Below are positions 1 through 64,000 of a stretch of 64,000 nucleotides of DNA, piece after piece. The notes beneath the pieces were generated by a model, which was given only the letters and a program-made list of their open reading frames with translations, was not told the DNA's origin and ran no database searches. The DNA comes from Synechococcus sp. Nb3U1 (GTDB taxonomy: Bacteria > Cyanobacteriota > Cyanobacteriia > Thermostichales > Thermostichaceae), in the NCBI RefSeq assembly GCF_021533835.1, contig NZ_JAKFYQ010000001.1, positions 1,522,079 through 1,586,078 on the forward strand, written 5' to 3'. A program made the translations under genes and the position numbers. Position 1 is the first letter of the stretch, and each line of letters begins with the position of its first letter.

Positions 1-131
1 GTTTTGCAGATGATCAGGGCATTGTGCCGCTGCGGATCGAGCATCAGCAGTTGTCCACTACTGAGGCTACGAGTTAACTGCCCTGGCTCAACCCGCTTAA
101 CCAGGCTGTGGTTGGGAGAAGGTTCGCTCAT
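1..131 (-). CDS. Partial hypothetical protein (N-terminus only)
   Basis: An ATG at 129-131 opens a minus-strand frame that runs off the left edge after 43 codons without a stop. The visible N-terminus begins MSEPSPNHSLVKR and is polar, with no signal peptide or membrane segment. I do not recognise the family, and too little is present to assign one. It lies upstream of selD on the same strand, separated by about 130 bp. It could be a chance open frame, but the uninterrupted frame and ATG start make a real gene plausible. Confidence 0.4.
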   Translation of the reverse strand, partial: MSEPSPNHSLVKRVEPGQLTRSLSSGQLLMLDPQRHNALIICK

Positions 132-260
132 AGTGTTTAGGATATCTCAGCCCTCCCCCTCTTTACATGAAATCTTTAAAGTTCAGAGGAGCTGCTTAAT
201 GCGATCTTCATGCAAGAAAGAACCGGACTTAATTTCTTGTCCTTTTATCCTACGGATTGG

Positions 261-1322
261 CTATAGAGTTGCTGCAAAATCCTCGCCAACTGTATAGATT
301 CTTACGTCTCCAGCTTCGCAGCGGCCAATGTGGCTGGCTTGGGGATATCCGGCAAGATGTAGTTCCTGGAGTAAAGCTGGGGTAAAGCTGGGATCCACCG
401 CCAGCAATAAGCCCCCGCTGGTTTGGGGATCCGCCAGCAACAACTGCTGCCATTCGGCAAGAGATTCTGCCTGCACACCTTCATAACCTTGCCAATTGCG
501 ACGAGCAGCTCCCGGAAAGATCCCAGCTTTCGCTAAGGGGATGGCTTCCGCCAAACAAGGAACAGCGGACAGATCCAACCTCGCCCCCACACCCGAGCCG
601 CGACAGACTTCCAGCAAATGTCCCAGTAGACCAAACCCTGTTACATCCGTCATGGCGTGGACTTGCGGTCGCTGTGCCATTTGGGAGCCGATGCGATTCA
701 GTTGGGTCATCACCTGCAACACCTGCCCATAGCCTGCAGCGCTGAGTTTGCCTTTTTTCAGGGCTGTGGTCATGACGCCGATCCCAAGGGGCTTGGTCAA
801 GATCAGGTCGTCCCCTGGTTGGGCGGTGGCATTGCGGCGAATGTGGTCGGGATGGGCCAAGCCTGCTGCAACCAAACCAAAGATCGGCTCAGGAGAATCG
901 ATGGAGTGTCCTCCCGCCAACGGGATCCCGGCCTCCTGGCAGACGTTCATTCCCCCAGCCATGATCCCTTGAATCGCCTCCATCGGCAGGCTGTTGATCG
1001 GCATGCCTAAAACTGCCAGAGCCAGAATCGGTGTCCCCCCCATCGCATACACATCCGAAAGGGCATTGGTGGCAGCAATGCGGCCAAAATCCACCGGATC
1101 ATCGACAATCGGCATGAAAAAATCCGTGGTCAAGATCAGGGCCTGGGTGTCGTTCAGCTGATAAACCGCAGCATCATCGCTGGTTTCGGATCCCACCAGT
1201 AGCGCCGGGTTGGGGGCCAAAAAAGGCATGCCTTTAAGAATCTGTTGCAACTGAGCCGGAGCAATTTTGCAACCGCAGCCGCCACCGTGGGAGTACTGGG
1301 TAAGGCGAATTGGGGCATTCAT
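261..1322 (-). CDS. selD: Selenide, water dikinase (selenophosphate synthetase)
   Basis: SelD makes selenophosphate from selenide and ATP. The product is the selenium donor for selenouridine in tRNA (through MnmH) and, where present, for selenocysteine. The 353-aa length is normal for the family. The N-terminal loop reads SHGGGCGCK: Cys16 sits at the catalytic Cys/Sec position and Lys19 matches the essential lysine. The AIR-synthase-like fold follows, with the DDAAVY and AGGHSID motifs in the expected order. In some cyanobacteria SelD is fused behind an NADH-dehydrogenase-like domain; here it stands alone. No selenium-using gene (mnmH, selA, selB) is visible in the window, so the downstream use is inferred. 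Confidence 0.95.
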   Translation of the reverse strand: MNAPIRLTQYSHGGGCGCKIAPAQLQQILKGMPFLAPNPALLVGSETSDDAAVYQLNDTQALILTTDFFMPIVDDPVDFGRIAATNALSDVYAMGGTPILALAVLGMPINSLPMEAIQGIMAGGMNVCQEAGIPLAGGHSIDSPEPIFGLVAAGLAHPDHIRRNATAQPGDDLILTKPLGIGVMTTALKKGKLSAAGYGQVLQVMTQLNRIGSQMAQRPQVHAMTDVTGFGLLGHLLEVCRGSGVGARLDLSAVPCLAEAIPLAKAGIFPGAARRNWQGYEGVQAESLAEWQQLLLADPQTSGGLLLAVDPSFTPALLQELHLAGYPQASHIGRCEAGDVRIYTVGEDFAATL

Positions 1323-1394
1323 AGAGATTCTAAAAAAAGGGCTGTCTCTACTCTAGTGAGCTTGGCCGGCTGACTGGGGGTTCGCAAGCTGGGT

Positions 1395-1501
1395 TATAGC
1401 TTTTTCCAGCGTTCTCTGATACAGCAGATTCAGGTCAATCTCTTGCTCTATAAGGTTTTTTGCCGAGCTCAAAGGCCTGCGTGAAGTCGGAAAAGGCTTT
1501 A
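1395..1501 (+). repeat. Dispersed TIR element, copy 1
   Basis: This is a roughly 107-bp element beginning TATAGCTTTTTCC and ending GGAAAAGGCTTTA, so the ends are imperfect inverted repeats. The interior shares the stretches CCAGCGTT, TCTGATACAGCAGAT and CAGGTCAAT with the copies at 10691, 45503 and 48851. It ends 35 bp before the dnaE start codon, so it probably lies in the dnaE leader or promoter region. It has no coding capacity. It most resembles a MITE (non-autonomous transposon remnant). Confidence 0.8.
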
Positions 1502-1536
1502 ATGTTGAAGGGGATCCCACTATCTATAGCGTTGAC

Positions 1537-4500
1537 ATGACCTTTGTTCCCTTGCACTTGCACAGCGAATACAGCCTGCTGGACGGGGCTAGTCAGTTAC
1601 CCCGCTTGATTGATGAGGTGGCGGCAATGGGCTTACCCGGTCTTGCCCTCACCGACCATGGCGTCATGTACGGGGCACTGGAGCTGCTGAAACTGTGTAA
1701 AGGAAAGGGGATCACCCCGATCATCGGCAATGAGATGTATGTGATCAACGGCGACATCAGTGACAAAAATCGCAAATATCCGCGCTACCACCAAATTGTC
1801 TTGGCCAAAAATACTCAAGGCTATAAAAACCTGGTTAAATTGACCACCATTTCTCATCTGCAAGGCACCCAGGGCAAAGGAATTTTTTCTCGTCCCTGTA
1901 TCAACAAAGAGTATCTGCTGCAATACAAAGAAGGACTAATTGTCACCAGTGGCTGCTTGGCAGGGGAAGTGCCGCAAGCAATTTTGCAACGAAGACCGGA
2001 AATTGCCCGTGAAATTGCCGCCTGGTATCAGAAACAATTTGGGGAGGATTACTATATTGAACTTCAGGATCACGGATCCCAAGAGGATCGCTTTGTCAAT
2101 GTGCAATTGGTGCGCATTGCTCGCGAATTGGGGATCCCGCTCATTCTCACCAACGATAGCCATTTCATCTCCTGCTTGGATGTGGAAGCCCACGATGCGC
2201 TTCTTTGTATTCAAACCGGAAAATCCATCACCGAAAGTAACCGGCTTCGTTACAGCGGTACAGAATATTTGAAAAGTCCAGAAGAAATGCGCCGGTTGTG
2301 TCGAGATCACCTGGAGCAAGCTATCATCGATGAGGCGATAGCCAATACCTTGAAGGTGATGGAAAAAGTCCAAAGTTATGACCTATTTGGGGAAATGCGC
2401 ATTCCCGACTATCCCATTCCGGAAGGGCATTCCGCTGATAGCTACCTGACCGAATTAGCCTGGCAAGGATTGCAACAGCGCACAGGAGCTGAACAGCCAG
2501 ATCAAATTCCCAAAGATTATCAGGAACGACTGCGCTTCGAGCTAGACATTATTCAGCAAAAGGGATTTTCTACCTATTTCTTAGTAGTTTGGGACTACAT
2601 TCGCTATGCCCGCGAGCAAGGGATCCCGGTAGGGCCGGGACGAGGTTCGGCGGCGGGATCCCTAGTAGCCTATGTCCTAAGGATTACCAACATTGATCCC
2701 GTCAAATATGGGTTGCTTTTTGAGCGTTTTTTGAACCCAGAACGGAAGTCAATGCCAGATATTGATACCGATTTTTGCATTGAACGGCGCGGAGAATTGA
2801 TCGACTATGTCACCCGAAAATATGGACAGGAGCGCGTAGCCCAGATCATCACCTTTAACCGCATGACCTCTAAAGCTATTCTCAAAGATGTGGGTCGGGT
2901 CTTGGATATTCCCTATGCAGAAGCAGATAAAATGGCGAAGTTGATCCCGGTTTCTCGGGGTAAACCTGCCAAGCTTAAGGAAATGATCAGTGAGAATACT
3001 CCCGCTCCAGAGTTTAAAGAAAAATATGAGAAGGATCCCACAACCCATCGCTGGATTGAGCTAGCACGCCTGCTGGAGGGTACCAACAAGACCTTTGGGG
3101 TTCATGCTGCTGGGGTCGTCATTGCCAAGGATCCCTTGGATGAGATTGTACCATTGCAGTACAACAATGAAGGCCAAATCATCACTCAGTATTCAATGGA
3201 AGATATCGAGTCCTTGGGTCTGTTGAAAATGGACTTTTTGGGGTTGCGTAACCTGACGATGATTCAGAGATCTGTAGAACTGATACGAGAACATGATCGT
3301 GTAGATCTGGATCTGGATAACTTGCCCCTAGACGATGAGAAAACCTACCAAATTTTAGAAAAAGGCGAGCTGGAGGGGATCTTCCAATTGGAGTCGTCAG
3401 GTATGAAACAGGTAGTTCGAGATCTCAAGCCTTCCAACCTAGAGGATATTTCCTCAGTATTGGCCTTGTATCGGCCCGGCCCCTTGGACACGGGCATGAT
3501 TCCGGACTTTATCGATCGTAAACATGGGCGCAAACCGGTCACTTATGCTCATGATCTCCTAAAACCCATTCTTCAAGATACCTATGGGGCGATTCTTTAC
3601 CAAGAACAGATCATGCGGATTGCTCAGGATATGGCTGGGTATACCTTAGGCCAAGCAGATCTGCTGCGGCGGGCAATGGGAAAAAAGAAAGTTTCCGAGA
3701 TGGAGAAACATCGTGAGCAATTTGTACAGGGCGCTGCCGAGCGGGGTGTTAGCAAATCAGTGGCTACAGAGTTGTTTGATCAAATGGTTGCCTTTGCGGA
3801 GTATTGCTTTAATAAATCTCATTCTACAGCCTATGGTCTTGTAACCTTCCAAACTGCTTATCTTAAGGCTAACTACCCCACAGAATACATGGCAGCTTTG
3901 CTCTCATCGGTGGGAGGAGATCAAGATAAAGTCCAACGATATATTACCTACTGTCTATCGATTGGAATCCAAATTCAGCCACCGGACATCAACCGCTCCG
4001 GCCTAGACTTCACCCCCCAAGGAACCAGTATTTTGTTTGGCTTGGGAGCTGTCAAAAATGTTGGGGAGGGTGCTATTCAAAACATTCTGATTACACGTCA
4101 GGTGGAAGGCCCTTTTGCCTCTCTGGCCAACTTCTGTGAGCGAGTCGATCTGCGCACCGTTAACCGACGTGCTATAGAAGCTTTGATTCATGCGGGTGCA
4201 TTCGATCAAATTTCCCCTAACCGTAAACAGTTGATTGCAGATTTAGATCCAATCCTAAGTTGGGCAGCAGACAGAGCTAAATCTAGAGCTATTGGACAAG
4301 CTAGTCTGTTCGATCTGCTGGGGGATGGTAGCAGTAATGGCAATGGATTTGTTGAGGCTCCTCGTGGGCCAGTTACAGAGGATTTTCCCCCACAAGAAAA
4401 ATTAAAGCTGGAGCGGGAACTGCTAGGCTTTTATGTATCAGATCATCCTTTGCGTCGGATTCAGGAGCAAGCGCGGTTATTGGCTCCGGTTAACCTATCT

Positions 4501-5034
4501 GATATTAGAAATTATGCCGCTGATTCTACTGTTAGTGCTATTGCTTTAATCACCTCTATTAAAAATGTGACGACAAAGAAAGGGGATCGTATGGCCATTT
4601 TGCAATTGGAGGATCTGACCGGCAGTTGTGAAGGGGTGATCTTCCCCAAAACGTATGAACGCTTACAAGATCGCCTAGAGGTGGATCAACGGCTGTTGCT
4701 TTGGGCAAAGGTGGATCAACGGGATGAACAGGTGCAACTGATTGTAGATGATGTCCAGCCGATTGAGTCGGTAGATTGGGTAACCGTAGAAATTCCTTTT
4801 CAGTCTGCTGGAGCCTTGGAAGATCGATATCGGTTACAAACTTTGATCACTCAGCAACGTTCAGAAGTTAAGGAAGAAAACCGTATCCCTGTTGTAGCTG
4901 CTATTTCCGCTAATCCACGTAAAGTTTGGATACGGATGGGATCCCAATTTTGTGTCAAGAATGCTCAAGCTACCGTTGAAGCTCTGCGTCAGGCCGGATA
5001 CACTGCCCGTAGAGAATCTTTACTGCCGAGTTGA
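1537..5034 (+). CDS. dnaE: DNA polymerase III alpha subunit, unsplit and intein-free
   Basis: This is the replicative polymerase catalytic subunit, 1165 aa and full length. It starts with a PHP domain ([11 protein letters not shown] near residue 8). The C-family palm carries PDIDTDF with catalytic Asp408 and Asp410. The tail contains helix-hairpin-helix and OB-fold regions (OB near residues 1000-1080). Most cyanobacteria split dnaE into two genes joined by a trans-splicing intein between the Tyr and Cys of FAEY/CFN. Here that junction (3804/3805, Cys757) is continuous coding sequence, so no intein is present. The ATG start matches the family N-terminus. The stop is followed within 20 bp by the next gene. 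A TIR element precedes it. Confidence 0.97.
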
Positions 5035-5051
5035 TTGGGAATTTAGAAAAA

Positions 5052-5459
5052 ATGAATCAAATCCCTGATTGGATGATAGGGATGATAGGATCCCTGATTG
5101 CTATAAGCGCTTGTTCTTCCTCGACTGAAGCCCTTATTAGCCCTAGGCCAGACATCCGGGGTTTAGCCACTGTTAACTCCATTGAAATCTTCATCCTGAC
5201 ATCCGAACCCCCTCAGGTTGCGGTGGAAGTGCAGGGTTTTGTTGGGGATCCCTGTACTCAACTGCAAGAGCCCATCATCACCGCCGCAACAGCTACTCGG
5301 GAGTTTACCGTTACCTTGGAAACCCTTCGCCCCGCTGATGTGGTGTGTATCCAAGTTTTAGCCCCCTTTGAGATTGCCTTCCGGCTACCCATGCAAGGAT
5401 TGCCTCGTGGTGAGTATACAGTATCGGTAAATGGTGTTTCGGAAACTTTTCTCTACTAA
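5052..5459 (+). CDS. Predicted small lipoprotein of unknown function
   Basis: This 135-aa protein has a short lipoprotein signal. A hydrophobic stretch ends in the lipobox ISAC followed by SSS, so cleavage before the Cys and lipid anchoring are likely. I chose the ATG at 5052 rather than the in-frame TTG at 5031 because it gives a normal signal-peptide length. The mature part is a beta-rich domain ending VNGVSETFLY, with two further Cys residues. I do not recognise the family. It starts 18 bp after the dnaE stop and may be co-transcribed. The signal-peptide region contains a 9-bp tandem duplication (GGATGATAG) that encodes a repeated Met-Ile-Gly. Confidence 0.7.
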   Translation: MNQIPDWMIGMIGSLIAISACSSSTEALISPRPDIRGLATVNSIEIFILTSEPPQVAVEVQGFVGDPCTQLQEPIITAATATREFTVTLETLRPADVVCIQVLAPFEIAFRLPMQGLPRGEYTVSVNGVSETFLY

Positions 5460-5515
5460 GCTATGTCCTGGGAGCTATATCTTGGGAGCTGCGCAGATTG
5501 CATTAAATCAATTCA

Positions 5516-6160
5516 TTAAATCAAGGTGCGAATACATTGCCGGATTTTGAGGTTAGACTGCTCCAAGTTGCTAAACCCACTTACAGGTGTTCCCTGTCCA
5601 TCCAGAAGCAGTAAGACCGCCTGCTGGCGCAAGTCAATTCCTGGTAGAGTATCTGAAATAATTTCTTGGATATCTTCAACAGTTTCCCCTGCAAAATCTA
5701 CTGATACATGTACATATTCAGAAACCAGACGGGGATCCGTTGGGATACTCTCACGGATAAACTGCAACACCAAGTCCCGTAAGAGAACTAACCCTCTACC
5801 ATCCACCAATACAATTTGTCGTAGGCGAGGGTTTTTTCCAAACTCCAGTGCCAAACTTTTGGAAAGAGATTCCGATTCAGAGCGGGTACGGCTATTGGTT
5901 AAAATCAACGCCTGAATGCCATCGTATTGGCCCAAATCTAGCTGATCTCCAAAGATACTCTCCACTTTGAAGGTGAGGGATCCTTTATTACCATTGTTTG
6001 GACAACTGTTGGCTTGGACGGGTTCAACAATTCCCAATAATGAAAGCAGCGCAATTCCGGTTAAAAATGAAACTGTAAATCTCAAGTGAGAAGTTTTGGC
6101 TTGAAGAAAGATCCGATACCAATCGGTAACGATGTACTCACAGAGCAACAATAGGTTCAT
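5516..6160 (-). CDS. Exported protein of unknown function
   Basis: This frame encodes about 214 aa from the ATG at 6160; a GTG at 6226 would add 22 polar residues. A hydrophobic segment (TVSFLTGIALLSLLG) followed by PVQA-NS looks like a signal peptide, preceded by an unusually long N-region. The mature part alternates beta strands and helices and includes DGRGLVLLRDL and LLLLDGQGTPV, which suggests an alpha/beta, possibly thioredoxin-like fold. That is a guess from pattern alone. It has no recognised catalytic motif. It is divergent from the helicase gene at 6299 and converges on the lipoprotein gene. The start codon is uncertain. Confidence 0.65.
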   Translation of the reverse strand: MNLLLLCEYIVTDWYRIFLQAKTSHLRFTVSFLTGIALLSLLGIVEPVQANSCPNNGNKGSLTFKVESIFGDQLDLGQYDGIQALILTNSRTRSESESLSKSLALEFGKNPRLRQIVLVDGRGLVLLRDLVLQFIRESIPTDPRLVSEYVHVSVDFAGETVEDIQEIISDTLPGIDLRQQAVLLLLDGQGTPVSGFSNLEQSNLKIRQCIRTLI

Positions 6161-6298
6161 AGCAATCTCGCAGGGATCCCTGAGGATAGGCCGGCCAAAT
6201 CTTAGCTGATCCTCCTCTTGGCGCACCCCCTATACCCCGGCTTGTGGCCTCGGAGGTTGTGCCCATAATAGAAAGCAGTTTCCGGTTTGCCCTACGTC

Positions 6299-8656
6299 AT
6301 GACTCATGCCTCTTGGTTGGATACCCTCAACCCCTCTCAACGCCAGGCAGTGCAACATTTTTGTGGCCCGTTACTGGTAGTAGCTGGGGCAGGTTCTGGC
6401 AAGACCCGCGCCCTTACTCACCGCATTGCCCATCTGGTTCGCCAACATCAGGTGGATCCAGCAGAAATTTTGGCGGTGACTTTCACCAACAAAGCAGCCC
6501 GTGAGATGAAAGAGCGCATTGAGCAGCTTTTTGTGGAGCAGGAAGCTTATGAACAATTCGGGATCCCTATGGCACAGTTGGAGCCAGCCCAGGTGACCCG
6601 CCTCAAGTCCAGCGTTTACCGACGGCTCATCAAACCCCTTTGGATTGGTACCTTTCACAGTTTGTTCTCTCGGATTTTACGACTGGATATTGAAAAATAT
6701 CAGGATCCCAAGGGGCGAAAATGGACACGAAATTTCTCCATTTTTGATGAGTCTGATGCCCAATTACTGGTTAAAGAGATCGTCACCAAACAACTGAATC
6801 TGGACGATCGCAGATTTGATCCCAAATCAGTACGCTACGCCATCAGCAATGCCAAGAACCAAGGTTGGACTCCTGCTGATTTAGAACACCATCAGCCCAA
6901 CTTCCGGGGTCGTACCATCGCCCAGGTCTACGAACTCTACGAAGATCAACTAGCTGCTAACAATGCTCTAGACTTTGACGATCTGATCTGGATACCTGTA
7001 CAACTTTTTCGTCAAAATGAGCAAGCTTTAGCTTACTGGCATCAGCGTTTTCGACATATCTTAGTGGATGAATATCAAGACACCAACCGCACACAATATG
7101 AACTGATTCAACTACTAGCTACCAATGGCGAGATGCGCAAATCTCAGTTGAACTGGAAAAATCGCTCTATTTTTGTGGTGGGGGACGCCGACCAGAGTAT
7201 CTATCGATTTCGCGGGGCAGATTTTACAATTCTGATGGAGTTTCAAGAAGCCTTTGGCGATGGCCTACCGGATGATGATACCCGCACGATGGTGAAGCTT
7301 GAGGAGAACTACCGATCCACAGCCACAATCTTGCAAGCAGCGAATGCCTTGATCGATAACAACACCGAACGTATTGAGAAAGTGCTTAAGCCCACACGTT
7401 CTCAAGGGGATCCGATCTTTTGTCATCAAGCGGACAACGAGATGTCCGAGGCGGAATTTGTAGTGAATGCTATCAAACGCTTAGAGAGTAAGGATCCCAA
7501 TAATTCTTGGGGAGATTTCGCCATTCTTTATCGCACCAATGCCCAATCTCGCCCCTTTGAGGAAGTTTTGATGCGTTGGGGGATCCCTTACGTTGTAGTG
7601 GGTGGACAACGGTTTTACGACCGCAAAGAAATCAAAGATGTGATTGCGTATCTACGAGCGGTGGCCAACCCAGCTGACTCCCTCAGTTTGTTGCGTATCA
7701 TCAATGTGCCGCGACGGGGCATTGGTAAATCCACAATCGATAAATTAACTCAAGCGGCAGCTGCCTTAAATGTGCCTTTATGGGAAATCCTTAGCGATGA
7801 GACTTCAATCCACACCTTGGCAGGACGCTCAGCCAAACCTGTTATCCAATTTGTTCAACTGCTAGAACACTGGCATCAACAGCTTTCTCAGGCAAAAGCT
7901 ACGGAGATTTTGGAAGGGTTATTGCGAGATTCTGGGTATTTAGAAGATTTGAAAGCTCAAGCCACAGAAGAAGCAGAGGAACGAGCACGAAATGTGATGG
8001 AACTCTATAATGCAGCCCGCCAGTTTGAAGAGGAACAAGGGGATCCCAGCCTTGAGGCATTCTTGAGTAATGTGTCTCTGGCTTCTGATTTGGATAACTT
8101 ACAAGAAGGTTTGGAAAAAGTCTCCTTAATGACGTTACATTCTTCCAAGGGGCTGGAGTTCCCGGTGGTTTTCCTAGTGGGTGTGGAGCAAGGACTTTTC
8201 CCCAATTTCCGGGCCTTGGAAGATCCCGCTTCTTTGGAGGAAGAACGCCGACTTTGCTATGTGGGCATCACCCGTGCACAGGAGCAGTTGTTTATCAGCC
8301 ATGCCAGCGAACGACGCCTGTACGGCAATCGAGAAGCCGCTATCCCCTCTTTATTTTTAAGTGAGCTGCCTAAGGAGTTGATCGAATTGGATAAACCCGG
8401 TGCCATTCCCCGGCAGCTCTCCCGCGGCACGACCCTCTCTATCTCCGCTGCATCTAAAACACGGCCAGCAACGCGGCACTCTCGCTCGGAACATTGGTCG
8501 GTCGGGGATCGCCTGGAGCATCCGCAGTTTGGGCAGGGACACATTACCCATGTCTTTGGCAGCGGCGAACGGGTCACAGTTGCGGTTAAATTCCCTGGGA
8601 TTGGTCAGCAGAAAATCTTGGATCCGAGGATTGCCCCGATTCAAAGAATAAGCTGA
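6299..8656 (+). CDS. pcrA: UvrD/PcrA/Rep-family superfamily 1 DNA helicase
   Basis: This is an ATP-dependent 3'-5' DNA helicase for repair and replication restart, 785 aa. Walker A is AGAGSGKT (residues 29-36), motif II is LVDEYQDTN near residue 257, GDADQSIYRFRGAD is motif III, and LMTLHSSKGLEF plus VGITRAQ are motifs V and VI. A Tudor-like C-terminal domain begins near RLEHPQFGQG and resembles the PcrA tail that contacts RNA polymerase. An upstream in-frame TTG at 6287 is possible, but the ATG at 6299 gives a normal N-terminus. It is divergent from the exported-protein gene. The exact name (pcrA or uvrD) cannot be settled from sequence alone. Confidence 0.95.
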   Translation: MTHASWLDTLNPSQRQAVQHFCGPLLVVAGAGSGKTRALTHRIAHLVRQHQVDPAEILAVTFTNKAAREMKERIEQLFVEQEAYEQFGIPMAQLEPAQVTRLKSSVYRRLIKPLWIGTFHSLFSRILRLDIEKYQDPKGRKWTRNFSIFDESDAQLLVKEIVTKQLNLDDRRFDPKSVRYAISNAKNQGWTPADLEHHQPNFRGRTIAQVYELYEDQLAANNALDFDDLIWIPVQLFRQNEQALAYWHQRFRHILVDEYQDTNRTQYELIQLLATNGEMRKSQLNWKNRSIFVVGDADQSIYRFRGADFTILMEFQEAFGDGLPDDDTRTMVKLEENYRSTATILQAANALIDNNTERIEKVLKPTRSQGDPIFCHQADNEMSEAEFVVNAIKRLESKDPNNSWGDFAILYRTNAQSRPFEEVLMRWGIPYVVVGGQRFYDRKEIKDVIAYLRAVANPADSLSLLRIINVPRRGIGKSTIDKLTQAAAALNVPLWEILSDETSIHTLAGRSAKPVIQFVQLLEHWHQQLSQAKATEILEGLLRDSGYLEDLKAQATEEAEERARNVMELYNAARQFEEEQGDPSLEAFLSNVSLASDLDNLQEGLEKVSLMTLHSSKGLEFPVVFLVGVEQGLFPNFRALEDPASLEEERRLCYVGITRAQEQLFISHASERRLYGNREAAIPSLFLSELPKELIELDKPGAIPRQLSRGTTLSISAASKTRPATRHSRSEHWSVGDRLEHPQFGQGHITHVFGSGERVTVAVKFPGIGQQKILDPRIAPIQRIS

Positions 8657-8710
8657 GGTGGCTATGCTGCTACAGTCAAACAGCTCCTTACGCCAAGGGC
8701 ATGCTAGCGC

Positions 8711-8738
8711 GTTCGCCTGTAGTGGCCCACAGGGCAAC
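8711..8738 (+). terminator. Hairpin after the helicase gene, possible terminator
   Basis: GTTCGCCTGT and ACAGGGCAAC can pair around an 8-nt loop, with two mismatches. The hairpin lies about 55 bp after the helicase stop. No U-tract follows directly, so intrinsic termination is uncertain. Confidence 0.35.
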
Positions 8739-8796
8739 GCAGATCAGCTTGCATGGGGTCTGTTTTGTCCCGCGTAGCACTGTCCCCAGAGTATTC

Positions 8797-8882
8797 TTCT
8801 TATTAAAGTTCTTATTAAAGTAGGTTCGTTGTTCATCTTTCGGCGTTTTCCTTGCAGCAACTTTGTGGAAATCTTGTGGAAA
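8797..8882. repeat. Two short direct duplications upstream of the AGE-epimerase gene
   Basis: TTCTTATTAAAG occurs twice in perfect tandem at 8797-8808 and 8809-8820. TTGTGGAAA occurs twice with an 11-bp period at 8863-8871 and 8874-8882. Both lie in the 273-bp spacer before the epimerase gene. Pairs spaced about one helical turn could bind a regulator or could be slippage products. Nothing else recognisable lies in this spacer. Confidence 0.6.
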
Positions 8883-8929
8883 TAATTCTATACGGATAAC
8901 AGCAATCCCTCGCCTTCTGAACCACCCCG

Positions 8930-10135
8930 ATGCACCCACTGCCCAACTTCCGGGATCCCCGCTTCCTAGAAGATCACATTCGTCAGACCCTGGCGTTTTA
9001 TCATCCCCGCTGCATCGATCCACAAGGGGGATTTTTCCAGCACTTTCGGGATGACGGCAGTCTTTACGACCGTGAAACCCGCCACTTGGTGAGCAGCACC
9101 CGCTTTGTCTTTAACTACGCCATGGCGGCAGTGTATTTCCAAAACCCGGAGTATCGCACTTGGGCCGAGCACGGCATCCGCTTTTTGCGCAAGAAGCATT
9201 GCCAAGGAGGTTATGTCTGGATTTTGCGAGGTTTAGAAGTGGCGGATCCCACCCTGCACTGCTACGGCCATGCCTTTGTGCTCTTGGCCTATGCCTGGGG
9301 CCTCAAAGCCGGGATCTCAGAGTGTGCCCAGTACCTGGCCGAGACCTTTGACCTGATGGAAGAACACTTTTGGTCAGAAGCTGATGGCCTGTATGCCGAT
9401 GAATTCACCGCCAACTGGGGATCCCTCTCCCCGTATCGGGGTCAAAACGCCAACATGCATACCTGTGAGGCCCTAATTGCCGCCTATGAGGCTACCCAAG
9501 ACTCACTTTATCTGAAACGGGCCCTCACCCTAGCCCACAACCTCTGTGAACGACAGGCGGCTCTTTCGCCTCTGGGGCTGATCTGGGAACATTATGACCC
9601 CAACTGGGATCCCGACTGGGACTACAACCGCTCGGATCCACGTCACCTCTTCCGCCCCTGGGGCTATCAACCGGGCCACCAAACGGAATGGGCCAAATTG
9701 CTCCTGATTTTGGAACGCTATGCTCCCCAGACGGATTGGCTCTCCCAGGCCCAATTTTTGTTTGACCGAGCCATGTCATCGGCCTGGGATCCCGAGTATG
9801 GCGGGCTCTGCTACGGGCTGGATTTACAAGGGCAAGTTTGCGATAGCGACAAATACTTCTGGGTACAGGCAGAATCTTTGGCAGCAGCAGCTCTGTTGGC
9901 TCTGCGGACAGGGGATCCCAGCTATTGGGATTGGTATGACCGCGTCTGGGCCTACAGTTGGGAGCATTTCATCGATCACCAACATGGAGCCTGGTATCGC
10001 ATCTTGAACCGTGCCAACCAGAAATATGATGATCTGAAAAGCCCCGCTGGCAAAACCGACTACCACACGATGGGGGCTTGCTACGAGGTGTTGCGCAGCC
10101 TCAAGATCGACGCTAGAGACCCCCAGAGCCACTAG
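8930..10135 (+). CDS. AGE-family sugar epimerase/isomerase
   Basis: This 401-aa protein has the length and aromatic/His-rich pattern of the N-acylglucosamine 2-epimerase superfamily, an (alpha/alpha)6 barrel. Members interconvert N-acylglucosamine and N-acylmannosamine, or isomerise mannose or epimerise cellobiose. Visible family features include TRFVFNYAMA, HCYGHAFVLLAY, NANMHTCEALIAAYE and HQTEWAKLLL. The substrate cannot be read from sequence. No signal peptide is seen, so it is cytoplasmic. It converges on the MAPEG gene with a 25-bp gap. Short tandem duplications lie upstream. Confidence 0.88.
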   Translation: MHPLPNFRDPRFLEDHIRQTLAFYHPRCIDPQGGFFQHFRDDGSLYDRETRHLVSSTRFVFNYAMAAVYFQNPEYRTWAEHGIRFLRKKHCQGGYVWILRGLEVADPTLHCYGHAFVLLAYAWGLKAGISECAQYLAETFDLMEEHFWSEADGLYADEFTANWGSLSPYRGQNANMHTCEALIAAYEATQDSLYLKRALTLAHNLCERQAALSPLGLIWEHYDPNWDPDWDYNRSDPRHLFRPWGYQPGHQTEWAKLLLILERYAPQTDWLSQAQFLFDRAMSSAWDPEYGGLCYGLDLQGQVCDSDKYFWVQAESLAAAALLALRTGDPSYWDWYDRVWAYSWEHFIDHQHGAWYRILNRANQKYDDLKSPAGKTDYHTMGACYEVLRSLKIDARDPQSH

Positions 10136-10160
10136 AGATTAGATTCTGGATCCCGGATGG

Positions 10161-10619
10161 CTAAGCCAAGCCCGTCCCTAGCAACGGCAACAAGCTGATC
10201 AGCAACAGACCTAATGTTGACAAGGATCCCGCCAGAAAAGAGAGGGAACGCCCGATGGGAATATCAGCGATGTAGCAAAGGTTGTAAAGCAGCCGCGCCA
10301 CCAGAAACACCCCACACAACACCGCCACCCCTTCCTCTCCAGTCAGGCCAAAGTACCAGGGATCCAGGTGGGGCCCAGTGATATAGGCGATCAACGCGGC
10401 TGCCGCAAACATCCCGAATGTTTCAAAGCCATTTTCATGTGCCCAAGTGGCCCGTTGCCCGTAGGGAGGTAATCGGTCGAACATAGCACGGGGAGCACTA
10501 ACATCGTATCCGACGCGGGCACGAGCATAGCCCACCACTCCCATTGGCAGATAAACCAAAAACATGGCCGCCGCAACAGAGAATAGAGGAATCGCTTCGA
10601 GGGAAAGGTTCTGCAACAT
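10161..10619 (-). CDS. MAPEG-family integral membrane protein
   Basis: This 152-aa protein has about four hydrophobic segments. The conserved middle of the MAPEG family is present: RATWAHENGFETFGMFAAA, then VARLLYNLCYIADIP. MAPEG proteins in eukaryotes act on eicosanoids and glutathione; bacterial members are mostly uncharacterised, so no reaction is claimed. The ATG at 10619 fits the family N-terminus. Upstream on the same strand lie a TIR element and the TM2/SHOCT gene. Confidence 0.85.
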   Translation of the reverse strand: MLQNLSLEAIPLFSVAAAMFLVYLPMGVVGYARARVGYDVSAPRAMFDRLPPYGQRATWAHENGFETFGMFAAAALIAYITGPHLDPWYFGLTGEEGVAVLCGVFLVARLLYNLCYIADIPIGRSLSFLAGSLSTLGLLLISLLPLLGTGLA

Positions 10620-10690
10620 GGATTGGCAAGCAAGAGTTCAGGATCCCTCTCATTGTCGCCGCAGAAGCACTTCTTCAGGTTAAGAGAAGA

Positions 10691-10818
10691 TACAGCTTTT
10701 TCCAGCGTTATCTACTACTACAGCTAACTCAGGTCAATCCTTGACCTGACAGAGGTCTGGCTAAACTTTAGATCCACAGATCCACATGTAGACCCACATG
10801 AAGTCAGAAAAGACTGTA
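10691..10818 (+). repeat. Dispersed TIR element, copy 2 (longer, divergent)
   Basis: The element spans about 128 bp, from TACAGCTTTTTCC to AGAAAAGACTGTA. Its left third matches the other copies (CCAGCGTTATCT, CTCAGGTCAAT). The middle differs and contains the imperfect direct repeat GATCCACA. The right end keeps ATGAAGTCAGAAAAG. It lies between the MAPEG gene and the TM2/SHOCT gene. Confidence 0.7.
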
Positions 10819-10872
10819 AGACCCATGCAGGGATGCCTTACTGCTTTTTTTGAAGATCTTTTGAGGATCTCT

Positions 10873-11295
10873 TTAGGAAATTTTACGGATTTTTTGGCGG
10901 CGCTCTTCATACTCAGCGCGGGTAATCAACCCCTGTTTTAACTGGCTCTCCAATTGCTGCTCCGGATCCTGAGATTCCCGCCCTTCCACACTTTTCCACT
11001 CCAACCCGATCAAATCCCGATTAAAGCGAAAATCAAAATCGGCATTGGTCATGGTTAAAATCCACAGGCCCTCCATTAAGCAGAAGGCTCGCAAAGTATA
11101 GCTCAGGATCTGCAACGGAATGGAGGGAATAAAAACCAGCAGGCCCACCCCCAAGTAACCCCAACCCCAGCGTTTGTGGCCCATGTAGAAGCGTTGCAAA
11201 CCGGGTATGAGCACTCCCAGCATCGACAACCAGCCTGCCACCTCTCGGATCAACCGCTGACCTTCGCGGTGAGCTGGGCTTTTGCTCTCGGCCAT
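10873..11295 (-). CDS. TM2-domain and SHOCT-domain membrane protein
   Basis: This 140-aa protein has two membrane helices in a TM2-like arrangement: GLQRFYMGHKRWGWGYLGVG and a second segment around LVFIPSIPLQILSY. A charged linker follows, then a C-terminal SHOCT-type motif (LKQGLITRAEYEERRQKI). SHOCT motifs are common short oligomerisation tails. The function is unknown. The ATG start is supported by the charged N-terminus preceding the first helix. It is divergent from glmU, with about 150 bp between. Confidence 0.75.
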   Translation of the reverse strand: MAESKSPAHREGQRLIREVAGWLSMLGVLIPGLQRFYMGHKRWGWGYLGVGLLVFIPSIPLQILSYTLRAFCLMEGLWILTMTNADFDFRFNRDLIGLEWKSVEGRESQDPEQQLESQLKQGLITRAEYEERRQKIRKIS

Positions 11296-11447
11296 AGTCT
11301 GTCTGAGCCACCTAGACGTGCCATCAGGCTAGCTCAAGTTTCGACCTCAGTTCCGGGGCTTTTCGAACTTAAATGACACCTAACTAGCATTACATTTGAG
11401 CAGAATTCTGCCGCGTATACTTTATGGGGGCAGATCTGGGGGTGGGT

Positions 11448-13274
11448 ATGGCAGAGCGAGAGCTGACGGTGGCAATCTTGGCGGCGGGCAAAGGCACCCG
11501 CATGCGCTCTGATTTGCCGAAGGTATTGCACAAACTGGGATCCCTATCTTTAATTGAGCGGCTGCTGCAAACCGTGCTGACTCTGGATCCCCACCGTTGC
11601 CTGGTGATCGTGGGCTACCAGCAGGAGAAAGTGCGCCAAGCCCTGCAAGAATATCCGGTCGAATTTGTTGAGCAAACCCAGCAATTGGGCACCGGACACG
11701 CCGTTCAACAACTGTTGCCCCTATTGCCTGAGTTTCAAGGGGATCTGCTGGTGATCAACGGGGATGTACCTCTGTTACGGGCAGAAACCCTACAAGCTTT
11801 GGTGGAGCGTCATCGTCAAGTCAGGCCGGGGGTAACCTTGCTATCGGCACAAGTGGCGGATCCCTATGGGTATGGGCGGGTGTTTTGCGATGCGCAGCAG
11901 CGCATTTTGGAATTGGTGGAAGAACGGGATTGCACCCCGGCACAACGGCAAAATCGGCGCATCAACAGTGGCGTGTATTGTTTCGATTGGTTGGCTCTGG
12001 CGGAGGTGCTCCCCAACTTGGGCAGCAGCAATGCCCAACAGGAGTATTACTTAACAGATGCTGTCGGTCTGGTGGGAAAGGCGATGGCACTGGATGTCTC
12101 GGATCCGCAAGAAATTGTCGGCATTAACGACCGGCGCCAACTGGCCCATGCTTATCAAATTTGGCAGGATCGCCTCAAGCAGTCCTGGATGGAAGCAGGG
12201 GTTACCTTCGTGGATCCGGAGAGCGTCAGCCTAGAAGAAGCCGTAGAACTGGCCCCGGATGTGATCATCGAGCCCCAAACCCATCTGCGGGGAGCTTGCC
12301 GAATCGGCTCCGGAACCCGCTTGGGGCCTGGCAGCTGGATCGAATCCAGCACCATCGGGACAGGCTGCCAGATCCTCTACTCGGTGGTAAGCCACAGCCA
12401 CATCGGTGACCATACCTGGGTGGGACCCTATGCCCATGTGCGCCCCCACAGCCAGATTGCGGACCACTGCCGCATCGGCAACTTTGTAGAAACCAAAAGC
12501 GCCCAAATGGGATCCCATAGCAATGCTGCTCACCTGTCCTACTTGGGAGATGCCAAGCTGGGATCCCAGGTGAATATCGGGGCGGGCACGATCATCGCCA
12601 ATTACGATGGCCAGCAGAAACATTTCACCGAGATTGGAGATCGCAGCAAAACCGGAGCCAATTCCGTTTTGGTGGCCCCCCTCAGGGTGGGATCCGATGT
12701 CACCATCGCCGCCGGCTCCACCATTCCCCCTCGCCACGATCTGCCGGATAATTGTTTGGCCATCGCTCGCCCCCATCCGGTGATCAAGCCCGGTTGGCGA
12801 CTGGGGATCCGTTCGACCCGCAACTTAGATCCCAAGACGGATCCCAAAACCCCGCCTGTGGGATCCCTCAAGATCTATCCGTTGCGACTCTGCCCCGGCC
12901 AAGATCTCAAGCAAGAATTGGAACACTTTGCCCGTCAACAACCGCTGCAAGCAGGGTTTGTGCTGACCGCCATTGGCAGCCTCAGCCAAGCTACCCTGCG
13001 CCTAGCTGACCAAACCGGGGATCATCTGTTGGCGGAACGACTGGAAATCCTGGCCTTGAACGGATCCCTATGTGCCGATGGCCTACATCTACACCTGACT
13101 GTTGCCGATTCGCAGGGTAAAACCTGGGGTGGGCACCTGCGCCCCGGCTGCCTCATCTACACCACTGCCGAAATTGTGCTCGCAGACAGCCTAGCGCATC
13201 GTTTCTCCCGCCAACCGGATCCAACCACGGGCTACCTGGAATTGCAGATTGAACAAGCCGCAGGGGATCCCTGA
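11448..13274 (+). CDS. glmU: GlmU (bifunctional UDP-GlcNAc synthesis) fused to a C-terminal PPC/DUF296 domain
   Basis: GlmU acetylates glucosamine-1-phosphate and then uridylates it to UDP-GlcNAc for peptidoglycan and glycan synthesis. The pyrophosphorylase signature LAAGKGTRMRSDLPK is at residues 11-25. A left-handed beta-helix follows (about 250-450), and His362 in HLSYLGDA matches the catalytic acetyltransferase base. Normal GlmU ends near residue 455. Here a Pro-rich linker leads into about 130 more residues (475-605) that match the PPC/PD1-like DUF296 fold, with HLH at 547-549 and GGHL at 561-564, the likely metal-binding histidines. The frame is unbroken, so this is a true fusion. I chose the ATG at 11448 over 11424 because it fits the GlmU N-terminus. 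Confidence 0.93.
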   Translation: MAERELTVAILAAGKGTRMRSDLPKVLHKLGSLSLIERLLQTVLTLDPHRCLVIVGYQQEKVRQALQEYPVEFVEQTQQLGTGHAVQQLLPLLPEFQGDLLVINGDVPLLRAETLQALVERHRQVRPGVTLLSAQVADPYGYGRVFCDAQQRILELVEERDCTPAQRQNRRINSGVYCFDWLALAEVLPNLGSSNAQQEYYLTDAVGLVGKAMALDVSDPQEIVGINDRRQLAHAYQIWQDRLKQSWMEAGVTFVDPESVSLEEAVELAPDVIIEPQTHLRGACRIGSGTRLGPGSWIESSTIGTGCQILYSVVSHSHIGDHTWVGPYAHVRPHSQIADHCRIGNFVETKSAQMGSHSNAAHLSYLGDAKLGSQVNIGAGTIIANYDGQQKHFTEIGDRSKTGANSVLVAPLRVGSDVTIAAGSTIPPRHDLPDNCLAIARPHPVIKPGWRLGIRSTRNLDPKTDPKTPPVGSLKIYPLRLCPGQDLKQELEHFARQQPLQAGFVLTAIGSLSQATLRLADQTGDHLLAERLEILALNGSLCADGLHLHLTVADSQGKTWGGHLRPGCLIYTTAEIVLADSLAHRFSRQPDPTTGYLELQIEQAAGDP

Positions 13275-13534
13275 CAATCACCACCAATTGAATCTCATGC
13301 AAACACAACCGGAAGATTTGGGGATAGGGATCCTCTCTTGGGATCAGTGAGCCCTGTTTTTCCGTGGGTAAGTGGTATATTAGGCAGCATAAAGCACCGG
13401 GATCCCGATCCGATACTGGAGGGCAAGGCTGGGGTCTTCTTGAGTGATTACAGCGTGAACCAGCCCAAAAATGAGTACCCAGTTGGGCAATCCGTGGTTG
13501 CTAAGGTTAATGCACAGATTGGCGGAATCTGGCC

Positions 13535-14011
13535 ATGCCCCGAGTTACAACGGCTGATGAATTACTGGCAATGTACGCCGCTGGCGAGCGCAATTTTCAA
13601 GAATCCAATTTGATCGGTGTGGATCTGGTGCGTTCCACCCTGCAGGATGCGGATCTGAAGGGGGCCAACCTCTCCTTTGGCAAATTGAGTGGGGTCAATC
13701 TGCAGGGAGCCGATTTGCGCGGGGCCGATCTCAGCTCGGCTAACCTGATGGGGGCCAGCCTTTATGGGGCCAATCTCTGGGAGGCCAACCTCATCGGGGC
13801 GGATCTCAGCTTTGCCGATCTCCGGGAGACCAACCTGCACGGAGCCTATCTCTGGGAGGCAAAACTCACCCGTGCGCAATTGCAGGGATCCGATCTGAGC
13901 GGGGCAAAAATGGGAGGTGCTGTTCTAACCGGGGCCGATCTGAGGGGGGCTACTTTGCCGGATGGGACGGTGCGGCCTTGGGCTGATCCAGTGGTGGACA
14001 AGGCAGAATAG
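13535..14011 (+). CDS. Pentapeptide-repeat protein
   Basis: This 158-aa protein is built of about 18 A(D/N)LxG-type pentapeptides from residue 35 to 145, for example LQGADLRGADLSSANL. It should fold as a right-handed quadrilateral beta-helix. A short helical cap (TADELLAMYAAGERNF) precedes the repeats, as in many cyanobacterial pentapeptide proteins. There is no signal peptide, so it is cytoplasmic or binds a partner. Function is unknown. It sits 22 bp before a LapA-like gene on the same strand and may share its transcript. Upstream lies a 260-bp spacer with no clear gene. Confidence 0.88.
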   Translation: MPRVTTADELLAMYAAGERNFQESNLIGVDLVRSTLQDADLKGANLSFGKLSGVNLQGADLRGADLSSANLMGASLYGANLWEANLIGADLSFADLRETNLHGAYLWEAKLTRAQLQGSDLSGAKMGGAVLTGADLRGATLPDGTVRPWADPVVDKAE

Positions 14012-14033
14012 AACTGTTGCGACGGGATCCCGT

Positions 14034-14309
14034 ATGTTACTGCTGTTCAACTTGGCCTTAACTGTGCTGCTGGCTCTGGGGGTAGCGGTGCTAGCTGGGC
14101 AAAACCTCACTTCTCTGACCGTGCATTTTTTGATGTTGCGCTCGGTGGAGCTGCCCTTGGGCTTGGTGATAACTTTGGCAGTTGGCTTAGGCCTGTTGAC
14201 GGTGGGGCTGGGCTCTTTCCTCTGGCCGGGACGCAGCTTCTCCACCACCGCCCGCCAACTGCAGGAACGGGTACGCCAATTGGAAATGCAAGATCAACCA
14301 CCCCAATAA
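14034..14309 (+). CDS. LapA/DUF1049-like two-helix membrane protein
   Basis: This 91-aa protein has two membrane helices (about residues 2-24 and 40-64). The loop between them, NLTSLTVHFLMLRSVELPLG, is typical of the LapA (DUF1049) family. A C-terminal coiled-coil-like tail ends RQLQERVRQLEMQ. I chose the ATG at 14034, because a longer frame from 13962 overlaps the pentapeptide gene in another frame and adds no membrane feature. In E. coli LapA takes part in lipopolysaccharide assembly; a role here is not established. It lies directly downstream of the pentapeptide gene. Confidence 0.8.
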   Translation: MLLLFNLALTVLLALGVAVLAGQNLTSLTVHFLMLRSVELPLGLVITLAVGLGLLTVGLGSFLWPGRSFSTTARQLQERVRQLEMQDQPPQ

Positions 14310-14312
14310 CCT

Positions 14313-14332
14313 CAGATACTTGCAGATACTTG
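14313..14332. repeat. Tandem 2 x 10 bp repeat
   Basis: CAGATACTTG is perfectly duplicated just after the LapA-like stop codon. Flanking CCTCA and TGAGG could close a hairpin around it. Confidence 0.6.
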
Positions 14333-14465
14333 AGGCTACTCTCCTGCTCAGCAAAGATTTTGGGAAGCCTTAAACCCTAAACAAAGTCAGCCAGTTCCCC
14401 ATAGATGACACAGATATCCAGGACTGGGCGTAAGCTGAGGAAGGATTCTTGGACTGATCGTAACA

Positions 14466-15722
14466 ATGGCTCATTCTCAACCCTCTTCCCCTAATATCTC
14501 CCCACAAGATCCACGGGCGCTGCGCAAGGCCCTACGCGGATCCGACACCTACTTTGCCAAAGGGTTTGAAGAACACAAAGATCAGGTGCAATCGGATCTA
14601 CAAACCACCTACAAAAGTCCCCTTGTCGAGCAAATCCGCACCCAATTTTACCGCTATCAGCAAGGAGAGATCACCATTCACCTGGCCAAGGCTTTTGGCT
14701 TCTGCTGGGGAGTGGAACGAGCCGTAGAGTATGCCTATGAGGCGCGGCGACGCTTCCCGGATCGGCGACTGTGGATCACCAACGAGATCATCCATAATCC
14801 CCTGGTCAATCAGCACCTCAAGGATATGGGGATCCGCTTCGTCGGCAAAGGCCCGGATGGGAAAAAGGATTTTTCTCAAATTCAGCCCCAGGATGTGGTG
14901 CTCTGGCCGGCCTTTGGAGCAAGTGTGCCGGAAATGGAGTTTTTCCGGTCGCAGGGGAATGAGATTGTCGATACCACCTGCCCTTGGGTCTCCCGAGTTT
15001 GGAACCAGGTGGATAAGCATCGGGCTGCACAGTTCACGTCCGTCATCCACGGCAAATACAACCACGAAGAAACCCTCGCCACCAGTTCCTTTGCCCAAAA
15101 ATATCTGGTGGTTCTAAACCTGGAGGAAGCGGAATGGGTTGCTCGCTACATTCTAGAAGGAGGAGATGCGGCAGACTTTCAGCAGCGGTTTAGCAAAGCC
15201 ACCTCTCCCGGTTTTGATCCGAATCAAGATTTGGAGCGGATCGGCATCGCCAACCAAACCACCATGCTAGAAGGGGAAACCCGCGCCATCGCCAAACTTT
15301 TTGAAACGACGATGCTGCGCAAATACGGCCCGCAACAGTTGGATGACCACTTCATGAGTTTCAACACCATCTGCAACGCCACCCAAGAACGACAGGATGC
15401 CATGTTCGAGCTGATTGAGGATCCTTTGGATGTCATGGTGGTGATTGGTGGATTCAATTCTTCGAATACCACCCACCTGCAGGAGATTGCCCTAGAAAAA
15501 GGGTTGCCCTCTTTTCATATTGATGGCCCCGACTGCATCCAAGCCCACAACCGCATCCGCCACAAGCCCCTCCATCAAGACCTAACTGTTACAGAAGGGT
15601 GGCTGCCCGATGGGCCAGTTCGAATTGGCATTACCTCCGGAGCCTCGACACCGGATCGCGTGGTGGAAGAAGTGATTCGGCGCATTTTTGCCCTGCGTGA
15701 ACCCCGTCGGATCCCTTCCTAA
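14466..15722 (+). CDS. ispH: 4-hydroxy-3-methylbut-2-enyl diphosphate reductase
   Basis: IspH catalyses the last step of the MEP pathway, giving IPP and DMAPP for carotenoids, phytol and quinones. The protein is 418 aa, the long cyanobacterial/plant type with an N-terminal extension of about 70 residues. Three cysteines that hold the 4Fe-4S cluster are visible: Cys80 in FGFCWGV, Cys172 in DTTCPW and Cys303 in NTICNATQ. The active-site TNEIIHNP and GGFNSSNT motifs are present. Electrons probably come from ferredoxin. It stands alone on the plus strand. An inverted repeat of GGGATC type follows the gene. Confidence 0.97.
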
Positions 15723-15751
15723 CAGCTGCCTGATGGGGTTCCGAAACCCTG

Positions 15752-15769
15752 ATGGGATCGGGATCCCAT
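15752..15769. repeat. GGGATC-type inverted repeat after ispH
   Basis: ATGGGATC and GATCCCAT face each other around GG, forming an 18-bp palindrome 30 bp after the ispH stop. It is one of several GGGATCCC-derived hairpins at gene ends. No T-run follows directly, so termination is unproven. Confidence 0.5.
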
Positions 15770-15792
15770 ACGCTCTTTGAGGCTACCTTTGC

Positions 15793-16755
15793 GTGTTTAC
15801 CACCCTTTTTCAGGTCTACTCGCCATTGCTGGGCTGGACAATACTGGGGTTTCTTCTCCAGAAAGTCATGCCCACCGGGTGGAATCGTTGGGTAGGCCCC
15901 CATCCGCTGGGGCGATTCATGTTCTGGGTGGGGGTACCCCTCAGCATCATCGGGTTTATGCAGGGAGTAGATCTATCCGGGCAAATCTGGGTTGCCCCTC
16001 TGATCTGCTGGCTGTCGGTGGGGCTGGGAGCCGGGATGGCCAGTGCTTGGCTCTGGTGGCAACACCTGCGTAGGGAAGGCTTAGCACCGACAGCTCCCAT
16101 GCCCTGGAGCAGTGCCCAGCAGGGTAGTTTTCATCTGGCCGCAACCCTCGGGAATACCGGCTATTTGGGCTATCCCATTTGTCTAGCGGTGGCAGGAACG
16201 ACCTACTTTGGCTGGGCATTGTTTTATGACCTCTTGGGCACCCTATTTATGGCCTACGGGTTTGGGGTTTGGGTGGCTAGTCGCTACGGCAACTCCTGCA
16301 TCCAAGCCTGGCAGGTTGGGATCCATATCCTGCGCACCCCTGCCCTTTGGTCGTTTGGGATGGGCCTTCTGCTGGTGCGTGAACCGCCGCCGGGGTGGCT
16401 CTCTCAGGGGCTTAGCGCTTTTGCCTGGGGCATGATTCCGCTCAGTTTGATGTTGTTGGGGATGCGGCTGGCGCAAGTCAAACATTGGGGATCCTTTCGT
16501 CCAGCCGGAGTGGCCCTCTTGATTAAGTTATTGCTTGTCCCTTTACTGGTGGGAATAGGTTTAGCCTTTACCTCTTACCCACCTCTGGCCAAGTTGGTAC
16601 TGGTTTTGCAGTCTGGCATGCCCCCCGCTATTGCTACCTTGGTGCTCACGGAAGAATATGACCTAGATCGGGAGATTACCGTGACCGCTTTGGCGGTGGG
16701 ATACTTGGCGGTTTTATTGACTTTGCCCCTTTGGCTCAAGTTGTGGGGAGCCTGA
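15793..16755 (+). CDS. AEC-family (auxin efflux carrier-like) permease
   Basis: This 320-aa integral membrane protein has about ten hydrophobic helices arranged in two halves. The family pattern LAATLGNTGYLGYPI lies in the first half, and a second-half motif ends SGMPPAIATLVLTEEYDLD. AEC carriers export malate-like organic acids or other solutes; the substrate cannot be inferred. The start codon is GTG at 15793. The 3' end overlaps the convergent gene at 16714-17511 by 42 bp. No linked regulator is visible. Confidence 0.87.
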   Translation: MFTTLFQVYSPLLGWTILGFLLQKVMPTGWNRWVGPHPLGRFMFWVGVPLSIIGFMQGVDLSGQIWVAPLICWLSVGLGAGMASAWLWWQHLRREGLAPTAPMPWSSAQQGSFHLAATLGNTGYLGYPICLAVAGTTYFGWALFYDLLGTLFMAYGFGVWVASRYGNSCIQAWQVGIHILRTPALWSFGMGLLLVREPPPGWLSQGLSAFAWGMIPLSLMLLGMRLAQVKHWGSFRPAGVALLIKLLLVPLLVGIGLAFTSYPPLAKLVLVLQSGMPPAIATLVLTEEYDLDREITVTALAVGYLAVLLTLPLWLKLWGA

Positions 16756-17511
16756 GGGATCTTGCACCGAGCCATAGGCCAGATCGGGTTCCAATTCTGG
16801 CGCTGGAGCATCCGTCCGCTGAGGTTCTGGGTCTTCCTCAGAGCTGGGATCCGAATCGGGTCGGTCTTGTACCCAGGGAACACGGGCGCGAACCGGGGGG
16901 ACTTGCCAAAAGCTGGCTTGTTTGAGGTCAAATTCCTGACTCCAGGTGGGCAAGAAAGAACCGAGTTTCTGGCCAGACAGCCGCAACTGCTGTAAAAAAG
17001 TCAATTCCAAGCGAGCCAAGGTACGTCGCATGAAATCCTTGGCCCAGGCGGGATCAGGGGGTTCAACAGCTTGCAAATTAATCTGTAACAAGCCCAGCTT
17101 ACGATTCAGGTGGATGCGGGCATGGATCCCTTCATTGCGCAGCAGATAGTTCAACAAATAGTGGATTGCCTCCACATCCCCCTGTTTGGCTCGGTACAGA
17201 GTGCCGTTGGGATTCAGCTGAACCTGTCCTTCCCATTGCCGATGCCATTCCGGGATCCCTTCGTTTGTCAGAAAGCCAAACAGCTCCACATGGCGCTGCC
17301 CCCAAGTTAGGGCGATGTGCTCCAAGGTAGGAGCCAGACTCGCCAGTAGGCTGTCCGGCTCCGGGAGAGGCTCTCCTTCTAGCCGCAGCAGTAGGCGATG
17401 GCCGGAAACCCGCGCTTGCACCCGCACATGTCCCAGCTCTAGGGATCCCAACGCCTCCCCCAAGCAGGTGACAATATCGGGCAGAGCACCCTGTGAAAAA
17501 GAGTTGGACAC
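16714..17511 (-). CDS. Conserved cyanobacterial-type hypothetical protein
   Basis: This 265-aa soluble protein starts with GTG. Residues 1-210 look folded, with alternating beta and helix; a motif HYLLNYLLRNEGIHARI is near the middle. The last 50 residues are Pro, Glu and Asp rich and probably disordered. I cannot name a family with confidence. The extended C-terminal tail overlaps the 3' end of the convergent permease gene by 42 bp, so the tail may be a late addition by stop-codon loss. It lies downstream of mgtE on the same strand. Confidence 0.72.
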   Translation of the reverse strand: MSNSFSQGALPDIVTCLGEALGSLELGHVRVQARVSGHRLLLRLEGEPLPEPDSLLASLAPTLEHIALTWGQRHVELFGFLTNEGIPEWHRQWEGQVQLNPNGTLYRAKQGDVEAIHYLLNYLLRNEGIHARIHLNRKLGLLQINLQAVEPPDPAWAKDFMRRTLARLELTFLQQLRLSGQKLGSFLPTWSQEFDLKQASFWQVPPVRARVPWVQDRPDSDPSSEEDPEPQRTDAPAPELEPDLAYGSVQDPSGSPQLEPKGQSQ

Positions 17512-17563
17512 GGGCAGAGAGCCTACACAAGAGCTGGATCCAACCTAGCCCAACTCACTGGCC

Positions 17564-18964
17564 TCAGATACCCAAGACCAAGCGAGCGGTGTAGAAGTAA
17601 ATCAATACCCCCAGCACATCCACAATCGTGGTGATAAAAGGGGCCGCCATCAGGGCCGGATCCAAGCCAAAGGAGCGAAACAGAAACGGCAAGCCCGCCC
17701 CCGAAATGGAAGAGAGAATGGAAATGCTGAATAAGCTCAGCCCGACGATGATCGCGACCGACAGATCCCGTTGCAGCGCATAAGCCCAGCCGATGGTGAT
17801 CACACTGAGCATCAACCCCAGCATGGCCCCCACCGTCGCCTCGCGGGCGAGCACCCCAAACCCATCCTTGAGGCGCACCACCGCCGTGCTCAAACCCCGA
17901 ATCACCACCGTCGAAGACTGTGCCCCAACATTGCCGCCGCTATCCACCAACAGCGGAATGAAGGCGGCCAAGGCAATGACTTCGCTCAAGACTTCTTCTT
18001 GCCCAGCGATGATTGTGCTGGTGAAGGTGTTGGTAAACAGCAAAATCAATAACCAGACCACCCGCTTGCGGGCCGCTCGCCATAAACCCAAATCAAAATA
18101 ATCATCCTCCCCGGATTGCACCCCCCCTAAGGAGTAGATATCTTTGGTGGTCTCTTGCTCCAAAATGTCCAGTACATCGTCTACCGTGACGATTCCCACT
18201 AGGCGCTGTTCTGCGTCTACCACTGGCACCGCCAATAGGTCATAGCGCTGGATCACCCGTGCCACTTCTTCTTGGTCGGTATTGGTGCTGACAAACACGA
18301 CTTCTCGGTTCATCACCTCTCCCAACATTTGGGCCGGATCCGCCATCACCAGTTCCCGCAACGATAGCGCCCCGGTTAAATGCCGCTCGGCGTCTGTGAT
18401 GTAGAGGTAGTAAATTGTTTCGGTTTCTCTGGCCAACAGGCGCACCCGCTCCAGAGCTTGGGCTGCTGTCAGATTCTCCTTTAGGGAAATATGCTCGGGG
18501 GTCATGATCCGCCCCGCCGTGTTGGGGGCATAGCCGAGCAGTAGTGCCGTGGCTTCCCGTTCTTGCGGGCTTAGTTGCGGCAGCAGGGCTGTCACCACTT
18601 TGGCGGGTAACTCGTCGAACAGGCGGGCCCGGTCATCCGGCGACATTTTATCGAGAATATCTTGGATTTCATGGCTTTTGAACTCTTGCAGCAGAGCTTC
18701 CTGCAGTTCTAAATCCAAGTGTTCGTAAACCCGAATGGCCAGATCCTTAGCCAGCAGCCGAAAGGCCAAAGCCTGCTGAGCCTCTGGCAACTCTCCAATC
18801 ACATCGGCAATATCCACCGGCTGAACGGGCAACAGGAGAGATTTCGCCTGCTCCAACTCGTTTTGGGCTAGGTACAGACTGAGTTGGCCTCGCAATAATT
18901 CACAAAATTGTTCCCGGCTTAGTTCGGAACGGATCGGGGTTGGGCTTCCAGTGGTGGGGTGCAA
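17564..18964 (-). CDS. mgtE: Magnesium transporter MgtE
   Basis: MgtE is a Mg2+-gated Mg2+ channel in the inner membrane. The 466-aa protein has the N-terminal superhelical domain (about 30-140), a CBS pair (about 150-270, ending with VVDAEQRLVGIVTVDDVLDIL) and five membrane helices (from about 305). The pore signature PLLVDSGGNVGAQSS lies in the second helix region, and SGAGLPFLF and DPALMAAPFITT are also family motifs. The start is a TTG at 18964, supported by the strong GGGAGGA ribosome site 7-8 nt upstream. CBS domains close the channel when Mg2+ is high, so regulation is built in. Confidence 0.95.
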   Translation of the reverse strand: MHPTTGSPTPIRSELSREQFCELLRGQLSLYLAQNELEQAKSLLLPVQPVDIADVIGELPEAQQALAFRLLAKDLAIRVYEHLDLELQEALLQEFKSHEIQDILDKMSPDDRARLFDELPAKVVTALLPQLSPQEREATALLLGYAPNTAGRIMTPEHISLKENLTAAQALERVRLLARETETIYYLYITDAERHLTGALSLRELVMADPAQMLGEVMNREVVFVSTNTDQEEVARVIQRYDLLAVPVVDAEQRLVGIVTVDDVLDILEQETTKDIYSLGGVQSGEDDYFDLGLWRAARKRVVWLLILLFTNTFTSTIIAGQEEVLSEVIALAAFIPLLVDSGGNVGAQSSTVVIRGLSTAVVRLKDGFGVLAREATVGAMLGLMLSVITIGWAYALQRDLSVAIIVGLSLFSISILSSISGAGLPFLFRSFGLDPALMAAPFITTIVDVLGVLIYFYTARLVLGI

Positions 18965-19095
18965 CAGCTTTCCTCCCTGCGACTCTAGCCTTAACTATGC
19001 CAGCAAAGCTGAATCTGCCCAAGCGTTAGCGTTGGCCTTCTAGTATCCTGAATGCTGTCTAAACCTACGAAGGACGAGGAACGAGACAAGATTAC

Positions 19096-19115
19096 TCATA
19101 GAATTAAATCTATGA
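19096..19115. promoter_or_regulatory. Candidate NdhR/CcmR operator upstream of ndhF3
   Basis: TCATAGA and TCTATGA face each other around ATTAAA, a perfect 7-bp inverted repeat. It contains ATAG-N8-CTAT, which as I recall is the binding motif reported for the LysR-type repressor NdhR (CcmR) of Synechocystis. A second overlapping inverted repeat, ATTAAAT-N6-ATTTAAT, spans 19103-19122. The site is 121 bp before the ndhF3 start. NdhR is known to repress this operon at high CO2, so the position fits. Direct binding is not shown. Confidence 0.6.
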
Positions 19116-19235
19116 ATTTAATCACGAAACTCGATTTTCGTCTATTCTCGTTTGCCTTTAACATGTTTTTAAGATTTTTTGCAGAATCTCAGCAAGTAGC
19201 GTGAGCAAGCCGGGATCCCTGGCTCAAGGAGGATT

Positions 19236-21071
19236 ATGGACTGGAACTGGCTGGTGATGAGCACCTGGATGATTCCCCTCTATGCCTTGTTGGCTTGGGT
19301 AGGGGCGTTGATTTGGTCGCCCGGAGTTACCCGTCGCACAGGGCCGCGTCCAGCTGGGTACTTGAATGCTCTGCTCAGCTTGGTGACTTTTATTCATAGC
19401 GTTGGGGCATTGGTTGCCATTTGGGGTCAGCCCACTCAGGTGATGCGGTTTCCGTGGATGCAGGTGGGGGATCTGGTGCTGGAGTTGCCTCTGCAGGTTT
19501 CAGAGGTAACCTTGGCAGCCTGTGTGCTGGTGACGGGCTTGAACCTGGCGGCTCAGGTCTACGGCTTTGGCTACATGGAAATGGACTGGGGCTGGGCGCG
19601 ATTTTTCTCTTTGCTGGGCTTGTTTGAGGGGGGGATGTGCGCCTTGGCCTTGTGTGACTCCCTGTTTTTTAGCTACATCATTCTGGAAATTTTGACTCTG
19701 GGCACCTATCTGCTGGTGGGGTTGTGGTTTAACCAATCCCTGGTGGTGACCGGGGCGCGGGATGCTTTCTTAACCAAGCGGATCGGGGACTTGCTGCTGC
19801 TGATGGGGGTGATCGCCATCTATCCCCTGACGGGATCTTGGGATTTTGAGGCACTGGCCGCTTGGGCGGCATCGGTGCAGTCGGGAGCGGCAAGCGTGGA
19901 TCCCACCTTGATCACGCTGGTGGGGCTGGGGTTACTGGCGGGCTCGGTGGGCAAGTGCGCCCAGTTCCCGTTACATCTGTGGCTGGATGAGGCGATGGAG
20001 GGACCGATCCCAGCTTCTATTCTGCGCAATGCCGTGGTGGTGGGTACCGGGGCTTGGGTGTTGATTCGGTTAGAGCCCCTGTTTGCCCTCTCGCCGACGG
20101 TGCTGGCGGTGATGCTCACCATTGGTGGACTGACGGCGGTGGGGGGATCCCTGGTGGCCTTAGCCCAGATCGATGCCAAGCGGGCCTTGTCCTACCTAGT
20201 AAGCGCCTACATGGGTTTGATTTTCGTGGCGGTGGGTACCGGCCATACCCAGCAAGCCTACGGGTTTTTGCTCACCTATGCTCCGGCGATGGCTCTGCTG
20301 GTGATGGCGCCGGGCACCGTGATCTGGAACAGTATCACTCAGGATTTGCGCTATTTAGGTGGATTGTGGTCGCGGCGGCCTGTGTCAGGGCTGTGCTTTT
20401 TGATCGGGATGGCGGGAATACTGGCTCTGCCCCCCTTTGGCTCCTTCTGGGTACTGACGGATTTGTGGCAGCAAATGTGGCAATCCGGGCAGGGGCTGTG
20501 GGTAGCGGTCTTGACCGTCACCAATGGCATCGCTGCCCTGGGGCTGATGCGGGTGTTTGGCCTGATCTGGGGAGGCAAACCGCAGCAAATGAGTGAGCGT
20601 TCGCCGGAGGTGCACTGGCCGATGATGCTGCCTACCACGGCGGTGATGGGGGTGGCGCTGCACATGCCAATGATCTTGGCGGCGGCGGATCTGATTCCGG
20701 CGGTGGACTGGATCCCCAGTGGGGTCATGGTCGGCTCCAGCTTGGTGGGGATGGCTTTGGGCGCATGGTTTTACCTCAGTCCAGAGCGGCGGGCAGTGGA
20801 TTGGGCCTTTTTGGCCGATTGGCAGGATTTGCTGGCCAACGACTTCTACACCCCCAAGCTATACCGGGCCAGTGTGGTATTTGCAGTGCGGATTATCTCG
20901 GAGATCACTGCTTTCTTTGACCGCTACGTGGTGGATGGCTTGGTGAATTTGACCAGCTTGGCTGTCTTGGCGGGGGGACAGGTTTTGAAATACACCACCT
21001 CCGGTCAGCTACAGGCCTACTTGTTGACAATCGTGGTGGGGGTAGCCCTTTTGGGTTGGGTCATTCTCTAG
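19236..21071 (+). CDS. ndhF3: NAD(P)H-quinone oxidoreductase subunit NdhF3 (CO2-uptake NDH-1)
   Basis: This 611-aa proton-pumping subunit of the NuoL/NdhF family has about 15-16 membrane helices in the thylakoid. The core motif is present: KCAQFPLHLWLDEAMEGPIPASILRNA, followed by the lysine-bearing DAKRALSYLVSAYMG. It is shorter than respiratory NdhF1, as expected for F3/F4. It leads the gene order ndhF3-ndhD3-cupA-cupS, which defines the inducible high-affinity CO2-uptake complex (NDH-1MS). The ATG is preceded by an excellent AAGGAGG site. A candidate NdhR operator lies upstream. Confidence 0.93.
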   Translation: MDWNWLVMSTWMIPLYALLAWVGALIWSPGVTRRTGPRPAGYLNALLSLVTFIHSVGALVAIWGQPTQVMRFPWMQVGDLVLELPLQVSEVTLAACVLVTGLNLAAQVYGFGYMEMDWGWARFFSLLGLFEGGMCALALCDSLFFSYIILEILTLGTYLLVGLWFNQSLVVTGARDAFLTKRIGDLLLLMGVIAIYPLTGSWDFEALAAWAASVQSGAASVDPTLITLVGLGLLAGSVGKCAQFPLHLWLDEAMEGPIPASILRNAVVVGTGAWVLIRLEPLFALSPTVLAVMLTIGGLTAVGGSLVALAQIDAKRALSYLVSAYMGLIFVAVGTGHTQQAYGFLLTYAPAMALLVMAPGTVIWNSITQDLRYLGGLWSRRPVSGLCFLIGMAGILALPPFGSFWVLTDLWQQMWQSGQGLWVAVLTVTNGIAALGLMRVFGLIWGGKPQQMSERSPEVHWPMMLPTTAVMGVALHMPMILAAADLIPAVDWIPSGVMVGSSLVGMALGAWFYLSPERRAVDWAFLADWQDLLANDFYTPKLYRASVVFAVRIISEITAFFDRYVVDGLVNLTSLAVLAGGQVLKYTTSGQLQAYLLTIVVGVALLGWVIL

Positions 21072-21107
21072 GGTGGATGCAAAGGCTGAGAAGGAAAGAA
21101 GGTGGAG

Positions 21108-22598
21108 ATGATGCTGAGTGTCTTGATTGCCTTGCCGATACTGGGATCCCTGCTGCTATTTCTGGGGTTAGGGGGACGAAAGCTGGCGGTGGTGTTGTCA
21201 GGGATCCCGTTGGCCATTTCTCTGCTGCTGTTTCGCGGTTTTGACCTACAAACAGCGGGGATGCAGTGGCTGGAGCGATGGGACTGGATCCCGCAGGTGG
21301 GGTTGAATTACTCCCTGGGATTGGATGGTTTGTCGCTGTTGATGGTGGCGTTGAATGGGCTGATCACTCTGATTGCGGTGTTAACCACCGAACCGGATGT
21401 TAAGCGGCCCAACCTGTTTTATGGCTTGATTCTACTGATGAGTGGCGCAGTGAACGGGGCCTTTGCTGCGCAGAATTTGATTTTGTTTTTCTTGTTCTAT
21501 GAGCTGGTTTTGATCCCGATTTATCTGCTGATCTCCATTTGGGGCAGTGGTAAACGGGATTATGCTGCCATCAAGTTCCTGATCTATACCGCCGTTTCTG
21601 CCATTTTCTTGTTGGGGGCCTTTCTGGCCATCTATTGGATTGGGGATCCCCATAGCTTTGAATTGGCGGAGATTCGCATTGCTGACTTTAGCCCCGCCGT
21701 TCAAACGTTGCTGCTGCTGGCGGTAATCGTGGCCTTCGGCATCAAGATGCCGTTGATTCCCTTCCACACCTGGTTGCCGGATGCCTACGGCGAATCCTCC
21801 CCTCCAGTGGCGATGCTACTAGGGGGCGCCCTCTCCAAGCTGGGTACCTACGGTCTGTTCCGCTTTGGGTTGCAATTGTTGCCGCAGGCTTGGGCAGATT
21901 TGGGCGGGATCCTCGCCTGGTGGGGGGCTATTGCAGTGTTAGCAGGGGCTTTGGCAGCGATCGCCCAGAAAGATATCAAGCGGATGGTGGCCTACAGTTC
22001 CATTGGCCACATGGGCTACATTCTCCTGGGCATGGCAGCGGCGACCCCCATCAGCCTGACGGGGGTAATGGTGCAAATGGTCTCCCATGGCTTGATCTTG
22101 GCTCTTCTGTTCGACTTGGTAGGCTTGGTGGAGCGCAAGGTGGGAACCCGAGATCTGGATGTGCTGAATGGTTTGCTCAACCCGATTCGGGGTTTGCCGG
22201 GGATCAGTGCCCTGCTGATTTTGGGAGGTATGGCTAGTGCCGGGATCCCGGGTTTGGTGGGGTTTGTGGCGGAGTTTTTGATCTTCCAAGGCAGCTACAG
22301 CGATTTTCCGTTGCCCACACTGATCGGCATTTTGGGTACAGGTCTGACGGCAGTGTACTTTGTGATTTTGCTTAACCGTACTTGCTTCGGCAAATTGGAC
22401 AATCGCACCGCCTATTACCCAAGGGTGGAAAACTGGGAGCGGATCCCTGGGGTGACCTTAGCGGCGTTGATTCTTTGGTTCGGGATCCAGCCGATGAATC
22501 TGGTGAAATGGCCGCAACCTTTGGCTTTTACCCTCTCCACTCAAGTGGCTCAAGCTCAAACCATCATGCTGGCGGAAGCTACCGATCTTGCAGAGTAG
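21108..22598 (+). CDS. ndhD3: NAD(P)H-quinone oxidoreductase subunit NdhD3
   Basis: This is a membrane proton-pumping subunit of the NuoM/NdhD family, about 496 aa. Family motifs include GLDGLSLLMVALNGL, FFLFYELVLIPIYLLI with the key Glu, MPLIPFHTWLPDAYGESSPPVAMLLGG and DIKRMVAYSSIGHMGYI. It follows ndhF3 by 36 bp and precedes cupA, so it is assigned to the D3 form from context. The ATG at 21108 follows a GGTGGAG site; a GTG at 21102 and an ATG at 21111 are also in frame. It acts in the thylakoid membrane, coupling ferredoxin-driven proton pumping to CO2 hydration. Confidence 0.93.
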   Translation: MMLSVLIALPILGSLLLFLGLGGRKLAVVLSGIPLAISLLLFRGFDLQTAGMQWLERWDWIPQVGLNYSLGLDGLSLLMVALNGLITLIAVLTTEPDVKRPNLFYGLILLMSGAVNGAFAAQNLILFFLFYELVLIPIYLLISIWGSGKRDYAAIKFLIYTAVSAIFLLGAFLAIYWIGDPHSFELAEIRIADFSPAVQTLLLLAVIVAFGIKMPLIPFHTWLPDAYGESSPPVAMLLGGALSKLGTYGLFRFGLQLLPQAWADLGGILAWWGAIAVLAGALAAIAQKDIKRMVAYSSIGHMGYILLGMAAATPISLTGVMVQMVSHGLILALLFDLVGLVERKVGTRDLDVLNGLLNPIRGLPGISALLILGGMASAGIPGLVGFVAEFLIFQGSYSDFPLPTLIGILGTGLTAVYFVILLNRTCFGKLDNRTAYYPRVENWERIPGVTLAALILWFGIQPMNLVKWPQPLAFTLSTQVAQAQTIMLAEATDLAE

Positions 22599-22679
22599 AG
22601 ATGGCTTCATTTTAGGATACCCAATGTATCCCCTGATTCAAGAAAAGCAAGCAGACATTATTCTTGAATGGAGAACACC

Positions 22680-23990
22680 ATGACCACAGCCCTCGCAGCC
22701 ACCAAACTTCCTCCTTCCACCCATCCTTTTGCGGATGTGATCCATCGCCTGGAAGCAGGAGGATCCATGCTGCCAGATACCCCAGAAAACCTGATGCAGA
22801 TCATCGGCCTCTATAAAGCCTATGCGGTGCCGATGGATTTTTACTGGCGGGATTTGCTCTACATTGCCGAGCAAGTTTTTGTGGATCCCCTGCCTTTTTT
22901 TAAGTTCATCATTCCCGATGAATACCTCAAGCTGGCCAATCACTATGCTGGGGACAATGCCGATTTGCGGATTTGGCGCGGCATAGATACTGCTCACCCT
23001 GAGCTGTTGGAGTTCATGGAAAAAGGGGAGTTAAAGCGTAAGCTGCCCCGGATTTTGCATCACCTTTGGCATGACCGCATCAATATGGAATTTGCCGAAG
23101 AATGTATGCGGGCCATGCTCTGGCACCGGGATATGGGGGGATTGCTGGATCCCTACATGGACTCGGAGGAGTATAGGCAAAATGCGGATCGGGCGATTCG
23201 GGCTTATGTACAGGGAAATCCGTTGCTACAGGGCCTGTATAAGCTCTTCCCCGATATGTTCATGGAATTGTGCCGCCAAGCCACCATGTATTCGGTGCTG
23301 GGTCTATTCTGGGAGATCATGGCCCCGGTCTTTTTTGAGATGAGCGATCTCTACGACGAGGGCAAGCTCACCAGTGTGCCGGAGGCGATGAATTTTTTGG
23401 TGAATGGGATTTTTGCCATTGCCGGGCGACCCATTTATCACCGTGTTCGGATTCGGGGAGAATGGTACGATATTGTGCCCAAATCGAAAGGCTTTACCTG
23501 GCTGTATGAAGCGGCTTTTCCTTATGTGGAGGCAGTATTTTATCGTACCTCTCCTTTCCGAGGTACTAAATCCTACAATGCTCAGGCCAATCAAATCCCT
23601 GTCGATCAACGGGATTATCACTACGGGATCCTATATGCGGATAAGTTCCCGGTGGGTACAGCTGGGATCCCGCCCACCCTTTTGCATCAGGATATGTACC
23701 ACTTTCTGCCTCAGTACTTGGTGGATTATTATCGCCAACATTGCCGGGGTGATGAGGATATGCTGATCCAGTTGGGGGTTAGCTTCCAGCGCTCCATGTA
23801 CAACGTTACTTCGGCAGTTATCCAAGCGGGTAGGGCAGCTTTTCTCTATCCTCTGGATGATCCCAATCCTCGGCATTTGATGATGAATCGTCGTTATTTC
23901 GAAGGGCAACTGAACCGTTTCGCCCGGCCTGAATACGGGATCCGAGAAGCCGCTCGCATCACCTATGTTCAAGACCAGAACTACCGCTAA
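22680..23990 (+). CDS. cupA: CO2 hydration protein CupA (ChpY)
   Basis: CupA is the peripheral subunit that converts CO2 to bicarbonate on the NDH-1MS complex. The 436-aa protein is soluble, aromatic rich and of the usual length. The Cup family region reads MLPDTPENLMQIIGLYKAYAVPMDFYWRD; His, Cys and Glu residues in MEFAEECMRAMLWHRDMGG may contribute to the Zn site (inferred). The ATG at 22680 has GGAG seven bases upstream, better than the ATG at 22668. Position after ndhD3 and before cupS fixes it as CupA rather than CupB. Confidence 0.93.
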   Translation: MTTALAATKLPPSTHPFADVIHRLEAGGSMLPDTPENLMQIIGLYKAYAVPMDFYWRDLLYIAEQVFVDPLPFFKFIIPDEYLKLANHYAGDNADLRIWRGIDTAHPELLEFMEKGELKRKLPRILHHLWHDRINMEFAEECMRAMLWHRDMGGLLDPYMDSEEYRQNADRAIRAYVQGNPLLQGLYKLFPDMFMELCRQATMYSVLGLFWEIMAPVFFEMSDLYDEGKLTSVPEAMNFLVNGIFAIAGRPIYHRVRIRGEWYDIVPKSKGFTWLYEAAFPYVEAVFYRTSPFRGTKSYNAQANQIPVDQRDYHYGILYADKFPVGTAGIPPTLLHQDMYHFLPQYLVDYYRQHCRGDEDMLIQLGVSFQRSMYNVTSAVIQAGRAAFLYPLDDPNPRHLMMNRRYFEGQLNRFARPEYGIREAARITYVQDQNYR

Positions 23991-23994
23991 GTAT

Positions 23995-24024
23995 TGACAC
24001 CAAGTGACACCAAGTGACACCAAA
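23995..24024. repeat. Three tandem TGACACCAAG decamers between cupA and cupS
   Basis: TGACACCAAG is present at 23995-24004 and 24005-24014, and as TGACACCAAA at 24015-24024. The array is bordered on both sides by AGTATTGA. It begins 4 bp after the cupA stop and ends 47 bp before cupS. It may modulate expression between the two genes or may be slippage. Confidence 0.75.
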
Positions 24025-24071
24025 GTATTGAAATCACCATAAAAAACCTCACGACAAAAGGGATCCCACTC

Positions 24072-24530
24072 ATGCCAGATATTGTCGATATCGCCGTTTC
24101 TGTCGAAGGCTTTTCCACACTGGTGACAGCTGTAAAAGCGGCCAACTTGGTGGATACCCTCAAGAGCCCCGGCCCATTTACCGTCTTTGCCCCTACGGAC
24201 GCTGCTTTTGCCAAGTTGCCGGGCGGGACGATCACCACATTGGTACAGAATATCCCCCAATTGACTCGCATTCTTTGCTATCACGTAGTGCCAGGCCGTC
24301 TGAAAAAAGCCGATTTGGCCAAGTTTCAAACGGTTGGATCTGTGGAGGGATCCCCAATTGATCTGACCATTGAGGAAGATATTTTTGAGGTGAATAATGC
24401 CACGGTAATTCAGGCGGATATTGAGGCAGACAATGGCATCATTCATGTGATCGATACAGTGATTCTAATGCGCCCGCATTGGTTCTGGCCCATCATGAAT
24501 TCCAAGCTAGCGGCCACCGCAGAAGCATGA
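24072..24530 (+). CDS. cupS: CupS, fasciclin-domain subunit of the CO2-uptake complex
   Basis: This 152-aa protein is a single FAS1 (fasciclin) domain, with H1 and H2 motifs [15 protein letters not shown] and VIDTVIL, and YHVVPGR in the middle. In Synechocystis the same gene position encodes CupS, a small subunit bound to CupA on NDH-1MS. There is no signal peptide, consistent with a cytoplasmic complex subunit and unlike secreted fasciclin proteins. It closes the operon. A tandem decamer array lies in its leader. Confidence 0.9.
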
Positions 24531-24633
24531 ACAGATGTAACGCCTGAGAAAAAAGTAGCTGAAAATACATTTTGCGGAGGAAGAGCGACCAACAGTAGAA
24601 AAGGGATAATGTTCAGCCCAAGGGATCCCAGAC

Positions 24634-26094
24634 GTGCGATTTGATACTTATGAGCCTGGCGAGGGTTTCTACGACGAATTGTTTTTGGCGGCTAACCAAC
24701 CGCGTCCTGAGGCGATACCGTTAATCGAGCGCATCCACTCCCTCGGAGAAGGAGAACTGCAACGCCGACAACAGGCGGCGCAGGCAGCGTTTTTTCAAAT
24801 GGGGATTACTTTCAATGTCTACGGGGATAGCCAGGGCACTGAGCGGATTTTCCCGTTTGATATCATTCCGCGCATCATCTCAGCAGCGGAATGGGAGCGG
24901 TTGGAAAAGGGCTTGAAACAGCGTATCCATGCCCTCAACCTCTTTATTGATGATATTTACCACGACCAGAAGATCATCAAAAACAAGATCCTGCCGCTAG
25001 AGCTGATCGAGTCGGCCAAGGGGTTTTTGCGCCCCTGTATTGGGCTAAACCCACCGGGTGGCATTTGGTGCCACATTACGGGAACGGATCTGATTCGGGA
25101 TCGAGACGGCACCTGGTATGTGCTGGAGGATAACCTACGCTGTCCGTCGGGGGTATCATATGTACTGGAAAATCGGCGAGTGATGAAAAGTACCTTCCCG
25201 GCTCTCTTTAACACCATGGGGATCCAGCCAGTGGATGATTACCCTAGTCACTTGCTGGAAACCCTGCTCCACCTCACTCCTCCACAACTTGCCAATCCAA
25301 CGGTGGTAGTGCTCACCCCTGGCATTTACAACTCCGCCTATTTTGAACATTCCTTCCTGGCCCAGCAAATGGGGGTGGAATTGGTGGAAGGACGGGATCT
25401 GGTGGTGGCGGATGGCTACTTGCAAATGCGAACCACCAAGGGTCTGCAACGGGTGGATGTGATCTATCGCCGTATTGACGATGACTTTATCGATCCCCTG
25501 GCATTTCGCCCGGATTCGATGCTGGGGGTGCCGGGGCTGCTGGAGGTGTATCGCTCCGGTCGGGTGGCGATTGCCAATGCCCTAGGGACGGGGGTAGCCG
25601 ACGACAAGGTGATCTACGCCTATGTACCGAAGATGATTCGCTACTACCTGGGAGAAGAGGCGATTTTACCCAATGTGCCCACCTATCTGTGTTGGGATCC
25701 CCAGGATCAAGCCTATGTGCTAGAAAACCTGGACAAGCTGGTGGTGAAGGCGGCCAACGAGTCGGGGGGCTACGGCATGTTGATGGGATCCCAGGCCACA
25801 CCTGAGGAACGGGCTGCCTTTGCCGAGAAAATTCGCGCCCAACCCCGCAACTATATCGCTCAACCCACCCTATGCCTGTCGCGGGTTCCAACTTTGGTGG
25901 ATCGCGGCGAAGGTCCTTGCCTGGATGCCTGCCATGTGGATTTGCGGCCCTACATCCTCTACGGCGAAGACATTTATGTCCATCCTGGCGGGCTGACCCG
26001 CGTTGCTCTCAAGAAGGGATCCCTGGTGGTGAACTCCTCCCAAGGGGGTGGCAGCAAAGATACCTGGGTGCTGTGTCGGGATCCTGCTTGTTGA
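24634..26094 (+). CDS. Circularly permuted ATP-grasp protein (type 2, DUF404/DUF407)
   Basis: This 486-aa protein matches the CP_ATPgrasp family of predicted amide-bond ligases. Motifs include [20 protein letters not shown] near residue 75, the segment [20 protein letters not shown] near 155, [13 protein letters not shown] and the C-terminal [11 protein letters not shown] followed by QGGGSKDTW. These resemble the nucleotide- and substrate-binding loops of the family. The start is GTG at 24634. Its usual partner, an alpha-E (DUF403) protein, is nearby at 27458-28462 but on the opposite strand. The pair is thought to make a peptide-like product; the substrate is unknown. The last few residues (LCRDPAC) look atypical. 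Confidence 0.88.
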
Positions 26095-26112
26095 GAGGGC
26101 CTCACGTCCGGA

Positions 26113-26136
26113 TTGCACGCAAAGCTCAGCGTGCAA
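26113..26136. terminator. Perfect 8-bp hairpin between convergent genes
   Basis: TTGCACGC and GCGTGCAA pair perfectly around an 8-nt loop. It lies 19 bp after the ATP-grasp stop and just before the convergent gamma-CA-like stop, so it may serve as a shared terminator. No strong U-tract follows on either strand. Confidence 0.5.
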
Positions 26137-26146
26137 AGTCACCAAG

Positions 26147-26725
26147 TCACTTAGAGCGCGATTTTCCAGATTTTCTGGAGGTATCTGGTCGGCCAAATTT
26201 GCCAAAGCGGCTGGCGTGTTGATGGGCCAAATCCACGTAATGCTGAGCGTGGATGCGCAGCTTTTCCACTTCTTCCTCCGTAAGGGTGCGGATGGCTTTT
26301 GCTGGGGTACCCACAGCCAAAGAGCGCGGTGGCACCGACTTGGCGACTACAGCTCCGGCACCAATAATGCTGCCCGTTCCAATGGTGACTCCATTCAAGA
26401 TGGTGGCCCCAATGCCGATCAAACAGCCCCCCTGAATGCGGGCACTGTGGATGACAGCGCGGTGGCCGATGGTCACCTCCTCACCGATGATCGTGGGTTG
26501 GTCGGGATCCCCGTGCACAATCGCCCCGTCCTGGATATTAGTGCAGCGGCCAATGGTAATAGGCGAAATATCCCCCCGCAGAATGGCCCCATACCAAATG
26601 CTCACAGATTCCGAGAGTTCCACGGTTCCGATCACGGTGGCATTGGCGGCGATAAAAGCGACCTCATCCATTCCCGTAGGTTCTTGATCCAACCAAATGG
26701 GCCAAGTATCCTGTGCTTCTTCCAT
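26147..26725 (-). CDS. Gamma-carbonic-anhydrase-like hexapeptide-repeat protein
   Basis: This 192-aa protein has a left-handed beta-helix of hexapeptides, as in the YrdA/CaiE/CamH group. The sequence WYGAILRGDISPITIGRCTNIQDGAIVH carries the Arg and Asp of the family, with metal-ligand candidates in the His of IVHGD and of TIGHRAVIHS. Some members are Zn or Fe carbonic anhydrases, others are acyltransferases or have no known activity. Without the extra acidic loop of Cam, activity is uncertain. The C-terminus is basic (SRKSGKSRSK). It is downstream of the Vat-like gene by 93 bp. Confidence 0.85.
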   Translation of the reverse strand: MEEAQDTWPIWLDQEPTGMDEVAFIAANATVIGTVELSESVSIWYGAILRGDISPITIGRCTNIQDGAIVHGDPDQPTIIGEEVTIGHRAVIHSARIQGGCLIGIGATILNGVTIGTGSIIGAGAVVAKSVPPRSLAVGTPAKAIRTLTEEEVEKLRIHAQHYVDLAHQHASRFGKFGRPDTSRKSGKSRSK

Positions 26726-26818
26726 TTAGCGAATCCCCCAAGGCCGGGAGAGCATATTTGGGGAATAACGCATGGGCAATGGATCCTTCTCGACAGGGAC
26801 TGTGCCGATCTACCCGAC

Positions 26819-27457
26819 TCAGGTGCAGGTTCTGAGGGCAACGATATCGGCTCCTGAGATCTTATCCAGATTCCGACTGATCTTTTCGATATCCCAATCC
26901 CACCAGGCAATCTGCAACAGCTCCTGAATCACCTCCTCAGAAAAGCGTTGTCGCAGAACCCGGGCTGGGTTTCCACCCACAATCGTGTAAGGGGGCACAT
27001 CCCAGCTTACCACTGCTTTCGCTCCAATGATTGCTCCATCCCCTACTTTGACACCAGGGAGTAGGGTGGCATCGTAGCCAATCCAAACATCGTTGCCAAT
27101 GATGGTATCTCCCTTAAAGGGAAAAGCATTGAGAGGTGGTTCGGATCCCTCCCATCCGTTGCCAAAGATGAAAAAAGGAAAGCTGGAAAACCCGGCAATC
27201 GCGTGATTAGCCCCATTCATAATGAATTTCACGCCGCGGGCAATGGCACAAAACTTACCGATAATCAGGCGATCCCCCACAAAAGGGTAGTGGTACAAAA
27301 CATTGCGTTGAAAATCTTCCGAATCGTCTGGATCGTCGTAGTAGGTGTAGTCCCCAATTGAGATATTTGGATCAGAGACCGTATTTTTGATGAAGCAAAT
27401 TTGTGGGAAATTCACCATCGGATGAGGATTTTTAGGATCGGGGCCATTCATGTTCAT
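26819..27457 (-). CDS. Vat/CatB-type xenobiotic O-acetyltransferase homologue
   Basis: This 212-aa hexapeptide acetyltransferase resembles streptogramin and chloramphenicol (CatB/Vat) enzymes. The loop GANHAIAGFSSFPFFIFG holds the catalytic His, and GNDVWIGYDATLLPGVKVGDGAIIGAKAVV is the helix core. Chromosomal homologues are common and mostly of unknown acceptor, so no resistance role is implied. The ATG directly follows the alpha-E stop codon (TGA-ATG), which suggests translational coupling. A second ATG two codons on is also possible. Confidence 0.88.
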   Translation of the reverse strand: MNMNGPDPKNPHPMVNFPQICFIKNTVSDPNISIGDYTYYDDPDDSEDFQRNVLYHYPFVGDRLIIGKFCAIARGVKFIMNGANHAIAGFSSFPFFIFGNGWEGSEPPLNAFPFKGDTIIGNDVWIGYDATLLPGVKVGDGAIIGAKAVVSWDVPPYTIVGGNPARVLRQRFSEEVIQELLQIAWWDWDIEKISRNLDKISGADIVALRTCT

Positions 27458-28462
27458 TCATGTTAATTGTACTTGGCGTTGAGAAGGTAAGGAGGGATCC
27501 GCAGGTTGCAAAGTTTGAATGGCAAAGAAAGTTTCATAAATGCGATCCCCAACCCGGTTCATTTGCAGTTGCAAATTATCGAGAAACTCGTGTAGGCCCT
27601 GTTCCATGATGTCATCGATGGTCAAGTAGTCTAATTCGGAGCGCAAACGTCCCAAAGCCCGCTCACCAGGATCCCGCCAGGTACCGGCTGGAGTGCCCGT
27701 AATCTCGTGTAAAGACCGATCCGCCTGAATCAGGCAAAATTGAATCGAGCGGGGAAATTGCCGATCCAAAATCAGGAAAGAGGCCACCTCTTGGGGGTTA
27801 ATGCGATGTTGACGACTGTATTTGCGATACATCTCATAAGCACTGGCGGATTTCAGCAAAGCAATCCATTGCAACTCATCCAGAGCCGTGCCCACGTATT
27901 GTACAGAAGGTAACAGGATAAAATATTTCACATCTAAAATCCGTGCGGTTTTGTCAGCCCGTTCCAACAGGCGACCAATCTGGCCAAAATGCCAGCCCTC
28001 ACCGTGGGTCATGGTAGCATCCATCACCCCAGCAAAGAGGTGGCTGGCTAACTTCACTTCCGTGAAAAAATCGTGCCACTGGCTTAAGTTTTTACCCTGC
28101 TGGGCCGCTTCTTTCACCATCAAATAAAATCGATTGACCCGCTCCCACATTTCTGAAGAAATCACCTCTCGCACAGAACGGGCATTTTCTCGTGCCCATT
28201 GCAGACAGGAAAGAATCGAGTTGGGATAATCCCTATCAAAAGCCAGAAATTGGACGACCGTATCTTGGGTGGCTTCGCCGTAGCGCTGGTAAAATAACTC
28301 CTGATCCCCAGTGGTGTAAATAATCGGATCCCATTGTTGAGCGGTGCCACTGGGAGAGTCAAGGATCAGATTCAAGTTGACATCGATAAACCGGGCGATA
28401 TTTTCCGCGCGCTCCACATAGCGGTTTAGCCAGTAAATCGAATCCGCCACCCGACTCAACAT
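27458..28462 (-). CDS. Alpha-E (DUF403) protein, partner of ATP-grasp ligases
   Basis: This 334-aa, mostly helical protein starts MLSRVADSIYWLNRYVERAENIARF, the diagnostic alpha-E beginning. Family motifs RLLERADKTARILDVKYF and FLILDRQFPRSIQFCL are present. Alpha-E proteins co-occur with circularly permuted ATP-grasp enzymes and sometimes transglutaminase-like proteins in predicted peptide-synthesis systems. The frame extends upstream, but the ATG at 28462 is the family start; it overlaps the upstream gene stop by 7 bp. It is followed immediately by the Vat-like gene. Confidence 0.9.
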   Translation of the reverse strand: MLSRVADSIYWLNRYVERAENIARFIDVNLNLILDSPSGTAQQWDPIIYTTGDQELFYQRYGEATQDTVVQFLAFDRDYPNSILSCLQWARENARSVREVISSEMWERVNRFYLMVKEAAQQGKNLSQWHDFFTEVKLASHLFAGVMDATMTHGEGWHFGQIGRLLERADKTARILDVKYFILLPSVQYVGTALDELQWIALLKSASAYEMYRKYSRQHRINPQEVASFLILDRQFPRSIQFCLIQADRSLHEITGTPAGTWRDPGERALGRLRSELDYLTIDDIMEQGLHEFLDNLQLQMNRVGDRIYETFFAIQTLQPADPSLPSQRQVQLT

Positions 28463-30387
28463 GCCTTCGTCTCCTCTAAGGTTTTTGTTGCCCATATGGG
28501 CTGTAACCCCAACCGGGTCATCACCCACCGCAGCTTCACCCACAACACCACCGTCACACCCGTCAGCAACCCTCCCAGCCAATCCATCGGAGTGCCCAAA
28601 TAGCGTACCTGGATCTGATGTGCTCCGGGCGGGATCTGCACCTGCAGCTGCCCTAACCCCGTGCGTTCTGCCGGTCTCAGGCGGCCATCCATCTCTACCC
28701 ACCAAGCGGGGTAATAAAAGGTACGCAACACTACAATTTGGTCTCTATCGGTGGGGTTGACGGCTCGAAAACGACGATAGCCATAGCTCCAACGCTCCAC
28801 CTGTAAATCGGCTTCAGAGGGTTGCCCCTGCTCCCCATTGGTTAGAGAGTCCCCGAGGTTGCCTTGCCAACGCACCAGCGGATCCACAGTCGGAGGGGGC
28901 ATCGGGAAGGTGACCCCATGGGCGCGATATTCCGGCACATCCACCAAAGCCAGCCCATCCGGAAAAATCCAGTGCCAGTACAAGAAAGGGGTACCCGGTC
29001 GTTGCTGTGGCTCAATCGGGAATTGCTTGGCCGCCGAGAGGGTGTGAAAGGTTTGGATCACCTGGGGCTGAAAGCTCGTGCGGCCCAAGACCTGCCACCC
29101 TAGCCCCACCTGGATCATGACCGCCAAAGCTGTTCCCAAAAGGATTAGATACCGCCAGCTTTTGCGGTTCCAACCCCATCCCGCCAGGGATCCCAGCAGC
29201 CAGGGCACCGTTACGGTGGTAATCCCCATCCAACGCCAGGAAAACTGGATCCGCTGCAACGGCAAAACCCAGTCGTAGACCCAACTGAGCAAATCCGTCA
29301 TCATCAGCAGGGCCACCAAACTAGCCCCAAGGCTATAGAGCAAAACTTCTCCGGGCAGCAATGGGGATGGACATGGAGAGGGGGATCCCAGCCCAGCAGC
29401 CTCTTTGTGGGAAGCTACCCGGTTCACCCCCCAACGGCCCAGCAGCAGGATAATACTACGCATCGCTTGCACGATTGCAGCCCCAGCGACCACCGCTACC
29501 ATCCAGTTCCAGTACCCCAACAGGCCACTCTCGAACCAGTGATCGGTCAGGAGCGGTTGCAGACGGGTAAGGCCGCTCACCATCAGGCGAGATTGCGGAA
29601 AATAGTCTTCGGCAAAATTAACCGCATCCACCTGAATCAGGCGCTGATCCAGGAACGCAGGCACCAAAAAAAAGGCTGACCACCCCAGCCCCAACCCCAA
29701 CCCTAAATAGGAGCGTCCCAACTTCGGCCAGAGGGGATCCCGCCAGCGCAACACCCAGGGCAACGGCAGCACGATCAGAGTCAACAGCAGCAGCATCGGC
29801 AAATGGGAGAGCACCAACAGGCCATAACTGAGGGCCAAGGCCCAGATCGGCCCAATCAACCCCGGTTGGCACAACACCTGCACCAAAGCCCAGAAAATCC
29901 AGGGCAACAGAGCAATCGCCCACACTTCGCCGATGGCTCCCCGCTGATAGATATCCACCAGCCAATAGGGACCAGCCATACCCATCAAAGCCAAAATCAG
30001 GGCCAGAGGGCGGGGCGCGATGGTTTGGATCAGAGCGTAGAGTCCGGATCCCATCACCAACAGAGCCAAGCCCATACTGGCCACCAGCGAAGCAGGCATC
30101 TCCAACCCCAGGATGCGGAAGGGCAGAGTCGCCACCATGCACAGGGGTGGGTAGAAAGCAAAGGTAGCATTGCCAAAGCCGAAGTTGGAAAATTCCAGCC
30201 AGCGGGGGTAGAATTGCCCCCCGAAAAATTGCCGCTGATATTGAAAGGCCCAACTGAGATTAAACTGAGTCGAATGGGTGCTGGGATACCCCTGTTGTAC
30301 CATCGGCCAGAGCAGCAGAATCATCCCTGCCAGCACCCCAGACCCAACCAGCCAGAAGAACCCAACCTGACGCAGAACCTTCACCAT
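28456..30387 (-). CDS. PTPS-related-domain polytopic membrane protein
   Basis: This 643-aa protein has about 11-12 membrane helices and then a C-terminal periplasmic-like beta domain of about 170 residues. It resembles the group annotated as 6-pyruvoyl-tetrahydropterin-synthase-related membrane proteins, which look like GT-C glycosyltransferases or YfhO. Visible features include GQFYPRWLEFSNFGFGNATFAFYPP near the N-terminus and the tail YYPAWWVEMDGR, typical of YfhO-like proteins. A role in transferring a lipid-linked sugar is possible but unproven. It is the first gene of the minus-strand cluster and overlaps the alpha-E gene by 7 bp. Confidence 0.8.
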   Translation of the reverse strand: MVKVLRQVGFFWLVGSGVLAGMILLLWPMVQQGYPSTHSTQFNLSWAFQYQRQFFGGQFYPRWLEFSNFGFGNATFAFYPPLCMVATLPFRILGLEMPASLVASMGLALLVMGSGLYALIQTIAPRPLALILALMGMAGPYWLVDIYQRGAIGEVWAIALLPWIFWALVQVLCQPGLIGPIWALALSYGLLVLSHLPMLLLLTLIVLPLPWVLRWRDPLWPKLGRSYLGLGLGLGWSAFFLVPAFLDQRLIQVDAVNFAEDYFPQSRLMVSGLTRLQPLLTDHWFESGLLGYWNWMVAVVAGAAIVQAMRSIILLLGRWGVNRVASHKEAAGLGSPSPCPSPLLPGEVLLYSLGASLVALLMMTDLLSWVYDWVLPLQRIQFSWRWMGITTVTVPWLLGSLAGWGWNRKSWRYLILLGTALAVMIQVGLGWQVLGRTSFQPQVIQTFHTLSAAKQFPIEPQQRPGTPFLYWHWIFPDGLALVDVPEYRAHGVTFPMPPPTVDPLVRWQGNLGDSLTNGEQGQPSEADLQVERWSYGYRRFRAVNPTDRDQIVVLRTFYYPAWWVEMDGRLRPAERTGLGQLQVQIPPGAHQIQVRYLGTPMDWLGGLLTGVTVVLWVKLRWVMTRLGLQPIWATKTLEETKAC

Positions 30388-30483
30388 GAGCGCTTCCCAT
30401 CACCCCAAAGTATGGGATCCCTGCTTTTAAAACCCTCTCGAATCTTAAGTTCCAAAGTAGTGCTGGCCATTGAGCTGTCGGAA

Positions 30484-30503
30484 GGATGTTATAGGATGTT
30501 ACT
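30484..30503. repeat. Tandem 2 x 10 bp repeat
   Basis: GGATGTTATA is followed directly by GGATGTTACT, in the spacer between the PTPS-related gene and the moaC stop. Confidence 0.55.
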
Positions 30504-30533
30504 TGCCGAACAATCCGATACCTCCCTCACAGC

Positions 30534-31064
30534 CTAAGTTCCAGAGCTTACCGTCGGACTTGCTTCTGCCTCAAAGGATCCAGACTTGCCACCGTATTTG
30601 CGCAGCAGGCGAATGTTTTCGATCACCATCGTCTTTTCCAGGGCTTTGGTCATGTCATAGAGAGTGAGCGCAGCCACAGAAACCGCCGTCAGGGCCTCCA
30701 TTTCCACCCCGGTTTGGGCGCTGGTTTTGACAGTGGCAGTGATGAGAAACCCCGGCAGATGGGGATCCGAATCCAGATCAACACGGACACTGCTGAGGGG
30801 CAAGGTATGACAGAGGGGGATCAGCTCGGCAGTGCGCTTGGCAGCCATGATCCCTGCCAGCCGAGCCGTTTCCACTACGTTACCCTTCGGCCCCTGCCCC
30901 GCCAGAATAGCTTGCAGGGTAGTTTCCGCCATGCGTACCTGACCTTGGGCGGTAGCCAGACGAGTGGTCACGGATTTTCCCGCAATATCCACCATGCGCA
31001 CTTGCCCAGATTCATCCAGGTGGGTGAGGGGTGAGCCGGGCTCGTAGGGTGGATCGGGCTGCAC
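30534..31064 (-). CDS. moaC: Cyclic pyranopterin monophosphate synthase
   Basis: MoaC converts the MoaA product into cyclic pyranopterin monophosphate in molybdenum cofactor synthesis, needed for nitrate reductase. The 176-aa protein carries the family motifs [24 protein letters not shown] and [24 protein letters not shown], with DMTKALEK at the C-terminal end. The start is GTG at 31064; the sequence [15 protein letters not shown] aligns with the usual N-terminus. No other moa or moe gene is visible. A tic20-like gene lies just upstream on the same strand. Confidence 0.95.
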
Positions 31065-31105
31065 GACAGAAGCCTCCCGCCAAGATTGGGTACCGGAGCA
31101 CCGAT

Positions 31106-31597
31106 TCAGTAGCGAATCCAGGCGTAGGCGGCATCCGAAAGAACAGGCACCTCAGCGTAGTGGCTGCGAATATTTTGCACCCAAGCGTAAACCGTGACGG
31201 CGATCACCCCCAACAGAGCCGTGGTTGCCAAAACTCCCATCACTACCCCAAGGCCGAAGCTGCCAAACAACATGCCCAGCATCTGCATCAGCAACTGCAC
31301 CAGAAACAAGACGATATTCAGCAGCAGAGCTTGAATAGTATTGAAACGGACGAAATGGGCCACGCGGGTATTGCGGATAACCAGGAACAGCAGCGCAAAG
31401 AATACCCCCATGCCCAACCAGCCAGTAGCAAAGGGCACCAAACGAAACAAAGGGGCAAAAATCGGGATCAAGGCCGGTACCGAGTTAAACAGACCCGAAG
31501 GCACAAAGCCCAAGGGTAGAGCCGATACCAAAGGCAACAGGTAGGGAAGGGATCCCCACAGCCGATTGATGGGAGTAATTTCGCCGCGCCAGGTCAT
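31106..31597 (-). CDS. Tic20-family membrane protein
   Basis: This 163-aa protein has four hydrophobic helices with the Tic20 pattern: an N-terminal [19 protein letters not shown], then a middle motif [18 protein letters not shown]. In plants Tic20 is a chloroplast protein import channel; the cyanobacterial ancestor has no established role. The ATG at 31597 is preferred to the in-frame TTG at 31606. It is divergent from a hypothetical gene at 31877 and upstream of moaC. Confidence 0.85.
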
Positions 31598-31828
31598 ATC
31601 CGTCAATCCCCTTGGATATAGTGATCTTGCCAGCTCGCCTGTCGGCTCTAATAGCCGCTCGTTTGCTCAGCCCAAGAGACTCTTCACAGTCGAAGCCTTG
31701 GGGACATTCTAGTCGATGGATTTTCATCGGCTCAACGCGCTTGGGCGCAAGCTTGGCTGCTGCTTCTGGGTTCGAGAGACATTCTGGGAAAAATGTTCAG
31801 AATGAGCGTTCCACTGGATGCGGATTGG

Positions 31829-31834
31829 TATAAT
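31829..31834 (+). promoter_or_regulatory. Consensus -10 box (TATAAT)
   Basis: A perfect TATAAT lies 42 bp before the ATG at 31877, giving an expected leader of about 35 nt. No good -35 hexamer is visible at 17 bp; TTCCAC is 14 bp upstream. The 270-bp divergent spacer holds no other gene that I can support. Confidence 0.5.
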
Positions 31835-31876
31835 TAGCGGCAACTTCTGACAGTACAGGGTTTTTGGGCTTCCACC

Positions 31877-32344
31877 ATGAACATCTCATCGTCTCCTGCT
31901 GCTCGCGTTGTCGGATCTTTCCTCTGGCAAGCTTGGTCTGGGTTGATTGGCTTTTTGAATGATCGGTTGTTGCCGGAGCGCTTTCATGTGCAGCCTGAGG
32001 CATTGCCGCAGTGGGTTGCCCGAGTGTGGGCCCATTACCTTCGCTATCGAGAAGCATCTCGCCCAGGCGCAGTCCAGTTTCGCGGTTTGGCGGTGGATCC
32101 CAGCCAAGTTCAGGATCCCCATTCGGTTCGCCTCGGATCCCGTCCGGTGTACTACCGCGGTTGCCCCATCGAGACAGTGGCCTATTCCGGCGAGCCGACT
32201 TCGGTGAGCTCCATGGAAAAAGCTTTTGTGCCACCCTACTGGCAGCTGCTCAACACGCTGCGCTTGAAGTTAAACTTAGCGGATATGGATTGCTATCAGG
32301 TCACCCCAGAGCTGCAGCGGGTGTATCGGGGTCGGGAGTTCTGA
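31877..32344 (+). CDS. Hypothetical protein
   Basis: This 155-aa protein has no signal peptide or clear membrane segment. It contains VHYLRYREA-like aromatic helices (AHYLRYREASRPGAVQF) and a C-terminal VTPELQRVYRGREF. I do not recognise the family. Support for it being real comes from the consensus TATAAT box 42 bp upstream and the strong hairpin-plus-T-run terminator just after the stop. GGGATCCC motifs occur inside, as in neighbouring true genes. Confidence 0.7.
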   Translation: MNISSSPAARVVGSFLWQAWSGLIGFLNDRLLPERFHVQPEALPQWVARVWAHYLRYREASRPGAVQFRGLAVDPSQVQDPHSVRLGSRPVYYRGCPIETVAYSGEPTSVSSMEKAFVPPYWQLLNTLRLKLNLADMDCYQVTPELQRVYRGREF

Positions 32345-32368
32345 TGCACAAGTGAGTTTGTGGTGTAG

Positions 32369-32401
32369 GGGATCCCGCCGGTGGGCTGGGATCCCTTTTT
32401 T
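32369..32401 (+). terminator. Intrinsic terminator built from two GGGATCCC octamers
   Basis: GGGATCCC at 32369-32376 and again at 32388-32395 can pair with each other across an 11-nt loop. TTTTTT follows at 32396-32401. It lies 25 bp after the stop of the hypothetical gene. This is a textbook rho-independent structure made from the genome's abundant octamer. Confidence 0.75.
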
Positions 32402-32430
32402 GTACCCTCAGGCCAGCCTTGGGATGGAGG

Positions 32431-32979
32431 CTAGAGGCTGGCGCACTGATCTTCTTTGCTGCCGGCACTGTTGTTGCCGCCGGTGGGGGCCGGAGTGTTT
32501 TCTTTGCACTGCAGGTTCTCGCGGATCTGGTTGTTAGCGAGGGCGAGGCCACCGCGATTTTTCACCGCTTGTAGGTTCCCCTCCACGTCGTTGGCGGTGG
32601 CACTAAGGGCGCCCCGATTGTCTTCAAATTGCAGATCCCCATCGATCGTGACCGACAGGATGGAGGCGGATCCCCCCTGCTTGATTTGAATGTTGCCTCC
32701 GACGCGGGAGTTGCTGGTGGTGACGGCTGCGGCTCCTTCTGCTTGGATGTTCCCCTCGACACGGACGCCGGAGGCTTGTAGGGTGGCGCCCCGTCCGACT
32801 TTGATGTTGCCCTGGATCACCGTGCCATTGAGGTTGCAACTGGCCCCATCCGGCACGATTAGGTTATCGACGGTGGAGTTGCCCACAGCACCGGTACAGC
32901 GAAAATCGTCGGCATGGGCCGCCGGGATCCCGCTCAGCAGCAGCAAGGTGGTCATCGCCAAAATTTGAGGTTTCATCAT
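32431..32979 (-). CDS. Secreted beta-helix (polymer-like) protein
   Basis: This 182-aa protein has a clear signal peptide (MMKPQILAMTTLLLLSG, cleaved near HADD). The mature part has short repeats of about 20 residues with the pattern V.GN.Q...N.G, such as VRVEGNIQAEG, SRVGGNIQIKQGG and NDVEGNLQAVKNRGG, so a parallel beta-helix is expected. It somewhat resembles bactofilin-like or DUF3060-type domains. Two Cys near each end may pair. Function is unknown; an extracellular or periplasmic structural role is a guess. An AGGAGC site precedes the ATG. Confidence 0.8.
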   Translation of the reverse strand: MMKPQILAMTTLLLLSGIPAAHADDFRCTGAVGNSTVDNLIVPDGASCNLNGTVIQGNIKVGRGATLQASGVRVEGNIQAEGAAAVTTSNSRVGGNIQIKQGGSASILSVTIDGDLQFEDNRGALSATANDVEGNLQAVKNRGGLALANNQIRENLQCKENTPAPTGGNNSAGSKEDQCASL

Positions 32980-33250
32980 AAGCTCCTAAAAAAGGGGGAG
33001 GCTTGCTCCGTTCTTCATCTTCTGAAGTTTCGGCAAAGAGGAATAGGCGAGAACGATCCAACTCCTGTTCTGCTTCTGGTCAGTTTGGGCGGGGCTAGTG
33101 GCGGCGGAATCTGCGCTCAAGGGTCTGGTCTGGGGGATCCCACGGGAGTGGGGAAAAAAATGAGAAAGATTGCAAAAAAACTTAAGGCCATTTTCCCGTT
33201 ATGGGATAAGACCCCCTACAGTAGATAAAGACTGATTATTGAGATGTGTT

Positions 33251-34273
33251 ATGTCGAAAAGCGGCGTGCTCCTGCTGAACTTGGGGGGGCCAGAGACCCA
33301 GGCGGATGTGCAGCCCTTTCTCTATAACCTGTTCGCCGATCCGGAGCTGATCCGTCTGCCGTTTCCCTTTTTGCAGCGAGCCTTTGCCTGGGCTATCTCC
33401 ACGTTGCGAGCGGAAAAATCTCGGCGCAATTACGCGGCCATTGGGGGGGGATCCCCGTTGCGACGCATCACGGCCGAACAAGCGCAGGAGCTACAGGCCC
33501 ATCTGGTGGCGGAAGGGTTTGATGTGCCGGTGTATGTGGCGATGCGCTACTGGCATCCCTTGACAGAATCGGTGGTGCAGCAGATCAAGTCGGATGGGAT
33601 CACCCGCTTAGTGGTGCTGCCCCTTTACCCGCAGTATTCCATCAGCACAACGGGGTCTAGCTTTAAGCTGTTGGAGCGGCTTTGGGCTGAGGATCCGGAA
33701 TTGGCGCGCATCGAACGGCACCAGATCTGTTCTTGGTATGACCAGCCAGACTATGTGCAGGCGATGGCGGCGGGGATCCGTGCCGGGTTGGATCAGTTTG
33801 AACGCCCCCAAGAGGTGCATGTGCTGTTTAGTGCCCACGGCATTCCGGAAAGTTATGTGACTGAGGCCGGGGATCCCTACCAACAGGAGATGGAAGCCTG
33901 TGTGCAGTTGATTTGGGAGCAGGTGGGACGCGCCAATGATCACACCCTTTCCTACCAAAGCCGGGTGGGCTCGGTGAAATGGCTGCATCCCTACACCGAA
34001 ACGGTGATTTCCGAGTTGGGATCCCGTGGGGTGAAGCATCTGTTGGTGGTGCCGATTAGCTTTGTCTCGGAGCATATCGAGACCCTGCAAGAAATCGATA
34101 TTGAGTATCGGGAGTTGGCCCATCACTTTGGGATCCCAGATTTTCGGCGTGTTCCTGCTCTGAATGCTAATCCGCAGTTTATTGCCGGCCTAGTGGCGCT
34201 GGTTCGGCCTCATTTATTCACGCCCGGCTTGGCTTCCACTGCTTTTGCCCCAGCGACGACGCTTCAATCTTAG
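33251..34273 (+). CDS. hemH: Ferrochelatase, without C-terminal CAB domain
   Basis: HemH inserts Fe2+ into protoporphyrin IX to make haem, at the membrane surface. The 340-aa protein has the family start [21 protein letters not shown], the catalytic His in [11 protein letters not shown] and the Glu in [14 protein letters not shown]. Most cyanobacterial ferrochelatases have an added linker and a CAB (chlorophyll-binding, LHC-like) helix at the C-terminus. Here the protein stops soon after the core ([10 protein letters not shown]) and no CAB helix follows in any frame nearby. The ATG at 33251 is preferred to an upstream TTG. Confidence 0.95.
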
Positions 34274-34389
34274 GTTGGACTTGGGGGCAATGAAGCTCAT
34301 CCCACCCAACTAACGCGAAGAAGTGGGGTAGCGATAATGTTCTACATCCCATCTTATATCTGTTATATCTGGCAGAGGGCTAATCCGGC

Positions 34390-35481
34390 GTGGAGTTGCT
34401 CAGAAATTGGATCCCCCACTCCAAGCGTCGGCGTTGGTTGCGAATGTGGGTGGGTTGGCGACGGCGAGTGCGGCGGTATTGGTGGAGCAGTAGTGGGGAT
34501 TGGCGTTGGCTGGGGGAAAAACCCATTCCTGTGGCTAGTTTGAATCGCCTGATCTGGAGAGATTCGGTTCCTTCCCTCAGTTTTTTTGTCATGCTCAGCC
34601 TGTCGGGCATCATTTCTACCCTGGGTTTGTTGGCAGGCAGTACGGCAGTGGTGATCGGGGCTATGATCATCGCGCCTTTGATGGGCCCCATTTTGGGGAT
34701 GGCCTATGCTGTGGCTGTGGCCAATCGTCGATTATTGAAACGAGCTACCCTAACGCTATTGATCGGCAGCTTAACCACCGTGCTCAGTGCCATCCTGATT
34801 TGCCAAGTTGCTGGCTTGCGGGACTTGAACGATGAGATCCGGATGCGCACTCAACCAACGTTGCTGGATCTGGGGGTAGCTCTGGGGGCAGGAGCGGCGG
34901 GGGCCTTTGCCAAATCCCGTAAGTCAGTAGCAGATGCTTTTCCAGGGGTAGCGATCGCGGTGGCTCTGATTCCGCCCTTGAGTGTGATGGGTATAGGGTT
35001 GGCCCTTGCAGATGGGGAAACGTTGGGGGGTTCCTCTTTGTTGTTTATCACCAATCTGGCGGGCATTATTTTCAGCGGGATCCTCACTTTTCTCTGGCAG
35101 CGTTATGGATCCTTAGAACGGGCGCAGGGGGGGATTGCCTTCGTGGGAATGGTGATAGGGTTGATCGGGATCCCGTTGGGGATTTCGCTGCGCAATTTAC
35201 TTTTGCAGTCCAATACCCGTCAGCAGGTGCGAGAGCTGTTGGAAAACCAATTGGATCCCTTTGAAAAGGCTCACTTGCGCTCCTTGCGAGTGAGGCAACG
35301 GCGACAGGGGCTGGAAGTGGATATCGAAATCTCTGCCCCCCCTCAACAAATTACTGAAGCCGATTTACAAACGGTACAAAATTTTTTGCAGGATACCCTG
35401 GGACAACCTGTGGTGCTGCAGGTGAGTTTGATTCCGATACAGCAATTTCAACTGTCCACAGATCTGGAGGGGCACCCTTAA
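34390..35481 (+). CDS. DUF389-family (TIGR00341-like) membrane protein
   Basis: This 363-aa protein has a very basic N-terminus and about six membrane helices. The DUF389 motif GSTAVVIGAMIIAPLMGPILGMAYA is clear, as is the second-half FPGVAIAVALIPPLSVMGIGLA. A C-terminal soluble domain (about 270-363) is alpha/beta. Function is unknown. The start codon is GTG. The 3' end overlaps convergent gcvT by 4 bp. Confidence 0.85.
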   Translation: MELLRNWIPHSKRRRWLRMWVGWRRRVRRYWWSSSGDWRWLGEKPIPVASLNRLIWRDSVPSLSFFVMLSLSGIISTLGLLAGSTAVVIGAMIIAPLMGPILGMAYAVAVANRRLLKRATLTLLIGSLTTVLSAILICQVAGLRDLNDEIRMRTQPTLLDLGVALGAGAAGAFAKSRKSVADAFPGVAIAVALIPPLSVMGIGLALADGETLGGSSLLFITNLAGIIFSGILTFLWQRYGSLERAQGGIAFVGMVIGLIGIPLGISLRNLLLQSNTRQQVRELLENQLDPFEKAHLRSLRVRQRRQGLEVDIEISAPPQQITEADLQTVQNFLQDTLGQPVVLQVSLIPIQQFQLSTDLEGHP

Positions 35482-36596
35482 GCCTGGGTGCGATAAAAGG
35501 GTCGCTTCACCACTTCGGCGGGCCAGCGCTGCCCGCGAATCTCAATTTCCAGCCGGGATCCCACCTTGGCCCAATCGGGGTCGACATATCCCAGGCCAAT
35601 GCCATAGCCCAAGCTCGGTGAATGGGTGCCACTGGTCACTCGGCCAATCGGATCTGAGCTTCCAGCGGCCCAAATGGCATAGCCAGTGCGGGGGATCGCC
35701 CGTTCCAACAGGCGAAAACCCACCAGACGGCGCGGGATCCCCTGGTTGCGTTGGGTTTCTAGAGCCGCTTTGCCGATGTAATCGCCCGGATTGTTCACCA
35801 ACCAGGTCAGGCCCGCTTCCAGAGGAGTCGTGGTTTCGTCCATATCCTGCCCATAGAGGTGCAAGGCCGCCTCCAACCGCAAGCTATCCCGGCAGCCCAA
35901 GCCACAGGGTTGCACGCCTGCTTGGATCAAGTGTTCCCAAAGGCGGATGCCATCGCCGAGGCTGAGCATCACTTCAAAACCGTCTTCGCCGGTATAACCC
36001 GTGCGGGCCACAAAGATCGCCTCTCCCGAAAACCCTTCTCCGCCGGTAAATTGCCCATGCTGAAAACGCCCCAACCCCGCCAGGGATCCCTGTAAAAAGG
36101 GTTGTAAGGTGGCTTCAGCCTCTCGCCCCTGCACTGCTAACAACACCTGAGCAGAGGAGTAATCCCGCAACTGCACGCCAGGGATCCCACTCAGATGCTG
36201 GTGGAGCCAGTCCCAATCCTTCTGGCAGGTGGCGGCGTTGACGATCACGCTCCAGTGCTCCACTTCACCCTCTGGCGGATGTTTGTAGACGATGACATCA
36301 TCCAGGATGCCCCCCTGCGGGTTGAGCAACACGGTGTAGCGCCCGCATCCTACGGGTAAGGGGCTGAGATCGGTGGGCAACAAGCGGTTGAGATGGGATC
36401 CCAGTTCTGGCCCCCACAGGGTGAACTTGCCCATGTGGGAAATATCAAACACCCCCACCTTCTCCCGCACGGCCTGATGCTCCGCCACCACCCCCTGATA
36501 CTGCACTGGCATTTCCCATCCGGAGAAGGGCACAAAACGAGCCCCCAAAGCCTGATGGTGGGCAAATAAAGGAGTGCGCTGCAGGGTTGGGCTCAT
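35478..36596 (-). CDS. gcvT: Aminomethyltransferase, T-protein of glycine cleavage
   Basis: GcvT transfers the methylene group from aminomethyl-lipoyl-H-protein to tetrahydrofolate. It is part of glycine cleavage, important for photorespiration. The 372-aa protein carries the family motifs [51 protein letters not shown] and [19 protein letters not shown] chose the ATG at 36596 ([10 protein letters not shown]) over the frame's further start. No gcvH or gcvP is in the window. It is divergent from gloA with a 79-bp gap. Confidence 0.95.
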
Positions 36597-36675
36597 GACT
36601 ATGAAGGGATCCCGAAAGGGCAAGGACTACAATAAACTCAAAACTCACCGTCGCATCTCTTTAGGAGCCAGTACC

Positions 36676-37107
36676 ATGCGTCTTCTCCACACCATGATCC
36701 GCGTTGGCAACTTGGAGCGATCCCTGCAATTCTATTGCGAGGTTTTGGGGATGCGCCTGCTGCGCAAGAAAGATTACCCAACGGGGGAATTCACCCTGGC
36801 CTTCGTAGGCTATGGAGATGAATCGGAAACGGCGGTTATTGAATTGACCCACAACTGGGGCACCCACCGCTACGACCTGGGCAATGGCTACGGTCACATC
36901 GCCCTAGGCGTAGAGGATATCTACGGCACCTGCGAGGCCATCAAAGCCCGTGGCGGCAAGGTGGTGCGGGAACCCGGCCCGATGAAACACGGCAGCACCG
37001 TGATTGCCTTTGTCGAGGATCCGGATGGCTACAAAATCGAGCTAATCCAGACCCAATCTTTGGCTGCTGAACCGGAAAAAGTGGCTGTGGCGGGCAGTGC
37101 CGCCTAA
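36676..37107 (+). CDS. gloA: Lactoylglutathione lyase (glyoxalase I)
   Basis: GloA isomerises the hemithioacetal of methylglyoxal and glutathione to lactoylglutathione. The 143-aa protein has the metal ligand His5 ([10 protein letters not shown]), a Glu in [10 protein letters not shown], His in GYGHIALGV and Glu in KIELIQ, matching the Ni/Zn site. ATG is preceded by AGGAG. Glutathione is supplied by gshB at 53.8 kb. The C-terminal tail ([11 protein letters not shown]) is extra. It converges on the TonB-like gene. Confidence 0.95.
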
Positions 37108-37133
37108 CTGAAATCCGCCGGGGATCCCCAGCC

Positions 37134-38240
37134 TTAATTGGTGGATCCCCCCACGGTCAACTGACCCAGCACGTTGATATCAAAGGTGAAGTTGATGGTG
37201 ACTGAGTTGCCTTCGTAAGCCTCGGGCAACGGCAGATAAGGGGCTGCTCTCTGAATCGCTGCCAGGGCCGCATCGTCGGTTTGTTGGCTGCCGGAGGTGC
37301 GACCCAAGCGTACGTTCTGCAAATCTCCGGCCCGACCGACCGTGAAGATCACCACCGTGCGGCGGGAGGTTCCAGTCTGCCCAGGGATCCAGTTTTGCTC
37401 CACCTTCCGCTGCAGAGCCGCTAGCCAGGGGCCCCAGTCCACATTGGCGCGTGCGGCCACGCTGGGGGGATTGGGGGCCGATTGGGTGGGGTTGGCCAGT
37501 CCACTGGCTCCACTGCCTTGAATACCCGCACCGTCACTGGGAGCAGAGGCACTGACCGGGGGGCCCAGTTGGGAAGAGTCGGAGGGGCGCTGGGCAGGAG
37601 GTGCTTCTGGCAAGGGCTGTGGAGCAGGTTCAACGGGAGCCAATTGACTTAAGTCTGAAACCCGCTCGCTCGGCTGAACCGGCAAAGGTTCGGCGGTGGG
37701 GGGAGGAGTAGGGGGCGGAGTTGCAGGAGGAGCTGCCGCCACAGGAGGCGGAGTCGGCGTTGAGGTAGGTTGAGGGGGTGCTGGAGTGGGGGTCGGTGTT
37801 GGGGTGGGAGGTGGCGTGGGCGTGGGTGTGGGCGTTGCAATCGCCACTTCAGCCGGTGCGGGCGGGGGTGGAACGGGGGCGGGTTGCTCCAGTTGCGGGG
37901 GCTGCGGCTGCGGGGGTGGCGGGGCAGGGGCTTCTTGGGGCGGAGCAGCTTGGGACTGGGGCGGGCTGCCTTGGGAAGGAGGGGCTTCTGTGCGCTCACC
38001 CCCATCGCGGGAATCCACATCGGAAACCAGCTCGGTCTCATCCGGCGGCTCGAGATCTTCCGGATCCAGCAGAATAAACTCGATGGCTTCTTGTTCTGGC
38101 TCCCGGATCAACCAGAGACGGCCCAAATAAAGAAATCCCAGCAGCAGCAGAATGTGCAACAGCAGAGACAGCGCCACCATCCAAAAAAAGTTGCGAGATT
38201 CATCCTCGCGGCGGCGTTGTTCAACCAAAGTGCTGGTCAT
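37134..38240 (-). CDS. TonB-family energy transducer
   Basis: This 368-aa protein has one N-terminal membrane anchor (about 18-44), a long Pro-rich periplasmic spacer (about 85-200, with many PTPTP and PPPP runs), and a C-terminal TonB domain (about 268-365) with NWIPGQTGTSRRTVVIFTV and TDDAALAAIQRAAPYLPLP. TonB passes inner-membrane energy to outer-membrane transporters. ExbB, ExbD and a receptor are not in the window. The spacer is unusually long. Its opposite strand carries G-runs able to form a G-quadruplex. Confidence 0.88.
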   Translation of the reverse strand: MTSTLVEQRRREDESRNFFWMVALSLLLHILLLLGFLYLGRLWLIREPEQEAIEFILLDPEDLEPPDETELVSDVDSRDGGERTEAPPSQGSPPQSQAAPPQEAPAPPPPQPQPPQLEQPAPVPPPPAPAEVAIATPTPTPTPPPTPTPTPTPAPPQPTSTPTPPPVAAAPPATPPPTPPPTAEPLPVQPSERVSDLSQLAPVEPAPQPLPEAPPAQRPSDSSQLGPPVSASAPSDGAGIQGSGASGLANPTQSAPNPPSVAARANVDWGPWLAALQRKVEQNWIPGQTGTSRRTVVIFTVGRAGDLQNVRLGRTSGSQQTDDAALAAIQRAAPYLPLPEAYEGNSVTINFTFDINVLGQLTVGGSTN

Positions 38241-38526
38241 GGCCAGGGTTGCCCTCTTGTGTTCTCAGCTCTCTCAACACACCGAGTTGTCCTATCGAAT
38301 ACTTCGAATACTCGGCCACACTAGAGTGTTATAACATCCTGCCGGTTTTGGCCCCTGCGCAAAGGCGTATTGTCCATCTCGGGCTTGGGAAGGGATCCCT
38401 CGGTGCAATACTTCCCCCAAGATCGCCTACCCTAGGAAAGCAGGGATCCGAGTTGATCAATCCATAATTATCGACTAATGAAATGAAATAAACTGAATTC
38501 CCTGATGTGCTGGTTTGGAGCACCCT

Positions 38527-38961
38527 ATGGAACCGATCCGCTTTCATCTTGCCTTTCCGGTGACAGACATTCCCCTCGCCAAAACCTATTACGGCGAGGG
38601 TTTGGGCTGTGAGATTGGGCGAGAAAGCCCTGCTTCGGTTATTCTCAACCTGTATGGGCATCAGCTGGTGGCCCACCTCACCCATGAAGAACTTACCCCG
38701 CAGCGGGGCATTTACCCACGCCACTTTGGACTGATTTTCCCAGCACAAGCGGATTGGGAGTCCTTGGCTGCTCGTGCCCAAGCGCGAGAGCTACTCTTCT
38801 ATCAGGAGCCCCGCTGGCGGTTTATTGGCTCTCCCTTGGAGCATGGCACCTTCTTTTTGCAGGATCCCTTCTACAACCTGCTGGAATTCAAATACTATCG
38901 TCATGCCTCCGCCATCTTCGGGGAGCGGGAGTTGGCCTTGATCGGGGATCGGGAGGGTTGA
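38527..38961 (+). CDS. VOC-superfamily (glyoxalase-like) protein
   Basis: This 144-aa protein has the vicinal-oxygen-chelate fold pattern: HLAFPVTDIPLAKTYYGEGLG, then HLTHEE and FFLQDPFYNLLEFKYYR. The substrate is unknown; the family ranges from dioxygenases to resistance proteins. The ATG at 38527 is chosen over an in-frame TTG at 38515. The Tab2-like gene begins 3 bp after its stop, so the two are probably co-translated. The 286-bp upstream spacer has palindromes and a tandem 9-bp repeat. Confidence 0.85.
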   Translation: MEPIRFHLAFPVTDIPLAKTYYGEGLGCEIGRESPASVILNLYGHQLVAHLTHEELTPQRGIYPRHFGLIFPAQADWESLAARAQARELLFYQEPRWRFIGSPLEHGTFFLQDPFYNLLEFKYYRHASAIFGERELALIGDREG

Positions 38962-38964
38962 TTC

Positions 38965-39819
38965 TTGGCACAGGAAACTCGGTTGGCAGTCTCCGGGCGC
39001 GGCCCCATTTGGCAGATGGACTTTACAGCCGTTCCGTTACGGGATGAGCAGGATCGGCGGGTCTGGGAGCTTTTGGTGTGTGATCCCCTGGGTCAGTTTC
39101 GCAAAGCGCAGTATTGCAGCAACCAAGAGGTGAACAGTACCTGGGTGGCGCAACAGTTGCAAAACTGTGTGGAGGCCGCCCCCCAGCCTCCTTCCGCCAT
39201 TCGTGTGTTTCGGGCCCGCATGAGTTCCATCTTGCAGCGAGCCTGCGATCTGGTCGGGATCCCGATGCTGCCCAGCCGGCGCGTCTACACCCTCAATGCC
39301 TGGATACGGGAGCGGGCGGAACAGGTGTATCCCTATGAGGCGCAGTTTACCTATAGCCCCGAATCCCCAGTAGAGCCGGAGCTGCCGGATCCCACCCGCC
39401 TACCCGACAAATTACAAGGAGAACGCTGGGCCTTGGTCACTTTACGAGCGGCAGATTTACAAGAGGCGGAGAGCTGGCCCACAGAATTTGGGGAGCTGTT
39501 CCCCGTTGCGTGGTCAAGCTTACCCGCTGACACGATCATCCCTGGTCTGGTGATCACCACGCAACGGGCTTTGCCGATGGCAGCTTGGATGACCGGGATC
39601 GAACCGGCCTACCTCAGCGTTGTTCAAGAGCAACTGATTTTGGAGGCGGGCTTGAATGATCGCTACCTATTTGCATCCCTAAAAGCGGAAAAATTGCGGG
39701 CAGAAGCAGAAGGCTTTGCCAAACGCCAACACCTGGCCCAAGGGATCCATTTCTTGGCCATTCAAACGGATCTGAAGGCCCAATCTTTTGCAGGCTTCTG
39801 GCTGATGCAACACCCCTAG
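38965..39819 (+). CDS. Tab2/Atab2-like RNA-binding protein (DUF1092)
   Basis: This 284-aa protein matches the Tab2 family, which in algae and plants is needed for translation of photosystem I (psaB) mRNA. The N-terminal WQMDFTAVPLRDEQDRRVWELLVCD and the C-terminal IHFLAIQTDLKAQSFAGFWLMQ are family features. The start is a TTG at 38965, 3 bp after the VOC stop. It is cytoplasmic. Its 3' end overlaps the convergent DUF423 gene by 4 bp. A PSI role here is inferred from plant homologues. Confidence 0.88.
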   Translation: MAQETRLAVSGRGPIWQMDFTAVPLRDEQDRRVWELLVCDPLGQFRKAQYCSNQEVNSTWVAQQLQNCVEAAPQPPSAIRVFRARMSSILQRACDLVGIPMLPSRRVYTLNAWIRERAEQVYPYEAQFTYSPESPVEPELPDPTRLPDKLQGERWALVTLRAADLQEAESWPTEFGELFPVAWSSLPADTIIPGLVITTQRALPMAAWMTGIEPAYLSVVQEQLILEAGLNDRYLFASLKAEKLRAEAEGFAKRQHLAQGIHFLAIQTDLKAQSFAGFWLMQHP

Positions 39820-40187
39820 GATAGGGAGCGGGCCGATAGAGCCAAACAAGCCCACCCGATCAGAAAGGCTACCCCACCTACAGGTGTAATTGCCCCCAGC
39901 CAGCGGATCCCTGTAAATGCCAGGGCGTAGAGGCTGCCGGAAAACAACAGCACCCCCAGCCCAAAGGCCCACCCTGCCGCCCACAAGACGGCTGAACTTG
40001 GCACCCGCACCAACAGCAAGGCTACCAGGCCCAGAGCTAGGGCATGAACCATCTGGTAGCGCACTGCCGTTTCCAACAGATGCAGGGATCCCTCGCTGAG
40101 CTGGGTTCGTAAAGCATGAGCGGCAAAGGCCCCCATGCCCACCCCCAATCCCCCCAACAGACCCGCTAGGGCCAGAAAAATTCCCAT
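39816..40187 (-). CDS. DUF423-family small membrane protein
   Basis: This 123-aa protein has four hydrophobic helices. The DUF423 signature is clear: GAFAAHALRTQLSEGSLHLLETAVRYQMVHALAL at about residues 20-53, then ITPVGGVAFLIGWACLAL. Function is unknown. The ATG is preceded by AGGAGC. It converges with the Tab2-like gene, with a 4-bp overlap. Confidence 0.9.
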   Translation of the reverse strand: MGIFLALAGLLGGLGVGMGAFAAHALRTQLSEGSLHLLETAVRYQMVHALALGLVALLLVRVPSSAVLWAAGWAFGLGVLLFSGSLYALAFTGIRWLGAITPVGGVAFLIGWACLALSARSLS

Positions 40188-40325
40188 TCTTTTGCTCCTC
40201 GATCGTCTTTTCTAGCTTCGCTGCACCATCACGGTTTTGGGCGAAATTTGCCTCGTCTGTCGGCTCTGTTGCTCCAAGGGCAAGGCCAACAGTTACAGTG
40301 AAGACGGAATGGGTGTGGATTGCAG

Positions 40326-41051
40326 GTGGCACAACGGTCTGGCAAAAGGTTTCCCTTGGGGATGCTGCTCTTCTGGGCTGGAATCCTGTTTGGATGGCCG
40401 GTTTGGGCCACCTCGTCGGCAGCAGCGAACGAAGATGGGGATCCCGTACCCACCACGCTCTCCGCTGCCATAGATTTAGGCTTGGATAGCCAAATTTTAG
40501 AAGATAGCCCCGTGTTGCGTCGCTGGTTGCAAAACCCGCCTAACCTTCTGGAAGAAATCCGCAACACGCCCGTTCTACCCACCCGCTTGCAGGCCAATTT
40601 CGAGTCTTCCTCCCACTGGCGAGTCAGCCTTCAAGATCTGCGCCTAGTGGATCGCCTCACCCTGAGCGGTGATTATCGACAATCGGCGGATGAGCCAAAA
40701 GACCGCCAGTACGGATCAGAAATCCGCTACTTTATAGCCCCGATGGGATCCGTCTTCAACCTGGCGCCCCAACTGGGCTATCGGGTCTTGAAACAAGAGA
40801 ATCGCAGCCTCAGTGGAGTTAGCTACGGGGCCTTTGCCGTTTTGGCTTTGGCTCCGGGGGCCGCAGATTTGACCGGCAGCTACAGTTGGGTTGCGCCACA
40901 AGAACCAGAAGAAGGACAAGCCACCTTGGCAGAGATCACCGCTGCCTATGCTATTAGCCCTTCCTTTCGTCTTTCTGCTCGCTACAGCCTGCGCAACTCA
41001 ACCTTGACTCGGGAATCTAGCCTGGGTTTGGGGGTGGAATGGATCCCTTAG
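40326..41051 (+). CDS. Exported, probably outer-membrane-associated hypothetical protein
   Basis: This protein of about 241 aa has a signal peptide: a basic SGKRFPLG, the hydrophobic MLLFWAGILFGWPVW, then ATSSAA. The mature part has alternating polar/hydrophobic beta strands, such as FRLSARYSLRNSTL near the C-terminus, typical of a small beta-barrel, and it ends with LGLGVEWIP. I cannot name a family. The start is uncertain: TTG 40320, GTG 40326 or ATG 40362; GTG keeps the basic N-region. Confidence 0.65.
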   Translation: MAQRSGKRFPLGMLLFWAGILFGWPVWATSSAAANEDGDPVPTTLSAAIDLGLDSQILEDSPVLRRWLQNPPNLLEEIRNTPVLPTRLQANFESSSHWRVSLQDLRLVDRLTLSGDYRQSADEPKDRQYGSEIRYFIAPMGSVFNLAPQLGYRVLKQENRSLSGVSYGAFAVLALAPGAADLTGSYSWVAPQEPEEGQATLAEITAAYAISPSFRLSARYSLRNSTLTRESSLGLGVEWIP

Positions 41052-41118
41052 GCCTTCTACTGAGACACCTAATACAGGCTATATAGGCTTAGACTACAGA
41101 CACCCTTATGTGTCGGCT

Positions 41119-41802
41119 GTGTGTGGGCGATTTAGCTTAGCGGTGGAGCCGCAAGTGCTGATGCAGCATTTCGATCTGCATATGGATACAGAAGAGGCCG
41201 GGATCCTGCCATTGGCCCCCCGCTACAACATCGCCCCTTCTCAGCCCCTATTGGCGGTGGTGGCCTCGCAGTCGACCAAACCGGGATCCCTTCAACGCAA
41301 GGCAACTCATTTTCGCTGGGGTTTGGTGCCCGCTTGGAGCAAGACGTTTAAGGGGGGATGGATCAATGCCCGCTCCGAAACGGCAGCGGAGAAACCCTCC
41401 TTCAGAGCGGCGCGGCGGCGGCGGTGTTGTTTGATCCCAGCGGATGGCTTTTACGAGTGGACGGGATCCGGCAAAGCCAAACAACCCTACTGGATTCATC
41501 TGCAGGAAAGGACTCCGTCCCGCCAACTACCTGTGTTTGCCTTTGCAGGCATTTGGGAACGGTGGCAGGGGCCGGAAGGGACTGTGGTCGATACCTGCGC
41601 CATCCTCAACACCACCGCCAACCCGCTGATGCAGGTTCTACATGAGCGTATGCCCGTGATTTTGCCCCCAGAAACCTATGACATCTGGCTGGATCCGAAC
41701 CTCCAGGATCCCAAGCGGGTTGTACCGTTGTTGCGTCCCTATCCCCCGGAGGCGATGGTGGCCTATCCTGTCAGCACCCATGTGAATCCCCCCCCGCCAT
41801 GA
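41119..41802 (+). CDS. SRAP-domain (YedK/HMCES) abasic-site protease/DNA cross-linker
   Basis: SRAP proteins cross-link to abasic sites in single-stranded DNA through Cys2. The 227-aa protein has the Asn in INARSETAAEKPSF, Glu in PADGFYEW and His in LHERMPVIL, the three other active residues. The start must leave Cys at position 2. GTG at 41119 gives MCGRFS exactly, so I prefer it over GTG 41110 (MSAVCGRF). After Met removal Cys2 becomes the nucleophile. It converges on dprA. Confidence 0.92.
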   Translation: MCGRFSLAVEPQVLMQHFDLHMDTEEAGILPLAPRYNIAPSQPLLAVVASQSTKPGSLQRKATHFRWGLVPAWSKTFKGGWINARSETAAEKPSFRAARRRRCCLIPADGFYEWTGSGKAKQPYWIHLQERTPSRQLPVFAFAGIWERWQGPEGTVVDTCAILNTTANPLMQVLHERMPVILPPETYDIWLDPNLQDPKRVVPLLRPYPPEAMVAYPVSTHVNPPPP

Positions 41803-41859
41803 CGATCCCGCCTGTCGAGAGCCGGTCGGAGAGCCGATCACGGTTTTGTCGCTGCCTTC

Positions 41860-43041
41860 TTAGGGGGTACGGCGATAGCACATTCCCGGCAGTTGTACCA
41901 GCCAACCCTCCAGCTCCATCATCAGCAAGGTACTGGAGAGGGTGGTGATCTCCATCTGGGTGGCCTGGGCCAGAGCATCGATGCCCATGGGTTCGGATCC
42001 CAAAATTTGCCAAAGAAGCTGTTGATCCGGATCGGTAGGGCCAGCTTTGGCCTGGATATTCCCGGAGCCAGGGGCTCCTGAGTCTGCCGTTTCCCGAGGG
42101 GATCCCTGAACCAACCGTAAATCCTCCAACAAGCTCTCAATCCCTAAAATCATGCCCGCACCCTTGCGGATCAGGTTCAGACAGCCGCGGGCCGCCGCCG
42201 TATCGATGTTGCCCGGCAGCGCATACACCTCCCGCCCGTAGTCGTTGGCCAAGTAGGCGGTGATCAGGGCTCCGGAACGCTCCGGGGCTTCCATGACCAG
42301 TGTGGCGCAACATAAGCCGGCGATGATGCGGTTGCGCTGCGGAAAATGTTCTTTGGCAGGGGGCGTACCCGGAGGATATTCGCTGAGGATCGCCCCTTGC
42401 GCTTGAATGCGCTGGTGTAACTGCCGGTGTTGAGCGGGATACACCATCTCTGGGCCAGTCCCCACCACAGCCACTGTCTTTCCGCCGGCCTCCAAACAGG
42501 CTTGGTGAGCCACACCGTCAATCCCAGCCGCCAACCCGGATACCACTACACATCCGGCTTCGGCCAGGGCAGCGCTAATCTGCTTTGTCCAATGGCGCCC
42601 ATAGGCAGTGGGGGCACGGGTACCAACGATCCCAAGCGCGGGCTGTTGTTCCCAGGTGGGGCAATCTCCCAGCACGTAAAGAATCGGCGGCGGATCCGGC
42701 AATTCCCACAGCAAGGGCGGATAGCCGGGATCAGCGGGGGTTAAGAAGGGGATCCCGGGCTTCAGGGTTTGCTCCAAGACTTGTTCCGGGATCAGTTGGC
42801 AACGGGCGGCTTGGATCGACTGGGCCAGTGCGGGGCCGATTCCCTCTACCTGTTGCAAGGCCGGTTCATCCGCTTCCCAGGCCCGTTGTAAAGACCCAAA
42901 ACACTCCAGCAGCCGCTTCAGACGGTGGGGGCCAATCCCCTTCACCTGTGCCCAGGCCAACCAATAGGGCTGTTCCTGGGCTGTACGGCGCAGAGAGCCA
43001 TCCAGGGGATCGAAAGGGCCGGGTGGGAAAGGGACAGACAA
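41860..43041 (-). CDS. dprA: DNA-processing protein DprA
   Basis: DprA loads RecA onto incoming single-stranded DNA during natural transformation. The 393-aa protein has an N-terminal helix-hairpin-helix/SAM-like region (KGIGPHRLKRLLECFG) and the Rossmann core: GIVGTRAPTAYG, VSGLAAGIDGVAHQACL, PQRNRIIAGL and PERSGALITA. A winged-helix domain ends the protein (about 325-393). The start is TTG at 43041 with AGGA upstream. It lies beside the AT-rich gene-poor spacer. Confidence 0.94.
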   Translation of the reverse strand: MSVPFPPGPFDPLDGSLRRTAQEQPYWLAWAQVKGIGPHRLKRLLECFGSLQRAWEADEPALQQVEGIGPALAQSIQAARCQLIPEQVLEQTLKPGIPFLTPADPGYPPLLWELPDPPPILYVLGDCPTWEQQPALGIVGTRAPTAYGRHWTKQISAALAEAGCVVVSGLAAGIDGVAHQACLEAGGKTVAVVGTGPEMVYPAQHRQLHQRIQAQGAILSEYPPGTPPAKEHFPQRNRIIAGLCCATLVMEAPERSGALITAYLANDYGREVYALPGNIDTAAARGCLNLIRKGAGMILGIESLLEDLRLVQGSPRETADSGAPGSGNIQAKAGPTDPDQQLLWQILGSEPMGIDALAQATQMEITTLSSTLLMMELEGWLVQLPGMCYRRTP

Positions 43042-44095
43042 TCTGGAGTTCCTGAGCAGGGATACAGTCGAGAACAGGGATGGTGCTACGCACCTCGCTT
43101 AGCAAGAACGCAACCGTTGGGCCACCTTTTGGGGAGGGTTTGCTCCCATTTACGGTCGGATCCCCTTTCGCTTCCCGGTTGCTTTGATGATAGTTCAGAC
43201 GCTCTCCAGGATCAGATCTACCTCGGCAAGTAGGCGCTTCTTGGGCCAGAAAGATCCCCCCTTACCACAGAGGCCGGATCCCGGCAGCCCTAGCCCCTAC
43301 GGATCCAACGCTTCTGTTCGCCAGTCTTGAACAGGATTCTACTGAATATCAAAATCCTATCTATCACTATAGCGATTCAAGATAAACGCCATACAAGAAT
43401 AGAAACTGAAAAGCCGACAAGAAAAATAAGTTAAAATACAAGCCAAACAAAAACTTAAGCACACAAGAAAAGAATATACGAAATTTCACAGAGAATCTAT
43501 CAAATTCTCTAAATTCTCCAAATCATTCGTCTCTGTCTTTTATTTTTGAAATTAAAAATCAATCTTTTTTACAAATTTACTAAATCTTAAAATCACGAAA
43601 GACGGACTTGTTTGATAATGAAAAAATAAAACTGCTTTTATATTTCAGGCCCCTAGCCTTTCTACATCCCTCTAGGCATCGGGATATTCTGCTCTCCAGA
43701 CAAGGCTTATAGCCATGGCTGCTCCTGTCAGCCCTTCTAGACCAGCCCTTTTTCTCGCCCTTCAAGCATTAACACTTTTAACTGCAAAGCAATCTTATTT
43801 TTGGCTATATTCATCCTGATATCTATTTCTTGATAGCAAAGTACGCAATATAGAATAGAATTTTTCTTGGGTCATCGCAGAAAAATTGTCGCACCTCCCT
43901 AAAAAGTCCTTTCTTTTCTTGTCGAGGCTACTCTTGACGGAAAGCTAGGATAGACAAGAATTGTGCTTCAGGGCACTGTATTGAGGACAAATTGTGCGTG
44001 GCTCAGAGTCAGAACTAATTCGTTGACGGATACGCACAGGTGGTGTTTCATGGAATCCATAGTCACCGCTCCCCACCACTTGTAGGCCCTGCGCC
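43042..44095. other. Long gene-poor spacer with AT-rich core
   Basis: This 1.05-kb stretch has no gene that I can support. The first 290 bp have normal composition. From about 43330 to 43960 the DNA is strongly AT-rich; a hand count gives 66 G+C in 240 bases (27.5%) over 43381-43620. GGGATCCC is absent from this core though dense around it. The longest frame (61 codons, minus, 43580-43765) is low complexity. No tRNA, DnaA box (TTATCCACA) or B12 riboswitch is seen. It may be a decayed foreign segment or a non-coding RNA region. Confidence 0.7.
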
Positions 44096-44773
44096 ATGTC
44101 AGTTCGGCAATACAGTTCCCCGGCCCGCTCACGAGATGAAAAAGTGGTTTGCACTGCCTCCCCGGATCCCATGCCCTCCCCCAAAGATGCCCTCCCCATC
44201 GCTCGTTCCAAACGATCTGCAGAGCAGGCCTGCCTGCCTGAGCGATCCGCAAAATTGATCCCTCAGGGATCCCTGCAGCTTTATACCAACCCCAGTCGCG
44301 GCACCTTTACCCCCGTCATGGCCCAAGCCTTGCGATTGGCGGGCCAGGGAACCCAGGTGCTCATTGTGCAATTTCTCAAGGGTGGGATTAACCAGGGGCC
44401 GGAAAACCGTCTTTTGCTGGGCAGCTCGTTGGAGTGGGTTCGCTGTCGGCTGCACCGCTGTATTGATACCCCCCAACTGGATCCCGATGAACGGGTGGCC
44501 CTAGATGAGCTGTGGCACTTTACCCAAGCGGCTGTGGGCAGTGGCCGCTATGACCTGGTGGTGCTAGATGAGCTGAGCTTGGCCATGAAGTTGGGCCTGA
44601 TCCCGGAAGAGGCCGTGTTGGCTTTGATCGATCAGCGGCCCATTTCGATGGACATGGTGATCACTGGCCCAGAGATGCCCGACTCCCTGCTAGAACGAGC
44701 AGATTTGATCACGCAGTTGCGCCAACGCTTACGTGCTTTAGAGCCTACCTCTTCTGTCAGCCCCTCCTTCTAA
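44096..44773 (+). CDS. BtuR/CobO-like protein with degenerate P-loop
   Basis: This 225-aa protein aligns with corrinoid adenosyltransferases of the BtuR/CobO type: VLIVQFLKGG, LDELWHFTQAAVGSGRYDLVVLDELSLAMKLGLI and VITGPEMPDSLLERADLITQLR. In active BtuR the nucleotide loop is GNGKGKT; here the same place reads NPSRGTF, so the Lys and most Gly are lost. ATP:cobalamin adenosyltransferase activity is therefore unlikely. The N-terminal 50 residues are polar and not conserved, so the true start may be later. It is 32 bp before dcd on the same strand. Confidence 0.82.
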   Translation: MSVRQYSSPARSRDEKVVCTASPDPMPSPKDALPIARSKRSAEQACLPERSAKLIPQGSLQLYTNPSRGTFTPVMAQALRLAGQGTQVLIVQFLKGGINQGPENRLLLGSSLEWVRCRLHRCIDTPQLDPDERVALDELWHFTQAAVGSGRYDLVVLDELSLAMKLGLIPEEAVLALIDQRPISMDMVITGPEMPDSLLERADLITQLRQRLRALEPTSSVSPSF

Positions 44774-44805
44774 TCCTGTCCCCTGTCGGAGATGATGCTG
44801 TAGCT

Positions 44806-45399
44806 ATGTTGAAAAACGACCGTTGGATCTGTGAGCAAGCTCGGCAAGGGATGATCGAGCCGTTCCAACCGGAATTGGTGCGCACCGTAAACCTGACAGG
44901 AGAGACCCGCCCGGTATTGAGCTATGGTCTTTCCTCCTACGGCTATGACATTCGCCTTTCGCCGGTGGAGTTCAAGATCTTCCGCCACATCCCCGGCACC
45001 ATCGTGGATCCGAAGCGGTTTAACCCCAAAAATCTAGAGTCGGTGGATCTACACCACGACGCTGAGGGGGACTACTTTATCATTCCCGCTCACTCCTACG
45101 GCTTGGGGGTAGCGCTAGAGCGGCTACAAATCCCCGACAACATCACCGTCATCTGTATCGGCAAGTCTTCCTACGCCAGAGTGGGGCTAATTGCCAACCT
45201 CACCCCTGCAGAAGCGGGGTGGCGGGGCTATTTAACGCTGGAATTTTCCAATGCCTCCAGTGCTGATTGCCGGGTATATGCCAACGAAGGGGTGGTGCAG
45301 TTGCTCTTTTTGGAAGGGGAGCCCTGTGAAGTGACCTATGCCGATCGAGTGGGCAAGTATCAGGATCAACCCCAACAGGTGGTGGTGGCCAGAGTTTGA
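44806..45399 (+). CDS. dcd: dCTP deaminase
   Basis: Dcd deaminates dCTP to dUTP for thymidylate synthesis. The 197-aa protein has GYDIRLSP, the active-site GKSSYARVGLI, and AEAGWRGYLTLEFSN with the catalytic Glu. The C-terminus YADRVGKYQDQ closes over the substrate. Length matches the family. It probably shares a transcript with the BtuR-like gene. Downstream lie a 231-bp spacer and TIR element copy 3 before queA. Confidence 0.95.
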   Translation: MLKNDRWICEQARQGMIEPFQPELVRTVNLTGETRPVLSYGLSSYGYDIRLSPVEFKIFRHIPGTIVDPKRFNPKNLESVDLHHDAEGDYFIIPAHSYGLGVALERLQIPDNITVICIGKSSYARVGLIANLTPAEAGWRGYLTLEFSNASSADCRVYANEGVVQLLFLEGEPCEVTYADRVGKYQDQPQQVVVARV

Positions 45400-45502
45400 G
45401 CTGGCTTGTAGGGGATCCACCCCAGCGAGCCAGGCAGCTATGCGGGCCTCCTGTCTACCCACGGGATCCCATGCCAGATTGATCGAGGCTTAATTTTTGA
45501 TT

Positions 45503-45609
45503 TACAGCCTTTTCCAACTTCATGCAGACCCTTGAGCTAGGTAAAAAAACCTCTGGAACAAGGGATTGACCTGAATCTGCTGTATCAGATAACGCTGGAA
45601 AAGGCTGTA
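45503..45609 (-). repeat. Dispersed TIR element, copy 3, with flanking direct repeat
   Basis: TACAGCCTTTTCC and GGAAAAGGCTGTA form perfect 13-bp inverted ends of a 107-bp element. It is in reverse orientation relative to the other four copies. TTTTGATTT occurs directly outside each end (45495-45503 and 45610-45618), consistent with a 9-bp target-site duplication, though the left copy overlaps the first T of the element. The element stops 22 bp before the queA start. Confidence 0.85.
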
Positions 45610-45630
45610 TTTTGATTTAATTTTATTTCT

Positions 45631-46779
45631 ATGTCCGATTCCCCTTCGCAAGCCAGCGAGCTCCATCCTGATCTGCTCACTGCTGCCTACGATTACACAC
45701 TTCCCTCTGAACGCATCGCCCAAACTCCTGTTGAGCCTAGGGATCAGGCGCGCATGTTGGTGGTGCGGAGAAGCCGCCATGAGCATCGGCGGTTTTGCGA
45801 TCTGCCCCATTCTTTGCGGCCGGGAGATTTGCTGGTTCTGAACGATACGAAGGTCATACCCGCACGCTTGTTTGGCACAAGGCTGCCTCGAGACCGGGAT
45901 CCCCAAGCCGGGATCCCGGCAGCTACGCCCAAGGTGGAGGTTTTGCTACTAGAACCCATTCAGACAGGAATCCCGGAATGTATCTGGCGGGTTTTGGTAA
46001 AACCGGGCAAACGGGTCAAGGTGGGGGATCGGATCCAATTTTGGGATCCCCAGGGCTCCACCATGCCCTATCGACTGGAAGCCACGATTCAAGCCCTGGA
46101 TGCGAGCACGGGTGGGCGCATCCTCCAATTTGAGTGGGCAGGAGCGGCTGTATTTGAAACGGTCTTGGAGCAGGTGGGGCAGATCCCATTTCCGCCCTAT
46201 ATCCAGTCGAATCAAGCCCGTCCGCAGGACTACCAGACCGTGTGGGCCAGACAACCGGGATCCGTGGCGGCTCCTACTGCAGGGCTACATTTCACCCAAG
46301 AGCTATTGGATCGGTTGGCTCAAGCTGGGATCCCGACCGCCTATATCACCCTGAATATCGGGTTGGGCACCTTCCGTCCCGTCGAGGTGGAACGGGTGAC
46401 GGAACATCAGCTGCACAGTGAGTGGCTCAAGGTTCCGGCAGAAACAGTGGAGGCGATTCAGGCAACCCAAGCCCGAGGGGGGCGGATCATCGCTGTCGGG
46501 ACAACAGTGGCCCGCTCTCTGGAAACGGCGGCAAAAACGGGATCCCTGCAACCCTGGCAGGGGAACAGCGATCTTTTTATTTATCCCGGTTATACCTGGC
46601 GAGTCGTTCAGGGGCTGATCACCAATTTTCATCTGCCCCGCTCTAGTTTGATGATGTTGGTGGCGGCGCTGATCGGGCGGCAAAGACTTTTGGATTTATA
46701 TCAGGAAGCCCTGGAACAGGAGTACCGCTTCTATTCCTTTGGAGATGGGATGTTGATCTTGCCCCAAGCAGATGAATAA
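45631..46779 (+). CDS. queA: tRNA preQ1(34) S-adenosylmethionine ribosyltransferase-isomerase
   Basis: QueA adds the ribosyl part of SAM to preQ1 at tRNA position 34, making epoxyqueuosine. The 382-aa protein has family motifs DYTLPSERIAQTPVEPRDQARMLV, LNDTKVIPARLFG, SVAAPTAGLHFT and TNFHLPRSSLMMLVAAL. Length is slightly above usual because of an insert near residue 90 (DRDPQAGIPAATPK) that contains GGGATCCC-encoded residues. TIR element copy 3 lies in its leader. Confidence 0.96.
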   Translation: MSDSPSQASELHPDLLTAAYDYTLPSERIAQTPVEPRDQARMLVVRRSRHEHRRFCDLPHSLRPGDLLVLNDTKVIPARLFGTRLPRDRDPQAGIPAATPKVEVLLLEPIQTGIPECIWRVLVKPGKRVKVGDRIQFWDPQGSTMPYRLEATIQALDASTGGRILQFEWAGAAVFETVLEQVGQIPFPPYIQSNQARPQDYQTVWARQPGSVAAPTAGLHFTQELLDRLAQAGIPTAYITLNIGLGTFRPVEVERVTEHQLHSEWLKVPAETVEAIQATQARGGRIIAVGTTVARSLETAAKTGSLQPWQGNSDLFIYPGYTWRVVQGLITNFHLPRSSLMMLVAALIGRQRLLDLYQEALEQEYRFYSFGDGMLILPQADE

Positions 46780-46860
46780 CGCTGCACCCTATTGCTTGCA
46801 ATCAGCCTCGGGAGAATGTCAGTCAACCCGATTCTTCCGCCTTATGCCTCAAGGTTGGAA

Positions 46861-47721
46861 TCAGGAGTTCGTCTCAAGCACCGCAAAAAATTGATCCAAA
46901 GCCCGCAGCAAATCAGAGGGGGTCATTTGGTCAATCCAGGACTGAATATAGGCTTGCTGTTCCGCCAAGTTTTCGATGCAGCCCAATTTTTGCATGGCTA
47001 GGTAGCGAGTTTCCGCCTGCCCGCGATTGGTTTGTAAATCCAGCCGTTGCTCGGGAGTCAGGACAGCCTCCGTTTGGGTCAACAGATGATCTACCACCAT
47101 CATGAACAGCAGCGGCCCCGCCAGCTCCGGCTGAGGTTCAGGTTCCGGCTCAGGATCCGCAGCCCAGAAATCCTGTCCTAGTTGCAAGAGCTCTTCTGGC
47201 GAAGCGGGTTGTAGCGCGATTTCGGTGGCAGCTCGCAGCGGCTCTAGGTTGATGGCATAGCGGCTGGCCAGCTCCACCAGGGTCTGTTCCAATTGGGCCC
47301 GGTTCGCCCGCAGGGCTTCGGCTTCTTCTGCTGAGAAATCCAACTGCTCCAGCAACAATCCCAGTGCCACCGATCCCACTAAGGCGGGGGGAAACCGTAA
47401 CAGCGTTGAGGCGGATCCGACTTGCTCCAGAAAAGCCTCCATGTCCGGACCGGAGCCAATGTCGATCAAATCTTGCAGGTAAGCTAGCACCGACTGCAGC
47501 GGTGTGAGCCGTAGGATCCCATGAACCTGAGCCCGCAGATCTGCCGGGATCCCGAGCGGTTCCAATTGGGTTTCTGCACGTGCACGCGCTTCGGCGATCA
47601 GTTCCGGCAAATCCGCAGAGGCCTGGCCAGCCTGCAACAGAACCTGGCTGGAGTCCTGCAATAAACTGGCTGCTTCTACAAACAGCAACAACTGTGGCAC
47701 CCGGATCGTCGGAAACACCAT
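46861..47721 (-). CDS. Hypothetical helical protein downstream of crtR
   Basis: This 286-aa soluble protein is predicted to be mainly helical. The frame extends upstream into crtR, but the ATG at 47721, 2 bp after the crtR stop, is the likely start (MVFPTIRVPQLLLF). Glu/Pro repeats (PEPEPEPQPE) sit near residue 205. The C-terminus reads MTPSDLLRALDQFFAVLE. I do not recognise the family. Tight spacing suggests co-translation with crtR, but a shared role is not shown. Confidence 0.7.
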   Translation of the reverse strand: MVFPTIRVPQLLLFVEAASLLQDSSQVLLQAGQASADLPELIAEARARAETQLEPLGIPADLRAQVHGILRLTPLQSVLAYLQDLIDIGSGPDMEAFLEQVGSASTLLRFPPALVGSVALGLLLEQLDFSAEEAEALRANRAQLEQTLVELASRYAINLEPLRAATEIALQPASPEELLQLGQDFWAADPEPEPEPQPELAGPLLFMMVVDHLLTQTEAVLTPEQRLDLQTNRGQAETRYLAMQKLGCIENLAEQQAYIQSWIDQMTPSDLLRALDQFFAVLETNS

Positions 47722-47723
47722 AG

Positions 47724-48710
47724 TTAGCCGGGTTGGGAATCCGTGGGTTCTGTCTGTTCCGATTCTAGGGATCCCACAGATGCCGGTTCCGTTTCCGCGA
47801 CAGGGTGGGCTGAGGTGGGCTGATGCCAGTGCAAGCCAATCAGAGCATCGTATAAAAAGCCCCAAAACTCGCTCTTTTGCCAAATACCAAGGGTTTGCTG
47901 GCAGTTTCGCTCGTCCAGGTCGGGTTTGGCCACCCAGTAGGCAGGCTGATACTTGTACCAGGGCACGGAGGGCCAGAGGTGGTGAATCAAATGATAGTTT
48001 TGCCCCAGCAGAAGAATATTCGTCAGCCAACCGGGATAAACTCGGGCGTTGTGCCACCGTTCTTGGGACTGAAAAGGCCGATGGGGCAGGTAATCAAAAA
48101 ACAAGCCCAACAGCAACCCCATCAGGCAAGCAGGAGGCAGCCAATAGTTCATCAGGTAGTCGGTGTAGCCGAAGTGAATGGCCAGGCCAAAGGTCAAAAT
48201 CACCACCAGCCGACTCAAGCCCCACTCCAACAGATCCCAGCGCCCCTTGCGCCACAGTTGCCGCTTGAAGAAAAACACCTCGTGATAGAAAAAGCGTGGC
48301 GCGATCAACCACAGCGGCCCCCCCGTAGAGACATAGTGATCTGGGTCGTCTTCGGGATGGTTGACATGGGCATGGTGCTGCATATGGACTCGCTTAAACA
48401 CCGGGTAGACGAAGCCTTGCAACAGAGCAGAGCCATGCCCCAAAGCCTCATTCAAAAAGCGGTTGCGATGGGCTGAGCCATGGGAGGCATCGTGAATCAC
48501 CGTACCCAAAACGTATAAAGCCACAAAATTTAGCCAGAACACCATCCACCTAGGCCAGTGCCAAAAGGCATAGCCACCAAAACAACAGGCGGAGAGCACC
48601 ACGGAAGCCAAAAACATCAGCAGGGTGGGGTTCCAAAACTCCGACGGTGGCCCCAATAGCTCACGGGGAAGGGTGGCAGGCTTACGGGCGGGTTGAGCGG
48701 CAACGGTCAT
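47724..48710 (-). CDS. crtR: Beta-carotene hydroxylase of the CrtR type
   Basis: CrtR hydroxylates beta-ionone rings to make zeaxanthin and related xanthophylls. The 328-aa protein is a membrane di-iron desaturase-like enzyme. Its histidine boxes are HDASH (first), HMQHHAHVNHPEDDPDHY (second) and YHLIHHLWPSVPWYKY (third). Four hydrophobic segments anchor it. Electrons probably come from ferredoxin. A 303-bp spacer (48711-49013) with TIR element copy 4 lies upstream. Confidence 0.95.
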   Translation of the reverse strand: MTVAAQPARKPATLPRELLGPPSEFWNPTLLMFLASVVLSACCFGGYAFWHWPRWMVFWLNFVALYVLGTVIHDASHGSAHRNRFLNEALGHGSALLQGFVYPVFKRVHMQHHAHVNHPEDDPDHYVSTGGPLWLIAPRFFYHEVFFFKRQLWRKGRWDLLEWGLSRLVVILTFGLAIHFGYTDYLMNYWLPPACLMGLLLGLFFDYLPHRPFQSQERWHNARVYPGWLTNILLLGQNYHLIHHLWPSVPWYKYQPAYWVAKPDLDERNCQQTLGIWQKSEFWGFLYDALIGLHWHQPTSAHPVAETEPASVGSLESEQTEPTDSQPG

Positions 48711-48850
48711 CGGTAGCCATCCTCAGGCACGTACAGTGCAAACGGGGAGGATGGATCGGAGCAGCACGTCCAGGTCATCACACCGAAAATGGGTAGATTT
48801 ATTAACTTTCGTTAGTATACGGCAGAGACTTGCTTAACCTGGCAGCTTTC

Positions 48851-48953
48851 CAGCCTTTTCCAGCGTTATCTGATACAGCAGATTCAGGTCAGTCCCTTGC
48901 TCCATCAGGGTTTTTGCCTAGCTTGAGGGCCTGTGTGAAGTCGGAAAAGGCTG
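48851..48953 (+). repeat. Dispersed TIR element, copy 4
   Basis: This 103-bp element has perfect 11-bp inverted ends, CAGCCTTTTCC and GGAAAAGGCTG. The interior TCTGATACAGCAGATTCAGG is identical to copy 3. It occupies a third of the 303-bp spacer 48711-49013 between crtR and the PNPOx-like gene. The rest of that spacer holds only a TATACT-like box (minus strand) for crtR and a GGGATCC pair near 49000. Confidence 0.85.
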
Positions 48954-49013
48954 CAAGGCCAATTTCCGCTTCCCTACTTTTGGGGTGAGTTGGGATCCAT
49001 CACAGGGATCCCT

Positions 49014-49589
49014 TTATGCCTCAGGGAAAGACGACCGACAATAAAGGCCCCAAGGGGTTGGCAAGCCATCGATGCTGAGCTGGTTTTTCTGCTGTCGATA
49101 AGCCTGTAAGCCCACTTCCCCTTTTTGGGCAGCCCACTCTACCAAAGATTGCCGTTGCCCCTGATAGGCGTAAAGCGGTACCCCCATGCCACAGGAGGTT
49201 TGTACCCGCCCCACATCCACAAGAATGATCTGCCGGGCACCGGGAAGTTCCTCAAATTGAGAGATCAACATCTGCCAGTCGGAGCTAGCAGGCAAGATCA
49301 CTCGCCCCCGACCGTAGAGGCGCAGAATACAAGGGGGATCCTCAAAGGCGCAAAACATCAAGGTAATGCGCTGGTTTTCAACCAAATGGGCGGAGGTTTC
49401 ATTGCCACTGCCGGTTACATCCAGATAGGCCACTTGGTGTGGTGAAAGGAGGCGAAAGCTCTGCAATCCTTTGGGGGAGAGGTTGACATGACCATGGGCT
49501 GCAAGGGGAGCAGTTGCCACAAAGAAAATTTGTTGGGCAGCGATAAACCGTTGCAAAGCAGGAGTGATCGAGTCGTGGACTTTGGCCAT
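49014..49589 (-). CDS. Pyridoxamine-5'-phosphate-oxidase-like (split-barrel flavin) protein
   Basis: This 191-aa protein has the split-barrel FMN-binding pattern: FFVATAPLAAHGHVNLSPKGLQSFRLL, VAYLDVTGSGNETSAHL and RITLMFCAFEDPPCILRLYGRGRV. It matches the group of general stress or flavin/haem-binding PNPOx-like proteins rather than true PdxH. Cofactor and reaction are unknown. Family members of this type reduce small molecules or bind F420 in other bacteria. It is divergent from psaK. Confidence 0.85.
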   Translation of the reverse strand: MAKVHDSITPALQRFIAAQQIFFVATAPLAAHGHVNLSPKGLQSFRLLSPHQVAYLDVTGSGNETSAHLVENQRITLMFCAFEDPPCILRLYGRGRVILPASSDWQMLISQFEELPGARQIILVDVGRVQTSCGMGVPLYAYQGQRQSLVEWAAQKGEVGLQAYRQQKNQLSIDGLPTPWGLYCRSSFPEA

Positions 49590-49772
49590 GGAGAAAATGG
49601 GTCGGAACGGCTCTTCGAGTTTGACTCCCCTGGGCTCGCCTAGCCCGAAAATGTGAGGTTTTGTTTCGACTTCTGTTGCAATTCATGTGTAAATCTGGAG
49701 GGGATCCCGTTGGGGTTTCGAGAACAGGGGTAATCTAGGGGTCGATTCAACCCAAGCTGAGGATTCAAACCC

Positions 49773-50018
49773 ATGATGCCCGTTGTTGCGCCGTTGGCTT
49801 TGACCGCCCAAACCACCCCCTGGTCGCCCTTGAATGCCGTGGCGATTCTTCTGTGCACAGGTCTTGCTTATCTGATCTTCAAGTCCACTTCGGGATCCAC
49901 CGCCGAAGCCGGCCCTGTGTTGGGCATGGATTGGCCTGAGGTGATTGGCGTCGCCAGTTTCGGCCACCTGTTGGGGGTAGGGGTGATCCTGGGCCTCTCC
50001 AGCATGGGCGTATTTTGA
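49773..50018 (+). CDS. psaK: Photosystem I subunit PsaK
   Basis: PsaK is a peripheral two-helix PSI subunit in the thylakoid. The 81-aa protein has helices at about 20-37 and 57-77 joined by a Gly/Ser-rich loop, and the N-terminal WSPLNAVAILLC pattern. Two ATGs are adjacent (MM); either could be used after GAGGA. A TAATCT -10-like box lies about 40 bp upstream. psbK follows on the same strand after 121 bp. Confidence 0.93.
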   Translation: MMPVVAPLALTAQTTPWSPLNAVAILLCTGLAYLIFKSTSGSTAEAGPVLGMDWPEVIGVASFGHLLGVGVILGLSSMGVF

Positions 50019-50139
50019 GGCATAACCTCGTTTACATTTCTTGATGTCTGTCGGGATCCGTCCCTGGCGATGTTAAACTCTATTGCAATTCTGAAAGAAG
50101 CAGTTTCTCCTGCCGCACTTCCCTCTGAGGTTTGTTGTC

Positions 50140-50277
50140 ATGCCAGCAATGATGCTCCTAGCCAGTTTGCCGGAAGGCTACGAATTGTTTGATCCCTTGG
50201 TGGATCTGTTGCCGATTATCCCCGTTTTGTTCTTCCTGCTGGCTTTCGTCTGGCAAGCAGCGGTGGGCTTCAAATAG
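50140..50277 (+). CDS. psbK: Photosystem II protein PsbK
   Basis: PsbK is a single-helix core subunit of PSII. This 45-aa frame has a short leader ([17 protein letters not shown]) that is normally processed, then the diagnostic [20 protein letters not shown] helix and the tail AAVGFK. GAGG lies upstream of the ATG. It follows psaK. The stop is bordered by a 15-bp period duplication of TAGAGCGC (50275 and 50290). An intrinsic terminator lies at 50396-50421. Confidence 0.95.
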
Positions 50278-50395
50278 AGCGCTGCTAGATAGAGCGCCGT
50301 ATATGCCAAGGCTATTGGCTTTGCTTCTAAAAGTTCATCCCTTGAGCGGGGTGCTATGGGCTGCTATTGAGATTGGCTCTTTATCGTTTCTCTGG

Positions 50396-50421
50396 GATCC
50401 CCAGCTTTGGGGGTCTTTTTT
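50396..50421 (+). terminator. Intrinsic terminator after psbK
   Basis: GATCCCC and GGGGGTC form a 7-bp stem (one G-T pair) around AGCTTT, followed by TTTTTT. It lies 118 bp after the psbK stop and before the convergent DUF3611 gene. It also uses a GGGATCCC octamer as its left arm. Confidence 0.75.
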
Positions 50422-50459
50422 GTGGCGATTTTGTAGCGATTGGGATCCCCTTCTCCAGA

Positions 50460-50999
50460 TTAGGGCTCGCGGTCAAGTGCACCCGTAATCCACAGCACTC
50501 CCGCCAGACAGACAAAATGGGCGAAGGTGACGTTAATATTGGCCGCCAACAACAGAACCCCCGTCACCTGATTTGCCTGTGTGCGGGAAAACATCCGCGC
50601 TAGCAATTCGCCAACCTGAGCCTCCATGCCAATCAAGGCCAAAAAAGCCCCGATCAAGCTGACATAAGTGACCAGCTGCAGTTGCTTGGGCAAATCCAAC
50701 TGACTGAGAGAATCGGCGGAAGCCTGGCGACGATCCGCATGGAGAAGATAGCGCCAATTAAAAAACAGACCCGCCGCTAAAGTCAGCAACGTAAAGAGCG
50801 TGAACCAAAAGGCGAGTATGGCCCCGGCAGAATCATCCCGATAGACGGTATTCTGGCCAATTAAAAAGCCAACCCAGAGCAGCAGAGCCGCTGCCCCCAA
50901 AACCGCCTGAAACCAAAACCCAAAGCGACGAGTCAGGCGCAACCGAGATTTCATTCGCTCAACAGCCGCCCGTACTGACGGCGACATGGGCTCGTTCAT
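50460..50999 (-). CDS. DUF3611-family cyanobacterial membrane protein
   Basis: This 179-aa protein has four hydrophobic helices. The DUF3611 pattern is visible: RRFGFWFQAVLGAAALLLWVG early, and NINVTFAHFVCLAGVLW late. It is confined to cyanobacteria and plastids. Function is unknown, though homologues occur with photosynthesis genes. I chose the ATG at 50999 (MNEPMSPSV) rather than the longer frame. It converges on psbK. Confidence 0.85.
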   Translation of the reverse strand: MNEPMSPSVRAAVERMKSRLRLTRRFGFWFQAVLGAAALLLWVGFLIGQNTVYRDDSAGAILAFWFTLFTLLTLAAGLFFNWRYLLHADRRQASADSLSQLDLPKQLQLVTYVSLIGAFLALIGMEAQVGELLARMFSRTQANQVTGVLLLAANINVTFAHFVCLAGVLWITGALDREP

Positions 51000-51077
51000 C
51001 GCTCTCTCCCGCCTTGCTGGATGGACACTGACCTTTGCTTCCAGCCTATCGTCATCCTCCAACCTCAGTCACCTCAG

Positions 51078-51464
51078 CTAGGGATCCTCACTTTGTAGAC
51101 GCAGAATTTCCGCTTCGATGCGTCGTTGCAAGGCCTGTCCTTCTGGCGAACGAATCAGTAGGGTAATGCGGTTGTAGTCGGGCACACTCATGCCGTGGCG
51201 GGTAATGATTTCGCTGGCGGTACGAATAAAGTCTCGCCGAATCTGATCCTTGCTGGCTGGGTCATCAGTAGCCTGAGAGCGTTGTTGAGATTCCTGACGG
51301 TAAGGCTCCATTTCCAGAACAATGCGAGCATACATCGTCACCTGTTCATCCGCCAGAACCACCGGTGTCGGGGTTTGGGCAACCGCCAGAGGAACTGCCA
51401 ACAATGGGATCCAAGTGCAAGCCCAGATCAAGCCCACCAACCCTTTTTGGGCCACACTTTGCAT
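51078..51464 (-). CDS. DUF4168-like exported protein
   Basis: This protein of about 128 aa has a signal peptide (QKGLVGLIWACTWIPLLAVPLAVAQ). The mature helical part, YARIVLEMEPYRQESQQRS and SVPDYNRITLLIRSPEGQALQRRIEAEI, matches the DUF4168 pattern of periplasmic proteins. The ATG at 51464 gives a normal signal; a longer frame adds basic residues. The 317-bp gap to chlI holds nothing clear apart from an extended -10-like TGGGATAAT at 51745-51752. Confidence 0.75.
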   Translation of the reverse strand: MQSVAQKGLVGLIWACTWIPLLAVPLAVAQTPTPVVLADEQVTMYARIVLEMEPYRQESQQRSQATDDPASKDQIRRDFIRTASEIITRHGMSVPDYNRITLLIRSPEGQALQRRIEAEILRLQSEDP

Positions 51465-51781
51465 CGGGAATAGTGCCCACCGTCTTCTACCCGCTTTCCC
51501 TGACACCGCTAACGTCTCCCCACCCGATAATGGCTGCTCCGGTTGTGTGTTTGCCCTGACCCAGCTGCTGGTTGCTGACGAACCGTGTAGGCTTCGATGC
51601 TACCCGTTCTTCCCCACAAAAGGCTAGGGCATCCACACTGGCCACCCAGCTTCATTCTCTGACCCAAAACCAGCTTTTTGGTTCCTGTCGCCGGTTTCAG
51701 GGGTGTTTCTCCGGGCCGCAAGCAGGTCAGGGGGAAAGGCTTCTGGGATAATGAGGTGCAGAGCACCAGTGAATTGCCCTT

Positions 51782-52840
51782 ATGAGTTTGGAACGTCGCC
51801 CCGTTTTTCCCTTTACGGCCATCGTGGGCCAGGAGGAAATGAAATTAGCCCTGCTCCTGAACGTGATCGATCCGCGCATTGGTGGGGTGCTGATCATGGG
51901 GGATCGCGGGACGGGCAAATCCACCACCATTCGGGCCTTGGCGGATCTGTTGCCCCAAATTGAAGTGGTGAAAGGGGATCCCTTTAACAGCCACCCCCAG
52001 CAACGGGATTTGATGAGCGACCAACTGTGGGAACGCCTCCAAGCAGGAGAATCGGTGGAAAGTACCTGGATGCAGGTGCCGATGGTGGATCTGCCTCTGG
52101 GGGCAACCGAAGATCGGGTGTGTGGCACCCTCGACATCGAACGGGCCTTATCCCAGGGGGTTAAAGCCTTTGAACCGGGACTGTTGGCCAAAGCGAACCG
52201 GGGCATCCTGTACGTGGATGAAGTGAACCTCTTGGACGATCACTTGGTGGATGTGTTGCTGGATTCGGCAGCCTCCGGGTGGAACACTGTTGAGCGGGAA
52301 GGGATTTCCATCCGCCATCCGGCTCGGTTTGTCTTGGTCGGCTCCGGCAACCCAGAAGAAGGAGAGTTACGCCCGCAACTGCTGGATCGCTTCGGCATGT
52401 TCGTGCAGATCGAAACGGTGCGGGATGCCGCCCTGCGGGTACGGATCGTGGAGGAACGCAGCCAGTTTGATGCCGATCCAAAAGCCTTTTTGGCCAAACA
52501 TGCAGACTCACAGCAGCAGCTTTTGGAACGGATTGAAAAAGCGCAGCACCTTTTGCCCAAGGTGACAGTGGATCCGGACTTGCGCCTTAAGATCTCCGGG
52601 GTGTGTGCTGCGTTGGAAGTGGATGGTCTGCGGGGAGATATTGTGACCAATCGGGCTGCTAAGGCTTTGGCTGCTCTGGAAGGCCACGATGAGGTTACCC
52701 TTGCGGATATTCGTCGGGTGATCAGTCTCTGTTTACGGCACCGCCTGCGTAAGGATCCTCTAGAAACCATCGACTCCGGTTACAAAGTCGAAAAAGCCTT
52801 TAGCGAAGTCTTTCAGGTCAGCCTAGATAGTGCGGCCTGA
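51782..52840 (+). CDS. chlI: Magnesium chelatase ATPase subunit I
   Basis: ChlI powers Mg2+ insertion into protoporphyrin IX, the first step of chlorophyll synthesis, with ChlD and ChlH. The 352-aa AAA+ protein has Walker [10 protein letters not shown] (residues 41-49), Walker [17 protein letters not shown], and the arginine-finger region [19 protein letters not shown]. The N-terminal [16 protein letters not shown] is diagnostic. Its stop overlaps the region upstream of bioY; the bioY ATG comes 47 bp later. Confidence 0.97.
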
Positions 52841-52886
52841 TGGTAGCTTGATTGATCATCCCCCTTTATGGAGAATCCCTACTTTC

Positions 52887-53513
52887 ATGACCACTGCTGC
52901 TTCCGTCTATACCCCACTGGTGCAAACTCTGATACCCCGTCCTTCCCGTGTTCGGGATGCGTTGTTGATCTTGGGGGGCAGTTTATTCGTGGCTGTGCTG
53001 GCTCAGGTGCGGATCCCTTTGCCCTTTACGCCGGTGCCGATTACCGGTCAAACCTTTGCTGTGCTGTTGGTAGGGGCAGGCTTTGGGGCGCGGCTGGGCT
53101 TCCTGACACTGTTGCTGTATCTACTAGAAGGGATCCTAGGGTTGCCGGTCTTCACGGGTAGCGGCTCTGGGCTCAGCCACCTAGCAGGGCCAACGGGGGG
53201 TTATTTGCTGGCCTTTCCGCTGGCGGCAGGGTTGATGGGCTGGCTCGTACAACAGCTTGGGGTAGATCGCCATGCTGGAAAGATGGCGGTGGCAATGCTG
53301 GCTTGCACAGTCCTGATTTACTTGATCGGGGCCACTTGGCTGGGGGTCTGGCTGAATCAGAATGTCGGCCCAACTTCCCTTATGGAGGTGCTTCAGAAGG
53401 GAGTTTTCCCCTTCTGGGTTGGAGATCTGATCAAGATGGGCCTGACAGCGCTCCTCTTACCTGTAACCTGGCGCTGGCTAGGACGAGAGAAGTCAACCCC
53501 AGAGCAGGACTAA
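52887..53513 (+). CDS. bioY: Biotin transporter substrate-binding (S) subunit BioY
   Basis: BioY is the membrane S component of the ECF biotin transporter; it can work alone or with a shared ECF module. The 208-aa protein has six helices and the family motif QVRIPLPFTPVPITGQTFAVLLVGA, plus GLSHLAGPTGGYLLAFPLAA. No bioM or bioN is nearby. I chose the ATG at 52887 over the longer frame that overlaps chlI. A 20-bp palindrome follows the stop. Confidence 0.93.
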   Translation: MTTAASVYTPLVQTLIPRPSRVRDALLILGGSLFVAVLAQVRIPLPFTPVPITGQTFAVLLVGAGFGARLGFLTLLLYLLEGILGLPVFTGSGSGLSHLAGPTGGYLLAFPLAAGLMGWLVQQLGVDRHAGKMAVAMLACTVLIYLIGATWLGVWLNQNVGPTSLMEVLQKGVFPFWVGDLIKMGLTALLLPVTWRWLGREKSTPEQD

Positions 53514-53519
53514 CCCCCA

Positions 53520-53539
53520 GACGGGATCCGGATCCCGTC
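53520..53539. repeat. Perfect palindrome after bioY
   Basis: GACGGGATCC is followed directly by GGATCCCGTC, a perfect 20-bp palindrome 7 bp after the bioY stop. It is made of two overlapping GGGATCCC-type units. Confidence 0.7.
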
Positions 53540-53726
53540 CCGAACAGACACAACACGGTTATTGCAGAGCCAAGGTTAACATCGGAGAAATCTAAAAAAA
53601 AGATAATAGCTACAGGGATCCGGCCTTTTTTCTGAGATTCTAATAATTGTGTTCAAAGCAACTCATTGATGGAGCCCACTTTTTATTTGCTCTAGATTTT
53701 TTATAAATCGCTGATTGGTCGTATTT

Positions 53727-53750
53727 AAGCCCCTTCTTGGGGCTTTCTTT
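53727..53750 (+). terminator. Intrinsic terminator without adjacent gene
   Basis: AAGCCCC and GGGGCTT pair around TTCTT, followed by TCTTT. It reads on the plus strand, 214 bp after the bioY stop. Either bioY has a long 3' leader or a small RNA ends here. Confidence 0.7.
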
Positions 53751-53836
53751 ATGGATTGAGTTTAGAAGTACCAGAAGGGATTCCAATCTTTCGGAGGCAT
53801 CAGCATCCAGGGATCCCAAATGAGCGTTGAAGTGGT

Positions 53837-54787
53837 CTATCGGTCTCTGGCAGGAACCTTCTTCTCCAGCCAGGCGGCCACGTGATCCGCCAGATCTACC
53901 CCTTCTAACTGGCAGATTTCTCGGAGCATGGTTGGGCTGGTAACATTCACTTCTGTCAGCCGTTCCCCGATGACATCAATCCCAACAAAATAGAGCTTTT
54001 CCTGCCGTAAGACAGGTGCCAAAGCTCCACACAAAGCACGTTCTTTTTCCGTAATCTCAGTTTTCTCAACTCTACCTCCGGCAGCAATATTGCCTCGGAA
54101 ATCCCCCTGTCCAGGCACTCGGTTCACAGCTCCAAGAGGTTCTCCTTCCAGCAACAAAATACGTTTATCTCCGGTCACTGCTTCCGGCAAATACTCCTGC
54201 ACCATCACCGGCAACTGGCCGAATTGGGTGCTGATCTCGAGTAACGAGTTCACATTGGGATCCCCAGCATTGACCCGTAGGATCCCTTCTCCCCCTTTGC
54301 CTCCCAGCGGTTTAAGCACCGCCTGTCCTTCGTGCTCGATGAACTGGCGCAAGAGCTGTTTGTTGCCACTCACCCGTGTCCGTGGGATCCAATCCTTAAA
54401 TTGCAGGGCATAGAGCTTTTCGTTGGCGGAGCGGATCCCGGCGGGATGATTAAGCACCAGGGTTTGGTTGGGAGAAAGACGATCCAAAAGGTAAGTCGCG
54501 TAGAGATAGGCAGTATCCACCGGCGGATCCTTGCGCATCCATACCGCTTGCATTTGGTTCAAGGGCATGAGCTGCTCTTGCTTCACCTCGTACCAGGCAT
54601 CCGCCGCCAAATCCAACCGAATTTCCTGAACGGATCCCCAGGTTTCCCCCTGATCCAGGTATAGATCCCCAATGCCCAGGCAGAAAATGCGGTGTCCCCG
54701 GTTCTGAAGCGCCTCCATGAGGGCAACGCTGGTGTCATGGCCCACCTGTAACTGGGGCAATGGATCAACAATGAAGGCTACCTGCAT
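53837..54787 (-). CDS. gshB: Glutathione synthetase
   Basis: GshB joins gamma-glutamylcysteine and glycine to make glutathione. The 316-aa ATP-grasp protein has the family start VAFIVDPLPQLQVGHDTSVALMEAL, then VLNHPAGIRSANEKLYAL, AVLKPLGGKGGEGILRV and the C-terminal DVIGERLTEVNVTSPTMLREI. The product serves gloA (36.7 kb). It is divergent from the pentapeptide gene at 55025. The 237-bp spacer between them shows nothing clear. Confidence 0.96.
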   Translation of the reverse strand: MQVAFIVDPLPQLQVGHDTSVALMEALQNRGHRIFCLGIGDLYLDQGETWGSVQEIRLDLAADAWYEVKQEQLMPLNQMQAVWMRKDPPVDTAYLYATYLLDRLSPNQTLVLNHPAGIRSANEKLYALQFKDWIPRTRVSGNKQLLRQFIEHEGQAVLKPLGGKGGEGILRVNAGDPNVNSLLEISTQFGQLPVMVQEYLPEAVTGDKRILLLEGEPLGAVNRVPGQGDFRGNIAAGGRVEKTEITEKERALCGALAPVLRQEKLYFVGIDVIGERLTEVNVTSPTMLREICQLEGVDLADHVAAWLEKKVPARDR

Positions 54788-55024
54788 GGATCACTGACGA
54801 AAGGCTGCCCTGAGTATGCAACAAATCGGAGCTGATCCGCCCTTTCCAACACGGGTTTCTTCAAGGGGACTCAGACGCAAAGATTACCGGATACGGAATC
54901 AAGTTTTTAATATCCTCTTAACCTCTCCAGCCAGAGCAAACGTTAGCTTAGTTACTAACATGACCCCCTTCTGCAACTGTGAAGCCTCTGTTGGCTCGCC
55001 TTCTGACCTGACTGTAGGGATCCG

Positions 55025-55759
55025 TTGCCCGTGACTGCCTCCTCTCCCGAACCCTCCTTAACAGCCCGCATCGAAAGCACACGGGATCTGCTTGCAGCCC
55101 TACGTGAGGGACGTTCCTTGCTGGGTGCCAATCTAGAAAATGCCTATCTCTCGCGGGGTCTATTCGACCGCATCCAGATGCCCAAAGCCAACCTATTACG
55201 GGCCAATTTACGCTCCATCAGCATGCAACAGGCAGATCTACGGTTGTGCAACTTTCGCCGTGCCGATGTGGAACGGGCTAATTTTGCCGCATCAGATCTA
55301 CGCGGATCCAGCTTCAGCCAAGCCCTAGGAGACTACAGCAACTTCACCGCCGCCAAGCTCGACAAAAGCAGCTTTCAGACAGGGCGCTTCAGCCATTCCA
55401 TCTTTCGAGGTGCCAGCTTGGTTGCGGCCAATTTGATGGAGGGGAACTTTTTCAGCAGCGATTTCCGGCAGGCCAACCTATTTCGCAGCAACCTTTCGGG
55501 GGCAGCCCTGGTCAGTTGCCAGTTACAATCTGCCAATCTGGAACAGGCTATCCTGGTGGGTGCCAACCTCCAAGATGCTCAAATTGAGCAAATGCGCTTT
55601 GCAGGTGCAGATTTTACCGATGCCAAACTCTCGGATCAGATGCGCAAGGCGTTGATCGAGGGGGCGACGGGCACCAATGAGCTAACCCAACGGGATACCC
55701 TTAATACGCTGTTGTCAGGGTTGCAGCCCAAATCCCACAAGCTTTTTGGGTTGCTTTGA
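55025..55759 (+). CDS. Pentapeptide-repeat protein
   Basis: This 244-aa protein has pentapeptide repeats from about residue 30 to 205, for example KANLLRANLRSISMQQADLRLCNF and LVAANLMEGNFFSSDFRQANLFRSNLSGAAL. It has an N-terminal helical cap (ESTRDLLAALREGRS) and an uncharged C-terminal tail. It is distinct from the protein at 13535. Start is TTG at 55025 or GTG at 55031; neither has a strong ribosome site. No signal peptide. Function is unknown. Confidence 0.85.
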   Translation: MPVTASSPEPSLTARIESTRDLLAALREGRSLLGANLENAYLSRGLFDRIQMPKANLLRANLRSISMQQADLRLCNFRRADVERANFAASDLRGSSFSQALGDYSNFTAAKLDKSSFQTGRFSHSIFRGASLVAANLMEGNFFSSDFRQANLFRSNLSGAALVSCQLQSANLEQAILVGANLQDAQIEQMRFAGADFTDAKLSDQMRKALIEGATGTNELTQRDTLNTLLSGLQPKSHKLFGLL

Positions 55760-55814
55760 GGAGCCTAGACCTCGCAGCCAGATTCCGGTATCCTTCAGGC
55801 CAATCCAAGCGAGC

Positions 55815-56051
55815 CTAAAACTGATTTAAATTGATCCCAGCTTCACGGGCCATAGCCCCGATCCCTTTGGCTTTCAGGGTTTTGAGAGCCTTGGTGGAAA
55901 GGCGCAGGCGCACAAAGCGGTTACCCTCTTCCCACCAGATACGTTTCCACTGCAAATTAACCTCTTGCAGGCGCTTGGTGCGTCGGTGGGAGTGGGAGAT
56001 GGAGAAAGCGTTGTTGCGCTTCTTATCAGTCAGTTGGCAGCGACGCGCCAT
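55815..56051 (-). CDS. rpmB: Ribosomal protein bL28
   Basis: bL28 is a 50S subunit protein. The 78-aa sequence begins [27 protein letters not shown], the usual bL28 start, and has the basic core [17 protein letters not shown]. Length is normal. No other ribosomal protein gene is adjacent. A conserved cyanobacterial gene lies 24 bp upstream on the same strand. Confidence 0.96.
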
Positions 56052-56075
56052 TGGCTCGGGGTGAACTCAGCTTCG

Positions 56076-56438
56076 CTATCTTAAGGCATCTTTTTGCCTG
56101 GCAGCAAGCTGAAGTTGACTTTGCAGCTGGGCCAGCTCGGCTTTGAGTTGATCAAAGGTTTGCTGGCAATGATTGACGCTTTTCAGAGGTAATTCCTCAT
56201 TCTTAGCAATACAGGTCACCTGGACAGAACCATCAGCGCTCTGGCGGGTTCGATCCATCAGCACCTCCACGGTCACCAACTTGGTGTAGGGATTTTTCCC
56301 GGGCGGCTCACCGGCCACCCAGTAGTCAGGGCTGTTGTGGAGGACATTGAGCTGGCAGCGCTCCAGAATGGCCCGGATCGACTCGCTCAACTGTTCGGCT
56401 GAGCCCACAAGTTGGGTCACGCAAGAATATCGAGCCAT
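56076..56438 (-). CDS. Conserved hypothetical protein
   Basis: This 120-aa protein has an N-terminal alpha/beta part, with the strand-helix MARYSCVTQLVGSAEQLSESIRAILERC and the segment YWVAGEPPGKNPYTKLVTVEVL, and a C-terminal coiled coil (QTFDQLKAELAQLQSQLQ). It looks like a cyanobacterial protein of unknown function. It is 24 bp upstream of rpmB, so co-transcription is likely. Its 5' end is close to the divergent dockerin gene region. Confidence 0.75.
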   Translation of the reverse strand: MARYSCVTQLVGSAEQLSESIRAILERCQLNVLHNSPDYWVAGEPPGKNPYTKLVTVEVLMDRTRQSADGSVQVTCIAKNEELPLKSVNHCQQTFDQLKAELAQLQSQLQLAARQKDALR

Positions 56439-56645
56439 AAGAGAAGCAAGTCACCAAGGCCATCCTACCACCAACTTTTCGGATTCTGGCTTGGTCTGCT
56501 GTTGGTCAAAGATCGCAGGACAAAATTGCGCTCAAGGGTAACTCACATCGACCCTGCCAGACCTGTCGGGCATCGGCCAACTACGCTACAACATAGGCAA
56601 CGCCTTCTCCAGGTTTCCACATGCTCCTCCCTTAGGAGACGGGTT

Positions 56646-57752
56646 ATGGTTATGGTTTCGTCTTTGGGCCGTTCACTTCCTCTACTCCTACTGGGATCCC
56701 TGACCTGGATGGTGGCTGTTCAGGCGCAACCCTTTCAGGCCGGGGATCTGGATGGGGATGGCCGCTTGACCGTGCAGGATCTGAACCTGTTGGGGGCCTA
56801 TTTGCGCGGAGAACGGGGCTTAACAGACGACCAGATCCGAGCTGCTGATGTCAATCAAGATGGCCGCATCACAGAAGCCGATTGGCAGGTGTTGCAGCAG
56901 CGGATTCAGGTGGCGACGGATGCTCGCACGGGCCACGTGCAATTGGACTCTGCCTATTCCGGTCAGGTGGTGGATCGGCTAACGGGTCAACCCTTGGCAG
57001 GGGTAGAAGTCGCCATTCCCGGAGCTGGCATTTCGGTGCGAACGGATGCTCAGGGGCGTTTCCGCTTGCCTGGGGCAGTGCCTGCTGAAGAAATTTTGGT
57101 GGCCCGCCTGGAAAATTACTTGCCCTACTCCCAAAGTACCGGCGGCGGCCAAGCCAGTGGAGATCAACCTTTGCAGGTGCAGTTGGAGCGCTGGGATCCG
57201 AACACCACTTTTGTCTTGGAGTCCAACGTCATTCGTCTTGGGGACAACCAATATTCGCCGGAATCTGCCGCCGCCGGACAATTTTTGGCCCCAGCCCAAG
57301 GGGTGGATCTCACCCGTTCCTTTACGCTGCAGCAAATGCCCCCACGCCCGCCCATCCTACGGATTGGCTCGTTGATCGGGCTGGATACTGCCGAAGCCTA
57401 TCGAGCTGGTCAATCGCGGATCCCTAGCGCCGATATGTCGCCGATGCAGGTGATCCTGAACGGAGTAGAGGTGGATCAGATTCGCTTAGGCGGGGATAAC
57501 CTACGCATTTCCCTGCCTCTCAACCACCTACGCCTTGGCCTGAACACGGTTACCCTTCGCACCGGCAAAACGGTGATTCACCCCAATATAGCCACCCGCG
57601 GCCCGCAGGTACCGATCAGCATTCCCTTGCTGGGGGGATCCCTGCAAATCTCTGTACCCGTGGGGGGTAGCGCAGGCGGGAGGTTAGGGGGAGCTTGGGT
57701 GGACTATGACGATGTGCAGTTGGCCAATGTAACGATTGAGATTCCCAATTGA
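56646..57752 (+). CDS. Exported protein with type I dockerin and carboxypeptidase-regulatory-like domains
   Basis: This 368-aa protein starts with a signal peptide (SLGRSLPLLLLGSLTWMVAVQAQ). Residues 30-85 form a dockerin-like pair of Ca2+ loops: GDLDGDGRLTVQDLNLLGAYL and AADVNQDGRITEADWQVLQQR. A carboxypeptidase-regulatory-like beta domain follows (about 105-165, SGQVVDRLTGQPLAGVEVAI). The remaining 180 residues are beta-rich with no family that I recognise. The frame extends upstream but the ATG at 56646 has TTAGGAG seven bases away. No cohesin is seen in the window. Confidence 0.82.
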   Translation: MVMVSSLGRSLPLLLLGSLTWMVAVQAQPFQAGDLDGDGRLTVQDLNLLGAYLRGERGLTDDQIRAADVNQDGRITEADWQVLQQRIQVATDARTGHVQLDSAYSGQVVDRLTGQPLAGVEVAIPGAGISVRTDAQGRFRLPGAVPAEEILVARLENYLPYSQSTGGGQASGDQPLQVQLERWDPNTTFVLESNVIRLGDNQYSPESAAAGQFLAPAQGVDLTRSFTLQQMPPRPPILRIGSLIGLDTAEAYRAGQSRIPSADMSPMQVILNGVEVDQIRLGGDNLRISLPLNHLRLGLNTVTLRTGKTVIHPNIATRGPQVPISIPLLGGSLQISVPVGGSAGGRLGGAWVDYDDVQLANVTIEIPN

Positions 57753-57797
57753 GGGGCCAGAGGTGCTCTCAGTTTCCGTGACCCACCCCAAAAGATA

Positions 57798-57826
57798 GGG
57801 ATCCCCGATAGATGTGTAGGGATCCC
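57798..57826. repeat. Pair of TAGGGATCCC units after the dockerin gene
   Basis: GGGATCCC occurs at 57798-57805 and 57819-57826, each preceded by TA. They can pair as a hairpin around 13 nt, just after the dockerin stop. No T-run follows. Confidence 0.6.
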
Positions 57827-57895
57827 TGGCTCAACTTTCAGGAAAAAGCTTATTTTACAGTTAGCTGGCGCAAGTGAGTATCGAAATACTCCAGG

Positions 57896-58009
57896 CTAAT
57901 CCCGCTCAATGTAGAGAAAGAGAACCGCCATGCTGACAGCAGGCAACAACCAGCAGACAATCGGAATGAAAATCCAGGGGAGATAGGCGGCAGCGTAAGA
58001 ACCAGTCAT
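57896..58009 (-). CDS. psaI: Photosystem I subunit PsaI
   Basis: PsaI is a single-helix PSI subunit that binds PsaL at the trimer centre. The 37-aa sequence has the diagnostic [15 protein letters not shown] and the tail [14 protein letters not shown] precedes the ATG by 9 bases. It lies 89 bp downstream of psaL on the same strand, so it is probably co-transcribed with psaL. Confidence 0.95.
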
Positions 58010-58055
58010 GAAAAGTGCTCCTGTAGAGTGTTCTAGGGTATTCGAACAACAAACT

Positions 58056-58076
58056 GTTAAATCATCGTTAAATCAT
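58056..58076. repeat. Tandem 11-bp repeat between psaL and psaI
   Basis: GTTAAATCATC is followed by GTTAAATCAT in perfect tandem, in the 89-bp spacer between psaL and psaI. Confidence 0.6.
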
Positions 58077-58098
58077 GAGGAGATCCGCAGTCCCATCT

Positions 58099-58572
58099 CT
58101 ACCCATTGACCAAGCCACGGAAGATGGCATTGATACCTGCAAAGTTCTCCAGCAGGAAGTAGGCTGCAAAAACTCCGCCCATACCCCCTAAGAAGAATCC
58201 TGCCGTCAAATCTCCCCAGCCCCGCGCCGTGGCCAGAGGCTCAGCCCCTGGAGTTTCCGGCTTGTTGCCAAAGCTAACGCTGCCGTAGGCCGACATACAG
58301 GCGGTCCCCAGCAGCACGATCACCATTGCTGTAACCAACCCACCCAAATTGGCAGCCTCCGGGTAGTCACGCAACGGGCCAACCACAATTTCCGGGCCAA
58401 CTAAGAAGTAACCGTGAGCCAAGCCAATCTCCAACCCCCGCAACAGCGGCGACAGTCCAGGCCGGTTGATGGGGAGGTTATTGATGAACAGACGGGTTAC
58501 GGGAGAATCACTAATGGGCGTAGAAAGATGCCCCTCGCAGGGATCGTCGTTAAAGGTGCGAATGTAATCCAT
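58099..58572 (-). CDS. psaL: Photosystem I subunit XI, PsaL
   Basis: PsaL holds PSI oligomers together. The 157-aa protein has the family N-terminus FNDDPCEGHLSTPISDSP, then PINRPGLSPLLRGLEIGLAHGYFLVGP and two to three helices. It is full length. Upstream, in the 275-bp gap to psbJ, is a perfect hairpin CTCTCA-TGAT-TGAGAG at 58705-58720 that may mark its leader or the psbJ end. psaI follows downstream. Confidence 0.97.
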   Translation of the reverse strand: MDYIRTFNDDPCEGHLSTPISDSPVTRLFINNLPINRPGLSPLLRGLEIGLAHGYFLVGPEIVVGPLRDYPEAANLGGLVTAMVIVLLGTACMSAYGSVSFGNKPETPGAEPLATARGWGDLTAGFFLGGMGGVFAAYFLLENFAGINAIFRGLVNG

Positions 58573-58847
58573 GTCCGAAGGTCCTGCCTGGAATTTTGGG
58601 ATTCATTCTACGGGGCTTAAGTTACCCTCTCGACAGCTATCACCCGGATCGTTAAAAAAGTTCATGCTCCCTTAACACAGATCCAGAATCAACTTAGGCG
58701 CGCGCTCTCATGATTGAGAGGAACCCATGCCTGAGAAAAGTCGAGGCAAAAGTGAGAAAACCCATTTTTGGCTAACAAAAAAAGACCCAACTGAACTCAG
58801 CTAGGCCAAATAGATTGAGAGTTGCAGTAAGATGAAAACCCTCAAAT

Positions 58848-58967
58848 TTACAGGCTTGAGCCCACACCCACATACGAGCCGTAGAAGAAAAGCCCAAGCA
58901 CCGTGAGCACACCCAAACCGGCGATTACCGCCACTATCCACAAAGGTATCCTTGCCTGACTGGTCAT
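58848..58967 (-). CDS. psbJ: Photosystem II protein PsbJ
   Basis: PsbJ is a single-helix PSII subunit near cytochrome b559. The 39-aa sequence reads [21 protein letters not shown] in its helix and ends [12 protein letters not shown], diagnostic for PsbJ. A GGAGG site precedes the ATG. It is last in psbE-F-L-J, 125 bp after psbL, a wider gap than elsewhere in the operon. An AATCAACACA tandem repeat lies in that gap. Confidence 0.96.
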
Positions 58968-58990
58968 ACTGACTGGCCTCCAAAAAACAG

Positions 58991-59010
58991 AATCAACACA
59001 AATCAACACA
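58991..59010. repeat. Tandem 2 x 10 bp repeat in the psbL-psbJ gap
   Basis: AATCAACACA occurs twice in perfect tandem. Confidence 0.7.
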
Positions 59011-59092
59011 GATTAAACGTACAGAAGGAGCTTAAGGCTGACACTGATTGCACGTCACTCTTTTCCCCAAAGGCTGGAATGTAAACCCAGTC

Positions 59093-59218
59093 TCAATTGA
59101 GGAAGTAACTAGAGAACAACAGCCCAACCACAAACACCAACAACAACCCCAAATACAGGGAAGTACGGTTCAGTTCAACAGGTTGGGAATTGGGATTTCT
59201 TTCAGGTTGGTCGGCCAT
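59093..59218 (-). CDS. psbL: Photosystem II protein PsbL
   Basis: PsbL is a one-helix PSII subunit needed for electron flow at QA/QB and dimer stability. The 41-aa sequence ends with the diagnostic [19 protein letters not shown] and LLFSSYFLN. Its ATG is 5 bp after the psbF stop, so translation is coupled. Confidence 0.97.
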
Positions 59219-59223
59219 AGGGT

Positions 59224-59355
59224 TCACCGTTGAATAAACTGCATCGCAGCAATGGCTCCCAAGAAGAAAACCGTTGGGATGGCCAGGGTATGCACCGCCA
59301 GCCAGCGGACGGTGAACACAGGGTAAAAGACGGGTTCGTCAGAGTTAACTGCCAT
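59224..59355 (-). CDS. psbF: Cytochrome b559 beta subunit
   Basis: PsbF forms half of cytochrome b559 in PSII. The 43-aa sequence has the haem-ligand His in [20 protein letters not shown]. It follows psbE by 93 bp and leads directly into psbL. Confidence 0.97.
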
Positions 59356-59448
59356 AGTCGGATCCTGCCCAAAGCAACAAAACGAAACAAAACAGATTTA
59401 CAAATCGCAGCAAAACTCCAAGTCAAGCAGGTTTGCTAGAGCCCATTC

Positions 59449-59694
59449 CTACTGACCTAGCTTCTCCAGCTGATCTAGAGCCTGAAAACGGTCGCTCACA
59501 ATCGGCAACTCTTGCCGCTCTGCCGTGAAATACTCATTGGGGCGGGGAGTGCCGAAAACATCATAGGCCAAGCCGGTACTCACAAAAAGCCAGCCCGCCA
59601 AAAACAAAGCAGGAATAGTGAGAGTGTGGATAACCCAGTAGCGGACACTGGTGATAATGTCGGCAAAAGGCCGCTCTCCGGTGCTGCCAGACAT
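59449..59694 (-). CDS. psbE: Cytochrome b559 alpha subunit
   Basis: PsbE pairs with PsbF to bind the b559 haem. The 81-aa protein has the haem His in [19 protein letters not shown] and the lumenal [10 protein letters not shown]. The ATG at 59694 is preceded by GGAGGAG, spaced 6 bases. It heads psbE-F-L-J. The ycf48 and rubA genes that usually precede psbE in cyanobacteria are not here; a divergent SLH gene lies upstream. Confidence 0.97.
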
Positions 59695-60026
59695 GAACTT
59701 CTCCTCCGTTAGGTGCTGCGGTGATGACAAAAGTGCTTTCTGAATATACACAATGATAAGGATCCCGATGCACAACTACAAGTTACAAGAAGATTTCTCA
59801 GGAGATTTTGTCGCCAAACCGGATCCTGCCTCAGATAAGTAAAATTTCCTAATCATTACTGGGCCTAACTGAGAGAGATCCCCGCGGCGAGCTCATCCAT
59901 CTGAGTCTTGTCAGAAACACAGTGCCAAAGTGCGCAATTCTAACGGCTATCCAGTCCTTGGGGATGCATCGGGCGTTTGAGATAAGCTGGCCCTGAGCGG
60001 ATGTTATTGGAACAGGAGTTGCAGCT
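59695..60026. other. 332-bp divergent promoter region of psbE and the SLH gene
   Basis: This spacer must hold the psbE operon promoter and the SLH promoter. On the minus strand a TATATT -10-like box lies about 55 bp before psbE. I see no convincing -35 or known regulator site. An ACAAGTTACAAG direct repeat of ACAAG occurs near 59775. No coding frame is convincing. Confidence 0.5.
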
Positions 60027-61721
60027 ATGCGGTGCTCATGGCCCTTGGCACTAGGCTTGTGTTGGACGCTGGGCTGGTCAAGTGTCAGCCTGCCGGTTTG
60101 GGCACAGGAGGTGGGGCAGGAGTCATCGCTAGCTTGGGTGGATGCCTATGCGGCTGCACTAGAGCGACAAACCGATGTAGTGATTACAGGGGATCCCTTA
60201 TCGGCAACCCTGACCCGTCTGGAATTGGCCCAGTGGCTGACGGAGTTCTTTGGCTATGTGCCCAATCCGAACCAAGTGCAGGTGATCAGCGATCTGGAGC
60301 CGAATACCCCCGACTACTGGACCGCTCAAGCCGTTCTACAGGCGGGAGCCATGCGCCTGTACGAGGGAGGTCAGTTTCGCCCCGAAGGGGATCTCACCCG
60401 ACTAGAAGCTTTGGCCATTTTGGTGCGTGCCCTGCAACTGCCTGCCCCCAGTCAAGCAGACATGGATACCTGGATGGCTCTTTACACCGATGCAGCAGAC
60501 GTGCCAGAGGTGGGTCGAGCCTTCATCACGATGGCTGGCCAAGCGGGATTACTGGTGAATGTGCCGGATCCGGCCCGTCTGAATCCCAATCGGGTACTAA
60601 GACGCGGAGAAGGAGCAGTGCTGCTCCATCAGGCTCTGGTGTATCGTGGGCAAATTCTGGCTCTGCCCGAACCGGTAGCCCAACTGCGCCCGGCGGAGGC
60701 TCCGGTGGCGGCCCGCCCTGAGATTCTGCAAACTCGCATCACCCCGGAATCGGGTGTAGTTCCCGCCGGGGGGACATTGACTATTGAGGCTCAAGGAACC
60801 CCCAACGGCAGCGCCACTGTGGATGTTGGCGGTTTGGTGCAAGCTTTGCCCATGCAGGAGGTTCAGCCCGGTTACTATCGTGCCGTTTACAGCCTAGGCC
60901 CACAAGACAGCGCCCTCAGCCCCGATATCAGCATTCAACTGACTGTCAACGGCGTCAGCACCCGTATTCAACAGCGACAACCTCAACTGGCCTTGGGGAA
61001 TGTGGCTCCACCCCCGGTTGAATCAGTTTTTTCTCCGCCAAACTCGCAAGAGCCTACTTTTCCAGTCAGTCCCGCTATTCCTGCCACCGCCAGCAGCGTT
61101 TATCCGCGCATCGAGGCCATTCGTTTGGATCCCCAGCGCAACTTAATCGAGGGGGATATCCTCACCATTGCCATCTGGGCAGATTCTGGGGGGATCGCGC
61201 AGTTTGATCTGGGGAATCTGGCCTTGAACCAGCCAATGCGGGAAGTCCGGCCCAACCACTACGAAGGTACCTATGTGGTCGCCCCCACCCACCAAGCCAA
61301 CAACCCCGCACTGCGGATCGTGCTCACCAAGAATGGCCTCAGCCAAGAGCACCGGGAGATTTTGCCCTTTTCGATAGATGGATCCGAGGGTACCCGCTCC
61401 ACCATTCAACCGGTATCCACACCCATCGCCACAGGGTTACCCCAGATTTTCAGTGTCACCACCAACAGCAGCAACTTACGCATGGGAGAAATTCTTAAGG
61501 TGACGATGCGAGGGGATCCAGGAGGCCGAGCTGCCTTCCGAATTATCGGGGTAACACCGGAAATTGAGATGCGGGAAATTTCTCCGGGTCTTTACGAAAC
61601 CCAGCAACAACTTCCCTTTAATATGCAACAGGTAACCAATGGCACGATTGAGGTAATTCTGCAACGGGGCGGGCAGCAGACCACTCAAACTAGCCCTTCA
61701 CCCATCACCATTTCCTCTTGA
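60027..61721 (+). CDS. SLH-domain exported protein with three repeated Ig-like domains
   Basis: This 564-aa protein has a signal peptide (LALGLCWTLGWSSVSLPVWAQ). An S-layer-homology region occupies about residues 60-205 (TRLELAQWLTEFFGYVPNPNQ, EGDLTRLEALAILVRALQLP, RLNPNRVLRRGEGAVLLHQAL). Three similar beta domains follow, near 240-315, 370-455 and 475-560, each with PGG(T/I) or G.L.I..., then a conserved M.EV.PG.Y or equivalent line. It probably attaches to the cell wall by SLH and faces outside or the periplasm. AGGAG precedes the ATG. TIR element copy 5 lies downstream. Confidence 0.88.
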   Translation: MRCSWPLALGLCWTLGWSSVSLPVWAQEVGQESSLAWVDAYAAALERQTDVVITGDPLSATLTRLELAQWLTEFFGYVPNPNQVQVISDLEPNTPDYWTAQAVLQAGAMRLYEGGQFRPEGDLTRLEALAILVRALQLPAPSQADMDTWMALYTDAADVPEVGRAFITMAGQAGLLVNVPDPARLNPNRVLRRGEGAVLLHQALVYRGQILALPEPVAQLRPAEAPVAARPEILQTRITPESGVVPAGGTLTIEAQGTPNGSATVDVGGLVQALPMQEVQPGYYRAVYSLGPQDSALSPDISIQLTVNGVSTRIQQRQPQLALGNVAPPPVESVFSPPNSQEPTFPVSPAIPATASSVYPRIEAIRLDPQRNLIEGDILTIAIWADSGGIAQFDLGNLALNQPMREVRPNHYEGTYVVAPTHQANNPALRIVLTKNGLSQEHREILPFSIDGSEGTRSTIQPVSTPIATGLPQIFSVTTNSSNLRMGEILKVTMRGDPGGRAAFRIIGVTPEIEMREISPGLYETQQQLPFNMQQVTNGTIEVILQRGGQQTTQTSPSPITISS

Positions 61722-61768
61722 GGTCAGCAGCAACCTGAGGTGCATAACTGGGTGCCAAAGCTTATCCT

Positions 61769-61790
61769 TTAGATTGAGCTTAGATTGAGC
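61769..61790. repeat. Tandem 2 x 11 bp repeat after the SLH gene
   Basis: TTAGATTGAGC occurs twice in perfect tandem, 48 bp after the SLH stop. Confidence 0.7.
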
Positions 61791-61811
61791 TCATCTCCGG
61801 CAATTTGAGAG

Positions 61812-61915
61812 TACAGCCTTTTCCAGCAATACCTACAGTCGATGCAGGTCAAACCCTTATCCAACAGAGGCTTTCCCTTTACCTCATATCCTACGCGAAG
61901 TCAGAAAAGGCTGCA
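61812..61915 (+). repeat. Dispersed TIR element, copy 5 (divergent interior)
   Basis: The ends TACAGCCTTTTCC and AGAAAAGGCTGCA match copies 3 and 4. The interior keeps CCAGC, GCAGGTCAA and GCGAAGTCAGAAAAGG but differs elsewhere. It ends 1 bp before the convergent ppx stop codon, so it could affect the 3' end of that transcript. Confidence 0.75.
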
Positions 61916-61916
61916 T

Positions 61917-63650
61917 CTAGATAGCGGCCCCAAAGGGATCCAAAGTCCGTTCTGCCTGTGGCGATAACTTTGGAATGACCTCCAACTTAAACTGTTGCTC
62001 AAACACCTCTTTTTTGGCCTTCAAGCTCCAGAGTTCTAGAGCACAATCATCGTTAGGATGCTTGGGATCCAAAATCAGCTCCATTTGCCGGGGGGCTTCC
62101 TCCAACAATTGAAAGCGACAGTGCAAGGATTGAATCGCTTGTAACCGACGGCGATCCAGGGCACAGGCCATGCGCAACAACGGGCTTAATTCCATAACGA
62201 TTTGGCGATCCCGTTCATCGGTGAGGTGCTGAAAATTGTCGTGTTTCTTTTTGGGTGGTGACTTGCGGTGATAGCGGGCCAGATTGGCGATTAGCTCCAC
62301 TTCTTCTTCGTTGAAACCCAACAGTTCCCCATGGCGGATTAAGTAGTAAGAATGCTTATGGTGGGCGGCATGGCTAATGAAGTGACCACAGTTGTGCAGC
62401 ATGGCCGCAGCCCAAAGGAGCGTCCGCTCTCGGGATCCCCAGCGATGCAGCAGACCGCGGGTTTGATCAAATAGGCTGAGGGAAAATTCTGCCACCCGCT
62501 CGGCATAGGGGATCTCCACCTGATATTTTTCCGCCAACTTGAGAATGCTGCGTCGCCGTACCGAGCTGTGGTAGCGCAGCCGATCCTCAATCAGACCTTG
62601 GCTGATCATCCAATCCACGATCAGACCTTCTCGCAAAGCCCGCTCACAGAATTGGATTTGCTCTATCTCTAGCAGGCTCATCACTTCTTCTAGGATCATC
62701 GTTCCTGCCAGGATGATCTCGCCGCGTTTTTCCCCAAGGCCGGGTAACTTTTGGCGTTCGGCGATGGTGAGGGCGCGAAATTCTTTGCTGTAGGTGCGCA
62801 AGGCTTCTAGGCTGAACTCGTACCCCTGCATGCGACTGGGGGGGTTGCCTAGGCGACGACGGGCGTCCAGTTGGGCGAGGGTTTCGATGGTGCCTGAGGT
62901 GCCCACCAAGGTGAGGGATCCCTGTTGTTTCCGCAGCTCAAAAATCCGTTTGATTTGCTCGATGGGCGCCTCTAACATGCCGCGAATGTGTTGCCTCAGG
63001 GCTTGCAGTTCGGCGGGCGTGGGGGGATCCGTGTGTAGAAAAGCCTGGGTTAATCGCACCGCCCCTACTTTGACACTGCGCAAAAACTCCGGCTCCTGGC
63101 CATCTCCCAGAATCAGCTCGGTGGAGCCGCCGCCAATATCCACCACCACGTGCAGGCGGTTGTGGAACTCCATCGCCGAGAGCACCCCGAGGTAGATGCG
63201 CCGCGCCTCCTCTTGCCCCGAGATCAGTTCCACCCGCAGGCCTAGAGCCCGTTCGATCCGCTTCAGAAAATCCGCGCCGTTGGGGGCTTCCCGCACTGCG
63301 CTGGTGGCCACTGCCACGATCGATTGCACCTGAAACCCTTGCGCAATGCGACAGAACCGATCCAGAGCTTCGAGTGCCCGCTCCATGGCTGCCGGGGCGA
63401 GGGCACCTGTTTTGTCGCAGTATTCCCCCAGGCGTACGGTTGCCTTCTCGCGGGAAATAATACTGAAACTGGGAATGCGGGGGTTAATGCGCACCACCAC
63501 CATATGGAGAGAGTTGGTCCCCACATCAATGGCGGCCAGAACGGGGGCAACTAGGAGCTGAGACTCAGGAAGTAAGGGTTCAGTCGGCTCGGGATCCAAA
63601 GGGGTAGGGGTGGCGGAGCGGTGGGTGGGATTGGCACGCGACGAGATCAT
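61917..63650 (-). CDS. ppx: Exopolyphosphatase/guanosine pentaphosphatase family protein
   Basis: Ppx/GppA proteins remove phosphate from polyphosphate or pppGpp. The 577-aa protein has an actin-like ATPase fold with AAIDVGTNSLHMVVVR (phosphate-1), VVDIGGGSTELILGDGQ (phosphate-2) and a C-terminal HD-type domain (LHNCGHFISHAAHHKHSYYLI and LARYHRK). The N-terminal 35 residues are Pro-rich and polar. Substrate choice (polyP or pppGpp) cannot be told from sequence. Confidence 0.92.
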   Translation of the reverse strand: MISSRANPTHRSATPTPLDPEPTEPLLPESQLLVAPVLAAIDVGTNSLHMVVVRINPRIPSFSIISREKATVRLGEYCDKTGALAPAAMERALEALDRFCRIAQGFQVQSIVAVATSAVREAPNGADFLKRIERALGLRVELISGQEEARRIYLGVLSAMEFHNRLHVVVDIGGGSTELILGDGQEPEFLRSVKVGAVRLTQAFLHTDPPTPAELQALRQHIRGMLEAPIEQIKRIFELRKQQGSLTLVGTSGTIETLAQLDARRRLGNPPSRMQGYEFSLEALRTYSKEFRALTIAERQKLPGLGEKRGEIILAGTMILEEVMSLLEIEQIQFCERALREGLIVDWMISQGLIEDRLRYHSSVRRRSILKLAEKYQVEIPYAERVAEFSLSLFDQTRGLLHRWGSRERTLLWAAAMLHNCGHFISHAAHHKHSYYLIRHGELLGFNEEEVELIANLARYHRKSPPKKKHDNFQHLTDERDRQIVMELSPLLRMACALDRRRLQAIQSLHCRFQLLEEAPRQMELILDPKHPNDDCALELWSLKAKKEVFEQQFKLEVIPKLSPQAERTLDPFGAAI

Positions 63651-64000
63651 GGCCCAAGCACGTAGAGAGTTCTAACACCTTTAGGATACTGTGCGCTTTC
63701 CCCCATTTTTCTGGGCCGAGTTCTGGGATCCATTTTGAGCGTGCAGGGCAACAAACGGTCAAAAGCTGAACTGACCGGGTTCCCATTCCTCCTTGCGGTT
63801 CGCTCTTGCGCAGATCAGACAACTTGCCAAATTTATCTACAATTCCATGTCTTGAGGTCACCATTTGTTTCGTTCTGTCTCAGGCTGAGGTGCTCATGGA
63901 TTGAAAGAGATTGGGTAACCCAAAGAAACCTCAGGCTTTCTTGAGATGGCCCTTTGCGGATTACCCTCAGCCTGGGATCCCTACTGCTCTCGCCTGCAGG
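63651..64000. other. Right-end spacer, no supported gene
   Basis: This 350-bp stretch upstream of ppx has no frame that looks coding. TTGGGT-A-ACCCAA at 63911-63923 is a near-perfect palindrome. An ATG at 63945 opens a frame to the window edge (18 codons) and could start a plus-strand gene, but this cannot be supported. Confidence 0.35.

Follow-up and report, generated by a model that had tools for sequence, protein, structure and literature searches.

Close copies of a palindromic HIP octamer as probable arms of intrinsic terminators in Synechococcus sp. Nb3U1

The window, that is the whole 64-kb stretch of DNA that was analysed, carries psbK and psaL and is therefore cyanobacterial. Near its middle a forward-strand gene (31943..32344; the open reading frame may start at 31877) faces a convergent reverse-strand gene (32431..32979). 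A Pfam search assigned the former to no family at E 0.001 and gave no family above the curated cut-off for the latter; the former was matched in all five of the same-genus genomes searched. Starting 23 bases past the stop that ends at 32344, a predicted hairpin (32368..32396, +) is built from two exact copies of the octamer GGGATCCC (32369-32376 and 32388-32395, gap 11) with an inner GCC/GGC extension. The predicted fold has an energy of −22.8 kcal/mol alone and −23.9 kcal/mol with its flanks (z −3.5), and a T6 run (32396..32401, +) adjoins the right octamer. A GC-rich transcript hairpin, as predicted by folding, a U-tract directly 3′ of the stem and a co-directional gene upstream are thus found together at this site, and the hairpin is most likely an intrinsic terminator. 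A consensus terminator scan of positions 30000-49999 returned 19 candidates as against 24 in shuffled sequence; the 32369 hairpin was not among them, presumably owing to the loop limit of 8 in that scan.

The octamer is exceptionally common. There are 92 exact copies of GGGATCCC in the 64 kb of the window compared with 2.88 expected from shuffles, and 4511 in the genome (3,487,976 bases) compared with 62 for a reversed-pattern control. Such strong genome-wide over-representation of a palindromic octamer is the mark of a HIP, and GGGATCCC has been described as the alternate HIP of two thermophilic strains, Synechococcus JA-3-3Ab and JA-2-3B, to which the genome may, judging by the octamer alone, be closely related; a cognate DNA methyltransferase has also been reported for HIP genomes (Elhai 2015, PMC4390886). 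In the window and a sample of 80 further stretches, octamer density was 1.23 per kb in genes, 2.06 in tandem intergenic, 2.67 in convergent and 1.85 in divergent DNA. We know of no function for HIPs that has been agreed upon since the 1990s.

The first-pass annotation of the window had listed five sites at gene ends as hairpins of paired octamers. Two of these, at 32369 and 57798, are indeed exact pairs, the psbK site has a single octamer, and those at 53520 and 15752 contain no pair. The claim that at least two of the sites have a T-run and resemble intrinsic terminators held for exactly two of the five, 32369 and psbK. Downstream of psbK (PF02533; 50149..50277, +) the predicted terminator (50394..50421, +) has, as had been suggested, an octamer for its left arm (50394-50401), opposite a non-octamer right arm; the hairpin (50394-50417) has a predicted energy of −14.8 kcal/mol, with T6 at 50416-50421.

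None of the other three sites has a U-tract directly 3′ of the stem. The exact pair at 57798..57826 (+; gap 13) is predicted to fold strongly (−19.0 kcal/mol), but its sequence gives no support for a role as a terminator. At 53520..53539 there is a 20-nt perfect palindrome (GACGGGATCC/GGATCCCGTC) with a GGATCC core, not two whole octamers, which lies 6 bases past the stop of a BioY-family gene. The interval separating this gene from a convergent one also contains, downstream of the palindrome, a non-HIP hairpin, AAGCCCCTTCTTGGGGCTT (53727-53750, −12.2 kcal/mol), which is followed by TCTTT and is the likelier terminator there. The element at 15752..15769, which follows a LytB-family gene, consists of one octamer and a partial copy in a weak hairpin, the predicted fold of which is no more stable than those of shuffled sequences (z −0.45), and it is probably incidental.

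The third exact pair in the window, absent from the earlier list, lies within the gene 45631-46779 (+) at 45896..45917 (octamers at 45896 and 45910) and has no T-run. A more widely spaced pair (gap 27) was also seen at 2620-2662 within the long gene 1537-5034 (+), where the surrounding 61-nt segment (2612-2672) folds with −31.3 kcal/mol.

In order to count pairs, we defined them as two exact octamers with a gap of 0-20. The window has 3 as against about 2.8 expected from its octamer density, and the genome 56 as against about 122; hence pairing itself is not in excess, and the genome-wide count rules out an excess of octamer pairs as such. The deficit arises mainly because genes avoid pairs. 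This was seen in a sample of 1.664 Mb, made up of the window and 80 stretches of 20 kb each, with gene calls from our own caller rather than from the annotation. The first 40 stretches were picked with the genome pair list already known and are pair-rich (26 pairs with the window, against 4 in the second 40), so that only pooled pair figures are used; the total of 30 compares with 26.7 expected from the genome's 56. Genes had 13 pairs against 45 expected, a depletion of about 3.5-fold, and divergent intergenic DNA (74 kb) had none against 5.4, which might mean that closely spaced pairs do harm where DNA is transcribed or acts as a promoter. Tandem intergenic DNA was not above chance (7 against 11 expected), convergent intergenic DNA showed a small excess (9 against 4.15, p 0.026), and one pair spans a border. 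Per base, convergent and tandem intergenic DNA (16 pairs in 152 kb) has about 11 times as many as coding DNA (13 in 1430 kb), in agreement with the earlier expectation that pairs would be more frequent past stop codons than inside genes. The departure from chance is in the location of the pairs and their T-runs and not in their number.

We then compared T-runs with A-runs downstream of paired cores, using the pattern GGATCC-N3-24-GGATCC with TTTTT or AAAAA no more than 6 nt downstream, in six same-genus genomes. The A5-followed pairs are a fair control because a pair of palindromes is strand-symmetric and T5 and A5 are equally common over both strands. T rows outnumbered A rows in all six genomes (36, 19, 27, 21, 25 and 23 against 8, 10, 7, 7, 12 and 9, with the genome under study first), giving 151 against 53 with overlapping rows included; as the genomes are related, these pooled counts are not independent. 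In the Nb3U1 genome alone, with one place counted once per strand, there were 28 distinct strand-specific T-sites and 8 A-sites (p 0.001). Of the T-sites, 23 follow a co-directional gene, 4 lie within genes and 1 elsewhere, whereas the corresponding figures for the A-sites are 2, 3 and 3 (Fisher p 0.005 for 23/28 against 2/8). Measured to the middle of the site, 18 of the 28 T-sites are no more than 90 nt from the end of the co-directional gene. Five exact octamer pairs have a T5 run no more than 4 nt away, compared with 0.63 expected in convergent and tandem intergenic DNA.

The T-sites also appear to be better built as hairpins. At least 120 distinct T-sites and at least 48 A-sites were found in the six genomes among the matches listed. 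Within these listed matches the inner flanking bases are paired in 94/120 T-sites and 24/48 A-sites (p 0.0006), and with C..G flanks set aside in 28/54 and 10/34, respectively (p 0.048); the loop between the cores is 15 nt or shorter in 99/120 T-sites and 25/48 A-sites, again among the matches listed. In the 1.66-Mb sample, exact 6-bp stems of any sequence showed no overall excess before T-runs compared with A-runs (226 against 233), and GGATCC was the commonest arm among them. The hexamer-pair contrast in that sample alone was only 9 T against 5 A, and single octamers beside T-runs showed no clear T-run preference.

Orthologous gene ends in the six same-genus genomes provide a further view. 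For psaB and glnA, named from NCBIfam matches above cut-offs, the hairpin recurs almost throughout. An exact octamer pair with a T-run follows psaB in five of the six genomes (−18.0 to −19.6 kcal/mol) with loops that are unlike one another, and in the sixth (G003) a non-octamer stem of equal strength is found. All six genomes have a hairpin and T-run after glnA (−17.7 to −20.4 kcal/mol), with exact octamers on both sides in three genomes and arms that are degenerate yet still pairing in the remaining three. The ends of the orthologues of the gene upstream of the 32369 hairpin are more variable. Two genomes (G000 and G002) have the exact pair, and in G004 the arms, GGGATCCT and AGGATCCC, are both off the octamer with pairing intact. 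No octamer pair was found at the orthologue ends in the other three, where G005 has an unrelated hairpin of −16.8 kcal/mol, G003 a weak one (−6.1) and G001 none that was found. Downstream of psbK, G004 has an exact pair, G000 a single octamer arm and G005 an arm containing GGATCC. The stems of G003 and G001 are non-HIP, and in G002 none was found. The stem outlasts the octamer across orthologues, which would be expected if selection acts on the hairpin; HIP stems also appear to come and go at gene ends.

We also estimated what share of terminator-like hairpins contains the HIP core. With a loose scan for a hairpin and T-run, the −12 kcal/mol class was as common in sense interiors of genes (115/716) as at convergent (53/364) or tandem (113/733) ends, and a stricter scan was therefore adopted. 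Hairpins of −12 kcal/mol or stronger with a T-run then occurred at 21/364 convergent 3′ ends compared with 35/2066 gene-interior sense windows, and at 18/733 tandem ends, little above the interiors. At thresholds of −8 and −10 kcal/mol they were not significantly commoner at convergent ends than in interiors (p 0.66 and 0.13). GGATCC is present in 11/21 of the strong convergent hairpins, 4/18 of the tandem and 5/35 of those in sense interiors (9/53 in interiors over both strands). When T was set against A at convergent ends and at co-directional tandem ends, the excess came to 25 hairpins, of which 8 contain GGATCC; as a rough estimate, with a wide error, the HIP core accounts for about one third.

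Near-identical hairpins of the form GATCCCCTGGC..GCCAGGGGATT, followed by T's, were noticed at two convergent ends in the sample (L053:3543-3568 and L105:9468-9492). They represent a second recurrent type of putative terminator, which shares part of the octamer.

Collectively, the T-run, gene-context and orthologue tests argue for recruitment of these elements as terminators. The earlier suggestion that the octamer itself was recruited for termination needs widening, however, as only 5 of the 28 T-sites in the Nb3U1 genome have exact octamers in both arms; the other arms are near-octamers with the GGATCC core in common. We therefore favour, with a probability of roughly 0.8, a reading in which 32369-32395 and its T6 run form a Rho-independent terminator, and HIP octamers and their GGATCC-core near-copies have repeatedly been recruited to form the arms of terminators, with the pairing of the arms under selection. 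As polymerase passes, the first octamer copy would pair with the second, each being its own reverse complement, and the resulting GC-rich hairpin just 5′ of the U-tract would lead to release of the transcript. The octamer probably came first, through whatever process forms HIPs, with recruitment of octamers and near-copies at gene 3′ ends, including those of psaB and glnA, as a second step, after which selection would maintain the pairing of the arms. Termination in vivo at HIP hairpins is what we infer from these sequence patterns.

Three other explanations were weighed. The hairpins might shield mRNA 3′ ends from exonucleases in the manner of REP elements rather than terminate transcription. 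The exact pair at 57798, which folds strongly with no U-tract, would fit such a role, as would the longer half-lives reported for transcripts with U-tract terminators in PCC 7002 (PMC7406221). Protection alone would not need a U-tract, however, and among the matches listed the run directly follows the trailing C's, with no base between, in 65/120 T-sites compared with 13/48 A-sites, which is the layout of a terminator; we consider protection alone unlikely. Alternatively, the octamer may be so common that some pairs land after genes and near T-runs by chance, forming hairpins with no selected role. The pair number in the window, which equals the density expectation, the genome-wide deficit of pairs and the three of five listed sites that lack a T-run all agree with this, and for 57798, 53520 and 15752 it is likely to be correct. 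For the class with T-runs it is disfavoured by the 28:8 asymmetry, the placing of 23 of the 28 at co-directional 3′ ends, the better inner pairing and the hairpins that recur at psaB and glnA while their loops differ, and as a general account it is quite improbable. Finally, the sites might serve DNA-level roles of HIPs in methylation, mismatch repair or recombination, to which the terminator look would be secondary. In favour of this, HIPs are reported to be linked with methyltransferases and with a model of mismatch repair (PMC4390886). Such roles would not, however, predict that a T-run lies downstream of the pair, that the sites are oriented with the gene before them, or that arms off the octamer still pair, and as the explanation they are very improbable.

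The proposed terminators resemble those formed by the DUS of Neisseria and the USS of Pasteurellaceae, in which nearby complementary copies of a short repeat, generally present in at least 1000 copies per genome, form the arms of intrinsic terminators (Kingsford 2007, PMC1852404; TerminatorNet 2026, PMC13020248). Here too a short genome-wide repeat supplies terminator-like arms above control expectation. DUS and USS are non-palindromic and inverted copies are needed, whereas GGGATCCC is self-complementary, so that direct copies pair; a HIP terminator would thus be an analogue of the DUS/USS type and not a member of it. To our knowledge HIP is not an uptake signal. For Neisseria, about 55% of high-confidence terminators are reported to contain the exact uptake signal, and for Pasteurellaceae 17-29% (PMC1852404), against our rough HIP-core share of about one third.

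The GC-rich hairpin and U-tract of the HIP sites are also those of canonical cyanobacterial intrinsic terminators. In S. elongatus PCC 7942 such features are reported for only 22% of the transcription units, and cyanobacteria are described as lacking Rho (Cascino 2026, PMC13289151). Word searches found no HIP1, GATCGC or 'highly iterated' in the main text of PMC13289151, and no 'terminat-', hairpin or intergenic in that of PMC4390886. Vijayan 2011 (PMC3219970) reports that polymerase peaks coincide with some HIP1 sites, and also reports intrinsic terminators, with no link drawn between the two in the part of the paper available. An RNA-decay study of PCC 7002 from 2020 (PMC7406221) describes HIP1 as always a top motif around stable transcripts and leaves this unexplained. 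The available parts of PMC3025956, PMC6331805, PMC7843447 and PMC8155712 make no HIP-terminator link, and no statement that HIPs serve as terminator arms was found in the non-subscription literature searched, to the extent of the text available.

We then asked about HIP1 itself, using the pattern GCGATCGC-N3-22-GCGATCGC with T5 or A5 no more than 2 nt downstream, in 97 sampled genomes of the class. There were 328 T rows and 73 A rows (overlapping rows included); T exceeded A in 41 genomes, A exceeded T in 5 and 7 were tied, making 53 with any match and 44 without. In one genome (G028) the 20 strand-specific T-sites comprise 13 after a co-directional gene, 5 in other intergenic DNA and 2 within genes. 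Several HIP1-pair sites are preceded by an A-run and followed by a T-run, an arrangement suited to both strands. The terminator class is thus supported by sequence comparison across the genus and, for HIP1, across the sampled cyanobacteria. A broader reading, that HIPs are a phylum-wide intrinsic-terminator kit in Rho-less cyanobacteria, with termination among the selected functions of intergenic HIPs, we regard as evenly balanced. If it is true, the HIP pairs of any lineage would become terminators when placed before a T-run, and a switch of HIP dialect would change the terminator vocabulary. A HIP-termination link would join two puzzles, the function of HIPs and the nature of cyanobacterial termination, in parallel with the uptake-sequence terminators of Neisseria; terminator predictors would gain a cyanobacterial signal, and engineers bidirectional terminators.

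Two arrangements of HIP1 pairs were seen in passing. In G028 two HIP1-pair hairpins with T-runs lie 136 nt apart (locus L166; G028:C1:4871650 and 4871786) and 329-541 nt from the nearest called genes, and they may end unannotated small or non-coding transcripts. In another genome (G008, contig C872:1487-1747) four HIP1-pair hairpins with T-runs stand in tandem with a period of about 73 nt, in what looks like a HIP1 terminator array or a repeat element.
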